Assembly (NCBI RefSeq): GCF_016508255.1
Contig: NZ_JADVKT010000005.1
Coordinates: forward strand, 62,001-126,000
Reading direction: 5' to 3'
Length of the DNA stretch: 64,000 nt
Source: Acinetobacter calcoaceticus
Lineage (GTDB): Bacteria > Pseudomonadota > Gammaproteobacteria > Pseudomonadales > Moraxellaceae
Each line of letters starts with the position of its first letter. The stretch's first letter is position 1. The position numbers and the translations under genes are program-made. This document shows positions 1-64,000 of the stretch, one piece after another. The notes below the pieces were generated by a model. That model saw only the letters and a program-made list of their open reading frames with translations. It had not been told where the DNA came from and did no database searches.

Positions 1-150
1 TTGGTAGAAACAGATTTATCTTTATCTAAAATTGCTTTTTTATTGGGTTATGCAGAACAAAGCGCATTTAGTCGCGCTTTTAAACAGTGGGAGACTCTCA
101 CGCCAACAGAATATCGTAAATCTTTTCAAAAAATGAATATTAAACTTTAA
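1..150 (+). CDS. AraC-family transcriptional regulator, C-terminal end only (partial)
   Basis: The window opens inside this gene and 49 codons remain before the stop at 148-150. The peptide has the second helix-turn-helix of AraC/XylS regulators: S-L-S-K-I-A-F-L-L-G-Y, then S-A-F-S-R-A-F-K, then the T-P-x-E-Y-R signature that closes the domain. It would bind DNA as an activator or repressor. The effector domain lies outside the window, so the target cannot be inferred. Reading frame 1 is open to the left edge. Confidence 0.85.
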   Translation: MVETDLSLSKIAFLLGYAEQSAFSRAFKQWETLTPTEYRKSFQKMNIKL

Positions 151-183
151 AAGTTTAATTCTAGTTATATTTTTAATGTGATC

Positions 184-234
184 AGGCCCCCATGCCACAA
201 CAGAACTTTAATTTTTTGCGATGATTTAGAGTAA
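184..234 (+). repeat. 51-bp direct repeat, copy 1 (left flank of PAAR cassette)
   Basis: This segment matches 2140-2190 at 48 of 51 positions in the same orientation. It starts AGGCCCCC and contains CCACAACAGAACTTTAAT. It lies just downstream of the AraC gene. Together the copies bracket the cassette at 335-2038, which suggests that the cassette was gained by recombination between, or together with duplication of, this sequence. Confidence 0.8.
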
Positions 235-296
235 AACGCTATTACAGCTACTCTTACCTTATCTTTAGATGGGTAACCATCCCAAAAAAACTCAAT

Positions 297-327
297 AAAA
301 AAGCCACTTAAGATAAGTGGCTTTTTA
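297..327. terminator. Bidirectional intrinsic terminator
   Basis: A 13-bp perfect stem (AAAAAGCCACTTA paired with TAAGTGGCTTTTT) has a 3-nt loop and T-runs on both strands. It sits between the convergent AraC gene and the lipoprotein gene ending at 335, and can stop transcription from either side. Confidence 0.85.
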
Positions 328-334
328 TGAATCA

Positions 335-817
335 TTATTTACGGCAATCGTCAGGTCCTAACTCATCTTTGGTATAAGTAGAATTTATTTTTTTTAACCA
401 GACTTGCTCTTTTGAGTTAAGCCAAGCATAAATATCTTTATAGTTATTTTGTTCTTCAGGCGAGATTACATCTTTTGTTTCACGAGCGAATTTCGCCATC
501 CAGCAGATTTTATTTAGCTTACTAGTGTTCAAACTTTCTTCAATAACATAACCATTCCCAGCACCTTCCTCAAAGGCTTTTAACGCATTTGCTTTTGTTA
601 ATGTTGCATAAACTAATGATTTAGTGACATCACTATTTTTTTCTTGAAGAGCATATCTATACACTCGGTAATCTGTAGTTATTACACTGACTGCGCCACG
701 CCCTGCATTAACTAAAGCTTCTCTATCGTTATTTACTTGTGTATTTGCACAACCATTAATGAAAAGCATAAACAGAGGGACACAAATAAATTTAATATAA
801 GTTCTGTTTGCCAACAT
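335..817 (-). CDS. Small lipoprotein, candidate T6SS immunity protein
   Basis: This 160-residue protein begins with a basic and hydrophobic segment ending in a lipobox (F-I-N-G-C, Cys about residue 23), so it is probably a lipoprotein. The mature part is charged, has two more cysteines and matches no family I recognise. Its start overlaps the upstream gene by 26 bp, which implies translational coupling. It is last in the order PAAR, unknown protein, lipoprotein. Immunity proteins often follow their T6SS effector, and a lipoprotein would protect the periplasm, so an immunity role is inferred from position and localisation only. Its C-terminus is followed at once by a strong terminator. Confidence 0.6.
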   Translation of the reverse strand: MLANRTYIKFICVPLFMLFINGCANTQVNNDREALVNAGRGAVSVITTDYRVYRYALQEKNSDVTKSLVYATLTKANALKAFEEGAGNGYVIEESLNTSKLNKICWMAKFARETKDVISPEEQNNYKDIYAWLNSKEQVWLKKINSTYTKDELGPDDCRK

Positions 818-1490
818 TATGTGGGTCTCCTGGATATTCTCTATTTTGTTTCATGATCTGAATCATTTTAGGGTTATAGTCTTGGCCAAAGACTTTTTTA
901 AACATATTTCGGTTGATGTGTAGGGGGCCGTGATTCATTTGTAAATCTGCTAAGTCCCTAGTTGCAGTAACAACATCTAACTTTTTAAGCGTATCTTTCA
1001 AATCTTCGATTTTAGAGTAAATTTCTTTACCTTGATCAAATTTACTTAAATTACGTAATTCAAGAAGTTCATCAACTGCAAATGTACTCAGAAAGCGTAC
1101 TTTAAAAGCTGTACTTTGAAACTCTCCAACAATACGTGGAATTTCTTTTACTGAATGTTTTAGCACATAGTTTTGAAATTTTATGTACATTCGGGTATGA
1201 AAAGCGGGGTCGCTCATGTAACCATCATTAAGTTTATTAATATCCCATTCCATACCGAAACGAGCTGCCATCAGCATTTCGATTGTATTATCTGCGACCT
1301 CCGCCCAATGCTGAATATTCATCATAAAATTATATGGTCTAACCATCGCGTAATTGCGAACTTTAATATGGTCATTGCAAAGAGGCTCTGTTATTTCACA
1401 AACTTTCTCTTCATGAGGGTAAGCATCCCAAGCAGGTGATGAGCCCGGTATATTACGACTGTATGGATTTCCTAAATTCTTATCTGACAT
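792..1490 (-). CDS. Unknown protein downstream of PAAR, candidate T6SS effector
   Basis: The protein has 232 residues from the ATG at 1490. An in-frame ATG four codons earlier overlaps the PAAR gene's stop. I prefer the inner start because GGA lies about 7 nt before it. There is no signal peptide or membrane segment. It is rich in Met, Asn and Tyr, has a charged helical middle (about 145-170) and a basic C-terminus with several His and Asn residues. I recognise no catalytic motif. Its place directly behind a PAAR protein and ahead of a lipoprotein is the usual place of a separate cargo effector, but its activity cannot be read from the sequence. Confidence 0.55.
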   Translation of the reverse strand: MSDKNLGNPYSRNIPGSSPAWDAYPHEEKVCEITEPLCNDHIKVRNYAMVRPYNFMMNIQHWAEVADNTIEMLMAARFGMEWDINKLNDGYMSDPAFHTRMYIKFQNYVLKHSVKEIPRIVGEFQSTAFKVRFLSTFAVDELLELRNLSKFDQGKEIYSKIEDLKDTLKKLDVVTATRDLADLQMNHGPLHINRNMFKKVFGQDYNPKMIQIMKQNREYPGDPHNVGKQNLY

Positions 1491-1492
1491 TC

Positions 1493-2038
1493 TTAATTCC
1501 ATGCATCCATAGGTTTTGATAGGTCAAAAGTAGTTAAATCAACCTCTTTGGCTTCCGTACCTGTTTTTATTAATTCGGTATAACCGCTTTTATCTGTAAA
1601 ACCTTCAATCTCTGTACCGTCAGGACCTTTTAATTTAAAGTATTGCTGTGCAAGCGGCTTGCCAGTTTCTTGATCTTTAAGCTGAAACTTGAGTCCGTGT
1701 TCATCAGTCTGAGGTACAAAGCTATCTTGAGTTTGAGCTTTACTCGCTGGTGAACTTTGTGCAGAACCACCGCCATTGTCTTGAACTACTAAGTTTTGTT
1801 GAGGTAATAACTTACAGCCACATGAAAGAGAGTCGTTAACACGGGCAGCGGCTTTACCAAAGATCTGCATATATGGGTCGCCAGACACAATGATTGCAAC
1901 AACTTTATGAGTTGGACAGGTAGCTTTGTCACCGACACAGGCAACGGGAATACCGTCAATTAGGAACATACTGTTCCCAGAAATTACTTGACCACCGCCA
2001 GTAGTGGGGCAGCCTATTGTTATATATGGTGTTGCCAA
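1493..2038 (-). CDS. PAAR-domain protein (T6SS spike tip)
   Basis: This 181-residue protein starts at TTG with AAGGA 6-7 nt upstream. Residues 1-85 form a PAAR domain: a glycine-rich start (I-G-C-P-T-T-G-G-G), G-I-P-V-A-C-V-G-D, the cysteine/histidine pair C-P-T-H-K, and S-C-G-C near its end. PAAR proteins cap the VgrG trimer and carry cargo. After a Ser/Gln-rich linker (about 88-110), residues 112-165 resemble a transthyretin-like adaptor fold (K-D-Q-E-T-G-K-P-L, then G-F-T-D-K-S-G-Y), an extension seen on other PAAR proteins. It leads the three-gene cassette and presumably delivers the next protein. Confidence 0.88.
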   Translation of the reverse strand: MATPYITIGCPTTGGGQVISGNSMFLIDGIPVACVGDKATCPTHKVVAIIVSGDPYMQIFGKAAARVNDSLSCGCKLLPQQNLVVQDNGGGSAQSSPASKAQTQDSFVPQTDEHGLKFQLKDQETGKPLAQQYFKLKGPDGTEIEGFTDKSGYTELIKTGTEAKEVDLTTFDLSKPMDAWN

Positions 2039-2139
2039 ATCTATTCCTTCTTATATTCATGAAGTGCCAAAATCATACCAAAGAGGGGGTAGACAATACT
2101 GTATATTTTTATTGTTCAGTAGAGCTGACTTATTTTCCA

Positions 2140-2190
2140 AGGCCCCCGTGCCACAACAGAACTTTAATTTTTTGCGCTGATTTAAAGTAA
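2140..2190 (+). repeat. 51-bp direct repeat, copy 2 (right flank of PAAR cassette)
   Basis: This copy differs from 184-234 at three positions (A/G at base 9, A/C at base 38 and G/A at base 46). It lies about 100 bp upstream of the PAAR start codon. The unit between corresponding points of the two copies is 1956 bp. Confidence 0.8.
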
Positions 2191-2232
2191 TCTACCATTG
2201 CGACACAGAGATAAGGGAGCTAAGCCAAATGC

Positions 2233-2517
2233 TTAGCCCATGTCTTCTTTATCGCACCGCCGCATCACACTAAAAAAAGTAGGGGCAAAGTCCTGTGGGA
2301 GAGCAGGACTTTGCAAGCTGACATGTTCTAGACGTTGCATGAGCTTATGCGAATACACTTGTTCAAGCCGTTGGTAAATACAGTCACAACTGGCTTGGGT
2401 GTGTCCACCAGACAGGCAAATTTCTTCAAAATCCTGCTGAGTCTGAATGTCACAACCAGAAACACCGTAATCGCCTATTAAAAGGCTTAAAGCCAAAATA
2501 GGTTTATAAAGTTTCAT
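2233..2517 (-). CDS. Small exported four-cysteine protein, copy A
   Basis: This 94-residue protein has an N-terminal hydrophobic signal segment (residues 1-20) ending near V-S-G-C, which could be a lipobox. The mature part carries cysteines spaced C-x10-C-x-C and a last Cys near the C-terminus. It shares S-L-Q-S-P, C-I-Y-x-R-L-E and Y-S-x-K-L-M with the 91-residue protein at 8283-8558, so the two are paralogues. The DNA before both start codons shares ATCACGAG. The family and function are unknown to me. The cysteine pattern suggests disulfide bonding in the periplasm. Confidence 0.7.
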   Translation of the reverse strand: MKLYKPILALSLLIGDYGVSGCDIQTQQDFEEICLSGGHTQASCDCIYQRLEQVYSHKLMQRLEHVSLQSPALPQDFAPTFFSVMRRCDKEDMG

Positions 2518-2781
2518 ATTATTCTCGTGATAATTTTCACTAAGTTATTAATAAAAAATAAGCCGCTTATATTTAAAGTCTTAAAATCATTTAAAAGGGA
2601 ATAGTTAACCCACCCATAAAAACAGGAAAATAAAATGATTAAGTTTTTTAAATTAAAATTATTTATAAATTTAAAATATTTTAGGTGAGAGAAAGCCTAA
2701 ATTTTAAATAAATAAAATCACGAGAGAGGATAGGGGATTAATATAAAAAATGTCATGGTCAACTCCTAGAATTTATGGAGC

Positions 2782-2978
2782 TCTACCACCAAAGATCACC
2801 GTCAATTGATTATGGTGGTAGAACGGAAGAGGGTTGACAGACTGGGTATACAAACCAGCACGCGCAAGCGCGTCCCCCTCCCGTCCTACCGCAACGGTAA
2901 GGGGGAGGTGCAAGTTGCGCACAAGTCTCATACTCAGGGAGTATTTATACCTGATACGCTGTATACTCGGTCTGTCAA
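2782..2978. ncRNA. Highly structured GC-rich intergenic element (candidate RNA or repeat element)
   Basis: Within the otherwise AT-rich 649-bp gap 2518-3166 lies one GC-rich block with nested pairing. A leading hairpin pairs 2782-2791 with 2813-2822. A long-range stem pairs 2834-2842 (TTGACAGAC) with 2970-2978 and continues as 2846-2851 (GTATAC) with 2961-2966. Four hairpins lie inside: 2860-2864/2869-2873, the strong 2877-2908 stem (CCTCCC/GGGAGG, CCT/AGG and ACCG/CGGT), GTGC/GCAC at 2908-2922, and 2930-2935/2939-2944. No convincing coding sequence overlaps it. It may be a structured RNA, a phage-derived regulatory locus or a palindromic repeat. I see nothing else in the gap beyond A/T runs. 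Confidence 0.5.
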
Positions 2979-3166
2979 AACCGACTAGCAATGTGTGCCA
3001 GCGAGACCATAATAATCATAAGTTTTTAACAGGTCAATTCAATTTAAATAAAATATTATAAAAATTTTAAATATAAATTTATATTTTAATTAAACTCAAG
3101 AGTTAATCTATTTAAAGCCATAAATTAATAAAAATAATAAAGCTAAACTAAACGTTTAGCCTGCTC

Positions 3167-4513
3167 TTAAAATGTATAACGATAATTAATTAATACACGG
3201 TGCTGGTCCCAATCTTTACGGGTCATGCCATTTATTTTTTCACCTAGGTTTGCATTTTCAAACTTCGATTCATAATGTAAAAATGAATAACGCACATCTA
3301 AGTTTTTTACCCACGGCAAGGCATAACTCACCGTAAAGTCAAAGTAACGCTCTTTACCTTCAACATCACTGCTAATGTTACTTTGGTGAGCGCCAAAGCC
3401 ATAAATATACTTCGCCTCAGTTTTTAAACCTTTCACATAATCTTTCCAGTTATATTTCAGCCGAAGGGCAACCACGGTTTCATCGTTATTGGTAAAGTCA
3501 GGGCCAATGGTCGACGAGGTCGGAAACGGGTTGGTGCCGTGGTCTTGCGTTAAAACCGAATTGCGGTCAGAGTGCACGGCAAAGTTATCTTCTATCCAAA
3601 AACCATCAAACTTTGAAACGGCAATGCCGCCTTCAATATTATTTTTGGCTACATTTACATCGACAAAATAACCATTCCCACGGTTGTTAATGTCTTGGCC
3701 TTTGACACAGTCTAGCTCGGTTTCGGCACCACATTTAAACAGCTTGCCATCGTCACGCGTGAAAAAAGCACCTGTATTGAATGTCCACACCAAGCCATGA
3801 AAGGGCAATTTATATTGAGCAATTGCCCCGTACTTTTTTAAATAATCTTTGCTATTTAAATACTCGGCATTCACGCTCCAGTTTTTGTACTGATATTTGG
3901 CTCCAAGCAAACCGACATAATCAATGCGCTCGTCATTTTCAGTGACCAGTTTTTCAAAAGAGTCCATGCTGCGCGGTTTCCAGCGGTCATAGTAAGCAAT
4001 GTAAGTCTGTAGCTGATCATTCAGTTGAAACTGACCACTTGCACCCGAAAAAGTGTCGGGCACCGCGCGGTTATTGGTGCTTTTAAGCAACAGCGAATCT
4101 TGCAACTGACGGCCTAATTTAATTTCGCCTTTGTCGCCCAGTTTTGCTTTGATGTAGAGCTGCCCTAAAGTCGCAAAGTTTTGATCGAGCTTGCCATTAT
4201 TTTCGACTTCTAAAAGCTGAGCGCTAGGCTTACCAGAGTCAAATAACTTGGTGACTGCATAGAGTGAGCCATCCACTCCAAGCCAGTCCCACATGTAAGG
4301 TGACTGATAATTTAACTCAAGCCCTAATGCACTTTGTTCGTATTCACTCGACGAAGGCGAAGGGTTGGCAAGTGTAGGGTGGGCGGTGCCTTCATCGTTC
4401 CAGTAACGGGTGTTAAGTTTTAATTCTAACTTGCCAAATTCTTGAGGAAGCTCTGCATACGCATTGCTCACACTGCCTAAACCAATACAGCCCCATAGCA
4501 AATATTTATTCAT
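3167..4513 (-). CDS. OprD-family outer-membrane porin
   Basis: The protein has 448 residues from the ATG at 4513, preceded by AAAGGAATTTAAA. A longer reading frame exists but starts ahead of this ribosome site. Residues 1-20 are a signal peptide ending N-A-Y-A. The rest alternates aromatic and polar strands typical of an 18-strand barrel and ends in Y-R-Y-T-F, with the terminal Phe needed for outer-membrane insertion. The length and layout fit the OprD family, whose members take up amino acids or small aromatic and aliphatic carboxylates. It follows the MFS carrier and the lyase on the same strand, so it is probably the outer-membrane entry step for the same substrate. Confidence 0.85.
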   Translation of the reverse strand: MNKYLLWGCIGLGSVSNAYAELPQEFGKLELKLNTRYWNDEGTAHPTLANPSPSSSEYEQSALGLELNYQSPYMWDWLGVDGSLYAVTKLFDSGKPSAQLLEVENNGKLDQNFATLGQLYIKAKLGDKGEIKLGRQLQDSLLLKSTNNRAVPDTFSGASGQFQLNDQLQTYIAYYDRWKPRSMDSFEKLVTENDERIDYVGLLGAKYQYKNWSVNAEYLNSKDYLKKYGAIAQYKLPFHGLVWTFNTGAFFTRDDGKLFKCGAETELDCVKGQDINNRGNGYFVDVNVAKNNIEGGIAVSKFDGFWIEDNFAVHSDRNSVLTQDHGTNPFPTSSTIGPDFTNNDETVVALRLKYNWKDYVKGLKTEAKYIYGFGAHQSNISSDVEGKERYFDFTVSYALPWVKNLDVRYSFLHYESKFENANLGEKINGMTRKDWDQHRVLINYRYTF

Positions 4514-4591
4514 TTTAAATTCCTTTTTTAAGCATGAATAAGCCCTTTGCCTAACGCTGAGGTTAGGCAAGCTTTTTATGAAATGGATGAA

Positions 4592-5977
4592 TTAAGGAGA
4601 GAGTTTTTCGAGCACTTGGCCTTTGGTTTCAATGGCAAAGAAGAAGGTCACAAGGCCACCAATCAGCGCCACAACCGCCAGTACACTAAACACATATTGA
4701 ATGCCATAGCCACCGACCACCAGACCGACCATAACAGGTCCAATTGCAGAGCCAGCACGTAGCCAAGCGGTACTAAAACCAATGCCCATCGCACGTAGGC
4801 GAGTAGGGTAAAGTTCAGCAGCGTAAAGGTATAAAGAGAATGAAATGGTCTGCAAAATGGCATAGCTGAGCGTTGCCAAAATCACAACTTCCATCGCCGA
4901 TTTTGCACCTAAAATCGAGAGGCTCATGAGTGGAATGATTGCCAAGAAAAACGCTGCACTGTACCAAGGACGGCGGCCGACTTTATCAATCATTAACGCA
5001 CAGATAATAGAGGCAATCACACCCACGCCGGACGTAATCCAGCCATAACCTAAACTGGTTTGAAGTGACAGACCAAAGTGTTGTTTGTAGAGAGATGGCA
5101 GCCAAGTGACCATGGCATTGTTCACCATATAGACGCAGAACCACATGCCCCACAGGGTAAAGGTACGTTTGCGGTAAATGCCTTGGAACAGCTCACGCCA
5201 GTCGGTTTTTGCCATGCCTTGCGGGTTAATGTCTTTAACCACAGGTTCAGCCAAAGTTTTACCGCTTTTGATGGCACCTTCTTCAAAGCTTTTGACAACT
5301 TTATCGGCTTCTTTAAAACGGCCTTTTGAAGCAAGCCAGCGTGGTGATTCAGGTAAGAAAAACCGTAAAGGAATCACCAGTAAAGAGGGAACTAGCCCCA
5401 CAATAAACATGACTTTCCAACCATAAATTGGCATCAGGAAAAATGCTGCCATGCCTGCAAACATAAGACCGAGTGGGAATAAAACTTCATAGAGCAAGAA
5501 AAACTTACCGCGCTTTTCTGCACCAATAAACTCATTAATATAGGCACTGGCAACAGGCACTTCACCACCTGTTCCTATGCCTTGTAAGAAACGGAAAATT
5601 AACAGCGACATTCCGCTCCACGCAAACAGACAAGAAATGTCCATTGCCACAAACAGTAAAATGGTAAAAGACAGTACTTTTAAACGACCGACTTTTTCGG
5701 CAAGAGAACCAAAAAAGATGGCACCGACCAGTTGCCCGACATAGCCCGCGGCAATGATCGCACCGACATAGGCAGGAGTCAGATGCCATTCGGTAATGAG
5801 TTGGGGTAAAGCAAAGGCAATCGCAAGAACAGTATAAGCGTCAAAAAAGGTCGCTATACCAATGGTAATTCGCATAAATTGCAAACGTCTGGTCACAGGA
5901 AGCCGTTCGAGTCTTGCAATAATTTCCGCATTTTTTTGATGATGACTAATTGGTTCTACATCCGCTAGATTTGTCAT
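4592..5977 (-). CDS. MFS transporter (organic acid or sugar-acid type)
   Basis: The protein has 461 residues and twelve predicted membrane segments in two six-helix halves. The signature G-S-L-A-E-K-V-G-R-L-K sits between helices 2 and 3, and I-D-K-V-G-R-R-P is its equivalent in the second half. P-E-S-P-R-W-L-A marks the central loop after helix 6. The gene lies between the DapA-like lyase (upstream) and the OprD porin (downstream), with gaps of 171 and 78 bp, so the three probably act together. The family commonly moves aromatic or sugar acids with protons. The substrate here is unknown. Confidence 0.85.
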   Translation of the reverse strand: MTNLADVEPISHHQKNAEIIARLERLPVTRRLQFMRITIGIATFFDAYTVLAIAFALPQLITEWHLTPAYVGAIIAAGYVGQLVGAIFFGSLAEKVGRLKVLSFTILLFVAMDISCLFAWSGMSLLIFRFLQGIGTGGEVPVASAYINEFIGAEKRGKFFLLYEVLFPLGLMFAGMAAFFLMPIYGWKVMFIVGLVPSLLVIPLRFFLPESPRWLASKGRFKEADKVVKSFEEGAIKSGKTLAEPVVKDINPQGMAKTDWRELFQGIYRKRTFTLWGMWFCVYMVNNAMVTWLPSLYKQHFGLSLQTSLGYGWITSGVGVIASIICALMIDKVGRRPWYSAAFFLAIIPLMSLSILGAKSAMEVVILATLSYAILQTISFSLYLYAAELYPTRLRAMGIGFSTAWLRAGSAIGPVMVGLVVGGYGIQYVFSVLAVVALIGGLVTFFFAIETKGQVLEKLSP

Positions 5978-6148
5978 CTCTATCTCCTTATCACTACATT
6001 CCTCGTAGTTTTGTTGTTCTATTTCGCACTACCTGTTCACCACAGTTTGCATGCTTTTTATTATTATTTTTAAGTGACATGCCCGATGTTTGGCCTCAGG
6101 CAGCGTACAGTAAAAAAAGGCTAGCGTACATGCTAGCCCGAATAGAAT

Positions 6149-7093
6149 TTAAGCAACGGCTTGGGTTAAATCGACCTTGCCAATTCCAGCTTGACGCATC
6201 GCATCATGAATTTCTTGCTCAGCACCATCTGCCAGTGGCAGCAGTGGCGAACGCACAGTGGCATGGTCCAAAATTCCGCGAGCAACCAATGCATGTTTAA
6301 GCGCGACCGTGCCTTCCATGTGTGAACCACGGTGATAGACATTGCGAGTCACTGGTAAAAGTTGGTCGTGAAGTGCACGCGCTTTGGCGTAATCTTTAGC
6401 TTTACCTGCCTTAATCATTTCAATTAACAGTTCAGGGGCAATGTTGCCATAGCCAACCAAAGCGCCGTCTACATCAAACATGGTGTGAAGCAAATATTCA
6501 TCGTGGCACGTCAAAATCTGTAAGTCTGGACGTTCACGGCGAATAATCGGAATTTCGACATCCCAGCGGCGCATGTTACGCACACCATTTTTCATGGCAA
6601 ACACGCCTGGCTGTGCAGAAATATCGAGTAGGGTGTCTAGGTCGTAAGTGGCCTTCGTTGCATCTGGATATTGGAATAAAATAGATGGCAAACCACTTTC
6701 TTCATAAATTGCTTTATAGCGGTCTTGTGGTGCGCCTTTTTGATAGCCAAAACGCAACCAGCCGTGTGAAGGGTAAATTAAGCCTGCCGAAGCACCAGCG
6801 CTGACTGCACGTTTTGCTTCTTCTGCTGCAACCGAAGTACCTTCGAGCGTAATACCTGCGATTACCGGAATTTTGTCATCTACCGATTTAACAAAGCTTT
6901 CGATGACCTGCATTTGTTCTTTTTGCGACAAGAATGTTCCTTCACCTGCATGCCCAAGAACAACCAAGCCTTTCACACCATCAATACTGCCTAACCATGA
7001 ACCTAAACGTTGAATTGCATCATGGTCTACTTGTCCGTCACGGGTAAAAGGAGTCACAGGTGCTGGGGTTAATCCACGTAAATCTAAACTCAT
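6149..7093 (-). CDS. Dihydrodipicolinate synthase/N-acetylneuraminate lyase superfamily protein
   Basis: This 314-residue TIM-barrel lyase matches the DapA family in length and layout. Lys168 in F-A-M-K-N-G is the expected Schiff-base lysine. The usual substrate-carboxylate loop G-T-T-G-E-S reads G-H-A-G-E-G (47-52), and the usual Y-N-x-P motif reads F-Q-Y-P (140-143), so the catalytic Tyr position appears to be Phe. It is therefore not the biosynthetic DapA but probably a catabolic aldolase or dehydratase for a 2-oxo acid. It is the first gene of a probable operon with the MFS carrier and porin, and is divergent from a LysR regulator. Confidence 0.8.
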   Translation of the reverse strand: MSLDLRGLTPAPVTPFTRDGQVDHDAIQRLGSWLGSIDGVKGLVVLGHAGEGTFLSQKEQMQVIESFVKSVDDKIPVIAGITLEGTSVAAEEAKRAVSAGASAGLIYPSHGWLRFGYQKGAPQDRYKAIYEESGLPSILFQYPDATKATYDLDTLLDISAQPGVFAMKNGVRNMRRWDVEIPIIRRERPDLQILTCHDEYLLHTMFDVDGALVGYGNIAPELLIEMIKAGKAKDYAKARALHDQLLPVTRNVYHRGSHMEGTVALKHALVARGILDHATVRSPLLPLADGAEQEIHDAMRQAGIGKVDLTQAVA

Positions 7094-7218
7094 AATCGTA
7101 CTTCCTATACAGTGTAATTAAATATTCTCTGGTTCTTAATCTGATTTAAATCGTGTTGTAGAGAACATGATTGGAGTATAGAAATAGGTAAGCTATGTAG
7201 GAATTACCAATTCTTGAA

Positions 7219-7235
7219 TTTCAGTTATACTGAAA
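7219..7235. promoter_or_regulatory. Probable LysR operator in divergent promoter region
   Basis: TTTCAG-TTATA-CTGAAA is a 6-bp inverted repeat with a 5-bp spacer, 43 bp before the LysR start and 126 bp before the lyase start. Its size and T-N11-A form fit the LysR-type recognition box. Binding is inferred. Confidence 0.55.
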
Positions 7236-7278
7236 ATGTATAGCTCAAAAGTGCTAGTTTGCGATTTAGGAGGAATCG

Positions 7279-8169
7279 ATGAATTATGATTTATGGAAAA
7301 TATTTTTAGACGCGGTGGAACTTGGTAGCTTAAGCAAAGTTGCGATGCTGCATAACACCAATCAACCGCAAATAAGTCGGCAAATGAACGAGCTTGAGGC
7401 GCAATGTGGCGGTCGTTTATTTAACCGAACAGGACGCGGCGTCGAGCTCACCGATTTAGGCCAGCATTTACTTCCTAAAATTCGTTCATGGCTGAACGTG
7501 ACCGACCAACTCAATAATGAAATTTTGCATTCGACCGATACACCGATCGGGACGGTTCGTATTGCCAGTTTGCCGTCTACTGCACATCCATTGTTATCGA
7601 CCCTCTATAAAGTGCTTCAACAAAAATATCCCTTAATTAAGCTGTCGGTGCGTGAAGGGCAAGGGGTGCATTTAGAAAAATGGCTTGAAGATGGTAGCGT
7701 CGATTTAGCCATTCTCTATCGGTTTAATCCAACACCTAAACAAGGCGATGTTTACCTTACCAAAGCCGATACCTATTTGGTTGGCTGCGAAGGCGATGTT
7801 CTCACTCAGGCAAATGAAGTCGACTTTAAAGCAATAAATCAGTTACCGTTGGTCACGTTTTGTAGGCCAAGTAACTGGCGAAACTTTTTAGACCACATGG
7901 CTTATGAAAATGGGGTAGAGCTCAATATTGTGTTTGAAGCTGACTCGATTAGTCTGCAAACGCATTTGGTTGCTGAATCTGGCATTTACACTATGCTTGG
8001 GCCGCAAGCTTTAAAAAAGGCCAGCCAATATACGTCTATTCAAGCTGCAAAAATTATTAACCCCGAACTGAAGCGTTATATTTCTTTGTCTATTTCTAAG
8101 CATGGTTATTTAACGCCTGCTTGTAAGGCGGTCATGGAAGAAATTAGGAATCTTGCCGATTTGCTTTAA
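7279..8169 (+). CDS. LysR-family transcriptional regulator
   Basis: The protein has 296 residues from an ATG preceded by AGGAGGAATCG. The N-terminal helix-turn-helix (about residues 16-36, with L-S-K-V-A and Q-P-Q-I-S-R-Q-M-N-E-L-E) is characteristic of LysR regulators. It is followed by a periplasmic-binding-protein-like effector domain (about 90-290). It is transcribed away from the lyase/MFS/porin genes, the usual arrangement for a LysR protein controlling a divergent catabolic operon. The co-inducer is probably the substrate or an intermediate of that operon. Confidence 0.88.
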   Translation: MNYDLWKIFLDAVELGSLSKVAMLHNTNQPQISRQMNELEAQCGGRLFNRTGRGVELTDLGQHLLPKIRSWLNVTDQLNNEILHSTDTPIGTVRIASLPSTAHPLLSTLYKVLQQKYPLIKLSVREGQGVHLEKWLEDGSVDLAILYRFNPTPKQGDVYLTKADTYLVGCEGDVLTQANEVDFKAINQLPLVTFCRPSNWRNFLDHMAYENGVELNIVFEADSISLQTHLVAESGIYTMLGPQALKKASQYTSIQAAKIINPELKRYISLSISKHGYLTPACKAVMEEIRNLADLL

Positions 8170-8282
8170 TACAACACTATGTAATATGCAGTTATAACTT
8201 GAATAAACTAAATGAGTTAAAAGGTAAAAATAACTTTTATTGATTTATATAAGAAGTGAAAGCCAGATATTTTAAGCAAAAT

Positions 8283-8558
8283 TTATGACCGACACTGTTG
8301 CATGGTACGCATCATAGTTTTTACAAAATCATGCGGTACTTCTGGACTTTGTAGACTTAAATTTCCAAGATTATGCATGAGTTTAGGCGAATATTGACGT
8401 TCTAAACGGCGGTAAATACACAGACACGTTGCGCGGCTATGTCCGGCTGCGATGCATTTTGAGTAAAAGTCGCGGTGAGCATTACTTTTATAGCCAGCAG
8501 AGGCAATCGATACAAATAATAATCCCCCTAAAAAAAATAAATAATGATAAAGCGACAT
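8283..8558 (-). CDS. Small exported four-cysteine protein, copy B
   Basis: This 91-residue protein has a signal peptide (about residues 1-21, ending S-I-A-S-A). Its mature part shares G-H-S/T-x-A-S/T-C-x-C-I-Y-x-R-L-E, Y-S-x-K-L-M, S-L-Q-S-P and the final Met-x2-Cys region with the protein at 2233-2517. The cysteine spacing is the same in both. The copies lie at either end of the porin/MFS/lyase/LysR block. No function is known to me. Copy B lacks the lipobox-like Cys of copy A. Confidence 0.7.
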   Translation of the reverse strand: MSLYHYLFFLGGLLFVSIASAGYKSNAHRDFYSKCIAAGHSRATCLCIYRRLERQYSPKLMHNLGNLSLQSPEVPHDFVKTMMRTMQQCRS

Positions 8559-8955
8559 ATATCTACTCGTGATTGTTGTTTTTCATTACCCATATTTGGG
8601 TATAACTCTTTCGCATTCAAAATCAGTTAATATCAACTTGCAGTTTCATCATAGTTAGAACAGTTTTAGAGGTCAAACTGATTTGAAGATGAAATCATTA
8701 AAAGAAATACACCAAGTATGTTTTATGAATGAAAAAAATTATTAAGTAAAAATTTAATAATATTTTATTTTTAATTAATAATAAGAAATATTGCGGAATA
8801 ATTATTCAGTTTGGCAAAATAATTTATTTAAGATAACTTTTTAATAAAAATATTATTATATTTATTTAATTGATTTTATTATTGTTTGTTAAAGATAAGT
8901 ATATTTCATTGTTTGAGGTTATTGTGTCTATTTGTTAATATAAATAGGTTGATTT
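8559..8955. other. AT-rich intergenic region upstream of vgrG
   Basis: This gap of nearly 400 bp is very A/T-rich, especially 8740-8890. I find no convincing ORF, repeat or stable hairpin in it. It must carry the promoter of the T6SS module that starts at 8956 and that of the divergent four-cysteine protein. The low GC content could favour silencing by H-NS-like proteins, but that is inference. Confidence 0.5.
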
Positions 8956-11607
8956 GTGGTTAAAATAACAATGTTAAATAATATTTTTGATTTCTTAGAT
9001 AAAATTGGTTTTGCTTCACAAAAACGGGCAGTACATATTTATTTTGCTCATCCCGAAATAAATAATCAGGTTTTTTTACAACGTATTGATGGTTTTCATG
9101 CGATTAATGAAGGTCTCTGCGCTGAACTTATTTGTTTATCAACAAATCCTTATATTTCGTTAAAACAATTTATTGGTTGTCAGGTTGCAGTAGAACAAGT
9201 AACAGATTCGGGTAAATTATTTAGAACGACAGGAATTATTACAGGGGCAAGTCAAGGGCAAAGCGATGGTGCTCTTTGCTTATATAAACTGACTATGCAG
9301 GATGCTACCAGTTTATGGCACAAACGACGTAATAGTCGGGTGTTTATGAACAAAAGCGCGATAGAAATTATTGAGATTATCTTTAAAGAATGGCAAAACA
9401 AAAGTCCTTTATTTGCCGCAAGCTTACAAATAGATAGCAGTGGATTAACCAAGAGTTATGATGTTCGACCTTTTTCTATGCAGTCCAATGAAAGTGATTA
9501 TGCATATTTAACCCGTCTGATGCGGGAAGAAGGTATCAATTGGTTAATTGATGAATCAGAAATGATGGTCTTGAGCAATAGCCAGACGATTGCGCCTCAG
9601 AAGCTACGTGTTATTGATCATAATCATGAGTATAAAGTTTTAGAGCGTCGGGCTATTCGTTACCATAGAAGTCATGCAACTGAACAAAATGACAGTATTA
9701 CCAGTTTTATTGCACAAAGACAGTTGCAGCCCACCGCAATCCATCTTCAACGTTGGCAAGCAGATAGCTTGAGTCAAGAAGATGCAAGTGGCAGTGTTTT
9801 AAGTGCACATCAGCATAGTTCACAGCGTGATAATGAAAGTTTGAGTCTTGAACAGGCATGGACAATTGCACCTGCTTGGATTACGGACCTAAACGGAGAA
9901 GATCAGGCAACTACTTCAAGTAACAGTCAGATTGAAAAATTAAATAAACAATTAAATCAATATCAAGCTTTACAGGCAAAATATTTTATTGCTCAAAGCA
10001 GTGTACGGGATGCTCAAGTTGGTTATTGGTTTCAGTTAAATGAACATCCTGAACTTGAAAGAAATCATGAAATCTCTGATAAAGAGTTTCTGATTTTAAG
10101 TAAGCGGTTTTATAACCAGAATAACCTACCTAAAGATATACGTGATCAAGTTGAGCAACTATTAAGTTTGAGCCATTGGCAAGTCAGCCATGATCGAGCG
10201 CAAGAACGACAAGCCAATGAGCTTGTGGTTGTACGTCGTTATATAGATATTGTTCCAGAGTTTGAGCCATTAATACATCGTCCATCAGCCCATGTGCAAC
10301 GAGCCAAAGTAGTGGGTTTAGATGGAGAGGAAATTCATGTAGATGAATGGGGCCGTATAAAGGTTCGTTTTTTATTCACCCGTACTAATGATCACCAACA
10401 TGATGGTGGTGCAGGAAGCAATGACAATGATACGGATTCTGCTTGGGTAGATGTATTAACGCCATGGGCAGGAGAAGGATATGGTGCCCGCTTTTTGCCA
10501 CGAGTGAGTGAAATTGTTGCGATTGATTTCTTTGATGGAAATATTGACCGTCCATTTGTTACGGGTCGAGTCCATGAAGGGCAACGATCACCTACCAAAT
10601 TTGATCTTAAGGGTCAGCTACCCGATACCAAAAAGTTAAGTGGTATTCGCTCTAAAGAGGTAGGTGGGTCTGGATTTAACCAACTTCGTTTTGATGATAC
10701 GACCGGGCAGATTAGTACTCAACTCCAAAGTAGTCATGGGGCAAGTCAGTTAAATTTAGGTAATTTAAGTCATCCTAAAGAGAAGGCGGAGAGTGATGGT
10801 AGAGGTCAGGGGTTTGAACTCAGAACTGATCAATGGGGAGCTGTACGAGCAGGTGATGGTTTACTGATTTCAACATATAAACAAAAAAATGCAGCTCAAG
10901 ATGCGCTTAATTTAGAGCAGACGATTGCTGATTTAAAAACACATAAAGAATGGAATACAGTTCTAGAAGAGAATGTAAAAGAACATAAAGTTATGGCACT
11001 AGATGCTTTAGCGACATTGACAAAGAGTATTGAGGCTTTAGAGGCAGCAGGTAAAGAGGCAGAAGTTCAAACGTTAAAAGAAGCGATTATTATTCTAACG
11101 AGTCCAGCAGATATTACCTTAAACTCATCTAAAAATATTCTTATTCAAAGTCAGTCAAATACCCATATTTCAGCTAAAGAAAATATTAATTTGATGAGTG
11201 ATCAAAATACGGTTTTAGCAAGTCAAAAGAAATTAAGTCTTTTTTCTTATGAAGACCTTATGCAAATTATTAGTGCCAAAGGAAAGTTAGAAATACAAAC
11301 TCATGAAAAATCAATCGAAATGATTGCAAATGAGGTTGTTAAAATTTTGTCTGTTAAATCCAATATTGAACTTACTTCGCCAGAAGAAATTACTTTAACT
11401 GCTAAAGAATCCCAAATCAAAATCAATGGAAGCGGTGTATTTATTACCACTACTGGAAAATTTGAGGTTAAAGCAGGGCAGCATGTCTTTTTGAGTGGTA
11501 CAAAGGCTGACTTACCAAAACTAACGTGGTCATTTAAAGAGAAAACAGCGAGTTGTATGAAGAACGCGAGTGAATCACATGAAGCCTTCGTTGGTTTTGA
11601 GGGATAG
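8956..11607 (+). CDS. vgrG: VgrG spike protein of a type VI secretion system
   Basis: The protein has 883 residues from a GTG with AGG 7 nt upstream (an ATG five codons later is an alternative). Residues up to about 440 are the gp27-like hub region. Residues about 448-540 are the gp5 OB-fold (V-D-E-W-G-R-I-K-V-R-F, then D-S-A-W-V-D-V-L-T-P-W-A-G). Next comes the G-S-G-F-N-Q-L-R-F-D-D segment typical of VgrG. The last 200 residues repeat short beta-hairpin motifs (DUF2345-type needle). The trimer punctures target cells and carries the effector. The chaperone, immunity and lipase genes follow on the same strand, the chaperone 2 bp later. Confidence 0.93.
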   Translation: MVKITMLNNIFDFLDKIGFASQKRAVHIYFAHPEINNQVFLQRIDGFHAINEGLCAELICLSTNPYISLKQFIGCQVAVEQVTDSGKLFRTTGIITGASQGQSDGALCLYKLTMQDATSLWHKRRNSRVFMNKSAIEIIEIIFKEWQNKSPLFAASLQIDSSGLTKSYDVRPFSMQSNESDYAYLTRLMREEGINWLIDESEMMVLSNSQTIAPQKLRVIDHNHEYKVLERRAIRYHRSHATEQNDSITSFIAQRQLQPTAIHLQRWQADSLSQEDASGSVLSAHQHSSQRDNESLSLEQAWTIAPAWITDLNGEDQATTSSNSQIEKLNKQLNQYQALQAKYFIAQSSVRDAQVGYWFQLNEHPELERNHEISDKEFLILSKRFYNQNNLPKDIRDQVEQLLSLSHWQVSHDRAQERQANELVVVRRYIDIVPEFEPLIHRPSAHVQRAKVVGLDGEEIHVDEWGRIKVRFLFTRTNDHQHDGGAGSNDNDTDSAWVDVLTPWAGEGYGARFLPRVSEIVAIDFFDGNIDRPFVTGRVHEGQRSPTKFDLKGQLPDTKKLSGIRSKEVGGSGFNQLRFDDTTGQISTQLQSSHGASQLNLGNLSHPKEKAESDGRGQGFELRTDQWGAVRAGDGLLISTYKQKNAAQDALNLEQTIADLKTHKEWNTVLEENVKEHKVMALDALATLTKSIEALEAAGKEAEVQTLKEAIIILTSPADITLNSSKNILIQSQSNTHISAKENINLMSDQNTVLASQKKLSLFSYEDLMQIISAKGKLEIQTHEKSIEMIANEVVKILSVKSNIELTSPEEITLTAKESQIKINGSGVFITTTGKFEVKAGQHVFLSGTKADLPKLTWSFKEKTASCMKNASESHEAFVGFEG

Positions 11608-11609
11608 TC

Positions 11610-12512
11610 ATGGAAATTTTTACTCAATCGCCAGATTTTTTGGAAAATATATTTGCACCTACAGAAGAGGTTGATGAAAGCTTTTATTATTTTTTAATCG
11701 ATAGTAGTTCTTTTTCAGGTGTGGATACTTTTTGTAAGGATTTTCCATTTGATGGTGGGCAGAAAATAAACCTCTATTCAGATTTTTCTGAAAACCTACA
11801 AGAAAATGGAGCACTACTTTATTCTTTTACTCACGAAGAATGTATTAAAAATATTGAGCTAATTAAAAACATTAGAGACCAAGGTGGGCTAAATTTCTTC
11901 AATTCTTATTTTGAAATTGAACAAATTAAAGAACATCTTGAAGAACTGATGGAAATTAAGCAACCTAATGGAAAAAGTGCTTTATTTCGATTTCAAGACA
12001 ATTTTGCTTTTCATGCAACGGTAAGTGTATTAAATGAATTGAAATGGAGAAAAATATTATCATTTAAAATTAATTATTGGATTTGGCAAAATATTGATAA
12101 TACTTTTCATCGTTTAGATAATGTTTCAACTAATCGTTCCATTCTTACGACATTAAGTTTTTCAGAAGATGAGTTTAAAGAGATCAATATTAATCTTAAA
12201 CCAATGCGATTAATGCCTCTATTAAAAGAATATGATGAAAATTTAAAAGAGTTACCTTTTTATCAGCTCTATGAAATAGCAATAAACTTGCTTCAAGAGG
12301 CTAAAAAACAACAGTTAATCAGTTTTGAAGATGAAATTTTATTTAGTACTTTATATCACAAATTTGGAACATCCCTTCTTGTCGAAGGGCCTTTTAAAAA
12401 AGCTTTAAATAAAACTCAAATGACGGCAATGAGTTTTCAAAAAACGACTGATGAAATTGATTTAAATGAGCTGGACGATTGGTATAAGAAATATCAAGAA
12501 GTTCAAGTCTAA
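11610..12512 (+). CDS. DUF4123-type T6SS effector chaperone
   Basis: This 300-residue acidic protein starts 2 bp after vgrG stops. It shows the DUF4123 pattern: an N-terminal Y-F-L-I-D-S strand, a central L-L-Y-S-F segment, a helical E-H-L-E-E-L-M region and the closing G-K-S-A-L-F-R-F-Q-D motif (about residues 118-133). DUF4123 proteins load an effector on its VgrG without being secreted. Its position between VgrG and the Tle-type lipase suggests that lipase is its client. The assignment is from pattern, since the family is divergent. Confidence 0.72.
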   Translation: MEIFTQSPDFLENIFAPTEEVDESFYYFLIDSSSFSGVDTFCKDFPFDGGQKINLYSDFSENLQENGALLYSFTHEECIKNIELIKNIRDQGGLNFFNSYFEIEQIKEHLEELMEIKQPNGKSALFRFQDNFAFHATVSVLNELKWRKILSFKINYWIWQNIDNTFHRLDNVSTNRSILTTLSFSEDEFKEININLKPMRLMPLLKEYDENLKELPFYQLYEIAINLLQEAKKQQLISFEDEILFSTLYHKFGTSLLVEGPFKKALNKTQMTAMSFQKTTDEIDLNELDDWYKKYQEVQV

Positions 12513-12537
12513 ATATATTTATTACAGAGATAATACA

Positions 12538-13053
12538 TTGATAAACCCTCTAAAAATATTATGTTGTGCAGCCATACTCCCGCTCATGGTTGCCTGTAAA
12601 GCCGAAACGGTCGATTTAACATTTATGGTTTATAACTATAGTACGGAGGGGCTTGGCGAAATTCAGGTCAACGGTCAGGGTAGTACGATTGCTGATGGAG
12701 CAGAGCGATTGGGCAGTGTAGGCGGTTCGGGAACAGCCTGTTGTGTTCATTTATTGGCAAACAGTGATACTGCCGATGTAAGCTTTTATACAGATATGGG
12801 AGATGGCTACAAGCAGTACCATATTAAAGTTCCTGTAGAAAACCTCAAAGATACTCCACGTTCATATGCAGTTTTACATTATTTCCCAAATAATACAGGG
12901 GTCATAGAGGTAACGATGCGTTGGCCAAGTTTCCGTAAGGATTTATTTGATAAAGCACTAGGTGAAAAGGCTAAGAAAATTACTCTCAGCTCTCCAACAA
13001 TGTGGAGAACGATTCCTGAAAATGAAGCAGCTCGAATAGAATATCCAGATTAA
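12538..13053 (+). CDS. DUF3304-like lipoprotein, tandem T6SS immunity protein copy 1
   Basis: The protein has 171 residues if it starts at the TTG at 12538. That start gives the same length and the same signal peptide as the next gene, and replaces a longer out-of-context start inside the chaperone gene. The lipobox is L-M-V-A-C with Cys20, so the protein is membrane-anchored. The mature part has the V-N-G and A-C-C-V-H-L elements I associate with DUF3304 proteins, which act as immunity lipoproteins for T6SS lipases. It is close to the following gene and nearly identical in its centre (12762-12912). It should protect the periplasm from the lipase at 13622. Confidence 0.75.
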   Translation: MINPLKILCCAAILPLMVACKAETVDLTFMVYNYSTEGLGEIQVNGQGSTIADGAERLGSVGGSGTACCVHLLANSDTADVSFYTDMGDGYKQYHIKVPVENLKDTPRSYAVLHYFPNNTGVIEVTMRWPSFRKDLFDKALGEKAKKITLSSPTMWRTIPENEAARIEYPD

Positions 13054-13077
13054 ATACGATGAAATTGGAATGAAATA

Positions 13078-13593
13078 ATGAAGAATATTTTTAAAGTAAT
13101 GCTGTCAGCAGCACTATTACCACTAATGGTTGCGTGTCAAGCCGAAACAGTCGACTTAACTTTCTTAGTCTATAACTATAGTACATATGGTATGGCAGAT
13201 ATCTCTGTGAATGGTAAGGGGCATACAAATTCTGGAGCTGCAGATCGTTTAGGTAGTATAGGAGAGGCTGGAACAGCTTGTTGTGTTCATTTAATAGCAA
13301 ACAGTGATACTGCCGATGTAAGCTTTTATACTGATCGAGGCGATGGCTATAAGCAGTACCATATTAAGGTTCCTGTAGAAAACCTCAAAGATACTCCACG
13401 TTCATATGCGGTTTTACATTATTTCCCAAATAATACGGGGGTAATAGAGGTTTCAATGCGTAGACCAAGTTTTAGAAAAGATTTATTTGATAAAGCTCTT
13501 GGAAATAAAGCAAAAAATATTCAGTTAGATTCTCCAACAATGTGGAGAACCATTTCTGAAAATCAAGCAGCACGTATCCAATTTCCTGATTAA
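13078..13593 (+). CDS. DUF3304-like lipoprotein, tandem T6SS immunity protein copy 2
   Basis: This 171-residue paralogue of the preceding gene is offset by exactly 540 bp. Its lipobox is L-M-V-A-C, with Cys20 followed by Q-A-E-T-V-D-L. It starts at ATG with GGA 8 nt upstream. The first third and the tail differ from copy 1, while the central 150 bp differ at only about ten positions, a mosaic pattern that suggests gene conversion. It lies 28 bp before the lipase gene, the typical place for a Tle immunity gene. Two copies may neutralise different lipase variants, which is inference. Confidence 0.75.
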   Translation: MKNIFKVMLSAALLPLMVACQAETVDLTFLVYNYSTYGMADISVNGKGHTNSGAADRLGSIGEAGTACCVHLIANSDTADVSFYTDRGDGYKQYHIKVPVENLKDTPRSYAVLHYFPNNTGVIEVSMRRPSFRKDLFDKALGNKAKNIQLDSPTMWRTISENQAARIQFPD

Positions 13594-13621
13594 AAAATTT
13601 TAAAATATCAAGATAACGATT

Positions 13622-15136
13622 ATGACTCAAGCAATACAAAATGAAACCCGTTCTGTAAGAGATATGCTCATAGCAGCCAAAGTTTTAGCAAAAGATGGCA
13701 AGGCTACAGAAAGCCCTTGTAAAACCTGTCGTGTGCCGGTTTGGGTTAGTTTCTTTTTTGATGGTACAGGAAATAATAAAGATACTGATGCAGCAACTTT
13801 AAACCAGACCAATGTTGTGGCCCTTTTTGAAGCACATAAACAAGATTCTAAAAACGGTATAGAAAAATTTTATTATGAAGGTTTAGGTACACAGTTTAGG
13901 TTTGATAAATACTCAGTAGTGGATTCAGGCAAAATTACTGCTGCTGCACGGAGCTTAAATGGAAGAAAAATTGATATTACTGATGCTGAGTGGCGCAAAC
14001 AAGGTTACAGTGAAAGTGGAAAGGGTATACAAGGAGCTTTGGGTTTAGGGGTTGCATTAGGTATACAACAACGCTTACAGAAAGCCATTTTTGAGTTAGT
14101 CGATTATTTGGATAAAATTTATACACAAAAAGGAATTACTGAAATTAATATTTCTGCTTTTGGGTTCTCACGTGGTGCAACAGAAGCTCGTATTTTTATG
14201 AACTGGTTACAGTATGCACCTAATGTGACTACCCAAGGCGCAGGCAGTAATAAAAAATTATTTTATCGGGGTAAACCTTTAAAAGCAAAGTTTTTAGGTA
14301 TTTTTGATACAGTAGAGTCAATTGGTAATGCCGGGCAAAATAAAAATCCTGAGTTATATAGAACACGTATTGAAGACTATATAGAACATAGTATGCACTT
14401 GGTCGCGTCTCTTGAAATGCGGCAGTCTTTTCCTTTAACTCCCACGGGTAAACCTACTGCAAATACTGTAAAAGGGCTTATTCATGACCAAAAGGTTTAC
14501 CCTGGTGTACATTCTAATGTAGGGGGAGGTTATATGCCTCTGGAACAGGCACGTATTTTAGGTTTGTCTCGTATTACTTTACATGCAATGTATAACCGTG
14601 CCTGTGCTTATGGATTAAAGTTTTTTACACTTAAGGAAATGAGTGCTTTAATTGATAAGAGATCTACCCATAACAGCTTCTATATTTTAAATTCTAAATG
14701 GCAGCAAGATTTAAATAACTTTATGGTATATGTCAAAGGGGGAACCTCTTTTGAACAGCAAATGCAGGGCCAAATAGCGTTATATCATCAATGGATACGC
14801 GAAGGTGGATATGCTCGTTTTATTCATCGTAAAACGAGAGAGCGAATCGGCCGAAAAGAAAAAATTACAGCAATAACAAAGCTCAATGATGGCTTGTTTG
14901 AAAATATTCGTCAGGCCCTCAATGTCTATGTACCAGAAGGTGCAAGACCATATGATGTGATAAAAGGCAGAGATCGCAAAAGTACTCTACCAAAAGAAGT
15001 GGTTTACTATTTTGAAAACTATGTTTGTGATTCAGTCGGTGGCTTTATTGCTGAGGCTAGTGATTTCCAAGCAATTCTCAATGATGGTAAAGCACCTAAT
15101 TATTTTATCCCTAGAGGGATTGCTAGACCTACTTAA
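13622..15136 (+). CDS. DUF2235 / Tle1-type T6SS phospholipase effector
   Basis: The protein has 504 residues. V-S-F-F-F-D-G-T-G-N-N-K (about 40-52) is the opening motif of the DUF2235 alpha/beta hydrolase family. The nucleophile elbow is G-F-S-R-G-A (about residues 181-186). G-I-F-D-T-V-E-S-I-G and V-H-S-N-V-G-G-G-Y supply the probable catalytic Asp and His. The family includes Tle1 lipases that attack membrane phospholipids in the periplasm of rival cells. It sits after vgrG, a chaperone and two immunity lipoproteins. An open frame continues just past its stop in the next phase (to 15245), so the C-terminus may have been altered. Confidence 0.9.
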   Translation: MTQAIQNETRSVRDMLIAAKVLAKDGKATESPCKTCRVPVWVSFFFDGTGNNKDTDAATLNQTNVVALFEAHKQDSKNGIEKFYYEGLGTQFRFDKYSVVDSGKITAAARSLNGRKIDITDAEWRKQGYSESGKGIQGALGLGVALGIQQRLQKAIFELVDYLDKIYTQKGITEINISAFGFSRGATEARIFMNWLQYAPNVTTQGAGSNKKLFYRGKPLKAKFLGIFDTVESIGNAGQNKNPELYRTRIEDYIEHSMHLVASLEMRQSFPLTPTGKPTANTVKGLIHDQKVYPGVHSNVGGGYMPLEQARILGLSRITLHAMYNRACAYGLKFFTLKEMSALIDKRSTHNSFYILNSKWQQDLNNFMVYVKGGTSFEQQMQGQIALYHQWIREGGYARFIHRKTRERIGRKEKITAITKLNDGLFENIRQALNVYVPEGARPYDVIKGRDRKSTLPKEVVYYFENYVCDSVGGFIAEASDFQAILNDGKAPNYFIPRGIARPT

Positions 15137-15231
15137 TTCAATAAAGCAATTTTGTAGTACTTCTAAACCAGAGATACCGCAAAATCAGTTTATTGATGCT
15201 TATGAACAAGCTCAACAGACAGATAACTTTT

Positions 15232-15256
15232 TAAATGCATCTTAGTGATGCATTTA
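15232..15256 (+). terminator. Hairpin downstream of the lipase gene
   Basis: A 10-bp perfect stem (TAAATGCATC paired with GATGCATTTA) has a 5-nt loop. It lies 95 bp beyond the lipase stop and contains the stop of the out-of-phase tail ORF. It lacks a clear T-run, so termination is possible rather than certain. Between it and 15437 I see only AT-rich DNA that would carry the promoter of the next gene. Confidence 0.45.
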
Positions 15257-15437
15257 AGCTACCTTAGCTTTAAAAATAAAAAGTCCAATTACATTGTATC
15301 TGGTTTAAATACACTCTGACTTAAAATGAATAGCTAGGTTTTTACATAAAGATCTGTTGTTATTAAAAACGGGAATTTATATTAAATTTTTGACAAAAAA
15401 TTTCTAATTAAAAAACCAATATTTGATAGGAAGTATA

Positions 15438-16145
15438 ATGCCAGAGACCTCAAATCAACAAGAGACACAAAGTACATGGGCTATATGTCGAGATCCTGTT
15501 TTACTGACTATGGTTGGTGGAGCAATTGATACCATTGGCTTTATTGCGTTATTTGGTTTTTTTACAGCGCATGTGACGGGCAACTTGGTGCTTGCAGGAG
15601 CAGCCTTGGTGAAGGGCGGTACAGGGGTCTGGATTAAGCTTGCTGCTATTCCATTGTTTATTTTGACGGTGGTGATTACCAAACTGTTAATTGACCGTAG
15701 TCAGGTTAAACACAAAACGCTGGCTTATTTATTTTTATTTGAAGCTATTTTTCTGTTCGCCTTTATGGTTTCAGGGCTTTATTTTGAGCCATTTAAAAAT
15801 GCCGATGCCCTTACAGTCGCACTTACAGGTGGGCTGGGTCTAATTGCCTTAGCTATTCGTAATACTTCAAGTAAAACGCTCATTAAAAATATTAGCCCAA
15901 GCACCATGATGACAGGCAACACCACACAGCTTGGTATTGATATTGCCAACTTGCTGAAAAACAATAATGCAGCCAATTGGGCAAGTTTATTCAAAAGTGC
16001 CAGTATTGTTGTCGGCTTTATCATTGGTGCTTTCTTGGGTGCGATTTTATATGTCTATTTCGATTTTTGGAGTGTTGCGCCGTTTATTTTACCCATTTTA
16101 TATTTTTCTTATTTGGCTTCGCAGCAGAAGTTTAACCAAGCTTAA
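15438..16145 (+). CDS. DUF1275 (YoaK-type) inner-membrane protein
   Basis: The protein has 235 residues from the ATG at 15438, which has AGGAAG 5 nt upstream. An in-frame TTG at 15423 lies before that site and is less likely. There are six or seven hydrophobic segments. The first carries the family's G-G-A-I-D-T-I-G-F and F-T-A-H-V-T-G-N-L-V sequence, and a later one has P-S-T-M-M-T-G-N-T-T-Q. DUF1275 proteins are uncharacterised membrane proteins, possibly transporters. It stands alone and ends in its own terminator. Confidence 0.85.
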   Translation: MPETSNQQETQSTWAICRDPVLLTMVGGAIDTIGFIALFGFFTAHVTGNLVLAGAALVKGGTGVWIKLAAIPLFILTVVITKLLIDRSQVKHKTLAYLFLFEAIFLFAFMVSGLYFEPFKNADALTVALTGGLGLIALAIRNTSSKTLIKNISPSTMMTGNTTQLGIDIANLLKNNNAANWASLFKSASIVVGFIIGAFLGAILYVYFDFWSVAPFILPILYFSYLASQQKFNQA

Positions 16146-16165
16146 TTAACGTAGTAGATGAATTG

Positions 16166-16196
16166 GCCTGAATTAAATTGAATTCGGGCTTTTTTA
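16166..16196 (+). terminator. Intrinsic terminator after the DUF1275 gene
   Basis: GCCTGAATT pairs with AATTCGGGC (one G-T pair) across a 6-nt loop and is followed by six T residues, 20 bp after the stop codon. Confidence 0.8.
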
Positions 16197-16299
16197 TGGG
16201 CTTAAGTTTGCCAACTAAAAGTGCGTATTCAAATTGTTCAGCTATGACTTTGCAGGCATAATGACCTGATGGGGAACACATTCGTTAAAGGAATGCACA

Positions 16300-18213
16300 A
16301 TGACAAAGTCTTACCATTATTTAATGATAACAATAATGGGGCTGCTCAGCGGTTGTCAGGTCATTCATTTAAAAGAAAGTGATTTAAGCAATGCTTTAAA
16401 AAGTAAAAATGAAAGTATTTTGACCGACAACACTTTAAGTCATCAAACTCAAAACTTACTGTATTTGGTCAAAAAAGATGAAAAGTCTTGCCTGCAAAAT
16501 TTTAATGACTGTTTAAATAAAATTCAAAGTCTGTCTGAAAATAGTAGTCGAGAAGAACGCTATGCTGCGCTGAGTGAAATTTATTTAGCCAAGGCTTTAG
16601 ATGTGGGGCGTAGCAGCCAATGTAATGTCACGAGTAAAAGTAACAGTTGTGTTGAGCAAGAGCTGGCGTTGTTCGATAAAAGCTTGCGCTATAGCTATGT
16701 CTATTTATTTGACTCTGAAGAGTCGCCGTTCGATCGTGTATTTGACCATCGCCAAAATCAGGTACGTATTTTTTATAACGTTGCCTTGTCGAAGCTCATG
16801 ACCACCTATTTTAATCATTTAAATACACATCGCTTTCCACCTTTGCTTAAAGCAGATGGGCATGAGTACCACGTCAATTTTGACCACGCGTTAGATGTAC
16901 AAAAAATTGAAGTCGATACTTTTCGCTCAAGTTATAACATGAACTTTTCTGGTTTTAACACCGTTAACCGTAAGGATGGTTTAGGGGCAGAGTTTATTGT
17001 TGGGCGTAAAGAAAATGATGTAAATCACGGCTTCATTTTAGACCCCGATGCTTTTTATGCTCATCAAACTAACCCGAATATTCATTTACCACGTTTCTTT
17101 CCAGTCACTGCCATTGCTTACCCAAAACAAAAAGCCACAGCCGATCAGATTATTGCGGGGGCAGAGTTAGAAATTGCGATGTTCGATCCATATCGGCAAG
17201 ACCGTGTAAAAGTTGCGGGCGTGGACTATCCGCTGACCGCAAACTATTCGGCCCCTTACGGGCTTTGGCTGTCAAAATATAATTTAGGTGCAGCGGGTTA
17301 TTGGTCTTTAGTCAATAAAGAATCTAATTTGATTATGCCGCATTTATATATGCTTGAACCCTTTAATCCAAACAAGAAAATTATTGTGTTTGTTCATGGT
17401 CTGGCAAGTAGTCCAGAGGCATGGGTGAGTCTAACCAACGACATTATGGGCGATGCCGAGTTAAGGCAAAATTATCAGGTCTGGCAGGTGTTTTATTCAA
17501 CCAACATGCCGATTGTTGAAAGTCGTTTTCAAATTTATTCATTGCTCAATCAGGCTTTTCAAAATATTGCCAAAGACAGCTATGCCGCACACGATGCTGT
17601 GTTGGTCGGGCACAGTATGGGAGGCGTCATTAGCCGTTTGTTGGTAAGCAATGCAGATGTTTCAGCGCAAGCCATACAAAAAATGAATGAAGCGCAGCTA
17701 AACCGTTTAAAAGAAAATCCGGTCATTCGTGAGCGTTTTCAGTTCAAAGCTTTGCCATATTTTAAACGAGTTGTTTTTGTTTCGGCACCGCATCATGGCA
17801 CAGATTACGCTGACCGATGGTTTACTCAAATTGCCCGCCGTATTATTCGCTTACCTGCTGATTTTTTCATTGCGGTAGAAATGCGAGATGATAAAAATAC
17901 GAAACTCGGAAAAGGTTTGATTGAAAATGGGGCGAGTAATTTAAGTCGTTCTTCTAATTTTATGCAGCTCACACAAAACATTCAGCCATCGTCCAACGTG
18001 GTTTATCACTCGATTATGGGCAATATTAATGGCACTCCAGATAAATTAAAAAGCAGCGATGGCATTGTGCCTTATCAAAGTTCACATTTGGGTGGTGAGC
18101 AGTCGGAATTGATTATTAAAGGCGGCCATTCGATTCAGACCACACCAGAGGCGATTTTAGAATTACGTCGTATTTTAAGATTGCATTTAAAGCAGTCGCA
18201 ACCTTCAAAATAG
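16300..18213 (+). CDS. Lipoprotein with alpha/beta-hydrolase (lipase-like) domain
   Basis: This 637-residue protein begins with a signal peptide and lipobox (L-L-S-G-C, Cys about 19). The C-terminal half is an alpha/beta hydrolase: the oxyanion strand V-F-V-H-G-L-A-S-S-P (about 364-373), the nucleophile elbow G-H-S-M-G-G (about 446-451), S-A-P-H-H-G-T and a late G-G-H-S likely to hold the catalytic His. This resembles PGAP1/lipase-type esterases. The N-terminal 300 residues are of unknown fold. It probably acts at the cell envelope on lipids or esters. It is transcribed alone, convergent with the permease gene. Confidence 0.8.
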   Translation: MTKSYHYLMITIMGLLSGCQVIHLKESDLSNALKSKNESILTDNTLSHQTQNLLYLVKKDEKSCLQNFNDCLNKIQSLSENSSREERYAALSEIYLAKALDVGRSSQCNVTSKSNSCVEQELALFDKSLRYSYVYLFDSEESPFDRVFDHRQNQVRIFYNVALSKLMTTYFNHLNTHRFPPLLKADGHEYHVNFDHALDVQKIEVDTFRSSYNMNFSGFNTVNRKDGLGAEFIVGRKENDVNHGFILDPDAFYAHQTNPNIHLPRFFPVTAIAYPKQKATADQIIAGAELEIAMFDPYRQDRVKVAGVDYPLTANYSAPYGLWLSKYNLGAAGYWSLVNKESNLIMPHLYMLEPFNPNKKIIVFVHGLASSPEAWVSLTNDIMGDAELRQNYQVWQVFYSTNMPIVESRFQIYSLLNQAFQNIAKDSYAAHDAVLVGHSMGGVISRLLVSNADVSAQAIQKMNEAQLNRLKENPVIRERFQFKALPYFKRVVFVSAPHHGTDYADRWFTQIARRIIRLPADFFIAVEMRDDKNTKLGKGLIENGASNLSRSSNFMQLTQNIQPSSNVVYHSIMGNINGTPDKLKSSDGIVPYQSSHLGGEQSELIIKGGHSIQTTPEAILELRRILRLHLKQSQPSK

Positions 18214-18229
18214 TAAGTTATTTTTAGAA

Positions 18230-18259
18230 AACCACTGCTGAAATGGTTCGGCAGTGGTT
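18230..18259. terminator. Hairpin between convergent genes
   Basis: AACCACTGC pairs with GCAGTGGTT over a 12-nt loop in the 53-bp gap between the lipoprotein (plus) and permease (minus) genes. It probably terminates both. The T-runs are weak. Confidence 0.6.
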
Positions 18260-18266
18260 GAAGTGA

Positions 18267-19601
18267 TTAATTAAGCTGGTTTTGTTTGAGTGATTTTTTG
18301 TGCTCAAGATAGCTGACTGAAAAAATAACCAAGCCGACCAAATACAACACGCCAGACAAGAGTAATAAATCTAACCCTGCGGCATAGAGCAACCAAAGTG
18401 CATAGGTTGAAGCAACGCTGGCAATCGCAATATGTGGCGTGCGTTTGTGGCGGATCGATTCTTTAAGATAAAAAGCAGACACCAGAAAATAAGGCAGCAA
18501 AATCATGACCGATGAAATCAGTAAAAGCTGGGTGTAGTTTTTATTGAAAAAATACACCGCAATCAATGCACCTTGCACGACAATGGTGGTTAGCCAAAGT
18601 GATGAAATGGGTACATTATTTTGATTATTCTTTAAAAATAATTTCGGGAATGCACCATTTTTTGCAGCTAAATATGGAATTTCAGTGGCAAATAACGTCC
18701 AGCTTAAATAAGACGACGCAACCGAAATAATCAGCCCGATGGTAATAACAATCGTACCCGGTAAGCCGATCAGTTGCTGCAAAATGGTTGCCATTGAAGG
18801 ATTGTGCATGCCTGCAAGCGCTTCACGACTGACTACGCCATAGGCCAATACGGTTACCATCACGTAAAAACTTAAAGCCAGTAGCACGCCCAAAATGGTG
18901 GCTTTACCAATGTCATGACGTTTTTTTGCACGCGATGATAAAACTACTGCACCTTCAATACCGGTAAATACCCAAAGGGTAATCAGCATCAGGTCTTTTA
19001 CTTGCTGCCAAAGCGGAACTTTTAAAGAAAAGTCGTGTAAGTTCAGTTTGAACAAATCAAATTTAAAGGCAATGAAGGTAAAGAATATGAAAACCACCAT
19101 TGGGATGATTTTGGCGATGGTTGCCAGTAAATTCACAATTGCAGCTTCTTTAATGCCTCGGCTGACTAACCAATGCACAAGCCATACAAAAATGCTGGAA
19201 CCGATCAGTGCGTAAAAGGTATTACCTTCACCAAAAATAATATGGTCTTTGCTGTCGGTAAACATGCCGACGCCAGAAAAGGCAATTACCACATAGCCGA
19301 CAATACCAATGGTGGTACATAACCAATAGCCCCAAGCCGAGCAAAACCCGATGAGGTCACCAAAACCTTCACGCGCATAGTTATAAATACCGCCATCTAA
19401 ATCTGGTCGTTGACGGGTTAAATGTAAGAGCGTGAGGGCCAAGAAAATAATGCCGACTCCGGTAATGAGCCATGCAACAAGAAGGGCAGAGCCGTTGGCG
19501 ACTTGTGCCATATTTTGGGGAAGGCTAAATACACCTGACCCCACCATAGAGCTAAATACCAGCGCTGTAAGAGACAATAATCCAATTTTGGCAGCAGACA
19601 T
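18267..19601 (-). CDS. APC-family amino acid permease
   Basis: This 444-residue, roughly twelve-helix protein has the APC opening M-V-G-S-G-V-F-S-L-P-Q-N-M in helix 1 and the G-G-I-Y-N-Y-A-R-E-G-F-G segment after helix 2. W-V-F-T-G-I-E-G-A-V in helix 6 is typical of basic amino acid/polyamine antiporters. It starts 5 bp after the homocysteine methyltransferase gene ends, so the two form an operon. By analogy with the mmuP-mmuM pair it may import S-methylmethionine or another methylated amino acid, although its sequence looks closer to the antiporter branch. Confidence 0.82.
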   Translation of the reverse strand: MSAAKIGLLSLTALVFSSMVGSGVFSLPQNMAQVANGSALLVAWLITGVGIIFLALTLLHLTRQRPDLDGGIYNYAREGFGDLIGFCSAWGYWLCTTIGIVGYVVIAFSGVGMFTDSKDHIIFGEGNTFYALIGSSIFVWLVHWLVSRGIKEAAIVNLLATIAKIIPMVVFIFFTFIAFKFDLFKLNLHDFSLKVPLWQQVKDLMLITLWVFTGIEGAVVLSSRAKKRHDIGKATILGVLLALSFYVMVTVLAYGVVSREALAGMHNPSMATILQQLIGLPGTIVITIGLIISVASSYLSWTLFATEIPYLAAKNGAFPKLFLKNNQNNVPISSLWLTTIVVQGALIAVYFFNKNYTQLLLISSVMILLPYFLVSAFYLKESIRHKRTPHIAIASVASTYALWLLYAAGLDLLLLSGVLYLVGLVIFSVSYLEHKKSLKQNQLN

Positions 19602-19606
19602 GGTAT

Positions 19607-20485
19607 TTATTCTTTAAAAAATTGAGAAAGTTCGGCAATGTGTTCTGGTCCAATACCACAGCAACCACCTACCAAACTTGCGCCTGCTTGCTGCCATTGC
19701 TTGGCAAAACCAAGATAAGCTGGGGCATCTAAGTCTTTACGAACTTCATCAAGACCATCGTTCGCTGTTGCGCTGCTATCTTGAGGCGGGAAAGCATTTG
19801 CGTAGGCACCAATTTGTACAGACTCTGGAATGAGTTCTTTAATTTCATTAATGGCCTGTAAGATCACTTCAGGTTGACAGCAGTTAAACAACACAGCTTT
19901 AGCATTGGATTGTTTTATAAAATCAGCCACTTGTTGCATGTTTTCGCCCGAACGAAGTAGGGCTTGTTCTTGTTTAATTTCGTCTTGCAAGGTAAATGAT
20001 ACCCAATAGTCCTTACCATCTTTTGGCAATAACGCATGCACCGTTTCGACTTCTTTTAAGCATGATTGAGTTTCGGCTAACCAGAAATCAACCTCTGGTG
20101 CCAAAGTGTTAATGATTGGCTCAGCAAGGTTTTTAGCCTGTTCAGGCTGGAATAGGTCTGCGCGGTAAGAACCAAATAGCGGCGGTAAACAACCTGCGAT
20201 TTTGACATTTTTGCCACTTTCTTTAACTGCATTTTTTGCTTGTTCGATTGCAACTTGAATTAAACGAACACCGTCAGTTTCAAAACGTTCTTGTCCAATA
20301 TGAAAAGGTACGACAGCGTAGTTATTAGTGGTAATGACTTCCGATCCAGCATTGATAAAATCGAGATGTACTTCTTTGACTGTTTCAGGGGCTTCAATGA
20401 GTGCGAGTGCAGACCACTCAGGTTGACGAAATGGAGCACCACGACGGGCCAATTCACGGCCTAAACCGCCATCTAAAATTTTCAT
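19607..20485 (-). CDS. mmuM: Homocysteine S-methyltransferase family protein
   Basis: The 292-residue barrel has the three zinc cysteines of the family: N-C-C in V-L-F-N-C-C-Q-P and G-G-C-C in V-G-G-C-C-G-I-G-P near the C-terminus. The N-terminal L-D-G-G-L-G-R-E-L motif is also diagnostic. The enzyme transfers a methyl group from S-methylmethionine (or a betaine-like donor) to homocysteine, giving methionine. It is the first gene of a two-gene unit with an amino acid permease. The symbol is assigned by family and context. I cannot determine the methyl donor. Confidence 0.82.
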   Translation of the reverse strand: MKILDGGLGRELARRGAPFRQPEWSALALIEAPETVKEVHLDFINAGSEVITTNNYAVVPFHIGQERFETDGVRLIQVAIEQAKNAVKESGKNVKIAGCLPPLFGSYRADLFQPEQAKNLAEPIINTLAPEVDFWLAETQSCLKEVETVHALLPKDGKDYWVSFTLQDEIKQEQALLRSGENMQQVADFIKQSNAKAVLFNCCQPEVILQAINEIKELIPESVQIGAYANAFPPQDSSATANDGLDEVRKDLDAPAYLGFAKQWQQAGASLVGGCCGIGPEHIAELSQFFKE

Positions 20486-20701
20486 AAATTACAACATAAA
20501 GGGAGAGAAATAATTCAGCTAATCTAGCGTGTAGATGAGCCGTGTTCAATCGCGAATATGCTCGTTATATTTCTAAATAAATTAGATTGTTATGAATATT
20601 TTTTCTTAAAAGGAATTCTGTAAACGATGTTCAGTTTTACTGATGAACTTCATGTGAAAAAGAAAACGTATTAATTTAAAAATATAGAATAAAAAATGAT
20701 C

Positions 20702-21172
20702 TTACAAGGCGCCGTATTGTTGCCAGCTTTCACCTGTGTGTTGTGTTTTATAATAGGCTTTAAGTTGTTCAAGTTGAGTAAAATGGATGCCTACCCAAAC
20801 CAATAAACTGATCAATATTAAAATCTTAAATACATTACGAAGTTTATTTAGATGGGCAAAAGCCAGTAGAACAAAAAACAGAGCAGGTAAAAATATGAAA
20901 AACTGAACTGCTGAGAAAAATAAATGGGCAGTACTAAAGTAGACCGAGATAGCACTCATGAGCAGATTTAAAACTGAAAATTGTTTTTGATACTTACCGA
21001 GCTTAAACGCATAAGCCGTTATAGCAAGTAACACAGCCGAGCTGACGTAAATGGCGGTGCCGCCTATCATCCACATATAAAACCCGCTCAACAAAAGATA
21101 AGCCAGTAGCAAAACAAGCAAGAGCTTAAAACAAAATGATAAGAGGCGAGGTGATGAGTTTAAAGGCGTCAT
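20702..21172 (-). CDS. Hypothetical inner-membrane protein
   Basis: The protein has 156 residues from the ATG at 21172 (a TTG six codons upstream is possible). Four or five hydrophobic segments fill most of the length, with short basic loops and a polar C-terminal tail. I recognise no family. It lies alone between mmuM and mqo on the same strand, separated from mqo by that gene's terminator. Confidence 0.55.
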   Translation of the reverse strand: MTPLNSSPRLLSFCFKLLLVLLLAYLLLSGFYMWMIGGTAIYVSSAVLLAITAYAFKLGKYQKQFSVLNLLMSAISVYFSTAHLFFSAVQFFIFLPALFFVLLAFAHLNKLRNVFKILILISLLVWVGIHFTQLEQLKAYYKTQHTGESWQQYGAL

Positions 21173-21200
21173 AGCGAATCTATATCTCAACTGAGGTCTT

Positions 21201-21237
21201 AAAAAAACAAAAGGACGAATCGAAATTCATCCTTTTG
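21201..21237 (-). terminator. Intrinsic terminator of mqo
   Basis: CAAAAGGA/TCCTTTTG (8 bp) and GAAT/ATTC (4 bp) pair around one mismatch with a 4-nt loop. On the minus strand the stem is followed by seven T residues. It lies 26 bp past the mqo stop. Confidence 0.85.
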
Positions 21238-21262
21238 ATAGTTTACTTATACATCATCAAAC

Positions 21263-22903
21263 TTAGTTTGCTTTTGCAACTGGGGCAGCAGCAGTTTCAT
21301 CGTTTGCAGCTTTAAACGGAGATGTATAGTTCAAGCCAAGCGTAGAACTTGTGTACTGACGAACTTTGTCGAGTAATACAGGGTCTTTGCTTAAGTCTTG
21401 TTTGTAAGACACCACAATTTCATGAAGCTTCTGGTTCCATTTACCTTCAGTTTGCTCAGGGAAAGCTTTTTCAAGCAAGTTGAGCATGATATACGGAGAA
21501 GTCGAAGCACCCGGAGACGCACCTAACAACGCAGTTACAGCACCATCTTTAGACGCAAAGATTTCTGTACCGAATTGAAGAGTTGCAGGTTTACCCGGTT
21601 CTTTCTTGATGATCTGAACACGTTGACCACCTTGGCTTAAACGCCAGTCTTCAGCTTTCGCATCTGGGTAGTATTTACGAAGTTCATTTAAACGGTCTTT
21701 GTCTGACATCATTACTTGGCTTACCAAGTATTTAACAAGATCAAGGTTTTCTAGACCAACAGTCGTCATTGGTAAAACGTTGTTTTTGTTTGTTGATGCA
21801 AGTAAGTCAAGCTGAGAACCATTTTTCAGGAACTTGTTTGAATAAGTCGCAAATGGTCCGAACAATACATATTTTTTACCGTCGATATAACGCGTATCAA
21901 TATGTGGTACAGACATTGGCGGCGCACCAAGTTCAGCACGGCCATATACTTTTGCAGTATGTTCAGCAGTAATTTTAGGGTTGTCAGTAATTAAGAACTC
22001 ACCACCTACAGGGAAGCCTGCATATTGTTTAGCTTCTGGTAAACCAGTAAGTTGCAATAATTTAACCGCTGCACCACCCGCACCAATAAATACAAAACGT
22101 GTTTTAACGTGATCTACTTTACCAGTTTTCAAGTTTTTGAAAGACACAGTCCAAGTTTTGTCATCATTTTGGCTGATGCCAGTCACTTCGGTTGAAGTCT
22201 GTAATTTGAAATTCGGGTTTTGATCTAAACGATTCACCAATTGCTTAGTGATAGAACCATAGTTTACGTCAGAGCCAACATCCATACGGGTCGCTGCAAC
22301 TTTTTGGCTAGGGTCACGATCGTTCATTACTAAAGGCGCCCATTGTTTAATCACAGCTGGGTCTTCAGTAAATTTCATGCCTTTGAACAACGGGCTTTGA
22401 ATCATGGCAGCATAACGTTTTTCTAAGAATTGAACGTTATCGCCCCAAACGAAAGCAATGTGTGGAACTGGATTAATGAATGATTTCGGTTCAGCTAAAA
22501 CGCCTTGTTTTACCTGATATGACCAGAACTGTTTAGCGACTTCAAATTGAGAAGCAACTTTTTCAGCTTTGACAATTTCCATCTTACCGTTTTTTTCTTC
22601 GGTATAGTTCATTTCCATAAAGCCAGAGTGGCCTGTTCCGGCATTGTTAAAGCCGTTTGAACTTTCTTGAGCAACTTGGTCAAGACGTTCGTACATACGA
22701 ATTTGCCAGTTTGGTTCAAGCTCAGTGAAATAAGTACCGAGAGTGGCACTCATGATGCCGCCGCCAACAAGAACAGCATCAACAACTGGTTCATCTTTTG
22801 CAGTTTCTACTTGTTTTGACGCAGTTGGTCTAAACAAGAAAACGATACCTGCAATTAAAATAAGAATGATTAATACCAGAAGGTATTTCAAAAACTTTTT
22901 CAT
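21263..22903 (-). CDS. mqo: Malate:quinone oxidoreductase
   Basis: This 546-residue FAD enzyme oxidises malate to oxaloacetate and passes electrons to quinone at the inner membrane, a membrane-bound alternative to malate dehydrogenase in the TCA cycle. The FAD-binding start [13 protein letters not shown] follows a single N-terminal hydrophobic segment (residues 5-25). That segment is longer than in many homologues and is a probable membrane anchor. N-N-A-G-T-G-H-S-G and the late [11 protein letters not shown] motif are typical of Mqo. The gene is monocistronic with its own terminator. The C-terminal Ala-rich tail is a minor variation. Confidence 0.95.
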
Positions 22904-23370
22904 GTAAGGGGGACCTTAAAATAAGTTATTTGAGTCACTTAAGGTGTGAGGAAACCTAGACAGCGTATCCAGACAAAATGGATATAAATGCGAAAGTAAA
23001 TTCTCAAAATTAGAGAACTTCAAAAAAAATAAAATTACTTGGGATTATCGCAAACACTCTATATTTTAGACTAATTTTGCATTGACAAGACAATTTTTAT
23101 AATAAATGGGGTTCATTAAAATCATAAATATGATTTATATTTGATCAAAATGAGCTTTAATAAGATAAATTATACTTAATAATTAACTTTAAATATTTGA
23201 AATTTAATATTTATTTTTAATGCGGTTAAAGTTGGGTCATTTGAAGGATATTTAACGATAAAAATAGATTATTTTTTATTTCATGGCATTTTTATGTAAA
23301 TAAGTATCTCGCAGCCGCTTATTTTTTGTCATACATTGTTCTTATTAATGGTCGAACTATAGATATTAAA
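22904..23370. other. AT-rich intergenic region between mqo and the bet operon
   Basis: This stretch of about 470 bp is AT-rich and holds the mqo promoter on the minus strand. I see no ORF with a plausible start site and no repeat. The only clear structure is the betA terminator at its right edge. Confidence 0.5.
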
Positions 23371-23408
23371 TTAAGGGTATATCTCTGAATAAGAAATATA
23401 CCCTTTAA
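23371..23408 (-). terminator. Terminator of the betIBA operon
   Basis: TTAAGGGTATAT pairs with ATATACCCTTTAA across a 13-nt loop. It begins 5 bp past the betA stop, with TTTAATAT following on the minus strand. Confidence 0.75.
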
Positions 23409-23412
23409 CATT

Positions 23413-25071
23413 TTATGACGCTACATAGAACGGTGCTGTTGACCGTGGTAACGCTTCACGTCCACGAATTTGATCTGCAATTTTCTCGGCAATCATAATG
23501 GTGGTTGCGTTTAAATTACCGGTAATAATCAGCGGCATGATAGAGGCATCGACTACACGTAAGCTTTGCATACCATGTACGCGGCCTTGACCATCTACGA
23601 CAGCCATTTCGTCTTCACCCATTTTACAGCTACAAGAAGGGTGATAAGCCGTTTCTGCATGGTTACGAACAAAGTCATCAAGCTCTGCATCAGTTTGCAC
23701 ATGTTTGCCCGGACTAATTTCTTCACCACGATATGGGTCGAGAGCCGGTTGCTGCATGATTTCACGAGTGATACGAATTGCATCGCGGAACTCACGCCAG
23801 TCTTGTTCAGTCGACATGTAGTTAAACAAGATGCTTGGATGCTCAAACGGATCTTTTGATTTAAGTCGAATACGACCACGTGAAGGGGAACGCATTGAAC
23901 CGACGTGTGCCTGAAAACCATGTTCTTTTACTGCATTACTACCATTGTAATTAATGGCAACTGGCAAGAAATGGTACTGAATGTTTGGCCATTTGAACTC
24001 ATCTGAACTACGGATAAATCCGCCAGCTTCAAACTGGTTACTTGCGCCAACACCTGTACCATTAAATAACCACTCGGCACCAATGGCAGGTTGGTTGTAC
24101 CATTTCAAGGCAGGATATAAAGACACGGGTTGCTTACATTTATATTGCAAGTACATTTCTAAATGATCTTGCAGGTTTTCACCTACACCCGGTAAATCAT
24201 GAACCACATCAATGTCCATTGATTTTAAGAAGGTACTTTGCCCCACACCTGAGCGTTGTAAAATTTGTGGTGAAGCAATTGCACCTGCACAAAGTAACAC
24301 TTCGCGTTTAACCAAGGCACGCTGCAAGTTGTTTTTGTCAGCGCCTATAATGTATTCAACACCAATCGCTTGTTTTTGGTTAAACAAGATTTTATTGGTA
24401 GTGGCATGGGTCAAAATGGTCAGATTCGGACGACCTTTTGCCATGTCTAAATAACCACGTGCGGTACTTGAACGACGACCTTTAGGTGTTACTGTGCGGT
24501 CCATTGGACCAAAACCTTCTTGCTGGTAACCATTTAAGTCATCGGTACGCGGGTAACCTGCTTGTACGCCAGCTTCAACCATGGCATGAAACAAGACATT
24601 ATTACCATTTTTAGGTGTAGCAACTGACACAGGGCCATTGCCACCATGGTAGTCATTTTCACCAATATCACGAGTTTCGGCTTTTTTGTAGTAAGGCAAA
24701 CAGTCGGCATAAGACCAGTTTTCTAGACCTTTATGGGTTGCCCATTGTTCTAAATCCATTGCATTACCGCGGATATAGCACATACCATTAATTAAAGATG
24801 AGCCACCTAAACCTTTACCACGACCACATTCCATACGACGGTTATTCATGTGTGGTTCAGGGTCGGTTAAATAAGCCCAGTTATAACGGCGGCCTTGAAG
24901 AGGGTAGGCCAAAGCTGCCGGCATTTGAGTACGAAAATCCAAACGATAATCTGGACCACCTGCTTCTAAGAGTAAAACGGTGGTATTTTTGTCTTCAGTA
25001 AGACGTGCAGCAAGTACATTTCCGGCAGATCCTGCGCCAATGATAATGTAATCATATTCTTTAATATTCAT
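23413..25071 (-). CDS. betA: Choline dehydrogenase
   Basis: The protein has 552 residues from the ATG at 25071, preceded by AAAGGATAGTT. The longer frame lacks a ribosome site. It is a GMC flavoprotein: the FAD motif [12 protein letters not shown] is at residues 10-21, [14 protein letters not shown] follows, and the C-terminal [13 protein letters not shown] region carries the active-site His. It oxidises choline to betaine aldehyde at the membrane. It is the last gene of betI-betB-betA. Its length matches the characterised enzymes (about 555 residues). Confidence 0.95.
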
Positions 25072-25166
25072 AACTATCCTTTTTTTACTAACAGTTTGCC
25101 TGAGCAATCTATAAAGATTGCTCGGCATATGTGATTTAGATTGAAGTGTCTAAAGCGATTGAGGCA

Positions 25167-26639
25167 TTAAAAAATGCTTTGGTAATCGCCGAGTTCAACT
25201 TGAATAGATTTGATACGGGTATAGTGCCCAAGCGTGGTGAGACCATTTTCGCGGCCTACACCAGATTGTTTGTAGCCACCTACTGGCATTTCGGCAGGCG
25301 ATTCGCCCCAAGTGTTAATCCAGCAAATACCCGCTTCAATTTGGTGAATCATGCGGTGAGCGCGGCTAATGTCTTGAGTGACAACGCCGGCAGCTAAGCC
25401 AAAGGTTGTGTCGTTGGCACGACGGATGACTTCTTCTTCGGTTTCATAGCTTAAAACGCTCATGACAGGTCCAAAAATTTCTTCTTGAACAATCGCCATC
25501 TGGTCATTGCAGTCGCTAAATACAGTCGGTAGTACATAAGCGCCTTTAGCGAGTTCGCCTTCTGTTGCACGCCCGCCACCAATTAAAACTTTAGCGCCTT
25601 GTTGTTTGCCAGACTCAATGAAAGACAGAACTTTTTCCATGTGAGGGAAGCTGGTGAGTGGTCCGAAGTTGGTTTCTTCAGCCATTGGGTCACCAATGCG
25701 AATACGTTTTACACGTTCTACAACGGCTTTTTCAAAATCGGCTAAAAGAGATTTTGGAACAAATACACGAGTACCATTGGTACAAACTTGGCCTGAACTA
25801 AAGAAGTTTGCCATGACAGCAATATCTGCTGCGCGATTAAGGTCGGCATCTTCACAAATAATCAGTGGAGACTTACCACCTAGCTCCATCGTTACTTCTT
25901 TAAGTGTAGAGCCTGCGGCACTTGCCATGACTTTTTTGCCAGTTTCAACACCACCAGTGAATGAAATTTTTTCAATCACAGGATGTTCAGTGAGCCATTG
26001 ACCGATTTCACGACCAGCACCTTGCACAACGTTAAATACGCCGTCTGGAACGCCTGCTTCTGTATAGATTTCTGCAAGTTTAAATGCAGTAAGAGGCGTT
26101 GTTTCACTTGGTTTGAAAATCATGGCATTGCCGGCAGCAAGAGCAGGGGCCGATTTCCATAAAGCGATTTGAATTGGATAGTTCCAGGCACCAATACCTG
26201 CAACCACGCCTAAAGGTTCACGGCGTGTATAAAAGAAACTTGATTCGCGAAGTGGAACTTGGTCACCTTGAATGGCGGTTGCAAGTCCTGCGTAATATTC
26301 GAGTACATCTGCACCAGTTACAATATCGACGGTAGATGTTTCGCTATAAGCTTTACCTGTGTCTAGTGTTTCAAGACGGGCAAGCTCATCATTACGTTCA
26401 CGAAGAATGTCGACAGCACGACGTAAAATACGTGAACGCTCCATGGCAGTCATGGCAGCCCAGATTTTTTGTCCTTGTTGAGCACTTTGTACAGCAGCTT
26501 CAATATCTTGTTCTGAAGCCTGTTGAAGAGTCGCGATGGTCTCGCCGTTGGCAGGGTTAATACTATTAAATGTTTTACCACTGGTTGCTTTAACGTAGCG
26601 TCCATGGATATACAGTTGATGAACTTGTACATCACTCAT
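25167..26639 (-). CDS. betB: Betaine aldehyde dehydrogenase
   Basis: The protein has 490 residues from the ATG at 26639, with AGGAGAGAC just upstream. It is an NAD(P)-dependent aldehyde dehydrogenase. The motif M-E-L-G-G-K-S-P-L holds the general-base Glu, and S-G-Q-V-C-T-N-G-T holds the nucleophilic Cys. The second step, betaine aldehyde to glycine betaine, gives the osmoprotectant. The gene overlaps the end of betI by 8 bp, so they are co-translated, and precedes betA by 95 bp. Confidence 0.95.
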
Positions 26640-27255
26640 TTTGTCTCTCCTGCAAAGGCTTGTTCGCAAATTGCACTTGCGTTTGTACATAATCGTAAGC
26701 AATGGAACGGGCAAGATTGCTGTCAAATTCGTTATGACGGCTTAAACTGCCTCGTAACCATAATCCATCAATCAATGCTGCCAAACCTCGAGCGGCAACA
26801 CTGGCCTGTTGTTCTTCCATTAACTTGAGAAAATAAAACTTCAAGTTGGAATACAGGCGTTGATCATTAATCTTTTGCAAACGGCTTAGGTCTGGTACAT
26901 GCATGCTTGCAGACCAAAAGTCTAACCAGACCCGCATTGCTTTTTCATTGACCTGACTAATGTCAAAGTTAGAGTCGATAATGGCCTTAATCTGGCTCTC
27001 TGGATGCGAATCTGCTTCTGCTCTGTATTGTTCGGTTTTATGCCGAAGAACATTTAACATTTCTTGCATACAGGTATTTATCAACCCTTGTTTGTCGCCA
27101 AAATAATGGCTGACAATGCCGGTCGACAGCTCGGCTTTTTTTGCAATTTGTGCAATGGTCGTATTGGATAACCCCACTTCATAAATTACGTCGAGTGCAG
27201 CGTTCATGATTTCTTCACGTCGCACGTGCTCTGGTTTTACTCTGCGTTTTGTCAT
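26632..27255 (-). CDS. betI: TetR-family repressor of choline metabolism
   Basis: The protein has 207 residues from the ATG at 27255. An upstream in-frame start adds six residues without a better ribosome site. The TetR helix-turn-helix spans about residues 27-50 ([20 protein letters not shown]), nearly as in known BetI. BetI represses bet genes until choline is present. The gene is divergent from betT1, and a 48-bp perfect palindrome in between is the probable operator for both directions. Confidence 0.93.
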
Positions 27256-27330
27256 GATTTTCCACATCAGCACGTTTAGCGGTGCTTTAAATCCAGCATG
27301 TTAACTTGCAGAGCATCATAGCACTTTTTT

Positions 27331-27378
27331 TATCATACTTGTTATTGATTGAACGTTCAATCAATAACAAGTATGATA
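27331..27378. promoter_or_regulatory. 48-bp perfect palindrome, probable BetI operator
   Basis: Each half is 24 bp and every base pairs with its partner around the centre GAAC|GTTC at 27354/27355. It starts 75 bp upstream of betI and ends 143 bp before betT1, so a bound TetR-type repressor could control both promoters. The core TTGATTGAACGTTCAATCAA is typical in size and symmetry for TetR operators. The symmetry is seen directly. Its recognition by BetI is inferred from position. Confidence 0.8.
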
Positions 27379-27521
27379 TGTAAAATTCAATAAATTTTTG
27401 AAGATAACCTCTAAGAGTAAAGAGGTAAAATCAAAGACTCTTAAGGATAGGATAATGCGCATAAGTACATCACTTATCACGTTATTTTGAGAAAAATACA
27501 CCGATTGCAAGGAGCAACAAG

Positions 27522-29144
27522 ATGGTGTTGAAAAGTGATAGATATTCTTCAGACCATATTCGGTTAAATCGTTTTGTATTTTGGAGTTCGGCCATCAGTA
27601 TTGGCATTTTTGGCCTACTTTTTGTGCTGTTTCCAGAGAAAAGTCAGTTTTGGTTGACCTCTATACAAGAGCAAGTAAATCACTTTTTTGGGTGGTATTA
27701 CATGCTGGTTATTGTGCTGAGTCTGGGTTTTGTTGCTTGGCTCGCTTTTTCAAAAGTAGGGCAGATTCCCTTAGGAAAAGACGACGATAAACCTGAGTTC
27801 ACTTATCTGGCATGGACTTCAATGCTGTTCTCGGCAGGTATTGGTATTGCACTACTTTATTATGGCGTGGCCGAACCTGTTGACCATTTTTTAAGACCGC
27901 CAGAAGGCGAGGCTGGAACCATTCAGGCCGCCCGCAATGCCATGACTTATAGTTTTTTGCATTGGGGCATTCATGGCTGGGTGCTCTATGCATTGCTCGG
28001 AGTCACTTTAGGTTATTTTGCTTTCAGACAAAATTTACCATTGGCATTACGTTCGGCGCTTTACCCAATTTTTGGAGAGCGTGTGCATGGTTTGGTGGGT
28101 GATTTTGTGGATGGGTTTGGAATATTAGCTACAGTTATTTCCTTAGTGACCAATTTGGGTATTGGCGCGTTGGTTCTTGTATCTGGCATTTGCTACTTAC
28201 TTCCTCAAATTCCTGATAATTCTGCAACCTTAATTACTGCTGTCCTTGCCATGATGTTTGTTGCCATGATCACTACTGTGGTGGGTATTGAAAAAGGCTT
28301 GGCATGGTTATCACGCATTAATTTACGTTTGCTGTATGCATTACTTCTATTTGTATTTTTAACGGGTCCGACAAATCATTTATTAAATGGTCTGGTACAA
28401 AATGTTGGAGATTACATGAGCAACTTTATTGCTAAGAGCTTCGATATGTATTTATACAATCAGAAGGCAACTGGCTGGTTGGGTTCATGGACTGTATTTT
28501 ATTGGGCATGGTGGATTGCTTGGGCACCTTTTGTAGGTATGTTTATTGCCCGTATTTCAAAAGGACGCACAATTCGAGAAGTCGTTTTGGGTGTTTGCCT
28601 GATTCCACTCGGCTTTACGTTGGCTTGGATTTCAGTTTTTGGAAATACTGCAATTTACTTTATCTTGAATCAAAAACAGAAAGTTTTAGGTGATATGGTC
28701 TTAACTGACCCAGCATTATCATTATTTAAATTACTCGAATATCTGCCATTTAATCCGTATGTTGCTGGCATTGTTGTTGTAATTTGTTTCGTTTTATTTT
28801 TGACACCAGTTGGGTCTGGTACACTAATGATCGCTAATTTGTCCTCAAAAGGGGGCACCAATGATAGTGATTCACCGATCTGGTTACGCGTCTTTTGGTC
28901 TGTGGTAATTACCATTGTAAGTATTGGCTTGTTATTAGCCGGTAGTTTTAACTCCATGCAAAGTGCTGTGGTGTTATGTGGTTTACCATTTTCAGTCATT
29001 ATTTTGCTTTATATGTTTGGTTTGGCCAAAGCCCTAAAGCAAGATGATTTTGACCCTCAATTAGTGAAAAAACAGTTAGCTGTTTCAAAAGACATTTCGG
29101 TTCCATCGAATTGTGACCAGAATAAAGTGACCGAGGTTTTATAA
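27522..29144 (+). CDS. betT1: BCCT-family choline transporter, short form
   Basis: The protein has 540 residues and twelve membrane segments. The BCCT signature W-T-V-F-Y-W-A-W-W-I-A-W-A-P-F-V-G-M-F is in helix 8, and R-I-S-K-G-R-T-I-R-E follows it. The C-terminal tail is short (about 30-35 residues). In Acinetobacter the short BetT imports choline independently of osmotic stress and lets choline serve metabolism. It is divergent from betI across the shared palindrome, followed by a second, longer BCCT transporter. The symbol follows the usage for A. baylyi. Confidence 0.9.
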   Translation: MVLKSDRYSSDHIRLNRFVFWSSAISIGIFGLLFVLFPEKSQFWLTSIQEQVNHFFGWYYMLVIVLSLGFVAWLAFSKVGQIPLGKDDDKPEFTYLAWTSMLFSAGIGIALLYYGVAEPVDHFLRPPEGEAGTIQAARNAMTYSFLHWGIHGWVLYALLGVTLGYFAFRQNLPLALRSALYPIFGERVHGLVGDFVDGFGILATVISLVTNLGIGALVLVSGICYLLPQIPDNSATLITAVLAMMFVAMITTVVGIEKGLAWLSRINLRLLYALLLFVFLTGPTNHLLNGLVQNVGDYMSNFIAKSFDMYLYNQKATGWLGSWTVFYWAWWIAWAPFVGMFIARISKGRTIREVVLGVCLIPLGFTLAWISVFGNTAIYFILNQKQKVLGDMVLTDPALSLFKLLEYLPFNPYVAGIVVVICFVLFLTPVGSGTLMIANLSSKGGTNDSDSPIWLRVFWSVVITIVSIGLLLAGSFNSMQSAVVLCGLPFSVIILLYMFGLAKALKQDDFDPQLVKKQLAVSKDISVPSNCDQNKVTEVL

Positions 29145-29262
29145 CCTCAACCGATCACATCTATATATTATTTTTTGCGTTTAAAGTCGTCTTTTCATTG
29201 TTTTGAATAGTGAAAAGACGAAATTAAATATTTTGTTTTTATTTTTATTCCTTGAGGATTGT

Positions 29263-31329
29263 ATGGCAACAGATAATCCAAGAGCAGTTGATGATTTAAC
29301 ATTATCTAAATCTAAAAAAGACCCACTCAACCGTGTGGTTTTTTATTTTTCAGCTGTACTTATTTTAATTTTTTCGCTTGTCACGTTTTTGTTCAACGAT
29401 TTTGCAAATCGGGTAATGAATACCGTACTTCATTGGGTAACTTCAACCTTTGGTTGGTATTACCTGCTTGCCGCAACGCTATATATGGTTTTCGTGATTT
29501 TCATTGCCTGTTCAAGATATGGCAATATTAAATTAGGACCTAAGCATTCAAAACCTGAGTTTAGTTTACTCAGTTGGTCTGCAATGCTGTTTTCGGCCGG
29601 TATTGGTATCGATCTAATGTTCTTTTCGGTCGCAGAACCATTATCTCACTATATGCAGCCTCCAGTCGGAGCTGGTCAGACCTATGAGGCAGCACGCCAA
29701 AGTATGGTCTGGACACTGTTCCACTATGGTTTAACTGGTTGGTGTATGTATGCCTTGATTGGTATGTCATTGGGATACTTTAGCTATCGTTATAATCTGC
29801 CACTTACCATTCGTTCTGCACTTTACCCAATTTTCGGGAACAGAATTAATGGTGCAATTGGGCATAGTGTTGATACGGCTGCCGTGATCGGAACAATTTT
29901 TGGTATTGCGACCACCTGCGGGATTGGCGTAGTACAGCTGAATTATGGCCTACATGTGTTATTGGGATTACCAGAAAACATCTGGATGCAATTTATCCTG
30001 ATTGTTGTCGCGGTTGGAATTAGTATTATTTCGGTGACATCTGGGGTCAATAAGGGCCTGCGGATTTTATCTGAAATCAATATTTATGTTTCGATCGGGT
30101 TATTACTCTTCATTTTGTTCTTGGGGAATACTGAGTTTTTACTCAATGCTCTTGTGCAAAACGTTGGCGACTATTTAACCCGTTTCCCGACTTTAGCTTT
30201 ACAAAGTTTTGCCTTTGAACAGCCTAAAGAATGGATGAGTAGCTGGACCTTGTTCTTCTGGGCATGGTGGATTGCTTGGTCTCCATTTGTGGGGCTATTT
30301 TTGGCGCGCATTTCAAGAGGGCGTACCATTCGTGAGTTTGTGTGCGGTACTTTAATTATCCCACTTTTATTTACGATTACGTGGTTATCTATTTTTGGTA
30401 ATAGTGCGTTGTACAGTGTGATTTTTGAAGGAAACCAAACTTTAGCTGCTACGGTATTGGCTAATCCTGCTCATGGTTTCTATGATTTATTAGCACAATA
30501 TCCCGGCTTTACTTTCATTGCTTCAATTGCCACTGTAACGGGACTTTTGTTCTATGTGACCTCTGCCGATTCGGGCGCGCTGGTGTTAGGTAACTTCACT
30601 ACAAAGTTAACGCATATTGATAATGATGCGCCGCGCTGGCTAAGTGTGTTCTGGGCAATTGCTATTGGTTTGTTAACACTTGCCATGCTCATGACCAATG
30701 GAATTACAGCCTTGCAAAACGCGACCATTATTATGGGATTGCCGTTTAGTTTCGTGATGTTCCTTGTGATGGCTGGGCTTTATAAGTCATTAAGGCTAGA
30801 AGACTACAGGCATGCCAGCCGCAGTATGAATGCAGCTCCAGTGGTCGGTAATGTCGATATTCTGAACTGGAAAAAGCGTTTGACTCGAGTCATGCATCAT
30901 CCGGGAACCACTGAAACCCAACGCATGTTAGATACGGTTTGCCAACCAGCTGTTCAGGCAGTTGCTGATGAACTCATCAAGCAAGGAATGAATGTAGATG
31001 TGCTGCAAACATCGCTCGAAGATGAAGATGCACTTTATCATCTGGATCTTACTATTCACTTAGAAGAAGAGCAGAACTTTGTTTATCAGATCTGGCCTGT
31101 GCGTTATAGTGCGCCGAACTTTAGCCAACGTGTGAAACGCGGCAAACAGTTCTATTATCGATTAGAAACGTATCTTTATGATGGCTCACAAGATAATGAT
31201 CTGGTGGGTTACAGTAAAGAACAGGTCATTAATGATATTTTAGATAAATATGAAAGACATATGACGTTTTTACATATTAATCGTATTAGCCCGGGCAACC
31301 GACCGTTGTTCCCAGATCCACAAGCTTAA
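29263..31329 (+). CDS. betT2: BCCT-family choline/betaine transporter, long form
   Basis: The protein has 688 residues from the ATG at 29263, with GAGGA 4 nt upstream. Twelve membrane segments carry the same W-A-W-W-I-A-W-S-P-F-V-G-L-F signature as betT1. After the last helix there is a cytoplasmic tail of about 160 residues (from about 525), with E. coli BetT-like sequence such as Y-Q-I-W-P-V-R-Y. Such tails sense osmotic stress. This is therefore probably the osmo-dependent choline importer. It is 118 bp after betT1 and 11 bp before marC. Confidence 0.9.
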   Translation: MATDNPRAVDDLTLSKSKKDPLNRVVFYFSAVLILIFSLVTFLFNDFANRVMNTVLHWVTSTFGWYYLLAATLYMVFVIFIACSRYGNIKLGPKHSKPEFSLLSWSAMLFSAGIGIDLMFFSVAEPLSHYMQPPVGAGQTYEAARQSMVWTLFHYGLTGWCMYALIGMSLGYFSYRYNLPLTIRSALYPIFGNRINGAIGHSVDTAAVIGTIFGIATTCGIGVVQLNYGLHVLLGLPENIWMQFILIVVAVGISIISVTSGVNKGLRILSEINIYVSIGLLLFILFLGNTEFLLNALVQNVGDYLTRFPTLALQSFAFEQPKEWMSSWTLFFWAWWIAWSPFVGLFLARISRGRTIREFVCGTLIIPLLFTITWLSIFGNSALYSVIFEGNQTLAATVLANPAHGFYDLLAQYPGFTFIASIATVTGLLFYVTSADSGALVLGNFTTKLTHIDNDAPRWLSVFWAIAIGLLTLAMLMTNGITALQNATIIMGLPFSFVMFLVMAGLYKSLRLEDYRHASRSMNAAPVVGNVDILNWKKRLTRVMHHPGTTETQRMLDTVCQPAVQAVADELIKQGMNVDVLQTSLEDEDALYHLDLTIHLEEEQNFVYQIWPVRYSAPNFSQRVKRGKQFYYRLETYLYDGSQDNDLVGYSKEQVINDILDKYERHMTFLHINRISPGNRPLFPDPQA

Positions 31330-31340
31330 GGGGAATATGC

Positions 31341-31955
31341 ATGGTTTCTCCATACCTACATTCGTTTGCTTTATTTTTCTCTTTGCTCAATCCATTTTTA
31401 ATGAGCATTTATATGATTGGCCTCATCCGCCATTCAGAAACAAAGGTGTTTAATAAAGCACTGATTCAGGGAAGCTTGATTGCATTTGTTGTGTTCATGC
31501 TATTTGCATGGGGCGGCGAAGCAATTTTTAGTAAATATCTGAACGTGCGTTTTGAAGCTTTCCAGATTTTTGGTGGCTTGATTTTTCTTGTGATTGGCTA
31601 TCGTTATGTGTTTCAAGGTGCCGATACGATTGGTGAAATGCGTGGTGCGCCGGAACATCTGGCTGGCACCATTGCAATGCCTTTCATGATTGGCCCAGGA
31701 ACCATTAGTGCTGCCGTTGTCACAGGAATTGAAATGTCAATTGGTGAAGCTGCCCTCGTGATTGCCTTCACTTTATTTTTAACCTGTAGTATTTTGATTT
31801 TGATGAAATTTTCACATGATCATTTACGCTATAAACATGCTAAGCATATTGACCGTTACTTTGATATTGTCGGGCGTTTATCTGCTTTATTAATTGGTAC
31901 CATTGCCATTGATATGATTATTAATGGCGTGACTGGCGTGATTAATAAAGTATAA
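31341..31955 (+). CDS. MarC-family (UPF0056) integral membrane protein
   Basis: This 204-residue protein has six hydrophobic segments and two copies of the family pattern: N-P-F-L-M-S near the N-terminus and I-G-P-G-T-I-S-A in the middle. MarC-family proteins have no proven substrate and some may export small metabolites. It begins 11 bp after betT2, so it is probably co-transcribed with the choline transporters, although a role in osmoadaptation is only inferred. Confidence 0.85.
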   Translation: MVSPYLHSFALFFSLLNPFLMSIYMIGLIRHSETKVFNKALIQGSLIAFVVFMLFAWGGEAIFSKYLNVRFEAFQIFGGLIFLVIGYRYVFQGADTIGEMRGAPEHLAGTIAMPFMIGPGTISAAVVTGIEMSIGEAALVIAFTLFLTCSILILMKFSHDHLRYKHAKHIDRYFDIVGRLSALLIGTIAIDMIINGVTGVINKV

Positions 31956-32205
31956 CCACTCGCTTGCAAGAGCCTGCTATGCCATTGAACGTAGAATAAA
32001 ATGGCATAGCATCTTCTAAAAAATTTAAAATGAAGAATGCAATTTATAAAAATATATTTAAAAAATAATGTCTTAAAAAATAAAATTTCGAAAAAACAAT
32101 GATGGATATTAGAAAATACAATGCCATGTTATAGATTTAATCATGTTTTTTTTGTGAATTATCAACCATAATGTTGACTGAGCTTGTTAGAAACAGAGTT
32201 GAACC

Positions 32206-32721
32206 ATGCCTACATTAGATGAAATAACCACAGCAACTGATGATCAGTCTGAATTGACGATGTCAGTTTTGATGACGCCTGATATGGCAAATTTTTCAGG
32301 TAATGTTCATGGTGGTACGATTCTAAAACTACTAGACCAAGTCGCTTACGCTTGCGCAAGTCGTTACTCAGGTGGCTACGTGGTGACTTTATCTGTAGAT
32401 AAGGTCAATTTTAAAGAACCTATTTATGTAGGTGAGCTGGTAACCTTCTTGGCAAGTGTGAACCATGTGGGCCGTACTTCAATGGAAGTTGGTATACGTG
32501 TTGAAGCCCAAAATATTCAAAAGCGTACAGTACGCCACACCAATAGCTGTTATTTCACTATGGTGGCTGTTGATGAACAAGGTAAGCCTTGTGAAGTACC
32601 TCATTTAAAACTCGATACCGAGTGGAAACGTTGTCGCTTTGAAGCCGCAGAGCATCGCAAGGTTTTACGTCTACAAGAAAACCATAACCCATCTTGTAGC
32701 ATGTATAAAAAATCTTCTTAA
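32206..32721 (+). CDS. Acyl-CoA thioesterase, YciA-like hotdog protein
   Basis: The protein has 171 residues. The hotdog domain has the V-H-G-G-T-I-L-K-L-L-D-Q-V-A motif (about 31-44), where Asp is catalytic in YciA/BACH enzymes. It is followed by V-D-K-V-N-F-K-E-P-I and V-G-R-T-S-M-E-V. It hydrolyses acyl-CoA to free acid and CoA in the cytoplasm. A basic tail of about 40 residues (C-R-F-E-A-A-E-H-R-K) follows. It is a single gene ending in a strong terminator. Confidence 0.88.
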   Translation: MPTLDEITTATDDQSELTMSVLMTPDMANFSGNVHGGTILKLLDQVAYACASRYSGGYVVTLSVDKVNFKEPIYVGELVTFLASVNHVGRTSMEVGIRVEAQNIQKRTVRHTNSCYFTMVAVDEQGKPCEVPHLKLDTEWKRCRFEAAEHRKVLRLQENHNPSCSMYKKSS

Positions 32722-32736
32722 AAAAAAGATTGAATT

Positions 32737-32776
32737 AAAAAAAAGGATCGAACCGCAGCATGGTTCGATCCTTTTT
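32737..32776. terminator. Strong bidirectional terminator
   Basis: AAAAAGGATCGAACC pairs with GGTTCGATCCTTTTT across a short loop. T-runs exist on both strands, so it can serve the thioesterase gene (plus) and the small secreted protein gene (minus). Confidence 0.9.
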
Positions 32777-32850
32777 CTTTACTGAAATTCAAAGTCCTTT
32801 TTTCTTTTCAGTAAAATTATCTCTGAGTTTGGAGGAGAGTGCTGAGATAA

Positions 32851-33045
32851 TTAACGAGTTGCAGGAGCAGCTTCAGAAGCAGAACCTACCGCTTCAGATG
32901 CAGCATTTGCAGTGTTTGCTTGTTCTTGAGTTGAAACTACAACTTTATCTTCAGGAGCATGAACTTTGTCATGTTTAGAAGCAGCAAAAGTTGAAGCAGC
33001 AGTTAAAGCGAGTGTAGTAGCGAGTAAAGTTTTAGCTAATTTCAT
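32851..33045 (-). CDS. Small secreted Ala/Glu-rich protein
   Basis: This 64-residue protein begins at ATG with AAGGATGCC upstream. Residues 1-21 are a textbook signal peptide ending S-T-F-A-A. The mature part is about 43 residues, polar, and alternates Ala, Ser and Glu with no Cys or aromatic residue, so it is probably disordered. The upstream region is long and separate from its neighbours. No function is known to me. The good signal peptide, ribosome site and terminator argue that it is real. Confidence 0.75.
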   Translation of the reverse strand: MKLAKTLLATTLALTAASTFAASKHDKVHAPEDKVVVSTQEQANTANAASEAVGSASEAAPATR

Positions 33046-33537
33046 TTTATGGCATCCTTATATATCTATTGATAAATAAATTAAACTTAACAGTCCATAC
33101 ATCGAATATGTATTTGAGAACGATTAAGTTAGGAGACATGCTAAGCCGCACCGAGCATTACATCAATTAACTTAACAATCTATTACGCCTATCTTAACAA
33201 TATGAAATATACGGGCCATTTATGTGCGGAATCTGTAAAATTAACCGGCTTAAGCACACCTTAAAATGTGAAAAAATATTTCTTTTTGAATAAAAAAAAA
33301 CCAGTTGTGTTACGTAAACCGCACACTCTGGCATGAATTGTGAATGTGTATAAATAGAATATTCCGTTTGATTTATATATATTTAAAGTTAATTTAGATT
33401 ATAAATGAGATGTAAATCTCATTTTTCATGTATTAAGTAAAAATTAAAAAACACAAGGTCAGATTTAAAAATCATTTACATGACAAAAAAGAGTGATATA
33501 CCTAAAATGTTTTAGACCATTCCAATTTGAGTGTCTT
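33046..33537. other. AT-rich intergenic region
   Basis: The region lies between the divergent small secreted protein gene and the COG0523 GTPase gene. It contains A/T runs and presumably both promoters. No ORF, long repeat or stable hairpin stood out. Confidence 0.5.
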
Positions 33538-34536
33538 GTGAAATTTATTGCCCAAAAAACTGTTCCTACTCATATCATTTCTGGTTTTTTAGGGGCAGGG
33601 AAAACCACATTATTGCAGCATTTACTAAGTCAGAAACCTCAAAATGAGGTCTGGGCTGTATTAATGAATGAATTTGGGCAAATTGGGGTAGATCAACAAC
33701 TATTACCTCAAGATCAAGGTTACGCGGTAAAAGAGTTATTAGGCGGTTGTCTATGTTGTAGTAGTCAGTTGCCTATGCATGTTGCTTTAGCTCGCCTGTT
33801 GAGTGAGCAAAAGCCAGATCGTCTGTTTATCGAGCCGACGGGTCTGGGACATCCGTCTCAACTATTTGACCAGTTAACTGAGCCTCATTGGCAAAGTAGT
33901 TTGGCAATGCGTGCTTTGGTTACAGTCATAGATGGTAGTCGCTTGCATGATACCAACTGGGTCAAACAAAACCTTTATGAAGACCAGTTAAAAGCTGCCC
34001 AAATTGTGGTGGTTTCACATACTGACGTCATGACTTTTGAAGATGAGCAAGCGCTTGATCAACTCAAAGAGGAATATCAACCTTATCAACAAGAGTGGAT
34101 TAACACTGAACATGGTCAATTAGCGTTAAATAAAATTGATTTGCCCGCTCGTTTAACAGAGCGATCTATACAACCTTTACTTAAACTTCAAAAACAAATG
34201 ACTGAAGCAGAGGTTGCTAAAGAAATTCATCAGTTGCCATATCACTATGTAGAATCAGCTCAAGGCTATATCGTTGCAGGTTGGAAATTACCTAAACGCT
34301 GGAAATTCGATTTTTATGCTTTGCTAGATTTATTGTGCGCGCAGCAGAACTGGCTACGGATTAAAGGAATTTTTAATACAGATCAGGGGTGGAAAACGTT
34401 TAACTTTAATCCTGACCAGTTTAATTACAAGTCGGGTGAAGAGGGAATCGACAACCGTATTGAAATGATTAGCCAGCAACAACATGATTGGTTGGCATTT
34501 GAAACTGAGTTGTTAAATTGCCGAGTTGAAGAATAG
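33538..34536 (+). CDS. COG0523 (CobW/YjiA-like) GTPase, putative metal chaperone
   Basis: The protein has 332 residues from the GTG at 33538. A second GTG 15 codons upstream is an alternative, and neither has a strong ribosome site. The P-loop is G-F-L-G-A-G-K-T-T, the metal-binding C-x-C-C motif is G-G-C-L-C-C, and E-P-T-G-L-G-H-P and S-H-T-D complete the GTPase. The C-terminal CobW domain (about 225-325) follows. The family delivers zinc or other metals to target proteins. There is no Zur-type gene nearby, so the metal is not known. Confidence 0.85.
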   Translation: MKFIAQKTVPTHIISGFLGAGKTTLLQHLLSQKPQNEVWAVLMNEFGQIGVDQQLLPQDQGYAVKELLGGCLCCSSQLPMHVALARLLSEQKPDRLFIEPTGLGHPSQLFDQLTEPHWQSSLAMRALVTVIDGSRLHDTNWVKQNLYEDQLKAAQIVVVSHTDVMTFEDEQALDQLKEEYQPYQQEWINTEHGQLALNKIDLPARLTERSIQPLLKLQKQMTEAEVAKEIHQLPYHYVESAQGYIVAGWKLPKRWKFDFYALLDLLCAQQNWLRIKGIFNTDQGWKTFNFNPDQFNYKSGEEGIDNRIEMISQQQHDWLAFETELLNCRVEE

Positions 34537-34578
34537 AGAACATTGAAAAAGTGAATCAATGTTCTCCAAAATATTCAT

Positions 34579-35841
34579 CTAGTTTTTGATGTCGAGTACA
34601 GCTTTCGCTTGAGCATGATCAATGTCTTTTTCCCAATGAGCAATGACTACAGTGGCTACACAGTTACCAATGAGGTTAGTGCAGGCGCGAATAATTCCAA
34701 TAAACCAGTCCACTGAAAGAAGAAGTACAAGACCAATCGCAGGGAGGCTTGGAATGACTGAAAGTGTTGCTGCAAGAATAACTAATGCTGAACCAGGAAT
34801 ACCGTGTGCACCCTTAGATGTGATAAGTGAAACCAGCAAGATCGCTAGCAAGTCATGCATAGACAAATCAATATTGCAGGCCTGAGCAATAAAGATCACA
34901 CCTAAAGTTAAGTAAATTGAAAACCCGTCCAAATTAAATGAATAACCAGTTGGAATAACCAGCCCCACAGTTGAGTCTTTAATTCCTAGATTTTTGAGTT
35001 TTTTCATAATTTGAGGAAGAACGGAGTCAGAAGAGGCTGTGCCCAAAACAATTGCCAGCTCATCTTTGAAATAGCCCACAAATTTGAAAATGTTGAGGCC
35101 AGTCAGTTTTAAAATTGATCCTAGAACAATCACAACAAATAAAATGCAGGTTGCGTAAAACAGTAAAACTAAATAACCCAATTGTAAGAGTGAATCTAAA
35201 CCAAATTTAGCAGTGGTGTAGGCCACTGAGCCGAACACACCAATCGGGGCTAAACGAATGATCAGACCCATAATTTTAAAGAAGACTTCGGAAAAAGCTT
35301 CAAGGGCCTGACGTACCAGTTCCGCCAAATGTTTGGGAATTAAAAGTAGGGATACACCAAATAAAATGGCAATGAGTAAAACTTGTAAAATATCGCCGTT
35401 TGCAAAAGCGCTAGTAAATGTTTTTGGAATGAGGTTCAGGATGAAATCAGAACCCGTATGCATTTCATGAGCACGTTCAGTGTAGGTGCTTAAATCTTTT
35501 GCATCTAAATGGCTAATATCGATATTCATGCCGACGCCAGGTTTGAATACATAAGCCACTACAATACCCAAGATTAGGGCAATACTTGTGACTGCCTCAA
35601 AGTAGAGAATTGTTTTTGCACCGACTTTGCCCATTTTTTTGATGTCATTTGCACCATAAATACCAAGCACGACCACACAGAACACAATAGGTGCAATCAA
35701 CATTTTAATTAAAGAAATAAAACCATCACCTAATGGCTTTAAAGATAGGGAGAAATCATGAAAACCAATTCCAACTGCAATTCCCAGAAAGAGTGCACAA
35801 AGAACTTGTAAAAATAAACTACGCTTGAGCTTTTGCCACAT
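34579..35841 (-). CDS. dctA: C4-dicarboxylate:cation symporter
   Basis: This 420-residue DAACS-family carrier has P-L-G-D-G-F-I-S-L-I-K-M near the N-terminus, the substrate hairpin G-T-A-S-S-D-S-V-L-P, P-T-G-Y-S-F-N-L-D-G-F-S-I-Y-L-T in helix 7 and T-N-L-I-G-N-C-V-A-T-V in helix 8. These correspond closely to E. coli DctA, which imports succinate, fumarate and malate. Differences from that protein in the hairpin (A-S-S-D for S-S-S-E) could shift substrate range. It is monocistronic. Confidence 0.87.
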   Translation of the reverse strand: MWQKLKRSLFLQVLCALFLGIAVGIGFHDFSLSLKPLGDGFISLIKMLIAPIVFCVVVLGIYGANDIKKMGKVGAKTILYFEAVTSIALILGIVVAYVFKPGVGMNIDISHLDAKDLSTYTERAHEMHTGSDFILNLIPKTFTSAFANGDILQVLLIAILFGVSLLLIPKHLAELVRQALEAFSEVFFKIMGLIIRLAPIGVFGSVAYTTAKFGLDSLLQLGYLVLLFYATCILFVVIVLGSILKLTGLNIFKFVGYFKDELAIVLGTASSDSVLPQIMKKLKNLGIKDSTVGLVIPTGYSFNLDGFSIYLTLGVIFIAQACNIDLSMHDLLAILLVSLITSKGAHGIPGSALVILAATLSVIPSLPAIGLVLLLSVDWFIGIIRACTNLIGNCVATVVIAHWEKDIDHAQAKAVLDIKN

Positions 35842-36028
35842 AAGTCATCAATTTTAGGAGAAGAATAATATCTCTTTTAAGCAAAAAGCCGGCCAACTCT
35901 AAAATAAGTGGAGCATTTTGAAACAATATGCAAATTTCCCATCGCTATGTTTTGCATTGCTCAGTTTTTTTATAATTTTTTAGCCAAAATCGAGTATCCT
36001 TAGCGCCAAATTTTGGAACATATTACTC

Positions 36029-36559
36029 ATGGCGCTTAAAGCAACAATTTATAAGGCAGACTTGAATATTGCCAATATGGATGACCATATTTATGGTGAT
36101 TACCAGCTGACGCTTGCCTTGCATCCTTCTGAAACTTTAGAACGTTTAATGGTTCGTCTGATGGCCTTTGCTCGTTTTGCAAGTGATGAGCTTGAATTTA
36201 CGAAAGACCTTTTTGAAACTGACGAACCTGCGTTGTGGCAAAAAGATTTAACGGGTCAGTTGGAAACATGGATTGAAGTGGGCTTACCCTCAGAAGATAA
36301 AGTCAAAAAAGCCAGTGCACGTTGTAAAACAGTTGCGATTGTTGTGTATGGCACGCAAGTTGAAGACTGGTGGAAGAGAAATAGTAAAATTAAAACGTTA
36401 AGTAACGTTCAAGTTTGGCAAATTGCCCCTCAAAGCACAGCCGAGCTAGAACAACTCTGTGAAAGAACCATGCAGTTACAGTTAAATGTTATGGACACAG
36501 AGTGGACGTTGCTTGGTGATAAAGGCCAAGCAAATGTGGTGTGGACGCAGTTACAGTAA
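36029..36559 (+). CDS. yaeQ: YaeQ family protein
   Basis: This 176-residue protein has the conserved family start M-A-L-K-A-T-I-Y-K-A-D-L, the H-P-S-E-T-L-E-R-L motif and the central W-I-E-V-G-L-P motif. YaeQ proteins have a restriction-nuclease-like fold and an uncertain role, perhaps in transcription elongation or nucleic-acid handling. It is separated from the neighbouring genes and has no visible special regulation. Confidence 0.9.
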   Translation: MALKATIYKADLNIANMDDHIYGDYQLTLALHPSETLERLMVRLMAFARFASDELEFTKDLFETDEPALWQKDLTGQLETWIEVGLPSEDKVKKASARCKTVAIVVYGTQVEDWWKRNSKIKTLSNVQVWQIAPQSTAELEQLCERTMQLQLNVMDTEWTLLGDKGQANVVWTQLQ

Positions 36560-36645
36560 AACTGGAAAGCGCAACAAATTTTACAAATTCACTTGCTAGA
36601 CTAAAGATTGAGTCTGAGCTGTGAAATTAAATGAACGGAAATGTT

Positions 36646-36987
36646 ATGATCACTGAATTAGAAATTATTGACTTAAAAGTAGGCGAAGGTAAAGAAGCAG
36701 TTAAAGGTGCCTTAATTACCACTCATTATACGGGCTGGTTAGAAGATGGTACTCAATTCGACTCTTCAATTGACCGCGGAAACTATTTTGAATGTGTGAT
36801 TGGTACAGGCCGTGTTATTAAAGGTTGGGACCAAGGCATCATGGGAATGAAAGTTGGCGGAAAACGTAAACTTATTGTTCCTGCGCATTTGGCTTATGGC
36901 GAACGCAAAATGGGTAAAATTATTCCGGCAAACTCAAATTTGATTTTTGAAATCGAATTATTTGACGTAAAAACCCGTGATGCATGA
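36646..36987 (+). CDS. FKBP-type peptidyl-prolyl isomerase
   Basis: The protein has 113 residues from the ATG at 36646, with GGA 7 nt upstream (an ATG five codons earlier is less likely). The FKBP core is complete: H-Y-T-G-W-L-E-D-G-T-Q-F-D-S-S, V-I-K-G-W-D-Q-G-I-M-G-M-K-V-G-G-K-R and I-P-A-H-L-A-Y-G-E. There is no signal peptide, so it is probably cytoplasmic. It assists proline-limited folding. Confidence 0.92.
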   Translation: MITELEIIDLKVGEGKEAVKGALITTHYTGWLEDGTQFDSSIDRGNYFECVIGTGRVIKGWDQGIMGMKVGGKRKLIVPAHLAYGERKMGKIIPANSNLIFEIELFDVKTRDA

Positions 36988-37221
36988 AATCAAATTCTTT
37001 AGATTTTGATTTTATATATAAGCTTTAAATATAAATATATTCGGTATTTATATTTTAGCTTTTTGAATATTTAAGATTATTTTCAGTTTATTTGATTATA
37101 AAGGTGAACTGAAAACTGTTCTTTTGGGCAGGCTGAACCTAAGAGCTAAATTGATATAAAGTTTAGTTCTTAAGTTTAAATTTCACATAAATAATCTATA
37201 TTGCTATTGAGACGCTATTTC

Positions 37222-39216
37222 ATGATTACCCGCTTTGCATCTCCTTTGTTGAACCTAACGCTTGGCTTAGCTTTAGCAGGCTTGTCAGGCATGGCCTTGG
37301 CTAAGCCTCTTAAAATAGATGCTTCAGAACTTACTGTTATTGGCTATCATGAAATTACCGATACTAAAAATGCCTTAATTCCTCAATATGCAGTGACCAC
37401 GAAACAATTTAGTGAGCATATTGATTGGCTGCAAAAAAATGGCTTCCATTTTATTACTGTAGACCAATTGATTCGTGCTCATCAGGGTAAGGTTCCACTA
37501 CCGACCAAGCCAGTTTTATTAACTGTAGATGATGGTTACCAAACTTTTTATCAAAATGCTTATCCGGTCATTAAGGCTAAAAAAATCCCGGTAGTACTTG
37601 CAGTTGTTGGTTCATGGTTAGAACCAAAATCAAATCAGAAAGTTGATTTTTCTGGTGAAGAAATTCCACGCGATAAAATCTTAAGCTGGCCTGAACTTAA
37701 AGAAATGCAAGATAGCGGTTTTGTTGAAATTGCAAGCCATAGCTATCATTTACACCGTGGTATTACAGGTAACCCGCAAGGGAACTCTGAGCCTGCGGCA
37801 ACAACACGTTTATATGATGTAAAAACCAAAACGTATGAAAATGATAGCCAATATCAGGCCCGAATTTATAATGACCTGAAAAAGAATAATGACTTATTAA
37901 AAGCACATGGTTTACGTTCGCCACGTATTATGGTGTGGCCATATGGTCGCTATAATATGCAAACTGTACAAATTGCAAAAAAATTAGGCATGCCTGTGAC
38001 CATTACACTTGATGATGGGGCAGATCATGCAAAACAGTCTCTGCAAAATATGAGTCGTATTTTGGTAGAGGGTGGAATGAGTACCAATGATTTGGCTCAA
38101 GAGATTAAGAACCGCGAGTTAAACTTAACGGATAATAATCGTCCGCAAAAAATCATGCATGTTGATCTCGACTATATTTATGATCCAGATCCACAGCAAC
38201 AAGAACGTAATTTAGGCAATTTACTCGACCGAATTAATGCGATGGGTGTAAATACAGTTTATTTACAAGCTTTCGCAGACGCAGATGCTAATGGTTCTGC
38301 CGATATGGTATACTTCCCAAATCGACACATGCCTATGCGTGCTGATTTATTCAACCGTGTTGCATGGCAAATCCAAACGCGCACCCCTGTAAGCCGTATT
38401 TATGCGTGGATGCCATTATTGGCATGGGAACTACCAAAAACTGATCCTGTATCAAAAGATTTGGTAGTGACGGAGCAGGCGAAAACGAATGGACATCTCA
38501 ATATGGGATACATTCGCTTGAGTCCTTTTTCACCTGAAGCACGTCAAACCATCCGTGAAATATATGAAGATTTAGCGAAGTCATCATCGTTTAATGGAAT
38601 TTTATTCCATGATGACGTAACGTTATCCGATTATGAAGATGCAAGTCCAGATGCTTTAAAAGCTTATGCAAAACAAGGCTTACCAACAGATTTGGCAAAA
38701 ATCCGTGCGAATGACCAAGACTTGCAAAAGTGGACAGCATATAAAACAAAATATTTAGATGATTTTGCAATGCAGCTTGTTGATCAGGTACGTCAATATG
38801 AGCCGTTCCTGCTTACAGCACGTAATTTATATGCACAAGTGGCTCTAAAACCGTATGCGGAAAATTGGTACTCTCAGTCCCTTGAAGAGTCATTAAACCG
38901 TTATGATTTTACTGCCATTATGGCAATGCCTTATATGGAAAAAGTAGATAACGCCGATCAATTTTATAAAGATATGATTGATCGTGTGAAACAATATCCA
39001 AATGGCATTAAGAAAACAGTTTTTGAGCTTCAAGCAACAAACTGGCGTAACAACCAAAAGGTACCTTCAACTGAAATGGCTGCGACAATTCATTCTCTCT
39101 ATGAGCAAGGTGCAATGCATGTTGCATACTATCCAGATGATCCAATTAAAGATCATCCGGACGTTAACGTGATGCATAAAGCATTTGCTGAAAAATCATC
39201 TCGTCTTGTGCCGTAG
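37222..39216 (+). CDS. pgaB: Poly-beta-1,6-N-acetylglucosamine N-deacetylase
   Basis: The protein has 664 residues from the ATG at 37222. A signal peptide (residues 1-28, ending M-A-L-A) has no lipobox cysteine, unlike E. coli PgaB. The polysaccharide deacetylase domain (about 40-270) has T-V-D-D-G-Y and H-S-Y-H-L-H metal and catalytic motifs. The C-terminal domain (about 310-650) is the PgaB hydrolase domain, beginning H-V-D-L-D-Y-I-Y-D. It partly deacetylates the exopolysaccharide for export. pgaC follows 13 bp later. The expected pgaA export porin is not upstream. Confidence 0.92.
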   Translation: MITRFASPLLNLTLGLALAGLSGMALAKPLKIDASELTVIGYHEITDTKNALIPQYAVTTKQFSEHIDWLQKNGFHFITVDQLIRAHQGKVPLPTKPVLLTVDDGYQTFYQNAYPVIKAKKIPVVLAVVGSWLEPKSNQKVDFSGEEIPRDKILSWPELKEMQDSGFVEIASHSYHLHRGITGNPQGNSEPAATTRLYDVKTKTYENDSQYQARIYNDLKKNNDLLKAHGLRSPRIMVWPYGRYNMQTVQIAKKLGMPVTITLDDGADHAKQSLQNMSRILVEGGMSTNDLAQEIKNRELNLTDNNRPQKIMHVDLDYIYDPDPQQQERNLGNLLDRINAMGVNTVYLQAFADADANGSADMVYFPNRHMPMRADLFNRVAWQIQTRTPVSRIYAWMPLLAWELPKTDPVSKDLVVTEQAKTNGHLNMGYIRLSPFSPEARQTIREIYEDLAKSSSFNGILFHDDVTLSDYEDASPDALKAYAKQGLPTDLAKIRANDQDLQKWTAYKTKYLDDFAMQLVDQVRQYEPFLLTARNLYAQVALKPYAENWYSQSLEESLNRYDFTAIMAMPYMEKVDNADQFYKDMIDRVKQYPNGIKKTVFELQATNWRNNQKVPSTEMAATIHSLYEQGAMHVAYYPDDPIKDHPDVNVMHKAFAEKSSRLVP

Positions 39217-39229
39217 ACGAGGCTGAAAC

Positions 39230-40486
39230 ATGACAATCTTTGCTGCAATATGGTCGCAGGCTCTAAAGTTCGTTTTTTATTATCCATTGTTTATGTCATA
39301 TCTATGGATGATTGGTGCGATCATTTTCTATTGGAAAGAACGTAAGGCTCCACCTTACGATCAACCGGCTCCATTAGAAAGCTATCCGAAAGTTGCTGTA
39401 CTTGTTCCTTGCTTTAACGAAGGCGATAATGCAGAAGAAACCATTAGTCACGCTTTAAAACTGGATTATCCTCATTTTGAAGTCATTGCGATTAACGATG
39501 GCAGTTCGGACAATACAGGTGAAGTGCTAGATCGTTTAGCTGAACAATACGAAAAACTTCGTGTTGTTCACCTTGCACAAAACCAAGGTAAAGCAATGGG
39601 CCTACAGGCTGGTAGCCTCATGACCGATGCCGAGTTTTTAATTGGTATTGATGGCGATGCTTTACTTGACCCACATGCAGCAAAATGGATGATTCGTCAT
39701 TTTCTTCAGAATCCAACAGTTGCAGCCGTAACTGGAAATCCACGTATTCGTACGCGTTCAACTTTGTTAGGACGTATTCAAGTCGGTGAGTTTTCTTCGA
39801 TTGTGGGAATGATTAAACGTGCGCAGCGTACATTTGGTCGTTTGTTTACGGTGTCTGGTGTCATTACGGCTTTCCGTAAAAGTGCTGTTCACCAAGTCGA
39901 TTATTGGTCACCAAATATGTTGACCGAAGACATCGACATTACTTGGAAATTGCAACGTGCAGGCTGGGACATTCGTTTTGAACCGAATGCCTTGGTCTGG
40001 ATTTTAATGCCTGAAACATTAAACGGATTGTGGAAACAGCGTTTACGTTGGGCAATGGGTGGGGCACAGGTATTAATTAAAAATATTGATGTGTTCACCA
40101 AACCAAAATTGAATTTCTTATGGCCTTTAATGTTTGAGCTTTGCTTAACTTTAGTCTGGTCATATTTAATGCTGGCAATGGCTTTATTGTGGTTGGTACA
40201 TTTTATTTTCCCAGTCCCTGCATTAGCCGTTGTGAGTTCCCCATTTTTACCGTATGGTACAGGTATTTTATTGGGGGCAACCTGTCTAATTCAGTTTGCT
40301 TTAAGCAAATGGATGGATAGTCGTTATGAACCGAATCTAGGAAAAAACTATTTCTGGATGATTTGGTATCCATTGGTCTTTTGGCTAATCACCATTTCGG
40401 CAACCATTGTGGCATTTCCAAAAGTCTTACGACGTGGAGATGAGAAACGAGCACGTTGGGTAAGCCCGGATCGGGGCATTCGTTAG
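39230..40486 (+). CDS. pgaC: Poly-beta-1,6-GlcNAc synthase (family 2 glycosyltransferase)
   Basis: The protein has 418 residues. Two N-terminal helices precede a GT2 domain with V-P-C-F-N-E-G, N-D-G-S-S-D-N-T, D-G-D-A-L-L (metal), T-E-D-I-D (catalytic base) and Q-R-L-R-W-A-M-G-G (product-binding). Three further helices follow. With PgaD it polymerises and translocates poly-GlcNAc across the inner membrane, forming the biofilm matrix. It lies 13 bp after pgaB. Confidence 0.95.
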   Translation: MTIFAAIWSQALKFVFYYPLFMSYLWMIGAIIFYWKERKAPPYDQPAPLESYPKVAVLVPCFNEGDNAEETISHALKLDYPHFEVIAINDGSSDNTGEVLDRLAEQYEKLRVVHLAQNQGKAMGLQAGSLMTDAEFLIGIDGDALLDPHAAKWMIRHFLQNPTVAAVTGNPRIRTRSTLLGRIQVGEFSSIVGMIKRAQRTFGRLFTVSGVITAFRKSAVHQVDYWSPNMLTEDIDITWKLQRAGWDIRFEPNALVWILMPETLNGLWKQRLRWAMGGAQVLIKNIDVFTKPKLNFLWPLMFELCLTLVWSYLMLAMALLWLVHFIFPVPALAVVSSPFLPYGTGILLGATCLIQFALSKWMDSRYEPNLGKNYFWMIWYPLVFWLITISATIVAFPKVLRRGDEKRARWVSPDRGIR

Positions 40487-40572
40487 ATGAAATGCAAAAG
40501 TCATGAGATTTTAAAGATCGTGTTGTATTGATGTCTGGGGAAAACCGCAGCACTTCGTTAGGTAAAAGAGAA

Positions 40573-40992
40573 ATGAAGACAAATTCGTTGATTATTGATT
40601 TACGTCGTCAGTTACCGTGGCATAAACGTTATGTTTCTACAACAAGTACAGCCATGATGTGGGGTGGCTGGTTGTTGTTATGGCGTCCGTTCGTGTTTGT
40701 ATGGCTATTGGTTGAACTACAAAAAACACATTTGGTACACCATTTATTTAATGCCGTTGGTGTAGGAATTGAACATGGCATTACAGCATTAATTGCTTGT
40801 GCAATTTTCTTATTGTTGTGGAGCCATGTGCTACCGGAGCGCCGTGTGGGTGGTGATGAACTTGACATGAAGCAGACAGATGATTATTCACGCTACTTTG
40901 ATTTACCTGAGCAAGAAATTGAGCAGGGACGTAGCCAAAAAATTACGATAGTTCACCACGATGAATTAGGTAAAATCGTTAGAGTTGAATAA
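40573..40992 (+). CDS. pgaD: PNAG synthase accessory protein
   Basis: The protein has 139 residues from the ATG at 40573, preceded by AAAAGAGAA. An ATG at 40531 would give 153 residues and is possible. Two hydrophobic segments (about 23-45 and 60-80) are followed by a soluble C-terminal tail, as in PgaD, which binds PgaC and in other species responds to c-di-GMP. Residue-level resemblance is weak, so the call relies on length, topology and position after pgaC. Confidence 0.82.
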   Translation: MKTNSLIIDLRRQLPWHKRYVSTTSTAMMWGGWLLLWRPFVFVWLLVELQKTHLVHHLFNAVGVGIEHGITALIACAIFLLLWSHVLPERRVGGDELDMKQTDDYSRYFDLPEQEIEQGRSQKITIVHHDELGKIVRVE

Positions 40993-41008
40993 ACCTGATT
41001 AATAAAAT

Positions 41009-41038
41009 AAAGCCCACTTTAAGTGGGCTTTATTTTTT
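41009..41038 (+). terminator. Terminator of pgaBCD
   Basis: AAAGCCCACTT pairs with AGTGGGCTTT across a 2-nt loop, followed by ATTTTTTT. It lies 17 bp after the pgaD stop and abuts the stop of the convergent TetR gene. Confidence 0.9.
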
Positions 41039-41598
41039 TATGATTTGAGACATCCAAGAATACGTTGCTTGACTTGAGTAATATAAAATTCATCATGTGT
41101 TACACGGTACATCAAGATCGCACCTTCATAATCAGCAATACTTTGTTTTGCTAAAATCTTTGCTTGATCTTCAGCAATACAACAAGCAAAAATAGACTGG
41201 ATTGCAAGTTGCCAATCCTGAAAAATACTACGTATTTTCGCTAAAATTTCAGGTGAACCGTAGGCAGCTTCCATAGAAATGATCCCAATCAGACAGCCAT
41301 TTACCCCTTGGGTAAAAAACTGAATAGCACGTTCATGCATTTGCTCAAAACGTTCAATTGCTGATAAGTCAGAATTTGCTGTGCTTTTAAATAAAGAATG
41401 AATTAAATATTGATGAGTACCGTGAAGCACCTCAAGTAAAAGAGCTTCCTTGTTGGGATAGTAATAATAAAAAGAAGCTTTCGTTAAGCCACAGGCTTTT
41501 GCCAGCATGTCCATACTGGTGCCAGCATATCCATAGGTTTTAAACTGTAAAGCACAGTGCTTGAGTAGTTCTTCTTTCGCAAGTTTTTGCGGTCTCAT
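41038..41598 (-). CDS. TetR-family transcriptional regulator
   Basis: The protein has 186 residues. The N-terminal domain has G-T-S-M-D-M-L-A-K-A-C-G-L-T-K-A-S-F-Y-Y (about 25-44), the TetR helix-turn-helix, followed by Y-Y-P-N-K-E-A-L. The C-terminal ligand domain is of AcrR/TetR_C type. It is third in the order crotonase, hydrolase, TetR. A 26-bp perfect palindrome upstream of the first gene is its probable operator, which would give autoregulation. The ligand may be an acyl-CoA or a toxic lipid-like compound, by inference. Confidence 0.85.
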   Translation of the reverse strand: MRPQKLAKEELLKHCALQFKTYGYAGTSMDMLAKACGLTKASFYYYYPNKEALLLEVLHGTHQYLIHSLFKSTANSDLSAIERFEQMHERAIQFFTQGVNGCLIGIISMEAAYGSPEILAKIRSIFQDWQLAIQSIFACCIAEDQAKILAKQSIADYEGAILMYRVTHDEFYITQVKQRILGCLKS

Positions 41599-41626
41599 CT
41601 TAAATTATCCAAAACATAAATCAGGC

Positions 41627-42505
41627 TTATACCAAATCATCAAAAGTGGTACGGATTTTACCCCAGATCTGTTCACCACCTTTTTTAAAGTAGCCCATGT
41701 GTCCAATGGCTTTCATAGAAACATCTTGAGGTTGAATACTCATGTAGGTGACAGGAGCTTGGCGATAATGCTGCATAAATGCACGGCAAGAGGCAGGCAA
41801 AGCCCAGTCATCATCAAAAGCAGAAACTGCATAAATGGGTGTTTTGACCGAAGCATATTGTTCAATTAAATGTTGCTGTTCAGGGTCAGCAAAAAAGTAT
41901 TTGGGATGTTTGCACCACTTGCGCCATTGTTTGTAAACATTTAAGGGTAGGTCAGAACCCATATTAAATTTGCTCCAAGGCAAATAACCTGTCACGGCAA
42001 CGATAGGTGGGAATACAATATTCCAGACAATTTGAACTTTGAAACGTTCTTTTAGTGGCATATATCCATGCCAGCCTGCACCAGTGCCGAAAGTGTAACA
42101 GGCCAATAATTTATCATGATTCGGTAAGAGTCCTAGCGCATGGCCGCCGTAAGAATGACCAACCATTAAAAGCGGTAAAGGTTCTTTTGATAAATATTCA
42201 ATAGCCCCTGCTAAATCGAGTTTGCCCCAGTCTAGATACGACATATCAAACCCTTTTAAAGATTTTGGGCTGGATTTTCCAACACCTCGATAGTCAAAAG
42301 TGAATATTTGATAGCCATATTGCGTCATATATTCAGCAAAGCGACGGTAAAATTCGTGTGGTACGCCTGTTGCTCCAGCAACCACAATATTGGCTTTAGC
42401 TGGGGTGGTGGTAAAGTAACGGGTGCCGCTGATTTGATAGCCATCTAAAGCCGGAAATTGTACATTTTGGCTAAGCTGTTCGTTCATTTGAGTTGCTGAA
42501 TGCAT
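41627..42505 (-). CDS. Alpha/beta-hydrolase
   Basis: This 292-residue hydrolase has the nucleophile elbow M-V-G-H-S-Y-G-G (about 113-120), F-D-Y-R-G-V-G-K-S in the loop before it and a late I-G-H-M-G-Y-F that probably supplies the catalytic His. The substrate is unknown. It lies between the crotonase (35 bp upstream) and the TetR regulator (28 bp downstream) on the same strand, so the three form an operon. Confidence 0.8.
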   Translation of the reverse strand: MHSATQMNEQLSQNVQFPALDGYQISGTRYFTTTPAKANIVVAGATGVPHEFYRRFAEYMTQYGYQIFTFDYRGVGKSSPKSLKGFDMSYLDWGKLDLAGAIEYLSKEPLPLLMVGHSYGGHALGLLPNHDKLLACYTFGTGAGWHGYMPLKERFKVQIVWNIVFPPIVAVTGYLPWSKFNMGSDLPLNVYKQWRKWCKHPKYFFADPEQQHLIEQYASVKTPIYAVSAFDDDWALPASCRAFMQHYRQAPVTYMSIQPQDVSMKAIGHMGYFKKGGEQIWGKIRTTFDDLV

Positions 42506-42540
42506 TGCTTTTCTCTTTATTTTTCTAGCGTGATGAAGCG

Positions 42541-43329
42541 TTATTTACCTTTAAAAACAGGAGGTCTTTTTTGCAACATGGCAAAAACACCTTCTTGTAC
42601 ATCTTCAGTTTTTAATAAAGGATGAAGATGGTTTTGTAACTGGTCAAATGCAGTTTGATAGCCTTCATTGATGGCTTCACGTGCAGAAGCAAGGGTAGCT
42701 TTTACCGCAAGAGGGGCCGCTTGAGCGATATGTTCAGCGAGTTCTATTGCACGGTTGAGTTCAGTACCTTCAGAACATATTTCTGTAATCAAATTCATAT
42801 CAAAAGCTGCTTTTGCATCAAAGGGGTCGCCTGTGAGTAAATAGCGCATAGCTTTAGCCCAGCCAGCAGCCTGAGTAAAACGTGCAGTTGCTCCACCAAA
42901 AGGTAAAATGCCGCGTTGAACTTCCATTTGTGCAAATTGAGTATTTTCACTTGCTAAAGCAATGTCAGCGTTAAGAAATAGTTCTATACCCGCGGTATAA
43001 CAATAGCCTTGTACCACTACAATCAAAGGTTTACTTAATTTCCGCCCAACTGTACCCCAAGGGTTAATCTCATTATCTTTAAAATCAAAAACACCCGTAG
43101 CAAGTTTAGGCTGTAACTCAACTAAATCTAAACCAGCAGTAAAATGCTCGCCGTGGGCAAAAATAATGGCACAGCGTAGGGCATCATTATTTTCATATTC
43201 TGTCAGGGCTTGAGATAGGTCTTTGATCATGTGACTGTCAAAAGCATTGCGCTTATCTGCGCGATCTAAGCCAATTAAAAAAATATGTCCGTGAGTTTCA
43301 CGGCTGACTTTTCCTGCTTGATTTGACAT
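42541..43329 (-). CDS. Enoyl-CoA hydratase/isomerase (crotonase) family protein
   Basis: The protein has 262 residues from the ATG at 43329, with AGGA about 9 nt upstream. It carries R-A-D-K-R-N-A-F-D (substrate binding), F-A-H-G-E-H-F-T-A-G-L-D-L (oxyanion hole) and V-V-Q-G-Y-C-Y-T-A-G-I-E-L with the catalytic Glu region. It acts on acyl-CoA thioesters, perhaps in a degradation or detoxification step. It is first in a TetR-controlled operon whose upstream region has a perfect palindrome. Confidence 0.85.
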   Translation of the reverse strand: MSNQAGKVSRETHGHIFLIGLDRADKRNAFDSHMIKDLSQALTEYENNDALRCAIIFAHGEHFTAGLDLVELQPKLATGVFDFKDNEINPWGTVGRKLSKPLIVVVQGYCYTAGIELFLNADIALASENTQFAQMEVQRGILPFGGATARFTQAAGWAKAMRYLLTGDPFDAKAAFDMNLITEICSEGTELNRAIELAEHIAQAAPLAVKATLASAREAINEGYQTAFDQLQNHLHPLLKTEDVQEGVFAMLQKRPPVFKGK

Positions 43330-43358
43330 ATTTCGATGTCCTTTGTTTATTCTTAATA

Positions 43359-43384
43359 AGTTTTTAAACGATCGTTTAAAAACT
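43359..43384. promoter_or_regulatory. 26-bp perfect palindrome, probable TetR operator
   Basis: Each half (AGTTTTTAAACGA) is perfectly complementary to its partner, with the centre in CGATCG. It lies 30-55 bp before the crotonase start. Its size and position fit an operator for the TetR protein encoded as the third gene of the operon. Confidence 0.75.
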
Positions 43385-43490
43385 GTCAAATACAATTTAT
43401 TGAATACTTAGTAAGCAAAAAATAAAGGGATGATGGAAATAAAACTAAGTTCTTATTTTATGGCGAATGTTGCCAATAATAGTTAAAAGT

Positions 43491-43520
43491 AAAACCTGAC
43501 AAATTTATTTGTCAGGTTTT
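43491..43520. terminator. Bidirectional intrinsic terminator
   Basis: AAAACCTGACAAA pairs perfectly with TTTGTCAGGTTTT across a 4-nt loop. It lies just past the stop of the DMT exporter gene on the minus strand. The A and T runs at the ends of the stem can act on either strand. Confidence 0.9.
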
Positions 43521-43526
43521 AAAAAT

Positions 43527-44471
43527 TTATGCAGAGCGCCGTGAATACATCACTAGTCCTAGGCATAACATGGTTAAACCTAAAATGAGATGTGAGCTCA
43601 GTTGTTCATGGTTGAACCATGTTCCCCAAAATGTAGCTAAAACGGGAGTGATAATTGTAATCAGTAGTACCGTCGTCGGTTGTAGTATCTTGATGAGTTG
43701 ATAATAAAAAATCATGGCAAGTACAGATGAAAAGACCGCACTGTAGAGGACTGCTAATGAAATTTTCAGGCTTGGAAATTCAGTGGGAAGATGTGACCAA
43801 AAGAAAGGCAACAAGCATACATAACCTACCCATGAAACAAGCGTAGCCCCTGTCATTTGTGTAATAGGATGAATATGCGCTCCGACAGATTTCACGGCAA
43901 AAGTCGACAATACATAAAACAGCATAGCAATCAGTTCTAACATAATACCGATGCTGTTGAGCTGAAAACCTGATGAAGACAGGCCTAAAGTAAAGCTCAT
44001 TCCAATAAGAGCAATACCGAGCCCAAGCCACTGCCATGCTGAAAAACGTTCACGCCCTAATAAAAAAGAACTGATGAGTCCGGATACTAACGGAGAGGTG
44101 CCGTAAATAATAGAAATAATGGCAGAGGGAACTTTATCTGCACCCATGTAGCAAAAGGCCATAGAACCCAATAAACCAATGGCTCCTGCACAATAACTTA
44201 AAATCGCTTTTTTATTAAAGATAAGCTTTAAGCGAAAAAACCTTAGACAGAGTAAGGCGATTGGAATCGCTAAACTGAATCGAATAAACAAACCCCATGC
44301 CCAGTGAAGTTCTTGTACTGTCCAAACGGCTGCGAGTGGGGTAAGTGACCAAATAATAACGACAGCAATAAATTGGCCGGCTGTAGCAAGTTGAGTTGGA
44401 GATGACGATAATGCTACAACCGGCTGAGTCTGCGGGGTAGAAATACTCTGTTGTTCAAATAACTGCTTCAT
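43527..44471 (-). CDS. EamA/DMT-family transporter (probable metabolite exporter)
   Basis: The protein has 314 residues with ten membrane segments in two EamA repeats (about 30-160 and 175-310). The first has I-I-Y-G-T-S-P-L-V-S-G-L at its end and the second has a similar arrangement. The family mostly exports amino acids or other small metabolites. The gene is preceded by a promoter, a short ORF and an intrinsic terminator in the transcribed leader, so its expression is probably controlled by attenuation. It ends in its own terminator. Confidence 0.85.
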   Translation of the reverse strand: MKQLFEQQSISTPQTQPVVALSSSPTQLATAGQFIAVVIIWSLTPLAAVWTVQELHWAWGLFIRFSLAIPIALLCLRFFRLKLIFNKKAILSYCAGAIGLLGSMAFCYMGADKVPSAIISIIYGTSPLVSGLISSFLLGRERFSAWQWLGLGIALIGMSFTLGLSSSGFQLNSIGIMLELIAMLFYVLSTFAVKSVGAHIHPITQMTGATLVSWVGYVCLLPFFWSHLPTEFPSLKISLAVLYSAVFSSVLAMIFYYQLIKILQPTTVLLITIITPVLATFWGTWFNHEQLSSHLILGLTMLCLGLVMYSRRSA

Positions 44472-44513
44472 ATAAAAGCTCCAGAAAGTTTGGTTTTGTG
44501 TTTTAAAAGGGCA

Positions 44514-44541
44514 TAAAAAAAGCCGCGTTTTATGGCGGCTT
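44514..44541 (-). terminator. Intrinsic terminator in the leader of the exporter gene (attenuator)
   Basis: On the minus strand AAGCCGC pairs with GCGGCTT across an 8-nt loop, followed by TTTTTTT. It lies 43 bp before the exporter's start codon and 22 bp after the stop of the leader ORF, so unregulated transcripts should end before the gene. This is the arrangement of transcription attenuation. Confidence 0.75.
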
Positions 44542-44563
44542 GTTGTGAAAATCAGAAGGTATA

Positions 44564-44704
44564 TTACAAATGAAATATCTTGATTTTCTCATCCGAAGCG
44601 CCAAATTGTCCAAAATAAGGACGTCGCCAATTGACCATAGAGAGGTTGACCTCTAAGGTGTATAATTGACGGGCTAGACAACAATGGGCTTTAGATAAAA
44701 ACAT
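44564..44704 (-). CDS. Leader ORF upstream of the DMT exporter (46 codons)
   Basis: An ORF of 46 codons runs from an ATG at 44704 to TAA at 44564. An inner in-frame ATG at 44638 gives 24 codons. The peptide contains H-C-C-L-A-R-Q-L-Y and W-R-R-P-Y-F-G-Q-F-G-A-S-D-E, with notable Arg, Cys and aromatic clusters. The ribosome site is weak for either start. A short inverted repeat AGAGGT/ACCTCT lies just before the inner ATG. Its stop lies shortly before the terminator, so ribosome stalling could affect termination. The peptide could be a sensor, but I do not recognise it. Confidence 0.5.
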   Translation of the reverse strand: MFLSKAHCCLARQLYTLEVNLSMVNWRRPYFGQFGASDEKIKIFHL

Positions 44705-44733
44705 GATAAGTATATTAAAATAGGAATGATATT

Positions 44734-44761
44734 TTTATAACACAGAAATAGAAAAGTACAA
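44734..44761 (-). promoter_or_regulatory. Probable promoter for the leader/exporter transcript
   Basis: On the minus strand TTGTAC and TATAAA are spaced 16 bp apart, a good sigma-70 pattern. The transcript would begin about 20-25 nt before the leader ORF start. The assignment is by motif only. Confidence 0.5.
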
Positions 44762-44874
44762 ATTATATTCAAGAAAGGGCTATGGATTTTTTGATTTCAA
44801 ATTAGCAGTTTGCTTAGCTCTATATTTTTCTCATAATACACTCGTCAAATTGATCTCAGTAAGAAGCTGTTCTT

Positions 44875-45465
44875 ATGTCACCTTTAGAAATTTTTGCAGT
44901 CTTGATTAGCCTCATTGGAGTTGGATTAACTGTTATTAGAAACATGTGGTGTTGGCTGTTTAATTTCTTTGCCTTTGTTTTATATGCCTATTTGTTTTAC
45001 GAATTTAAACTTTATGGTGAAACGATTTTGCAATTCTTCTTTATGGTCATAAATTTTTACGGCTTTTATTACTGGTTTAAAGGAAAGCAGCAAGATCACG
45101 ACATTCGTATAGAGCCAATCGCTTTTCAAGTTGCAATATTTCAAATGATTATTGCTGCGGTGGGTGGCTTGCTCTTTGGTTTAATTCTTAAAAACTTTAC
45201 CGATGCGGCTGTACCGATGCTGGACTCACAGCTTGCAGCATTTAGTTTGCTTGCAACCTATTGGACCAGTCGAAAGCATATTGCAACTTGGATACTTTGG
45301 GTATTTGTCGATATTATTTATGTAGGAATGTTTATTTATAAAGATCTATTTTTAACTTCAGCCTTATATGCCGCTTTTGTATTAATGGCAGCTTATGGCT
45401 GGTATCAATGGGAAAAGGTGAAAAGAAAGCAGGTTGAACATATAGATCTGAAAAAAAACATTTAA
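44875..45465 (+). CDS. pnuC: Nicotinamide mononucleotide/riboside transporter
   Basis: This 196-residue protein has six or seven hydrophobic segments. The PnuC motifs are W-C-W-L-F-N-F-F-A and E-F-K-L-Y-G-E-T-I-L-Q-F-F-F-M, followed by Y-Y-W-F-K-G. A later W-I-L-W-V-F-V-D-I-I-Y-V matches the W-x-x-W-x-x-x-D motif. PnuC imports NAD precursors by facilitated diffusion. A weak TTGCTT-18-TAATAC promoter lies just upstream. It is divergent from the attenuated exporter unit. Confidence 0.9.
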   Translation: MSPLEIFAVLISLIGVGLTVIRNMWCWLFNFFAFVLYAYLFYEFKLYGETILQFFFMVINFYGFYYWFKGKQQDHDIRIEPIAFQVAIFQMIIAAVGGLLFGLILKNFTDAAVPMLDSQLAAFSLLATYWTSRKHIATWILWVFVDIIYVGMFIYKDLFLTSALYAAFVLMAAYGWYQWEKVKRKQVEHIDLKKNI

Positions 45466-45511
45466 TGTATGAGAAAATATTAAAACAATAATCCTGTTTG
45501 GAAATTATTTG

Positions 45512-46111
45512 ATGACTCATACTTTCAAAAAAATTTTACTTTGTTTATTTCTTTACTCAGGAGCTGTAAATGCTCAGGTTAATGCTATTCCTTTAAACCA
45601 GCTCAGTAAATTACCTGACTCATGTCAGAAAGATGAAGCTGCTGAAAATAATAAATTAGTTATACAAGCCTCTCAGGTAAAAATACAAAGTTACTCTTGC
45701 TTTAAGCCTAATGCAGATGATGCGCTAGGGTATAATGTATTTGCTATTCATTTAGATAAAAATAAAACCTATTATTTTAAATCGCAAACTCGGGATATAT
45801 CCTCAATAGCTGGTCAGAACATACATAAAATTGATTCTGAAACATTTGCAATAGACAACTATCAAGAGCGTGGCGGAAATTTCATTATTTTTTGGATAGC
45901 GGACTGGTCAAATATTTATACACAAGATATTTCTTATTATACGGATGATGAAACTTCCATAGATAGTTTTACTAAAGACAAGCAGATTTATTTACAGAAG
46001 AAAAAATATTTGGATAATACCAAAACAACAAAAGTTGGATCTCCCTTAATCATTATGAAAGACAAACAAAAAGGTTTGATCATAAATAAGAGTAAGGCAC
46101 AAAACTTTTAA
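45512..46111 (+). CDS. Exported protein of unknown function
   Basis: The protein has 199 residues from the ATG at 45512, with GGAAA about 10 nt upstream. A signal peptide (residues 1-22, ending V-N-A) precedes a mature domain with two cysteines (about 38 and 59) and many Tyr, Ile and Lys residues. The pattern is mainly beta, with no family I recognise. It is the first of three small genes on this strand with gaps of about 20 bp, so they may be co-transcribed. Confidence 0.6.
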   Translation: MTHTFKKILLCLFLYSGAVNAQVNAIPLNQLSKLPDSCQKDEAAENNKLVIQASQVKIQSYSCFKPNADDALGYNVFAIHLDKNKTYYFKSQTRDISSIAGQNIHKIDSETFAIDNYQERGGNFIIFWIADWSNIYTQDISYYTDDETSIDSFTKDKQIYLQKKKYLDNTKTTKVGSPLIIMKDKQKGLIINKSKAQNF

Positions 46112-46132
46112 ATAATTAATTTCTGGATTTTT

Positions 46133-46600
46133 ATGAAAAATTTAACTTATATATTTTTATTTTGTATTGGTTTTTTAGTAACGACTACGTCTTATGCACA
46201 AGTAAATATTAAACCTTTGTGGCATGGTAAGCTATTAAACAGTTTTGATATTCCTTTAAATAATTTGAAAAAGCCAAAGCAGGTTATTAAAGGTGAGGTT
46301 GATGAATGCAATGGTGGTTATTTTCCAGATCAATGGGTATATGACGATGGAGTGATACTCGCTACGGGCTCTTTAGATAAGGTATATGTAAGCCAGCAAA
46401 ATGGTCTAAAGTATGGTTCCCGATTATTTAATCATTTAACTACCGAGAATGAGTTTAAAAAGTTTTTTGGTGAACAGATCTATATGACTAAAAAACATGT
46501 TTATTCTTTACAACCTTGGGAAGGTAGTAATGATGGCTTACACTTTCATTTCCGTAATGGAAAACTACATTACTATACGCACTCTATTGATGACTGCTAA
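46133..46600 (+). CDS. Exported protein of unknown function
   Basis: This 155-residue protein has a signal peptide (residues 1-22, ending S-Y-A). Right after the cleavage site it has A-Q-V-N, as in the preceding gene. The mature part is rich in Tyr and Asn, with two cysteines, one of them the last residue. No motif is recognised. It follows the previous gene by 21 bp and precedes a third small gene by 22 bp. Confidence 0.6.
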   Translation: MKNLTYIFLFCIGFLVTTTSYAQVNIKPLWHGKLLNSFDIPLNNLKKPKQVIKGEVDECNGGYFPDQWVYDDGVILATGSLDKVYVSQQNGLKYGSRLFNHLTTENEFKKFFGEQIYMTKKHVYSLQPWEGSNDGLHFHFRNGKLHYYTHSIDDC

Positions 46601-46622
46601 TGATTAACTTTTAAGAATAACC

Positions 46623-46922
46623 ATGATCCTGAATTTAGTCCTATATAAACAGCAACAGTTTGATGCGATGGCCAAAAAAATTATGGCTGAACCTGAAAAA
46701 TATATAGATTTTAATTCGGTGTCAGATTTTTATAGTGCTGTGTGGCTCAAGGAATTTCCAAAAGGTACTACGGTTTCTACCACAGGCCTAGATGATGGCG
46801 CTGAAGAATTTTATGCGATTGTTCAATTTAAAGAGCAGTGCTTAAAATTTGATATTACAGAAAACCATTCGACACTTATTTTTCAGGATATGAATGGGGA
46901 AGTTATTAAGCGTGATTTTTAA
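46623..46922 (+). CDS. Small cytoplasmic protein of unknown function
   Basis: This 99-residue protein has no signal peptide and no recognised motif. The ribosome site is weak, so the real start could be the Met about 15 codons later. It has a mixed alpha/beta pattern with one Cys. It ends in a strong terminator and is last in the three-gene set. Alternative explanations include a remnant of a larger gene. Confidence 0.5.
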   Translation: MILNLVLYKQQQFDAMAKKIMAEPEKYIDFNSVSDFYSAVWLKEFPKGTTVSTTGLDDGAEEFYAIVQFKEQCLKFDITENHSTLIFQDMNGEVIKRDF

Positions 46923-46940
46923 TTTGTGAAATAAAACCGT

Positions 46941-46970
46941 AAAAAAAGCGACTTAACGTCGCTTTTTTTA
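46941..46970. terminator. Bidirectional intrinsic terminator
   Basis: AAAAAAGCGAC pairs with GTCGCTTTTTT across a 5-nt loop. It serves the small protein gene (plus) and the convergent IclR gene (minus). Confidence 0.9.
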
Positions 46971-47780
46971 GTAAATAAATTTCGAAATTTTATTTGCTGT
47001 TTCAATTACGAGGTTTGCAATATCTTCTTTAAAAGTTCTTTCGTCGTAAGTGGTAATCGGGCAACTTACTGAAATAACCGCGACCATTTTGCCATTTGAT
47101 TGTTTAAAAATAGGTGCAGCGCAGGCTGCCATATCATGATTGTAATGGCCCCAGCTCACCATTGTTTTTTGGGTTTTTACATAAGCTAATCTTTGTAATA
47201 GCGCTTTTAAATTGGTGGGTGTCAGTTCAGAGAAACTGTCCCAGTCATTGAAACTACGGTAACGCTGACGTACTTCTGTTTCAGGTAAATCCGACAATAA
47301 CATTTGCCCAATAACAGTGGCATGGGCAGGCCAGCGAGTACCTAAACTAATGTTGCTCGTAAAGGTTCCCATAGACTGAATATTATTTACAAAAACAATA
47401 TGTGTGCCTTCTAAAATAGAAAGATGAACAGCGAGTTTAGTTTGGTCGCGTAGTTCTTTCATTAAAGGGGTCGATAAATCGAGTAATGAAAGTTTGGATA
47501 AACTGTTAAAACCGAGTTCCATAACTTTTGAATCAAGTGAATAAGTTTTTTGAGATGCCTTTCTTAAATAGCCACAAGATTCGAGTGTATGGATTAGACG
47601 AAATGCACTAGAACGATTCACTTCTAAAATTTCAGCAATTTCTGTAATCGTCATTTCTTGTGCTTGTTGATTAAATGCTTGCAAGATGGCTAAACCCCGT
47701 ACAAGGCCGGGTACTAAATATCGTTCATCATTTTTTGTAGTTTCTGATTCTTGCGAATCTTCTTCAATTGTTAGGCTCAT
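46968..47780 (-). CDS. IclR-family transcriptional regulator
   Basis: The protein has 270 residues from the ATG at 47780, with AGGA upstream. The winged helix is M-T-I-T-E-I-A-E-I-L-E-V-N-R-S-S-A-F-R-L-I (about 43-63), followed by the IclR effector domain (about 95-265). It is divergent from the aromatic catabolism cluster that starts at 48054 and very likely controls it. A strong promoter and a partial palindrome lie in the shared 273-bp gap. Confidence 0.88.
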   Translation of the reverse strand: MSLTIEEDSQESETTKNDERYLVPGLVRGLAILQAFNQQAQEMTITEIAEILEVNRSSAFRLIHTLESCGYLRKASQKTYSLDSKVMELGFNSLSKLSLLDLSTPLMKELRDQTKLAVHLSILEGTHIVFVNNIQSMGTFTSNISLGTRWPAHATVIGQMLLSDLPETEVRQRYRSFNDWDSFSELTPTNLKALLQRLAYVKTQKTMVSWGHYNHDMAACAAPIFKQSNGKMVAVISVSCPITTYDERTFKEDIANLVIETANKISKFIY

Positions 47781-47962
47781 TCGTGTCTTTTTCCTATAAA
47801 TAAAACAAGGTTCAATTTGGAGCATGCTGCTTTATTTTAGAACTATTGTAATTGTTAAAAATACATAAAACAATTTTTATATTTAAAACTTTGTTTCTTG
47901 ATTGAAACGTAACAAAATATTTAAATTTTATTAAATTAATGAATTATATGTTTATTTTTACT

Positions 47963-48036
47963 TTGACAAAAAATGATCAAGGATATTATGCTTAGCTTAT
48001 GTTTTGAAAATCAAATTATGTTTTGTATATAAAACA
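47963..48036 (+). promoter_or_regulatory. Promoter and palindromic site ahead of the aromatic cluster
   Basis: TTGACA at 47963-47968 and TTATGC at 47986-47991 are spaced 17 bp apart, a near-consensus promoter for the cluster. TGTTTTGTATATAAAACA at 48019-48036 is an imperfect 18-bp palindrome between it and the first gene, and could be the IclR operator. Binding is inferred. Confidence 0.6.
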
Positions 48037-48053
48037 AAATGAGGACGCAAGGT

Positions 48054-48359
48054 ATGAGTTGGATCTCAGTTTGTCAGCAGGGTGACGTTAGCGAAGATGA
48101 GCCGAAAGCCATCGAAATTGAAGGGAAAAAAATTGGTGTATTTTTCGTCGATGAAAATTACTTTGCTATCGAAAATGTTTGCCCTCATGCGTATGCCTTA
48201 TTAACCGAAGGATTTATCGAAGATCAAACTGTGGAATGTCCATTGCACGAAGCAATTTTTGACATTCAGACAGGTGAGCTAAAAAGTGGACCCGGGTGTA
48301 GAAACCTATGTACGTACCCAGTTCGTGTTGAAGGACAGGATATTCAAATTCAACTCTAG
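48054..48359 (+). CDS. Rieske-type ferredoxin of a ring-hydroxylating oxygenase
   Basis: The protein has 101 residues from the ATG at 48054, the second of two in-frame ATGs. The [2Fe-2S] ligands are C43-P-H45 and C62-P-L-H65. This small ferredoxin passes electrons from the FAD reductase at 51497 to the oxygenase at 48703. It is first in the cluster, just after the promoter. The length and motifs fit the BphA3/NirD-like family. Confidence 0.92.
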   Translation: MSWISVCQQGDVSEDEPKAIEIEGKKIGVFFVDENYFAIENVCPHAYALLTEGFIEDQTVECPLHEAIFDIQTGELKSGPGCRNLCTYPVRVEGQDIQIQL

Positions 48360-48386
48360 TCCTCTCATGTACAAGGAAGCAGAACA

Positions 48387-48686
48387 ATGAAGACATTTAA
48401 TGAAAAGTTGGCAAGCTGGATTCATGCAACGCCAGCAACCGAAGCAGGTATCAACAATATTCAAGTTCCAGGTCAATCTGAATTGTTGGTTTGGCAAACA
48501 CGTTATAAAGAACCAACCCTCTACGAACAAGATTTTGTAAAGAACTTGATTCAGGCATTTTCTGCGGGCGCAACAGAGTTAGATGACGTTGTTTCTGCAC
48601 TTAATCAACAGGGTTTCCGCTGTGAATCTGCTGATGAATGGACTTCTGCAAGCTTTACAGAAGAAATGCAACGTTTAGGTTATTGA
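48387..48686 (+). CDS. Small protein of unknown function within the oxygenase operon
   Basis: This 99-residue protein sits between the ferredoxin (27 bp) and oxygenase (16 bp) genes. It has no cysteine near a cluster motif and one Cys near residue 84. It is mostly helical. The middle reads A-F-S-A-G-A-T-E-L-D-D-V-V-S-A-L-N-Q, which resembles a small winged or recombinase-like helix-turn-helix. It is too small to be the beta subunit of a ring-hydroxylating dioxygenase (about 160-190 residues). The role is unknown. It may assist oxygenase assembly or regulation. Confidence 0.6.
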   Translation: MKTFNEKLASWIHATPATEAGINNIQVPGQSELLVWQTRYKEPTLYEQDFVKNLIQAFSAGATELDDVVSALNQQGFRCESADEWTSASFTEEMQRLGY

Positions 48687-48702
48687 TTCAGGGAAGAATA
48701 AA

Positions 48703-49770
48703 ATGAACGCAATCGTATCAGCTTCACAAAGTGCTGAAGAATATTTAGAACTTGGTTTACGTGACCAATGGCATCCGGTTTTAGCAAGTTGGGAAGTGGC
48801 TGCTAACCCAGTCGGAATTACCCGCTTGGGTGAAAATATTGTGGTTTGGCGTGATGCCGAAGGTCAGGTACACGCACTTGAAGACCGCTGCCCACACCGT
48901 GGAGCTCGTCTTTCATTAGGCTGGAACTTGGGTGACCGTGTTGCTTGCTGGTATCACGGTGTTGAAGTTCGTGCTGATGGTGTCGTTGCAGATGTGCCGG
49001 CTGTTCACGAATGTCCAATGACTGGAACCAAATGTTTAAAGAACTATCCGGTCATTGAGCAACATGGTGCAATCTTCATCTGGTTCGGTATTGATGCAAA
49101 TGAACAGCCAAAACCACTTGAGTTCCCAGAGCAACTTGCAAGCGAAGAGTGGAGTGCATTCCTTTGCCAAGCAGACTGGAAAGTAAACCATCAATATGCC
49201 ATTGATAACGTGATGGACCCAATGCACGGGACATATTTGCACGCTACATCGCACTCGATGGCAGATGGTGAACGTACCGCAGAGATGAAGCACCGTACAA
49301 CTGATAATGGTTTTGTCTTTGAAAAAGAAGGCCAAACAGGGGTGAACTTCGACTGGGTCGAATATGGTTCAACAGGTGCAAGCTGGTTACGTCTTTCAAT
49401 CCCTTACCGTAAACAATTTGGTCCGGGTGGCGAATTTTGGATTGTGGGTTATGCAACTCCAATTGATGCGAACAATACCCGCGTATTTTTCTGGCGCTGC
49501 CGTAAGGTAAGTGGCTGGCAACGTAATGTATGGCGTTTCTTATATCGCAATCATTTAGAACAGTTGCATTGGGATGTGTTGGAACAAGACCGCATTATTT
49601 TAGAAAACCTTGCACCAAATGCACGTGAAAGAGAATTCCTCTATCAACACGACGTTGGTCTTGCACGTTTACGCCGTTTAATGAAAAAAGAAGCTGAGAA
49701 GCAATTAAAGAAAATTGCTGCGCTAAATGCATCAAATCGTATCGAGATGCAGGAAGAAGCTCATGGCTAA
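48703..49770 (+). CDS. Rieske non-heme iron oxygenase, alpha subunit
   Basis: This 355-residue oxygenase has a Rieske cluster motif C63-P-H65 and C82-W-Y-H85. The mononuclear iron site has D172-P-M-H175 with H180 (D-P-x-H-x4-H). Residues about 290-320 (E-Q-D-R-I-I-L-E-N) supply the remaining region. It has no paired beta-subunit gene, so it is a single-type oxygenase, as in carbazole or phthalate enzymes. It probably adds dioxygen to an aromatic ring to form a cis-diol. Electrons come from the neighbouring ferredoxin and reductase. Confidence 0.92.
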   Translation: MNAIVSASQSAEEYLELGLRDQWHPVLASWEVAANPVGITRLGENIVVWRDAEGQVHALEDRCPHRGARLSLGWNLGDRVACWYHGVEVRADGVVADVPAVHECPMTGTKCLKNYPVIEQHGAIFIWFGIDANEQPKPLEFPEQLASEEWSAFLCQADWKVNHQYAIDNVMDPMHGTYLHATSHSMADGERTAEMKHRTTDNGFVFEKEGQTGVNFDWVEYGSTGASWLRLSIPYRKQFGPGGEFWIVGYATPIDANNTRVFFWRCRKVSGWQRNVWRFLYRNHLEQLHWDVLEQDRIILENLAPNAREREFLYQHDVGLARLRRLMKKEAEKQLKKIAALNASNRIEMQEEAHG

Positions 49771-50527
49771 TGTCGCGTTGCTGCAAGGTAAAAAAGTTCT
49801 CGTAACTGGTGCTGCACGTGGTTTAGGCCGAGATTTCGCTCAAGCCATTGCCGAGGCAGGTGCTGAAGTTGTGATGGCAGATATTTTATCTGACTTGGTG
49901 CAACAAGAAGCACAAGTTTTACAGAAGCAAGGACTCAATGTTCATGCTGTCACCGTTGACCTTGCCAAGGCAGACTCTATTGAAAATGCAGTTGCAAAAA
50001 GCGTGGAAGTATTACAAGGACTAGATGGCCTTGTGAACTGTGCAGCGCTTGCAACCAATGTAGGTGGGAAAAATATGATTGATTACGATCCTGAACTTTG
50101 GGATCGGGTCATGACTATTAATGCAAAAGGTACATGGCTCATTAGTAAGGCGTGTGTTCCACATTTAAAGCAATCGGCTGCCGGCAAGATCATTAATGTT
50201 GCTTCCGATACAGCACTTTGGGGCGCACCGAACTTGATGGCTTATGTGGCAAGTAAGGGTGCAATTGTTGCCATGACCCGTTCAATGGCAAGAGAGTTGG
50301 GGCAGTTCAATATCTGTGTTAACACATTGTCTCCGGGGCTTACTCTGGTTGAAGCAACTGAGTATGTGCCACAGGAACGCCACGATTTATATGTAAATGG
50401 AAGAGCGATTCAACGTCAGCAACTTCCACAAGATTTAAATGGAACAGCATTGTATCTACTGTCGGATTTGTCCTCTTTTGTGACAGGTCAAAATATTCCG
50501 GTCAATGGCGGTTTTGTCTTTAACTAA
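49763..50527 (+). CDS. Short-chain dehydrogenase (probable cis-diol dehydrogenase)
   Basis: The protein has 254 residues from the ATG at 49763, which overlaps the oxygenase stop by 8 bp with AGGAAGAAG before it. The NAD(P)-binding motif is T-G-A-A-R-G-L-G, the catalytic Tyr/Lys motif is Y-V-A-S-K and N-V-A-S-D supplies the Ser. It is placed to oxidise the oxygenase product to a catechol. The C-terminal N-G-G-F region is typical of the family. The substrate is not known. Confidence 0.88.
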   Translation: MANVALLQGKKVLVTGAARGLGRDFAQAIAEAGAEVVMADILSDLVQQEAQVLQKQGLNVHAVTVDLAKADSIENAVAKSVEVLQGLDGLVNCAALATNVGGKNMIDYDPELWDRVMTINAKGTWLISKACVPHLKQSAAGKIINVASDTALWGAPNLMAYVASKGAIVAMTRSMARELGQFNICVNTLSPGLTLVEATEYVPQERHDLYVNGRAIQRQQLPQDLNGTALYLLSDLSSFVTGQNIPVNGGFVFN

Positions 50528-50538
50528 GGAGTAGTCAA

Positions 50539-51468
50539 ATGATTACAGGGATCGAGATTTTAAAGTTTGGAGTTGAAGATAGAGCCGCTTCGAACAAATT
50601 TTTAGCAGATTTTGGTTTAAGTCAAAGTACTTCTGACATTGAAGGCACAGATTTATATCAAACTCAAAATGGCAGCAAGATTTATCTATTTAATTGTGAT
50701 GATGACCGTTTGCCACCTGCTATTGAACAAGGTTCAACTTTACGTGAAGTCACTTGGGGTGTTGATAACGCTCAAGACCTCGAAGACTTAGCAGGGCGTT
50801 TGGCTGATGTAAATGGTTTTGAGCGTTCTGAAAATACAGTTCAGTGTCTTGACCCAAATGGAATGACTATTCGTTTTGAACAAAGCTTTGTTAAAGATGT
50901 TCAAGAACTCAAAACAGAAGGCATTAACCAATACGGCAACATTCAACGCGTAAATGCAGCAAGTCCTGTCTATGAAAAAGGTCAACCTGTTGCGATTGGA
51001 CATGTGGTGTTCTTCACACCGGATTTAGCAGCAACTGAAAATTTCTATATTGAAAAAGTAGGTTTCCATTTATCTGATGCCTACAAAAATCGCGGTGCAT
51101 TCTTACGTTGTCGCGGTGAAGGTTATCACCATGATTTGTTCTTGCTCAGTGTGCCAAATAAACCGGCTGGCCTAAATCACGTTGCATTCGTTGTTCGTGA
51201 TATTCATGAGGTGATTGGGGGCGGTTTAAATATGAATCGTTCGGAATGGTCAACTTTCATTGGGCCGGGACGCCACCCAATTTCTTCTGCTTATTTTTGG
51301 TACGTCAACTCACCATTGGGTGGTGCATTTGAATATTACACCAACGATGACTATTTGACAGAAGAATGGCAGCCGCGTGTAGAAGAACACCGTCTAGAGC
51401 TTTTCACCGAGTGGGCGATTGAAGGTGGTCTTGATGACACAACCCGCCGTCAGGTGAAGCCTGTTTAA
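50539..51468 (+). CDS. Extradiol ring-cleavage dioxygenase (VOC family)
   Basis: The protein has 309 residues from an ATG with AAGGAG 7 nt upstream. It has two vicinal-oxygen-chelate domains (about 1-115 and 145-300). The second carries the iron ligands: His in A-I-G-H-V-V-F, His in G-L-N-H-V-A-F and Glu in F-E-Y-Y near residue 270. Enzymes of this type cleave a catechol next to the hydroxyls. It follows the diol dehydrogenase, so it likely opens the ring formed by the preceding steps. Confidence 0.9.
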   Translation: MITGIEILKFGVEDRAASNKFLADFGLSQSTSDIEGTDLYQTQNGSKIYLFNCDDDRLPPAIEQGSTLREVTWGVDNAQDLEDLAGRLADVNGFERSENTVQCLDPNGMTIRFEQSFVKDVQELKTEGINQYGNIQRVNAASPVYEKGQPVAIGHVVFFTPDLAATENFYIEKVGFHLSDAYKNRGAFLRCRGEGYHHDLFLLSVPNKPAGLNHVAFVVRDIHEVIGGGLNMNRSEWSTFIGPGRHPISSAYFWYVNSPLGGAFEYYTNDDYLTEEWQPRVEEHRLELFTEWAIEGGLDDTTRRQVKPV

Positions 51469-51496
51469 CAGGCATTGCTGAACAAGGAAGATGGCT

Positions 51497-52708
51497 ATGG
51501 AAAAGATTGTAATTGTAGGTGCAGGGCAGGCAGCAGGTTGGGCGGTAAGCACACTGCGCCAAAATGGTTATGTGGGCGAAATTCATGTAGTTTCAAATGA
51601 AGATCAAGTGTTTTATGAGCGTCCGCCACTGTCTAAGCAAGTGCTTTCAAAAGAAGCAACTTATGAAAGTTTGAATCTGTTTTCTAATGAGCAGGTTCAA
51701 GAGTTCAACGTTCAATGGCACAAACCTGAAATTGCGACAAAAGTCGACCGTGAACAAAAACAGGTTCATTTAGAAAGTGGTCAGGTTTTGCCCTATGACA
51801 AATTGCTGATTGCAACAGGAAGCCGTGCTCGTGTACCAGTCAATACATGGCAGTTCATTCCAAATGTTGTGACCTTACGTAATGTGCATGACTGCGAACG
51901 CTTGGCAGAAATTTTAAAGAATGCAAAAAATGTTGCTGTGATTGGTGGTGGTTGGATCGGTCTTGAGATTGCCGCAACTGCACGTAAACAAGGTAAAGAC
52001 GTTCATATTTTTGAATATGGCGACCGCTTGTGTGCAAGAAGTGTGAGTCCGGAAGTTTCTGCATTTTTAAAAAATATGCATGAAACCCAAGGTACAAAAA
52101 TTCACTTAGACAGCAAAAGCCTTCACTTGGTTGAAGCTCCTAGCCAAAAAGTTGAAGTGGTGAATCATCCACAAAATAGTCAGTTATTTGACTGTGTTGT
52201 GGTGGGTGCAGGCGCCGAGATTGCCAAAGAGTTAGGTGTTCATGCTGGCCTCGATGTGAAAGATGGCATTGTGGTGAACTGTTTTGGACAAACCTCAGAT
52301 CAAAACATTTATGCCGCAGGCGATGTCGCAATTCATCCGGGCTTGGGCTATTGCATTCAGTCTTGGGCAAATGCACAAAATCAGGCCATTGCCGCAGCGA
52401 AATCGATGCTCGGGATTGAAACCGAATACACTGATATTCCATGGCTCTGGTCTGATCAATATCACTTTAATATCCAGATTTTAGGAACTTACCAACCTGA
52501 ACAAACGAAAGAGTTGGTGATTCGCCAAGGTGGTGAAGATCAGGTGAGCTATTTATATTTGGACCATGAAAATCGTTTGCTGAACATGATTGCAATTAAT
52601 GATTCAAAATTGGTCAAACTGGCAAAACGTTGGATGCAAGCCAACACCATTTTAGATCCAATACTGTTAGCAGATTCTGAATTTAATGTCATGAAGTTAA
52701 AACCGTAA
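51497..52708 (+). CDS. Ferredoxin reductase (FAD, BphA4-like)
   Basis: The protein has 403 residues from the ATG at 51497, which is better spaced from AAGGAAG than the ATG at 51491. The FAD motif is I-V-I-V-G-A-G-Q-A-A, the NAD motif is V-A-V-I-G-G-G-W-I-G-L-E-I-A and the second FAD motif is Y-A-A-G-D-V-A. It passes electrons from NADH to the ferredoxin at 48054. The C-terminal domain is of the reductase type. Confidence 0.92.
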   Translation: MEKIVIVGAGQAAGWAVSTLRQNGYVGEIHVVSNEDQVFYERPPLSKQVLSKEATYESLNLFSNEQVQEFNVQWHKPEIATKVDREQKQVHLESGQVLPYDKLLIATGSRARVPVNTWQFIPNVVTLRNVHDCERLAEILKNAKNVAVIGGGWIGLEIAATARKQGKDVHIFEYGDRLCARSVSPEVSAFLKNMHETQGTKIHLDSKSLHLVEAPSQKVEVVNHPQNSQLFDCVVVGAGAEIAKELGVHAGLDVKDGIVVNCFGQTSDQNIYAAGDVAIHPGLGYCIQSWANAQNQAIAAAKSMLGIETEYTDIPWLWSDQYHFNIQILGTYQPEQTKELVIRQGGEDQVSYLYLDHENRLLNMIAINDSKLVKLAKRWMQANTILDPILLADSEFNVMKLKP

Positions 52709-52750
52709 ACATTAAATCTGGTTCTCATTACCAAATCGAAGGAATGACAC

Positions 52751-53974
52751 ATGAGTAATGAAGAAAAAAGTGGATTAAAGCATTGGGTACCTGCTTTTGT
52801 CCTTATGGTGTGTGTGGTACTGGCATTTTTTGACAAGATCAGTATTGCGGTTTTATTTTCAGATCCGCATTTTCAAAACTCGATGGGAATCGCTGGAGAT
52901 AAAGCCAAACTAGGATGGCTCATGACAAGCTTCTTGCTTTCCTATGGTTTTTCATCAGTCTTTCTAAGCTTTTTGGGTGACATCTTTAACCCAAAGAAAA
53001 TGCTGTTCTGGAGTGTAACTTCATGGGGTTTACTCATGTTTTGCATGGGATTTACCACCAGTTATTCAGGCATGCTGATTTTACGTGTGCTGCTTGGTTT
53101 AGCAGAGGGACCGCTATTTGCTTTGGCCTATACCATTGTTAAGCAGACTTACACAGATCATCAGCAGGCCCGTGCTTCAACCATGTTCTTACTTGGAACG
53201 CCGATTGGTGCATTCCTTGGGTTCCCAATCACAGCAAATGTTTTGGCACACCATGACTGGCATACCACTTTTTTTGTGATGGCCGGATTAACACTAATCG
53301 CTATTTTCAGCATTGTTTTTGGCTTACGTAACTTGCAACTCAAGAAAACAGTCGAAATTGATGGTGAGAGCAAACGTACCAATTTCAAAGGCCATGTTGC
53401 CAATACCAAGATACTTTTGAGCAATAGAGCATTTTGGCTAGTTTGTCTCTTCAACATTGCATTGATGACTTATTTATGGGGCTTAAATAGCTGGGTTCCT
53501 TCTTACTTAATGCAAGACAAAGGCTTCAACCTCAAAGAATTTGGGATGTATTCAAGCTTTCCATTCATTGCCATGTTAGTTGGTGAAATCATCGGCGCGT
53601 TTTTATCTGACAAGTTAGGTCGCCGCGCAATTCAAGTATTTAGTGGCTTATTACTCGCAGGCATTTTCATGTATGTGATGGTCATTATGACCCAGCCGTT
53701 ACTGATTATTGCTGCCATGTCTTTAAGTGCGATGGCTTGGGGTTTTGGAGTGGCCGCTGTATTTGCTCTTCTTGCAAAAGTAACGACCTCAAATGTAGGT
53801 GCAACGGCAGGCGGAATATTTAATGGTCTGGGTAATTTTGCAAGTGCAATTGCACCCGTACTGATTGGCTACATCGTGATGCAAACCCATAGTTTTAATT
53901 TAGGAATTACCTTCTTGGCTGCTGTCGCTGTCATTGGGTCTTTGTTCTTGGTTCCTCTTTTAAAACGTTATTAA
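52751..53974 (+). CDS. MFS transporter (probable aromatic-acid importer)
   Basis: This 407-residue protein has twelve membrane segments. It has the loop motif F-L-G-D-I-F-N-P-K-K after helix 2, with the usual final Arg replaced by Lys, and F-L-S-D-K-L-G-R-R-A in the second half. A F-F-D-K-I-S motif in helix 1 is common in the ACS-like anion carriers. It sits inside the catabolic cluster, so it presumably imports the growth substrate. It starts 42 bp after the reductase. Confidence 0.87.
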   Translation: MSNEEKSGLKHWVPAFVLMVCVVLAFFDKISIAVLFSDPHFQNSMGIAGDKAKLGWLMTSFLLSYGFSSVFLSFLGDIFNPKKMLFWSVTSWGLLMFCMGFTTSYSGMLILRVLLGLAEGPLFALAYTIVKQTYTDHQQARASTMFLLGTPIGAFLGFPITANVLAHHDWHTTFFVMAGLTLIAIFSIVFGLRNLQLKKTVEIDGESKRTNFKGHVANTKILLSNRAFWLVCLFNIALMTYLWGLNSWVPSYLMQDKGFNLKEFGMYSSFPFIAMLVGEIIGAFLSDKLGRRAIQVFSGLLLAGIFMYVMVIMTQPLLIIAAMSLSAMAWGFGVAAVFALLAKVTTSNVGATAGGIFNGLGNFASAIAPVLIGYIVMQTHSFNLGITFLAAVAVIGSLFLVPLLKRY

Positions 53975-53997
53975 TTCACTGTATAGGAGTTCAAAAA

Positions 53998-54519
53998 ATG
54001 ACTACACAACAATTCGAATCGTGGGCACAACCAGAAAATGCTTCTTTAGAAGATTGGTTAAATACACGTATTGCTCGCTTTGAAACTCGTAAATATGACT
54101 TTGATGCTTTGAAATTCCAAGCAGATTACGACCCGAAATATCGCCGTGCACAAATGCGTTACATGGGTACGGGCGCAACAGGTGTTGCAAATGATGGCAA
54201 CACTGTACCAGCAGAAAACTTTACATTTTCGACCATGGTTTTACCACCGCAGTGTGAAGGCCCTTTGCACATTCACCATGATGTTGAAGAAGTTTTCTTT
54301 ATGCTCCGCGGTGAAATTGATTTGTTCATTGAGCACAACGGCGAAAAATTTGAGACCCGTTTAAAAGAGCGTGACCTGATTTCAATTCCACCGGGAATTT
54401 ACCGTGGTCTATTTAACCCGGGTCAAGAAGATGCCTTGATGTGTGTGATGTTGGGAACAGGGAAGCCAACAATTCCTAACTATCCACCAGAGCACCCATT
54501 ATCTCAAATCAAACGTTAA
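53998..54519 (+). CDS. Cupin-domain protein
   Basis: This 173-residue protein has one cupin barrel: the metal-binding pattern G-P-L-H-I-H-H-D-V-E-E-V-F-F-M-L-R-G (about 81-98) and I-P-P-G-I-Y-R-G in the second motif. In that second motif the usual His of G-x-x-H appears to be Arg, so metal coordination may differ. The N-terminal 60 residues are of unknown fold. Cupins in catabolic clusters act as dioxygenases, isomerases or sensors. I cannot decide its role here. Confidence 0.8.
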   Translation: MTTQQFESWAQPENASLEDWLNTRIARFETRKYDFDALKFQADYDPKYRRAQMRYMGTGATGVANDGNTVPAENFTFSTMVLPPQCEGPLHIHHDVEEVFFMLRGEIDLFIEHNGEKFETRLKERDLISIPPGIYRGLFNPGQEDALMCVMLGTGKPTIPNYPPEHPLSQIKR

Positions 54520-54555
54520 TTGTTTGATGAAGTGAATGAAGGGAAAGGAATAAAA

Positions 54556-55380
54556 ATGATGACACTCATTGAAAAGTTAGCAGAATTTCCGGTAAAGACG
54601 GTGACCGTTTTAGGTCAGCAACAAGCATATCGGGAAGCTGGTCAGGGCGAATACCTTGTGCTGTTGCATGGCATTAGTTCGGGTTCTGCTTCTTGGGTGA
54701 ACCAACTTGAAGTGCTGTCTCATCATTTTCATGTCATTGCCTGGGATGCACCGGGCTATGGCAAATCAGATGAACTTTTAACTGATCAGCCGAATGCTAC
54801 CGATTATGCAAAGCGTTTGGCAGCATTGTTTGATGTTTTAAAAATTGAAAAAGCTATTGTCGTGGGTCACTCATTAGGTGCCTTACAGGCGAGTGCATTT
54901 GCTGCACTTTACCCAGAGCGAGTGGAACATTTAGTTGTCGCTAATTTAGCTCAAGGCTATCAACGCCACGATGAACAAACACAAATTCAGGTTTTTGAAA
55001 AAAGACCAAAAATGTTGAAAGAGTTAGGTGCTAAAGGCATGGCTGAAAGCCGTGGACCTCATTTGATTTATAGACAAGAACCACAAGCCTTGGCTTTAGT
55101 TTCAGAGGTGATGCAACAGTTGACTCTAAAAGGTTTCACACATGCATCGTACTTACTTGCCTATGACGAAATACGTAATTATTTAACCGATTTAAAAGTC
55201 CCATGCACAGTCATTGCAGGGCAGCAAGATCAAATCACTCCTGCGTTAGGTATACAAGAGCTTGCTCAGGAATTGCAGTTGGAACAGCACTACATCATCC
55301 AAGATGCAGGACATTTAAGTTATGTTGACCAACCGCAAGCATTTAACCAAATTATGTTGACGATTCAGGAACAATCGTAA
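54556..55380 (+). CDS. Alpha/beta-hydrolase (probable meta-cleavage product hydrolase)
   Basis: The protein has 274 residues from an ATG preceded by AAAGGAATAAAA. The nucleophile elbow is V-V-G-H-S-L-G-A (Ser about 104). The oxyanion motif is L-L-H-G-I-S-S-G, A-G-Q-Q-D-Q-I-T-P holds the Asp, and D-A-G-H-L-S-Y holds the His. The fold and position match C-C hydrolases that split ring-fission products. The expected products are a carboxylic acid and an unsaturated hydroxy-dienoate. The gene follows the cupin by 36 bp. Confidence 0.87.
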   Translation: MMTLIEKLAEFPVKTVTVLGQQQAYREAGQGEYLVLLHGISSGSASWVNQLEVLSHHFHVIAWDAPGYGKSDELLTDQPNATDYAKRLAALFDVLKIEKAIVVGHSLGALQASAFAALYPERVEHLVVANLAQGYQRHDEQTQIQVFEKRPKMLKELGAKGMAESRGPHLIYRQEPQALALVSEVMQQLTLKGFTHASYLLAYDEIRNYLTDLKVPCTVIAGQQDQITPALGIQELAQELQLEQHYIIQDAGHLSYVDQPQAFNQIMLTIQEQS

Positions 55381-55395
55381 GAGAGATTAAGGATT

Positions 55396-56190
55396 ATGAG
55401 CTTCCAAGTTGAAGGAAAAGTTGCAGTTGTTACCGGTGGCTCATCTGGGATTGGGCTGGCTGCTGTTGAAATACTGGTTGCAGAGGGTGCAAAAGTAGCT
55501 TGGTGTGGTCGCGATGAAGAGCGTTTAAATGCTTCTAAGCACTATATTTTAGAAAAATATCCGCATGCCAATATTTTTACCAAAGCATGTAATGTGTTGA
55601 AAAAAGAAGAAGTTCAGCAATTTGCCAAAGACGTCAAACTCAATTTGGGCAATGTGGACATGCTCATTAACAATGCTGGACAAGGCCGTGTTTCAAACTT
55701 TGAAAATACGCAAGATGAAGACTGGATGAAAGAAATTGAGCTGAAGTATTTCAGTGTTTTACATCCGGTACGGGCTTTTCTTGAAGATTTAAAACACTCT
55801 GCAAATGCATCGATTACCAATGTGAACTCTTTACTAGCGTTACAACCAGAGCCACACATGATTGCCACTTCATCAGCACGAGCGGCGTTGTTGAATCTCA
55901 CTCATTCTTTGGCTCATGAGTTTACTCAGTATGGTGTTCGTGTGAACTCGATTTTACTCGGAATGGTCGAATCTGCGCAGTGGAAACGCCGTTATGAAAC
56001 CCGTTCAGATTTAAATCTGTCATGGGAAGAATGGACAGGAAATATTGCAAAAAACCGCGGTATTCCGATGCAGCGTCTAGGTCGTCCTGAAGAGCCTGCT
56101 CGTGCTTTGGTTTTCTTGGCATCGCCATTAGCATCGTACACCACAGGTTCCACCATAGATGTCTCGGGTGGCTTCAATAAACATTTATAA
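55396..56190 (+). CDS. SDR-family protein with substituted catalytic residues
   Basis: The protein has 264 residues. The nucleotide motif T-G-G-S-S-G-I-G (13-20) and N-N-A-G (92-95) are intact and the Ser position is N-S-L (Ser145). Where other SDRs have Y-x-x-x-K, this protein reads A-T-S-S-A-R, so Tyr is Thr158 and Lys is Arg162. The C-terminal D-V-S-G-G-F is normal. It may bind the cofactor but catalyse differently, or act as a non-catalytic subunit. It is 15 bp after the hydrolase, so it is in the operon. Confidence 0.85.
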   Translation: MSFQVEGKVAVVTGGSSGIGLAAVEILVAEGAKVAWCGRDEERLNASKHYILEKYPHANIFTKACNVLKKEEVQQFAKDVKLNLGNVDMLINNAGQGRVSNFENTQDEDWMKEIELKYFSVLHPVRAFLEDLKHSANASITNVNSLLALQPEPHMIATSSARAALLNLTHSLAHEFTQYGVRVNSILLGMVESAQWKRRYETRSDLNLSWEEWTGNIAKNRGIPMQRLGRPEEPARALVFLASPLASYTTGSTIDVSGGFNKHL

Positions 56191-56205
56191 ATATAAGGTG
56201 CTGTC

Positions 56206-56997
56206 ATGAAAAAGTTGATGATGATTGGTTTTGGCGCAATGGCAGCAGAAGTACATGCTCATTTGCCTCAAGATCTGCAACTCAAATGGATTGTAGTGCC
56301 ATCTCGCAGTATTGAAAAAGTTCAATCACAAGTGTCTTCAGAGATTCAGGTGATTTCAGATATTGAGCAATGTGATGGTGAGCCAGACTATGTCATTGAG
56401 GTGGCAGGTCAAGCAGCAGTGAAAGAACATGCTCAAAAGGTGTTGGCTAAAGGTTGGACGATTGGTCTGATTTCAGTTGGAACCTTAGCAGATAGCGAGT
56501 TTTTGATTCAGTTGAAAGAAACTGCTGAACAAAATAATGCCCATCTGCATTTACTTGCAGGTGCTATTGCAGGCATTGACGGTATTTCTGCGGCCAAAGA
56601 AGGTGGCTTGCAAAAAGTCACTTACAAAGGCTGTAAAAGTCCAAAAAGCTGGAAGGGCAGTTATGCAGAGCAATTGGTCGATCTAGATCATGTTTCTGAA
56701 GCTACGGTCTTTTTCACAGGAACTGCGCGTGAAGCTGCCATGAAATTTCCGGCCAATGCCAATGTTGCTGCAACCATTGCACTTGCAGGACTTGGAATGG
56801 ACGAAACCATGGTTGAGTTAACCGTTGATCCAACCATCAACAAAAACAAACACACCATTGTGGCAGAGGGTGGTTTTGGGCAAATGACCATTGAACTGGT
56901 GGGCGTGCCGTTACCAAGTAACCCGAAAACATCAACTTTGGCTGCGCTTAGCGTAATTCGTGCTTGTCGCAACAGTGTAGAAGCAATACAGATTTAA
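56206..56997 (+). CDS. Aspartate dehydrogenase family protein (NadX/DUF108-like)
   Basis: This 263-residue protein has an N-terminal Rossmann motif M-I-G-F-G-A-M-A, G-A-I-A-G-I-D-G-I-S-A in the middle and the family's F-P-A-N-A-N-V-A-A-T segment (about 185-194). Members interconvert aspartate and oxaloacetate plus ammonia, or feed NAD synthesis with iminoaspartate. No nadA or nadC is nearby, and its place inside a catabolic operon suggests a related but different reaction. I recall a similar gene beside an aldehyde dehydrogenase and decarboxylase in Pseudomonas aeruginosa, but cannot check that here. Confidence 0.83.
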   Translation: MKKLMMIGFGAMAAEVHAHLPQDLQLKWIVVPSRSIEKVQSQVSSEIQVISDIEQCDGEPDYVIEVAGQAAVKEHAQKVLAKGWTIGLISVGTLADSEFLIQLKETAEQNNAHLHLLAGAIAGIDGISAAKEGGLQKVTYKGCKSPKSWKGSYAEQLVDLDHVSEATVFFTGTAREAAMKFPANANVAATIALAGLGMDETMVELTVDPTINKNKHTIVAEGGFGQMTIELVGVPLPSNPKTSTLAALSVIRACRNSVEAIQI

Positions 56998-57010
56998 GAA
57001 GGATTTGATC

Positions 57011-58477
57011 ATGGCAAAGGAAATTTATATTGCGGGTGAATGGCGATTAGGCCGAGGTGCAGTCATTCAAAGCCTGTTTCCGGCAGATCAGTCGGTAAAC
57101 GCAGAGCTTTCAACGGCAACACTTGATGATGTAAATGAAGCAATTGAAAAAGCGGATCAGGCTTGGCGTCAACCAAGCTGGAGAAATAGCTTGCCGCATG
57201 AGCGCGCACGTATTCTCTACAAAGTTGCAGACATTATTGAAGCACGTGTAGACGAATTAGCAAAATTACAAACACGCGATAATGGTAAGCCTTTAACCGA
57301 AACTCGTGGTTTAGTGATGAGCGCTGCGGCGACAGCACGTTATGTTGCGGCTGCATGTGAAACACTGAATGATGAGCTTACTACTCAACGCGCTCCAGAC
57401 TTTATGACCATGAGCGTGCATGAGCCTGTAGGCGTTGTGGCAGCAATTACACCTTGGAACTCTCCAATTGCGAGTGAAGTTCAAAAGCTTGCTCCAGCTT
57501 TAGCGGCAGGTAATGCCGTGGTATTAAAACCAGCAGAAGCAACTTCGTTAATTGCTTTAGAACTTGCCAAAATTTTTGAAGAAGCAGGTTTACCAAAAGG
57601 TTTGCTGAGTGTGTTAGTTGGGCGAGGTTCTATCATTGGTGATGCAATTGCTCAACATCCGTTGGTTCGTAAAATCTCTTTTACGGGTGGAACAACCACA
57701 GGTCGTCACTTGGCTCATATTGCAGCAGATAAACTGATTACCACTTCGCTTGAGCTAGGTGGAAAATCACCAACAATTGTTTTACCGGATGCAGATGTCG
57801 AACTGGCTGCTAAAGGCGTAGCGTACGGTATTTTTAGCTCGGCAGGCCAAGCATGTATCGCAGGTTCTCGCTTGTTTATTCATAGCAGTTTGTACGATCA
57901 GTTTTTAACGCGTTTGGTTGAAATAACCAAAGGCTTACGTGTGGGCCACCCAGAACAAGCTGGTGTGCATTTAGGGCCACTGGTCAATGACAAGCATTTG
58001 CAGTCAGTTGACCGCTATGTACAGCTTGCCAAAAGCGAAGGTGGTCAAGTTCTGATTGGTGGTGAAGCGCTTACGAGTGGTGACTATGCCAAAGGAAGTT
58101 ATTACTTACCTACCATTATTACGGGTTTAAGTAACAGTGCTCAAACTTGTCAGGAAGAAATTTTTGGCCCTGTTTTAGTCGTTATGAAATATGACAACGA
58201 GCAAGATTTAATTGCCCAAGCCAATGACAGTTGTTTTGGTCTTGCCGCAGGCATTTGGACTGAAAGCTACCGTAAAGCTTGGCGCATTGCACGTGCGTTA
58301 GAAGTGGGAACGGTATGGATTAACACCTACAAGAAGTTCTCGATTAGTGCACCGTTTGGTGGCTTTAAAGACAGTGGGATTGGGCGCGAAAAAGGCCGTC
58401 TAGGCATTTTATCGTACATGCAACAAAAGAGTATTTATATGGGGCTGAATGAACAGCCTAACCCTTGGTGCGATTAA
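57011..58477 (+). CDS. Aldehyde dehydrogenase (NAD(P)-dependent)
   Basis: The protein has 488 residues from the ATG at 57011, with AAGGA 7 nt upstream. The catalytic Glu lies in L-E-L-G-G-K-S-P and the catalytic Cys in S-A-G-Q-A-C-I-A-G-S. It oxidises an aldehyde intermediate to an acid. It starts 13 bp after the aspartate-dehydrogenase-like gene and precedes a thiamine diphosphate enzyme. The decarboxylase-plus-dehydrogenase pair would turn a 2-oxo acid into a shorter acid, which is inference from order. Confidence 0.9.
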   Translation: MAKEIYIAGEWRLGRGAVIQSLFPADQSVNAELSTATLDDVNEAIEKADQAWRQPSWRNSLPHERARILYKVADIIEARVDELAKLQTRDNGKPLTETRGLVMSAAATARYVAAACETLNDELTTQRAPDFMTMSVHEPVGVVAAITPWNSPIASEVQKLAPALAAGNAVVLKPAEATSLIALELAKIFEEAGLPKGLLSVLVGRGSIIGDAIAQHPLVRKISFTGGTTTGRHLAHIAADKLITTSLELGGKSPTIVLPDADVELAAKGVAYGIFSSAGQACIAGSRLFIHSSLYDQFLTRLVEITKGLRVGHPEQAGVHLGPLVNDKHLQSVDRYVQLAKSEGGQVLIGGEALTSGDYAKGSYYLPTIITGLSNSAQTCQEEIFGPVLVVMKYDNEQDLIAQANDSCFGLAAGIWTESYRKAWRIARALEVGTVWINTYKKFSISAPFGGFKDSGIGREKGRLGILSYMQQKSIYMGLNEQPNPWCD

Positions 58478-58515
58478 TAAATTCAAGGACTGAAAACAAA
58501 TTTTGAGGAACAGAT

Positions 58516-60156
58516 ATGACTGAACGTGTAAATGTAGGCGAAGCAATCGCAAGAGTTTTAGAAGCGCACCAAGTTGATAGTATTTATGGTGTTATTTCCA
58601 TCCACAATTTACCTATTGCCGATGCAGTAGGGCGCCGTGAAAAAATGCGTTTTGTCGCAGCACGCGGTGAGGCTGGCGCAGTCACCATGGCAGATGCACA
58701 CTCACGCTTTAAAGGCCTAGGTGTAGCGTTGACCAGTACGGGTGCTGGTGCAGGTAATGCGGTGGGGTCACTCATTGAAGCAATGAACGCGGGTAGCCCT
58801 GTATTGCATTTAACGGGTCAAGTTGAGCGTGAATATCTCGATCGTGATGCAAGCTTCATCCATGAAACTAAAGACCAACTTACATTCTTGCGCGCATCAA
58901 GCAAAGCGGCGTTTCGTATTACCAGCCCAGACAATGCAGTTGGTGTGATTCGTGAAGCTATTCGTGTCGCAACTACAGTTCCAATGGGACCGGTCAGTGT
59001 TGAGTTACCAATTGATGTGCAAGCAGCAGAAATCGATTTGCCACTTAACCTTGGACCTGTCAAAGCACTTGAGTTGCCACAGGCAGAGCAAGCTGAAATT
59101 GATTTTCTTGTCAGTGAAATCAAAAAAGCAAAACGTCCGATTTTCTGGATTGGCGGTGGAACTTTAAATAGCGTTGCTGAAGTTAAAGCAATTGCAGATT
59201 TAGGTATTCCAGTGGTGTCATCTACGCACGGCCGCGGTATTTTGGCAGATGATCATCCACGTAGTTTAGGTGCTTTCCATAACTCGGCAGGTGTTGAGCA
59301 GTTATTAAAAGATGCCGACTTGATGGTTGTGGTGGGTTCTCGTTTACGTAGTAATGAAACTAAAACCTATTCGGTTGAGTTCCCTGAAAATATTATTCAG
59401 GTAGATGCAAACCCAATGGCTCAGCAACGTAATTACAAAATCCGAAACTTCATTTGTGGTGATGCCAAAGATGTCTTAACACGTGTGTTAGAACAGCTTC
59501 AAGGGACTTCAAAAGTTGATGCCGATTACGATGCTGCTGTAGTTGCTGCAAAACAAGCTGCAATTGATGCACTTCGTAAACAAATCGATCAGTACGCATT
59601 AATTTGTGACCACTTACGTGCAGCTTTACCGCAAGACGGCATTTTTGTACGTGACATCACCATGTCGGGTAGTACATGGGGCAGTCGTTTATTCCCTGTA
59701 CAAGCGCCAAATCAAAACATCCACTCACTTGCGGGTGCAATTGGTTTAGGCCTTGCAACTGCAATCGGTGCTTCAGTTGCTAACCCTGACAAAAAAGTAA
59801 TTGGTTTGGTCGGTGATGGCGGCTTAATGCTTGGCATTGGTGAGATTGCAACTATGGTGCAAGAAAACACCAATATGGTCCTAATGATTATGAATGACGG
59901 TGGTTATGGCGTAATGCGCGGCATTCAAAATAACTACTTTGGTGGTCGTCAGTATTTTAATGAATTGCATACACCAGACTACAAGCTTCTTGGCGAATCA
60001 ATGGGTGTGAAGAGCTGGAAAGTCGGTAGTGCAGAAGAGTTTAAAACGGTTATTCAAGAAGCTGTCGCTTTTGAAGGGCCAACAGTAATTGAGCTCGATA
60101 TGAACTCGATTGGACCATTAAAGTTTGCGGGTCCACCGCAAAAGAAACTGTATTAA
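58516..60156 (+). CDS. Thiamine diphosphate-dependent enzyme (acetolactate synthase/2-oxo-acid decarboxylase type)
   Basis: The protein has 546 residues. The catalytic Glu is in the N-terminal A-R-G-E-A-G motif (about 51-56). The central domain has the Rossmann-like segment I-G-G-G-T-L. The cofactor motif is G-D-G-G-L-M-L, then N-D-G-G-Y-G about 25 residues later (roughly 434-463). It splits or joins 2-oxo acids using ThDP and Mg. It is the last enzyme gene before a terminator. Homologues include benzoylformate decarboxylase and acetolactate synthase. The substrate is unknown. Confidence 0.9.
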   Translation: MTERVNVGEAIARVLEAHQVDSIYGVISIHNLPIADAVGRREKMRFVAARGEAGAVTMADAHSRFKGLGVALTSTGAGAGNAVGSLIEAMNAGSPVLHLTGQVEREYLDRDASFIHETKDQLTFLRASSKAAFRITSPDNAVGVIREAIRVATTVPMGPVSVELPIDVQAAEIDLPLNLGPVKALELPQAEQAEIDFLVSEIKKAKRPIFWIGGGTLNSVAEVKAIADLGIPVVSSTHGRGILADDHPRSLGAFHNSAGVEQLLKDADLMVVVGSRLRSNETKTYSVEFPENIIQVDANPMAQQRNYKIRNFICGDAKDVLTRVLEQLQGTSKVDADYDAAVVAAKQAAIDALRKQIDQYALICDHLRAALPQDGIFVRDITMSGSTWGSRLFPVQAPNQNIHSLAGAIGLGLATAIGASVANPDKKVIGLVGDGGLMLGIGEIATMVQENTNMVLMIMNDGGYGVMRGIQNNYFGGRQYFNELHTPDYKLLGESMGVKSWKVGSAEEFKTVIQEAVAFEGPTVIELDMNSIGPLKFAGPPQKKLY

Positions 60157-60163
60157 CCAGTTT

Positions 60164-60212
60164 GGATGGTTTAGTACATATGCGATGGGAGCTACTAAAC
60201 CATCCTTTTTTT
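60164..60212 (+). terminator. Terminator after the ThDP enzyme gene
   Basis: GGATGGTTTAGTA pairs perfectly with TACTAAACCATCC over a 16-nt loop, followed by seven T residues. It separates the enzyme genes from the porin, so the porin probably needs read-through or its own promoter. Confidence 0.9.
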
Positions 60213-60311
60213 AGATAAATTTTTTTATCTAAAAAACAATAAAAACTAAGTTTTACAGGTAAAACAAATAAAGTTCCAGCAGGACGCTGGAACTCAATCA
60301 AGGATGTAGAG

Positions 60312-61508
60312 ATGAAAAAGACTTCATTGATCATGGCATTCATTGCACCGCTTACGCTGGGGGTAAGCGTCAATGCATTTGCAAAAGATTCATTGCTTGA
60401 ATGGAAAAGTGATGATGGAACAGAGTCATTAAAGTTAGGTGGAGTGGTACGTTTAAATCAACGCTATGAAGATTGGCAAGGGCCAAACCGCGGTTTTGGT
60501 AAACTCTATTTTGATATTTTTAGGGTAGATCTAAAAGGTAAGTTCGATGATGCATACATCAATGCCAGCTATCTATTTCAAGATCAACAGAAAACATCTA
60601 TTGAAAAAGCCTATGTTGGCTATAACCTTGACGCCAATAACAGCATTGAAGCAGGCTTGGTCTATAAACCTTTTACCATTTATCCATATCCACAAAATGG
60701 CTGGACTTATCACATTCCATTCTTTCTAGGCTATGGCAACAACATTGCACCAGGGCTTAACTGGAATTATCACGACAAAGATTGGGATGTAAAACTCGGT
60801 TATTATCCGCAAATGCTAGAGACTAATCTGCGTTATTCACCTGAAAGTGCAACTTATGATGACTTGGCAGGAAATGCGTTTCCATCTCAAAAAGCCTATC
60901 AAAATGAAAAACGCAATCAGGTTAATACCCGCATTGTTCGTAAGTTAGAAACTGATTTTGGTAAGCAAGAGTTTGGTGTATCTGGTGCAATCGCACAGTT
61001 GCATAACAAAGTGACTGATAAAGACGGCAAATATTACGCAGTCGGCTTGCATACCGAAAACAACTATAATCGCTTTAATTTACAAAGTTCTGTCATTCAC
61101 TATCAGTACGATGCTAAAAACCCAGATGGTGTAAATAATGACATGACTTTAATGGGGAATAATGGCTTTACGCCGGCCTATTTCATTGCTTCTGAAGGAA
61201 CCATTGCCAGTTTAAACCTTGCCTATACGTTGCCTGTGACCAATATGGGTAAGCTAAAAGCTGTTAAGTTTTATAATGATTATAGTTACCTTGATAAAAA
61301 ACGTGACGATTGGGCAGCTTCTCAAATGAACACTACAGGGATGATGTTTATTGCTTCACCATTTATGGTTTGGGCAGATTATACGTGGGGTAAAAACTCT
61401 AATATTATTGGTGGGGCGACCAACTCAACAGGTTATACCTCTGCTACTTCGCCAAACAGCGACAAATGGTTATATCGTATTAACTTTAATATTGGATTTA
61501 CTTTCTAA
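60312..61508 (+). CDS. Outer-membrane channel protein of the aromatic cluster
   Basis: The protein has 398 residues. A signal peptide (residues 1-24, ending N-A-F-A) is followed by beta strands with alternating aromatic residues and a C-terminal I-G-F-T-F, with Phe at the end. It resembles phosphate-selective or OprO/P-type porins more than OprD. It presumably brings the substrate of the upstream enzymes across the outer membrane. It lies behind the terminator at 60164, with 100 bp of its own upstream DNA. Confidence 0.82.
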   Translation: MKKTSLIMAFIAPLTLGVSVNAFAKDSLLEWKSDDGTESLKLGGVVRLNQRYEDWQGPNRGFGKLYFDIFRVDLKGKFDDAYINASYLFQDQQKTSIEKAYVGYNLDANNSIEAGLVYKPFTIYPYPQNGWTYHIPFFLGYGNNIAPGLNWNYHDKDWDVKLGYYPQMLETNLRYSPESATYDDLAGNAFPSQKAYQNEKRNQVNTRIVRKLETDFGKQEFGVSGAIAQLHNKVTDKDGKYYAVGLHTENNYNRFNLQSSVIHYQYDAKNPDGVNNDMTLMGNNGFTPAYFIASEGTIASLNLAYTLPVTNMGKLKAVKFYNDYSYLDKKRDDWAASQMNTTGMMFIASPFMVWADYTWGKNSNIIGGATNSTGYTSATSPNSDKWLYRINFNIGFTF

Positions 61509-61521
61509 ACTGAACAGTATT

Positions 61522-61551
61522 AAAAAAACCACGCAATCGGCGTGGTTTTTT
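61522..61551. terminator. Bidirectional intrinsic terminator
   Basis: AAAAAACCACGC pairs with GCGTGGTTTTTT over a short loop, between the porin (plus) and the MHS carrier (minus). Confidence 0.9.
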
Positions 61552-61570
61552 ATTTCATAGGTTAAAGCTT

Positions 61571-62869
61571 TTAATATCTGTTTTTTTCAAACTTATTCCA
61601 AAATACAAAGGCGGTCACAAAAGCCAAAATGGTCAGCGCAAAAATATAATACATCGCACCAATATTACTGTACTGACTGAGCCAATGAACTAAAGGCAAT
61701 GTCATACCACCAACAATGGCATAAGACAAATTATAAGAAAATGAAATGCCAGAGAAGCGAACAGGTGCGGGGAACATTTTGACCATACTGCTCGACACCA
61801 TACCCACTGTGCCTGAGCATAGACCCAACAACATATATAAACCAAAAATGGTTGAATGTGCCGCGTGCCCCAAACTGTTATAAAAAACTGCTGCTGTGAG
61901 AGCCACGGCAAGCGCACCCACCATCATGACTTTGCCACAGCCAAAACGGTCAGCAAAATAGCCTGCCAAAATACAACCGACCATTTGCATAATAATGGCT
62001 GCACTTTGCATTTCAAAAGTTTGGGCGCGTTCAAAACCAAATGAACCAATTAATAAATTTGGCATGGCTAAAATCACCACCACCACACAACCTGTTAAAA
62101 ACCATGTAAATAACATGCCAATAACAACGGCTGTTTTATGTGTTGTTAACACTTGTTTCACTGGCATTTCTTTTGAGATTTCTTTACGAGCTTGCATGGC
62201 TTTAAACACAGGCGTTTCTTTTAAATAAGTTCGTAAATAAAGTGCAACTAGGCCAAAAATACCGCCTGCAATGAAAGGTATACGCCAAGCCCAGTCATGG
62301 ATTTGTCCTTCACTAAAATTAAGTGAAATCCATAAAGACATCAAAGCGCCTAGTAAAATTCCTAAAGATAGTCCCGCAGTCAATAAACCATTTGCCAGTC
62401 CAATTTTTCTTTCAGGTACATGTTCAGATACAAAGGTCCACGCTGCTGGAATTTCACCCCCAATCGCAATACCTTGCACCACACGCATAAGCAATAAAAG
62501 TAGCGGCGCAAAATAGCCAATATTTTCAAAGGTGGGCAAAATCCCGATAAATAGCGTAGGCAGAGCCATCAATAAAATAGAAAGCGAAAACAGTTTTTTA
62601 CGCCCGACCAAATCACCAAAGTGGGCCATTACAACTCCGCCTAGTGGCCTAAAAAAGTAACCTGCTGCAAAAATACCGTAAGTATTGAGCATAGCCCAAA
62701 ATGGGCTGAGTGTACTCGGGAAGAAGAGGTCGGAAATGATTTTGGCGTAAAATACATAAATCACAAAATCATAAAACTCTAAAGCACCACCCAGTGAAGA
62801 AAGGGCAAGCGTTCGTTTATCTTCTTTATTCAGATAGCTCGCATCCTGCAAAGTTAAGTCCTGATCCAT
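61571..62869 (-). CDS. MFS transporter of the MHS (metabolite:H+ symporter) family
   Basis: This 432-residue protein has twelve membrane segments. The MHS pattern is F-Y-D-F-V-I-Y in helix 1, then R-P-L-G-G-V-V-M-A-H-F-G-D-L-V-G-R-K-K and V-Q-G-I-A-I-G-G-E-I-P-A-A-W. Members move citrate, proline/betaine, dicarboxylates or aromatic acids with protons. It is convergent with the catabolic cluster and separated by a terminator, so a functional link is uncertain. Confidence 0.88.
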   Translation of the reverse strand: MDQDLTLQDASYLNKEDKRTLALSSLGGALEFYDFVIYVFYAKIISDLFFPSTLSPFWAMLNTYGIFAAGYFFRPLGGVVMAHFGDLVGRKKLFSLSILLMALPTLFIGILPTFENIGYFAPLLLLLMRVVQGIAIGGEIPAAWTFVSEHVPERKIGLANGLLTAGLSLGILLGALMSLWISLNFSEGQIHDWAWRIPFIAGGIFGLVALYLRTYLKETPVFKAMQARKEISKEMPVKQVLTTHKTAVVIGMLFTWFLTGCVVVVILAMPNLLIGSFGFERAQTFEMQSAAIIMQMVGCILAGYFADRFGCGKVMMVGALAVALTAAVFYNSLGHAAHSTIFGLYMLLGLCSGTVGMVSSSMVKMFPAPVRFSGISFSYNLSYAIVGGMTLPLVHWLSQYSNIGAMYYIFALTILAFVTAFVFWNKFEKNRY

Positions 62870-63104
62870 TTTTTTACTTAATTGTTGTAATTGAAGTTTG
62901 GATATTAATGGAAAAGTGAAGTAAAAGTAAATGGAGGAAATTTGTTCTATGGAGAGGCATAGGTTTTAATCACTCAGATAAAAAAGCTTTAAAACTAAAA
63001 ATGCTTTAGATGAAACAAAAACAGATGTAGGAATGTCTTTTCTTTTGGGCTGTTCAGCGAGACAATAAAATCAGTAATAACCTAATTTCATTAGAGGCCA
63101 AGGG

Positions 63105-63587
63105 ATGAGCGTTATTTTGCCAGTTGCCAAGCAGGGTGAAGACATTTTAAAACTGATTGCTGCGCCTGTTTCAGCAAATGAGTTAAACAGTGATTGGCTC
63201 TTACAACTCGCGACAGCGATGCATGCGACTATGCTTGAACGTAATGGTGTTGGTATTGCCGCACCGCAAGTTTATATCTCTAAACGAGTCATTATTGTGG
63301 CTTCCAGACCAAACCCGCGTTATCCCGATGCACCTGAAATGGATGCCGTAGTGATGGTAAATCCAGAGATTTTAGAGTTCTCAAACGAATTGTGTTTAGG
63401 TGAAGAAGGTTGTTTAAGTGTGCCAGATGAACGCGGACAAGTTGAACGTGCAGAAACAGTTAAGGTGAGATATTTAACTTTAGAAGGTGAAGTTGTAGAG
63501 ACTATTTACCATGGTTTTCCTGCTCGTATTGTTCAACATGAAGTCGATCATTTAAATGGTGTTCTATTTGTAGAAAGAATAATCTAA
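63105..63587 (+). CDS. def: Peptide deformylase
   Basis: This 160-residue metalloprotease has the three family motifs: G-V-G-I-A-A-P-Q, E-E-G-C-L-S and Q-H-E-V-D-H-L-N-G (Cys and two His bind the metal, Glu is catalytic). It removes the formyl group from new proteins. No fmt gene is adjacent, so it is probably a second, stand-alone copy rather than the def-fmt locus. That is inference, as the rest of the genome is not visible. Confidence 0.9.
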   Translation: MSVILPVAKQGEDILKLIAAPVSANELNSDWLLQLATAMHATMLERNGVGIAAPQVYISKRVIIVASRPNPRYPDAPEMDAVVMVNPEILEFSNELCLGEEGCLSVPDERGQVERAETVKVRYLTLEGEVVETIYHGFPARIVQHEVDHLNGVLFVERII

Positions 63588-63764
63588 TCTTCTGTTTAAA
63601 GTTTTGAAAAACGTATAATGAGGTTGAAATAAATAAGCCATCGGAATTACAATACTTATATCGTGATTTTTAATTCACTCAAAAATTATAATTTTAATAT
63701 TATCAGCGGATTGTGCTGAAAAATTGCTCGAAAGTGTAAATCTCCTCATTTAAGGTTACTGACC

Positions 63765-64000
63765 ATGAAAACCCCTCTCCCAGATTATTTGGCAAATGTG
63801 ATAGAAGCCTGTGAGGTAGATAATAGCGGGCATCTAGCTGACTATATTCCAGAGTTAGCAAATGCAAATCCAGACCGATTGGCTTTGGCAATGTCTACGG
63901 TAGATGGTGAAATTTATTCGATCGGAGATGATGATACTGAATTCACCATTCAGTCGATTTCAAAACCTTTTGTATATGCCTATGTGATGCAACAGCTTGG
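63765..64000 (+). CDS. glsA: Glutaminase, N-terminal part (runs off the window)
   Basis: The window ends 78 codons into this gene. The sequence carries L-P-D-Y-L near the N-terminus, then F-T-I-Q-S-I-S-K-P-F at residues 61-70, where S-I-S-K is the serine/lysine catalytic motif of serine-dependent glutaminases. The enzyme hydrolyses glutamine to glutamate and ammonia. The family is normally just over 300 residues long. The rest lies beyond the right edge. Confidence 0.88.
   Translation, partial: MKTPLPDYLANVIEACEVDNSGHLADYIPELANANPDRLALAMSTVDGEIYSIGDDDTEFTIQSISKPFVYAYVMQQL

Follow-up and report, generated by a model that had tools for sequence, protein, structure and literature searches.

A widespread gene cluster of Acinetobacter with a probable role in kynurenate degradation

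The 64-kb window, by which we mean the whole stretch of DNA that was analysed, carries 14 genes at 48054-61508 that an ORF check confirmed, all on the plus strand, and that are preceded by a divergent gene for an IclR-family regulator (46968-47825, minus strand). Pfam matches over the curated cut-off were obtained for 13 of the 14 proteins; the exception, a porin-like protein, had no match in Pfam or NCBIfam. The genes and sites, with functions proposed from sequence, are the following.

46968..47825, minus strand: IclR-family regulator (PF01614 and PF09339 over cut-off)
47874..47889, no strand: operator-like palindrome by the start of the IclR gene, GTTTTNNATATAAAAC, with 1-2 mismatches
47963..47992, plus strand: promoter-like TTGACA/TATGCT from a pattern scan
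48020..48035, no strand: operator-like palindrome before the ferredoxin gene, GTTTTGTATATAAAAC
48054..48359, plus strand: Rieske ferredoxin (PF00355)
48387..48686, plus strand: 99-aa HTH_62 protein (PF20552), a conserved neighbour of the oxygenase
48703..49770, plus strand: Rieske oxygenase of the single alpha type (PF00355 and PF19112), proposed kynurenate 7,8-dioxygenase
49763..50527, plus strand: short-chain dehydrogenase SDR1 (PF13561), proposed dihydrodiol dehydrogenase
50539..51468, plus strand: VOC extradiol dioxygenase (conserved motifs, sub-cut-off models), proposed 7,8-dihydroxykynurenate 8,8a-dioxygenase
51491..52708, plus strand: ferredoxin reductase (PF07992 and PF14759)
52751..53974, plus strand: MFS transporter (PF07690), proposed substrate uptake
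53998..54519, plus strand: cupin (PF07883), proposed ring-opening dioxygenase of dihydroxypicolinate
54556..55380, plus strand: alpha/beta hydrolase (PF00561), proposed enamide (N-acyl) hydrolase
55396..56190, plus strand: SDR2, without the Tyr/Lys pair (NF005468 over cut-off), proposed side-chain C=C reductase
56206..56997, plus strand: aspartate-dehydrogenase (AspDH) family protein (NF009828, PF01958), proposed iminosuccinate reductase
57005..58477, plus strand: aldehyde dehydrogenase, ALDH (PF00171)
58516..60156, plus strand: ThDP enzyme (NF005470 over cut-off), proposed 2-oxo-acid decarboxylase
60250..60265, no strand: operator-like palindrome before the porin-like gene, GTTTTACAGGTAAAAC
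60312..61508, plus strand: porin-like protein of 398 aa, beta-rich and with a signal-peptide-like start as judged by eye

The ORFs and family matches agree with the set of 14 genes and the enzymes named in an earlier, sequence-only reading of this DNA, except for its label of a C-C hydrolase. From the ferredoxin to the ThDP gene, the spacing ranges from an overlap of ~8 bp to 42 bp, and a gap of ~155 bp separates the ThDP gene from the porin-like gene. Two exact copies of the palindrome GTTTTN6AAAAC are present in the 64-kb window, at 48020 and at 60250; because one precedes the ferredoxin gene and the other the porin-like gene, the cluster and the porin-like gene are predicted to form one regulon. 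The exact palindrome is found 5' of the ferredoxin gene in 15 of 16 Acinetobacter loci, and the palindrome at 47874..47889 likewise aligns across Acinetobacter loci. TTGACA is aligned in every Acinetobacter locus compared; the promoter scan by itself is no evidence for the site at 47963-47992, because the region holds 21 promoter-like sites against a mean of 32.4 in shuffled sequences, that is, fewer than chance. The regulator matched a model of the PcaR/PcaU/PobR subfamily below the cut-off, and in other lineages IclR genes lie inside or adjoin the cluster. The ATG of the ferredoxin gene is at 48054, the longest ORF beginning at 48039. The porin-like protein is annotated as 'hypothetical protein' in A. 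baumannii, and annotated porins adjoin the clusters of Caballeronia.

By tblastn, with identity thresholds of our own choosing, all 12 core genes were found in one of two gene orders in 66 of the 80 best named loci; the cluster is therefore not a chance grouping, nor is it local. Several of the 14 incomplete loci run off the end of the available DNA, one (L063) has the ferredoxin, HTH_62 and oxygenase genes only, and three (L049, L052 and L064) are rearranged. The operon is present in A. baumannii, Klebsiella pneumoniae, Enterobacter, Serratia, Burkholderiaceae and marine bacteria. Outside Acinetobacter it is scattered, since at E 1e-100 a match was seen in 5 of 390 genomes sampled across the order of the window's nearest genome (one of the five being the same place as L052) and in 15 of 399 sampled across the order of a Paraburkholderia locus (L045). 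The E. coli genomes searched by blastn gave no match to the cluster, and Pseudomonas contributed no locus to the best 80 named ones.

The single-type Rieske oxygenase with its own ferredoxin and reductase that the sequence-only reading had described is recovered in the Pfam families, with a single alpha component. The best PDB relative of the oxygenase is the terminal oxygenase of carbazole dioxygenase, and H175, H180 and D296 are invariant among 23 sequences. The separate ferredoxin and reductase are shared with carbazole 1,9a-dioxygenase and other single-alpha Rieske oxygenases; the C-terminal domain of the cluster oxygenase, in contrast, is VanA_C-like and the match to the carbazole enzyme is limited to residues 16-190. 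The ferredoxin matched AndAb and HcaC models, and the reductase an HcaD-like one, in each case below the cut-off. SDR1 retains a conserved YxASK motif. For the VOC enzyme, homoprotocatechuate dioxygenase was the best PDB match, HpaD and catechol 2,3-dioxygenase models matched below the cut-off, and the motifs GHVVFF, LNHVAF and EYY are conserved in 75 sequences. Judged by family and motifs only, the cluster thus holds the dioxygenase with its electron chain, the diol dehydrogenase and the extradiol dioxygenase of a kynurenate pathway. The HTH_62 protein is present in all 80 of the best named loci; its model is confident only from about residue 41, and a fold search of the PDB at E 0.001 returned nothing for it. 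Elsewhere, PF20552 and Rieske domains are fused in one protein (P0064), and SDR and Rieske domains in another (P0036).

The remaining enzymes depart from classical meta-cleavage clusters. In an alignment of 75 sequences, Thr and Arg replace the Tyr-x3-Lys of classical SDRs in SDR2, as the earlier reading had noted, and are at least 95% conserved, so SDR2 is not a decayed gene; the block VNSLLALqPE.HM.ATS.ARA is conserved as well. Relatives of the ThDP enzyme include acetolactate synthase and benzoylformate decarboxylase, and together with the aldehyde dehydrogenase it supplies, by family, a 2-oxo-acid decarboxylase and aldehyde dehydrogenase pair for a side chain. The cupin has invariant H91, H93, E97 and E98 and carries Arg 136 at the usual position of the motif-2 His, which together with motif-1 HxH..E defines a canonical metal cupin. 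Its PDB matches were too weak to identify it as a known dioxygenase by sequence, and a fold search with its mediocre model (mean pLDDT 71.9) returned cupins of many activities. An oxygenase role for the cupin is a guess, because the motif-2 His is absent and the fold matches include phosphoglucose isomerase. The PDB matches of the alpha/beta hydrolase span several activities (enol-lactonase, meta-cleavage-product hydrolases, RutD, esterases and the enamide hydrolase 3kxp), and the C-C hydrolase label therefore goes further than these matches do; 3kxp, an alpha-(N-acetylaminomethylene)succinate hydrolase, ranked well below the best match, 2xua. The AspDH-like protein scored 461 bits against NF009828 (cut-off 177), has the Asp_DH_C domain (PF01958 over cut-off) and shares with L-AspDH 2dc1 the motifs NxH, PxNxNVAAT and NPKTS, conserved in 74 sequences. 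An aspartate dehydrogenase would imply a substrate with nitrogen bound to a carboxylated C2 and oxygen at C4. The N-C(COOH)=CH-C(O) unit of a dihydroxypicolinate ring is the skeleton of iminosuccinate, and such a ring would account for an AspDH with intact motifs.

Animals form kynurenate (4-hydroxyquinoline-2-carboxylate) from tryptophan, and the compound acts on receptors of the host. Its degradation was described in the 1960s; Hayaishi and co-workers reportedly worked out the enzymology in Pseudomonas. To our knowledge this classic work was enzymology without genes, and we know of no sequences in the entries of the route's enzymes (EC 1.14.99.2, 1.3.1.18 and 1.13.11.10). We propose that the cluster degrades kynurenate, a reading to which we give a probability of about 0.68; xanthurenate and quinaldate are proposed as added entry compounds in some relatives. 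Every enzyme of the cluster can be placed on a step of the kynurenate route, and this placement is what we infer from the families and motifs above. The oxygenase, ferredoxin and reductase would convert kynurenate to its 7,8-dihydrodiol, which SDR1 would oxidise to 7,8-dihydroxykynurenate; the VOC enzyme would then cleave between C8 and C8a to give 5-(3-carboxy-3-oxopropenyl)-4,6-dihydroxypicolinate. SDR2 may reduce the side-chain double bond, after which the ThDP enzyme would decarboxylate the 2-oxo acid to a formylethyl compound and the aldehyde dehydrogenase would yield 5-(2-carboxyethyl)-4,6-dihydroxypicolinate. In the less certain ring-opening steps, the cupin would open the pyridone between C4 and C5, the alpha/beta hydrolase would split the resulting enamide into 2-oxoglutarate and iminosuccinate, and AspDH would convert the latter to aspartate. 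The carbon balance of this route closes (C10 = C5 + C4 + CO2). The MFS transporter and the porin-like protein would import the substrate, with the operon and the porin-like gene under putative IclR control.

With the Pseudomonas kynurenate route the proposed scheme shares dihydroxylation, diol dehydrogenation, extradiol cleavage, side-chain reduction, decarboxylation and aldehyde oxidation; the difference is that the enzymology is known there, whereas the link to the cluster is our proposal. Published papers name 7,8-dihydroxykynurenate and 5-(3'-carboxy-3'-oxopropyl)-4,6-dihydroxypicolinate (PMC11364965) and the 5-(2'-carboxyethyl) compound (PMC10543884, PMC13188826) as intermediates, and Taniuchi & Hayaishi 1963 appears among the references of PMC5610271. 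The available parts of PMC4577076 contain nothing on the cluster or the route. The new route suggested by the earlier reading is, in its chemistry, probably the old kynurenate route, with which the order of the enzymes agrees; its novelty stands for the genes to the extent that a published gene assignment for kynurenate degradation was not found among the top literature matches listed. The same reading had seen a meta-cleavage upper pathway without a lower half. Classical meta-cleavage clusters (bph/hpa/mhp) do share the dioxygenase, diol dehydrogenase, extradiol dioxygenase and alpha/beta hydrolase with this one, which differs in having a cupin, an AspDH and a ThDP enzyme and no hydratase or aldolase. 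The absence of a dienoate hydratase and of an aldolase (4-hydroxy-2-oxovalerate aldolase) was verified among the 16 proteins scanned at 46968-62869, and a classical lower meta pathway was rejected. That frame is the wrong one, because once a fused bicycle has been cleaved its side chain is open to decarboxylation and oxidation, and neither enzyme is needed.

The earlier suggestion of a nitrogen-containing aromatic substrate gains support from the kept AspDH motifs and from neighbours, in some relatives, that are related to N-heteroaromatic hydroxylases. An FMO, for which 6-hydroxynicotinate 3-monooxygenase is the nearest relative in the PDB, lies in or adjoins the cluster in 10 organisms, and three of the 80 named loci have it; molybdenum hydroxylases lie near it in three records (Caballeronia NK8 and two Cupriavidus), the NK8 enzyme being nearest to 4-hydroxybenzoyl-CoA reductase, not quinoline oxidoreductase. 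Such NicC-like and molybdenum modules suggest that substrates of the class vary, and arylsulfatase-like genes with TRAP transporters beside the cluster in four organisms would fit a sulfated phenolic relative. Chemistry of this type might hence serve a different fused N-heteroaromatic acid (quinaldate, a hydroxyquinoline-carboxylate, or a plant or microbial quinolone); we consider this unlikely, since the modules are peripheral and most loci lack them, the shared core does not require a molybdenum hydroxylase, and AspDH would point to nitrogen at a carboxylated C2 and oxygen at C4. It is very improbable that the substrate is a fused aromatic acid free of nitrogen (a naphthoate, or a chromone or coumarin carboxylate) and that AspDH was recruited for an unrelated reduction: the steps of the route up to the aldehyde oxidation would not demand nitrogen, but the AspDH motifs are kept, and one variant (Caballeronia M1242) has a RidA-family protein (PF01042) directly 3' of the oxygenase. 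This RidA-family protein scored below both NCBIfam Rid cut-offs.

A monocyclic N-containing aromatic acid, with the hydrolase as a true meta-cleavage C-C hydrolase and the ThDP, ALDH and AspDH enzymes processing fragments, would suit the resemblance of the hydrolase to meta-cleavage-product hydrolases and of the extradiol enzyme to HpaD and catechol 2,3-dioxygenase. We regard it as improbable, as it leaves the decarboxylase and ALDH pair without explanation and the hydratase and aldolase are missing from the scanned cluster proteins. If one followed the automatic annotation of its ferredoxin and reductase, for which the top names in NCBIfam are AndAb and HcaD/AndAa, the cluster would be one for an anthranilate- or phenylpropionate-type dioxygenase, and anthranilate degradation is listed among the predicted abilities of the A. 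baumannii complex in PMC9162365. All of these name matches fall below the cut-off, the oxygenase scored 22.7 bits against 671.9 for the anthranilate dioxygenase large subunit, a beta (small) subunit is absent among the scanned proteins, and conversion of anthranilate to catechol requires no extradiol, ThDP or AspDH enzyme; we rejected this assignment on scores and hold it scarcely credible. Nicotinate (nic) and vitamin B6 degradation share only parts with the cluster, namely the FMO of some relatives with its likeness to 6-hydroxynicotinate 3-monooxygenase and the 3kxp match of the hydrolase. In other lineages, ABC or TRAP transporters lie in or adjoin the cluster.

Tryptophan 2,3-dioxygenases (PF03301) were found within ~10 kb of the cluster in three Oceanospirillaceae-type loci; this linkage is loose, not a single operon, and the three loci may reflect one ancestral event. 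PF03301 occurs in 21 of 40 cluster-bearing genomes and in none of the 59 Acinetobacter genomes searched. Self-made kynurenate is hence unlikely in Acinetobacter, and the compound would have to come from outside. According to PMC9162365, strains of the A. baumannii complex can live on kynurenine as their only source of carbon, and the KynU/KynB cluster of A. baumannii likewise uses tryptophan metabolites without a tryptophan dioxygenase (KynA), its enzymes being different from those described here; 'kynurenic' and 'kynurenate' are absent from the main text of that paper.

If the assignment is right, it provides genes for a catabolic route that has no known ones, in common host-associated bacteria, and sequences for the enzyme entries of that route, which are not known to have any; the operon would be recognisable in all the groups listed above, and the loss of kynurenate to microbes in gut, wound or soil could be predicted from genomes. 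It also raises the questions of how a cupin that lacks its customary fourth ligand acts and which role the 99-aa HTH_62 protein has beside the oxygenase. More tentatively, and with rather more doubt than belief, this might be the first gene set for full mineralisation of kynurenate and xanthurenate to aspartate and 2-oxoglutarate, in which an unusual cupin opens the hydroxypyridone and AspDH recovers the ring nitrogen, and by which host-associated Acinetobacter, Klebsiella, Enterobacter and Serratia consume a host signalling metabolite.

A protein beside the tryptophan dioxygenase in two loci (L096 and L024) was considered as a kynureninase and rejected: it has a class-V aminotransferase fold, its KYNU_C score of 20.0 bits is below the cut-off of 27, and it had no NCBIfam kynureninase match. 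In Phaeobacter, an AspDH match that was left out of the evidence lies near an annotated kynureninase and 3-hydroxyanthranilate dioxygenase, in a stretch that has no oxygenase cluster.

ORF listing and hmmscan searches against NCBIfam and Pfam bore out the proposed fourteen-gene cluster, whose members are co-directional and face a divergent IclR gene:

46968-47825, IclR gene, divergent from the cluster (ORF listing, hmmscan)
48054-61508, fourteen co-directional genes of the cluster

The first half encodes, in order, a ferredoxin, an HTH_62 (PF20552) protein, a Rieske oxygenase, SDR1 (the proposed dihydrodiol dehydrogenase), a VOC extradiol dioxygenase, a ferredoxin reductase and an MFS protein; the second half encodes a cupin, an alpha/beta hydrolase, SDR2 (the proposed side-chain C=C reductase), an aspartate-dehydrogenase family protein (AspDH), an aldehyde dehydrogenase (ALDH), a ThDP enzyme (a proposed 2-oxo-acid decarboxylase) and a porin-like protein. 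The pathway, left unassigned in the sequence-only reading, gives way to a specific, testable assignment: judging from the sequences, we put the probability that the cluster degrades kynurenate (4-hydroxyquinoline-2-carboxylate) at roughly two in three.

The step order of the kynurenate route, its formylethyl intermediate, EC numbers and end products are general background. Extradiol cleavage of the fused bicycle would yield a product with a 3-carboxy-3-oxopropenyl side chain, and intermediates of this type belong to the kynurenate route. To reduce, decarboxylate and oxidise the side chain, a cell would require reductase, 2-oxo-acid decarboxylase and aldehyde dehydrogenase activities, and this would account for the "odd" lower half of the cluster. 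AspDH would likewise be expected rather than odd, because the N-C(COOH)=CH-C(O) atoms of the last picolinate of the route form the skeleton of iminosuccinate, the AspDH substrate. If this ring were opened dioxygenolytically at C4-C5 and the enamide then hydrolysed, the products would be 2-oxoglutarate and iminosuccinate; a hydrolytic opening would lead to glutarate instead. We weakly favour the dioxygenolytic steps. Of these intermediates, 7,8-dihydroxykynurenate and 5-(3'-carboxy-3'-oxopropyl)-4,6-dihydroxypicolinate are named in PMC11364965, 5-(2'-carboxyethyl)-4,6-dihydroxypicolinate is named in PMC10543884 and PMC13188826 in a tryptophan-metabolism setting, and the reference list of PMC5610271 includes Taniuchi and Hayaishi 1963. 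A literature search, which had most subscription papers outside its reach and is therefore no proof, found no gene assignment for kynurenate degradation among the matches listed.

Oxygenase residues H175, H180 and D296, the iron ligands of its family, were invariant in 23 aligned sequences. Motifs were also kept in alignments including the window proteins for VOC (75 sequences), SDR1 (80) and AspDH (74), the latter aligning with Archaeoglobus L-aspartate dehydrogenase 2dc1 via NxH, PxNxNVAAT and NPKTS. SDR2 is a non-classical yet maintained enzyme: at least 95% of 75 sequences have Thr and Arg at the Tyr and Lys positions. In the cupin, H91, H93, E97 and E98 are retained and Arg stands at the usual motif-2 His position (25 sequences); Foldseek neighbours of its model (mean pLDDT 71.9) include the cupins MncA, phosphoglucose isomerase, Ni-quercetinase, oxalate oxidase and 5-nitrosalicylate 1,2-dioxygenase, a spread of fold matches that does not settle its activity. 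Beside the cluster in three Alphaproteobacteria lies a 314-315-aa protein of two cupin halves (L128 8589-9536; L129 9789-10733; L130 24841-25788), and these loci have no annotated 173-aa cupin gene there; each half aligns to the window cupin, and the motif-2 His residues look canonical by eye. The 99-aa PF20552 "recombinase-like HTH" protein (48387-48686) adjoins the oxygenase in all 80 best loci, and PF20552 and oxygenase domains are joined in one 446-aa protein (P0064); it may serve the oxygenase as an unrecognised accessory subunit instead of binding DNA.

The 64-kb window holds two exact copies of the palindrome GTTTTN6AAAAC, one preceding the ferredoxin gene (48020) and the other the porin-like gene (60250). 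Allowing up to two mismatches, GTTTTNNATATAAAAC gave eight matches over both strands (2.3 expected), a count reached in 0 of 100 shuffles; these represent five distinct sites, four of them at 47874, 48020, 60222 and 60250. Of the 16 Acinetobacter loci, 15 have the exact motif ahead of the ferredoxin gene, the exception being L012. Among ten other loci examined, five had a related perfect palindrome, GTTYY-N6-RRAAC (in Enterobacter cloacae, for instance, GTTTCACAGGTGAAAC, and in a Neisseriaceae genome GTTTTGTAGGTAAAAC), two had other palindromes and three had none. IclR likely controls both the operon and the porin-like gene, since palindromes lie upstream of both and recur across loci.

A scan of named genomes returned at least 544 stretches with oxygenase relatives, the best 80 of which show 61-99% identity (97-99% for A. 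calcoaceticus, pittii, seifertii and nosocomialis). Those top values probably place the window in, or close to, the calcoaceticus-baumannii complex. These 80 come from Acinetobacter, Psychrobacter, Ignatzschineria, Aeromonas, Zobellella, Marinobacterium, Neisseriaceae, many Enterobacteriaceae, Serratia, Erwinia, Burkholderiaceae and others. A complete 12-gene core, MFS not required, lies on a single strand in 66 of them, 48 in the window order and 18 in the order ferredoxin-HTH62-oxygenase-SDR1-cupin-hydrolase-SDR2-ThDP-AspDH-ALDH-VOC-reductase. Within Acinetobacter, 21 of 59 genomes carry a close copy (at least 79% identity), one with an internal stop codon. Outside the genus the distribution is scattered: two order-wide samples, searched at E 1e-100, had it in 5 of 390 and 15 of 399 genomes. 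Streptomyces has a more distant version.

The uptake system around the same enzymes varies by lineage between MFS, ABC and TRAP transporters (L064 14117-16824; L097 6625-9503; L128 11308-13906). Variants in Cupriavidus, Streptomyces and Caballeronia M1242 contain a VanB-type one-piece reductase (L125 27173-28129; L126 12801-13745; L127 17419-18378), and the stretches searched there yielded neither a ferredoxin nor an HcaD-type reductase. In Caballeronia NK8 the enzymes are spread over two plasmids (L132, L123), one of which carries an additional ThDP gene and VOC gene, with its genes divided into two blocks. Several A. baumannii "plasmid" records, such as L121 (CP040048.1) and NZ_CP077849.1, may be mislabelled chromosome pieces because they are very large or bear likely chromosomal blocks (pga genes, the catabolic cluster).

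Neighbouring genes are informative for the kynurenate reading in only a minority of loci. Ten organisms have a member of one flavin monooxygenase family (54-72% identity to the Natronospirillum member; best PDB relative 6-hydroxynicotinate 3-monooxygenase) inside the cluster or no more than about 10 kb away: Acinetobacter guerrae, Bisbaumannia, Natronospirillum, three genomes of one genus, Cupriavidus campinensis, Cupriavidus EM10, Caballeronia M1242 and Nitratireductor OM-1. Three of the ten belong to the 80 named loci. By hydroxylating C7 of xanthurenate (8-hydroxykynurenate), this enzyme could feed in at step 3, the VOC cleavage of 7,8-dihydroxykynurenate. Bisbaumannia and the three same-genus genomes add a TRAP transporter and an arylsulfatase-like gene whose NCBIfam score is under the cut-off. 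The closest relative of a three-subunit Mo hydroxylase in Caballeronia NK8 is 4-hydroxybenzoyl-CoA reductase, followed by 6-hydroxypseudooxynicotine dehydrogenase, CO dehydrogenase and quinoline 2-oxidoreductase; in the two Cupriavidus, a two-subunit Mo hydroxylase separates the cluster from the flavin monooxygenase. This class oxidises N-heteroaromatics, for example quinaldate to kynurenate, but other compounds too. In Caballeronia M1242 a RidA-family gene directly follows the oxygenase (PF01042 over the cut-off, NCBIfam Rid models below).

At three loci (Marinobacterium profundum, Marinobacterium sedimentorum and an Oceanospirillaceae genome) a tryptophan 2,3-dioxygenase (PF03301) is encoded no more than about 10 kb from the cluster, in a separate operon. 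At two of them it adjoins a class-V aminotransferase-fold protein with a kynureninase match below cut-off; dropping the kynureninase label leaves the odds of the kynurenate assignment unchanged. In Marinobacterium (L022 4372-5892; L024) other genes, including one of the amidohydrolase family, intervene between it and the cluster, so this linkage may be incidental. PF03301 was not found in the 59 Acinetobacter genomes, and the substrate there would therefore come from outside. PMC9162365 shows growth of A. baumannii-complex strains on kynurenine via a KynU cluster with human-type KynB, and reports KynA as absent from Acinetobacter; its main text has zero occurrences of "kynurenic" or "kynurenate". 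The review PMC10269061 repeats the kynurenine-growth account.

Elsewhere in the window, the following were judged by eye from translations:

1-15136, Type VI secretion-like genes
1493-2038, PAAR-like
8956-11607, VgrG-like
12466-13593, two similar small lipoproteins
23413-31329, choline/betaine uptake and oxidation block
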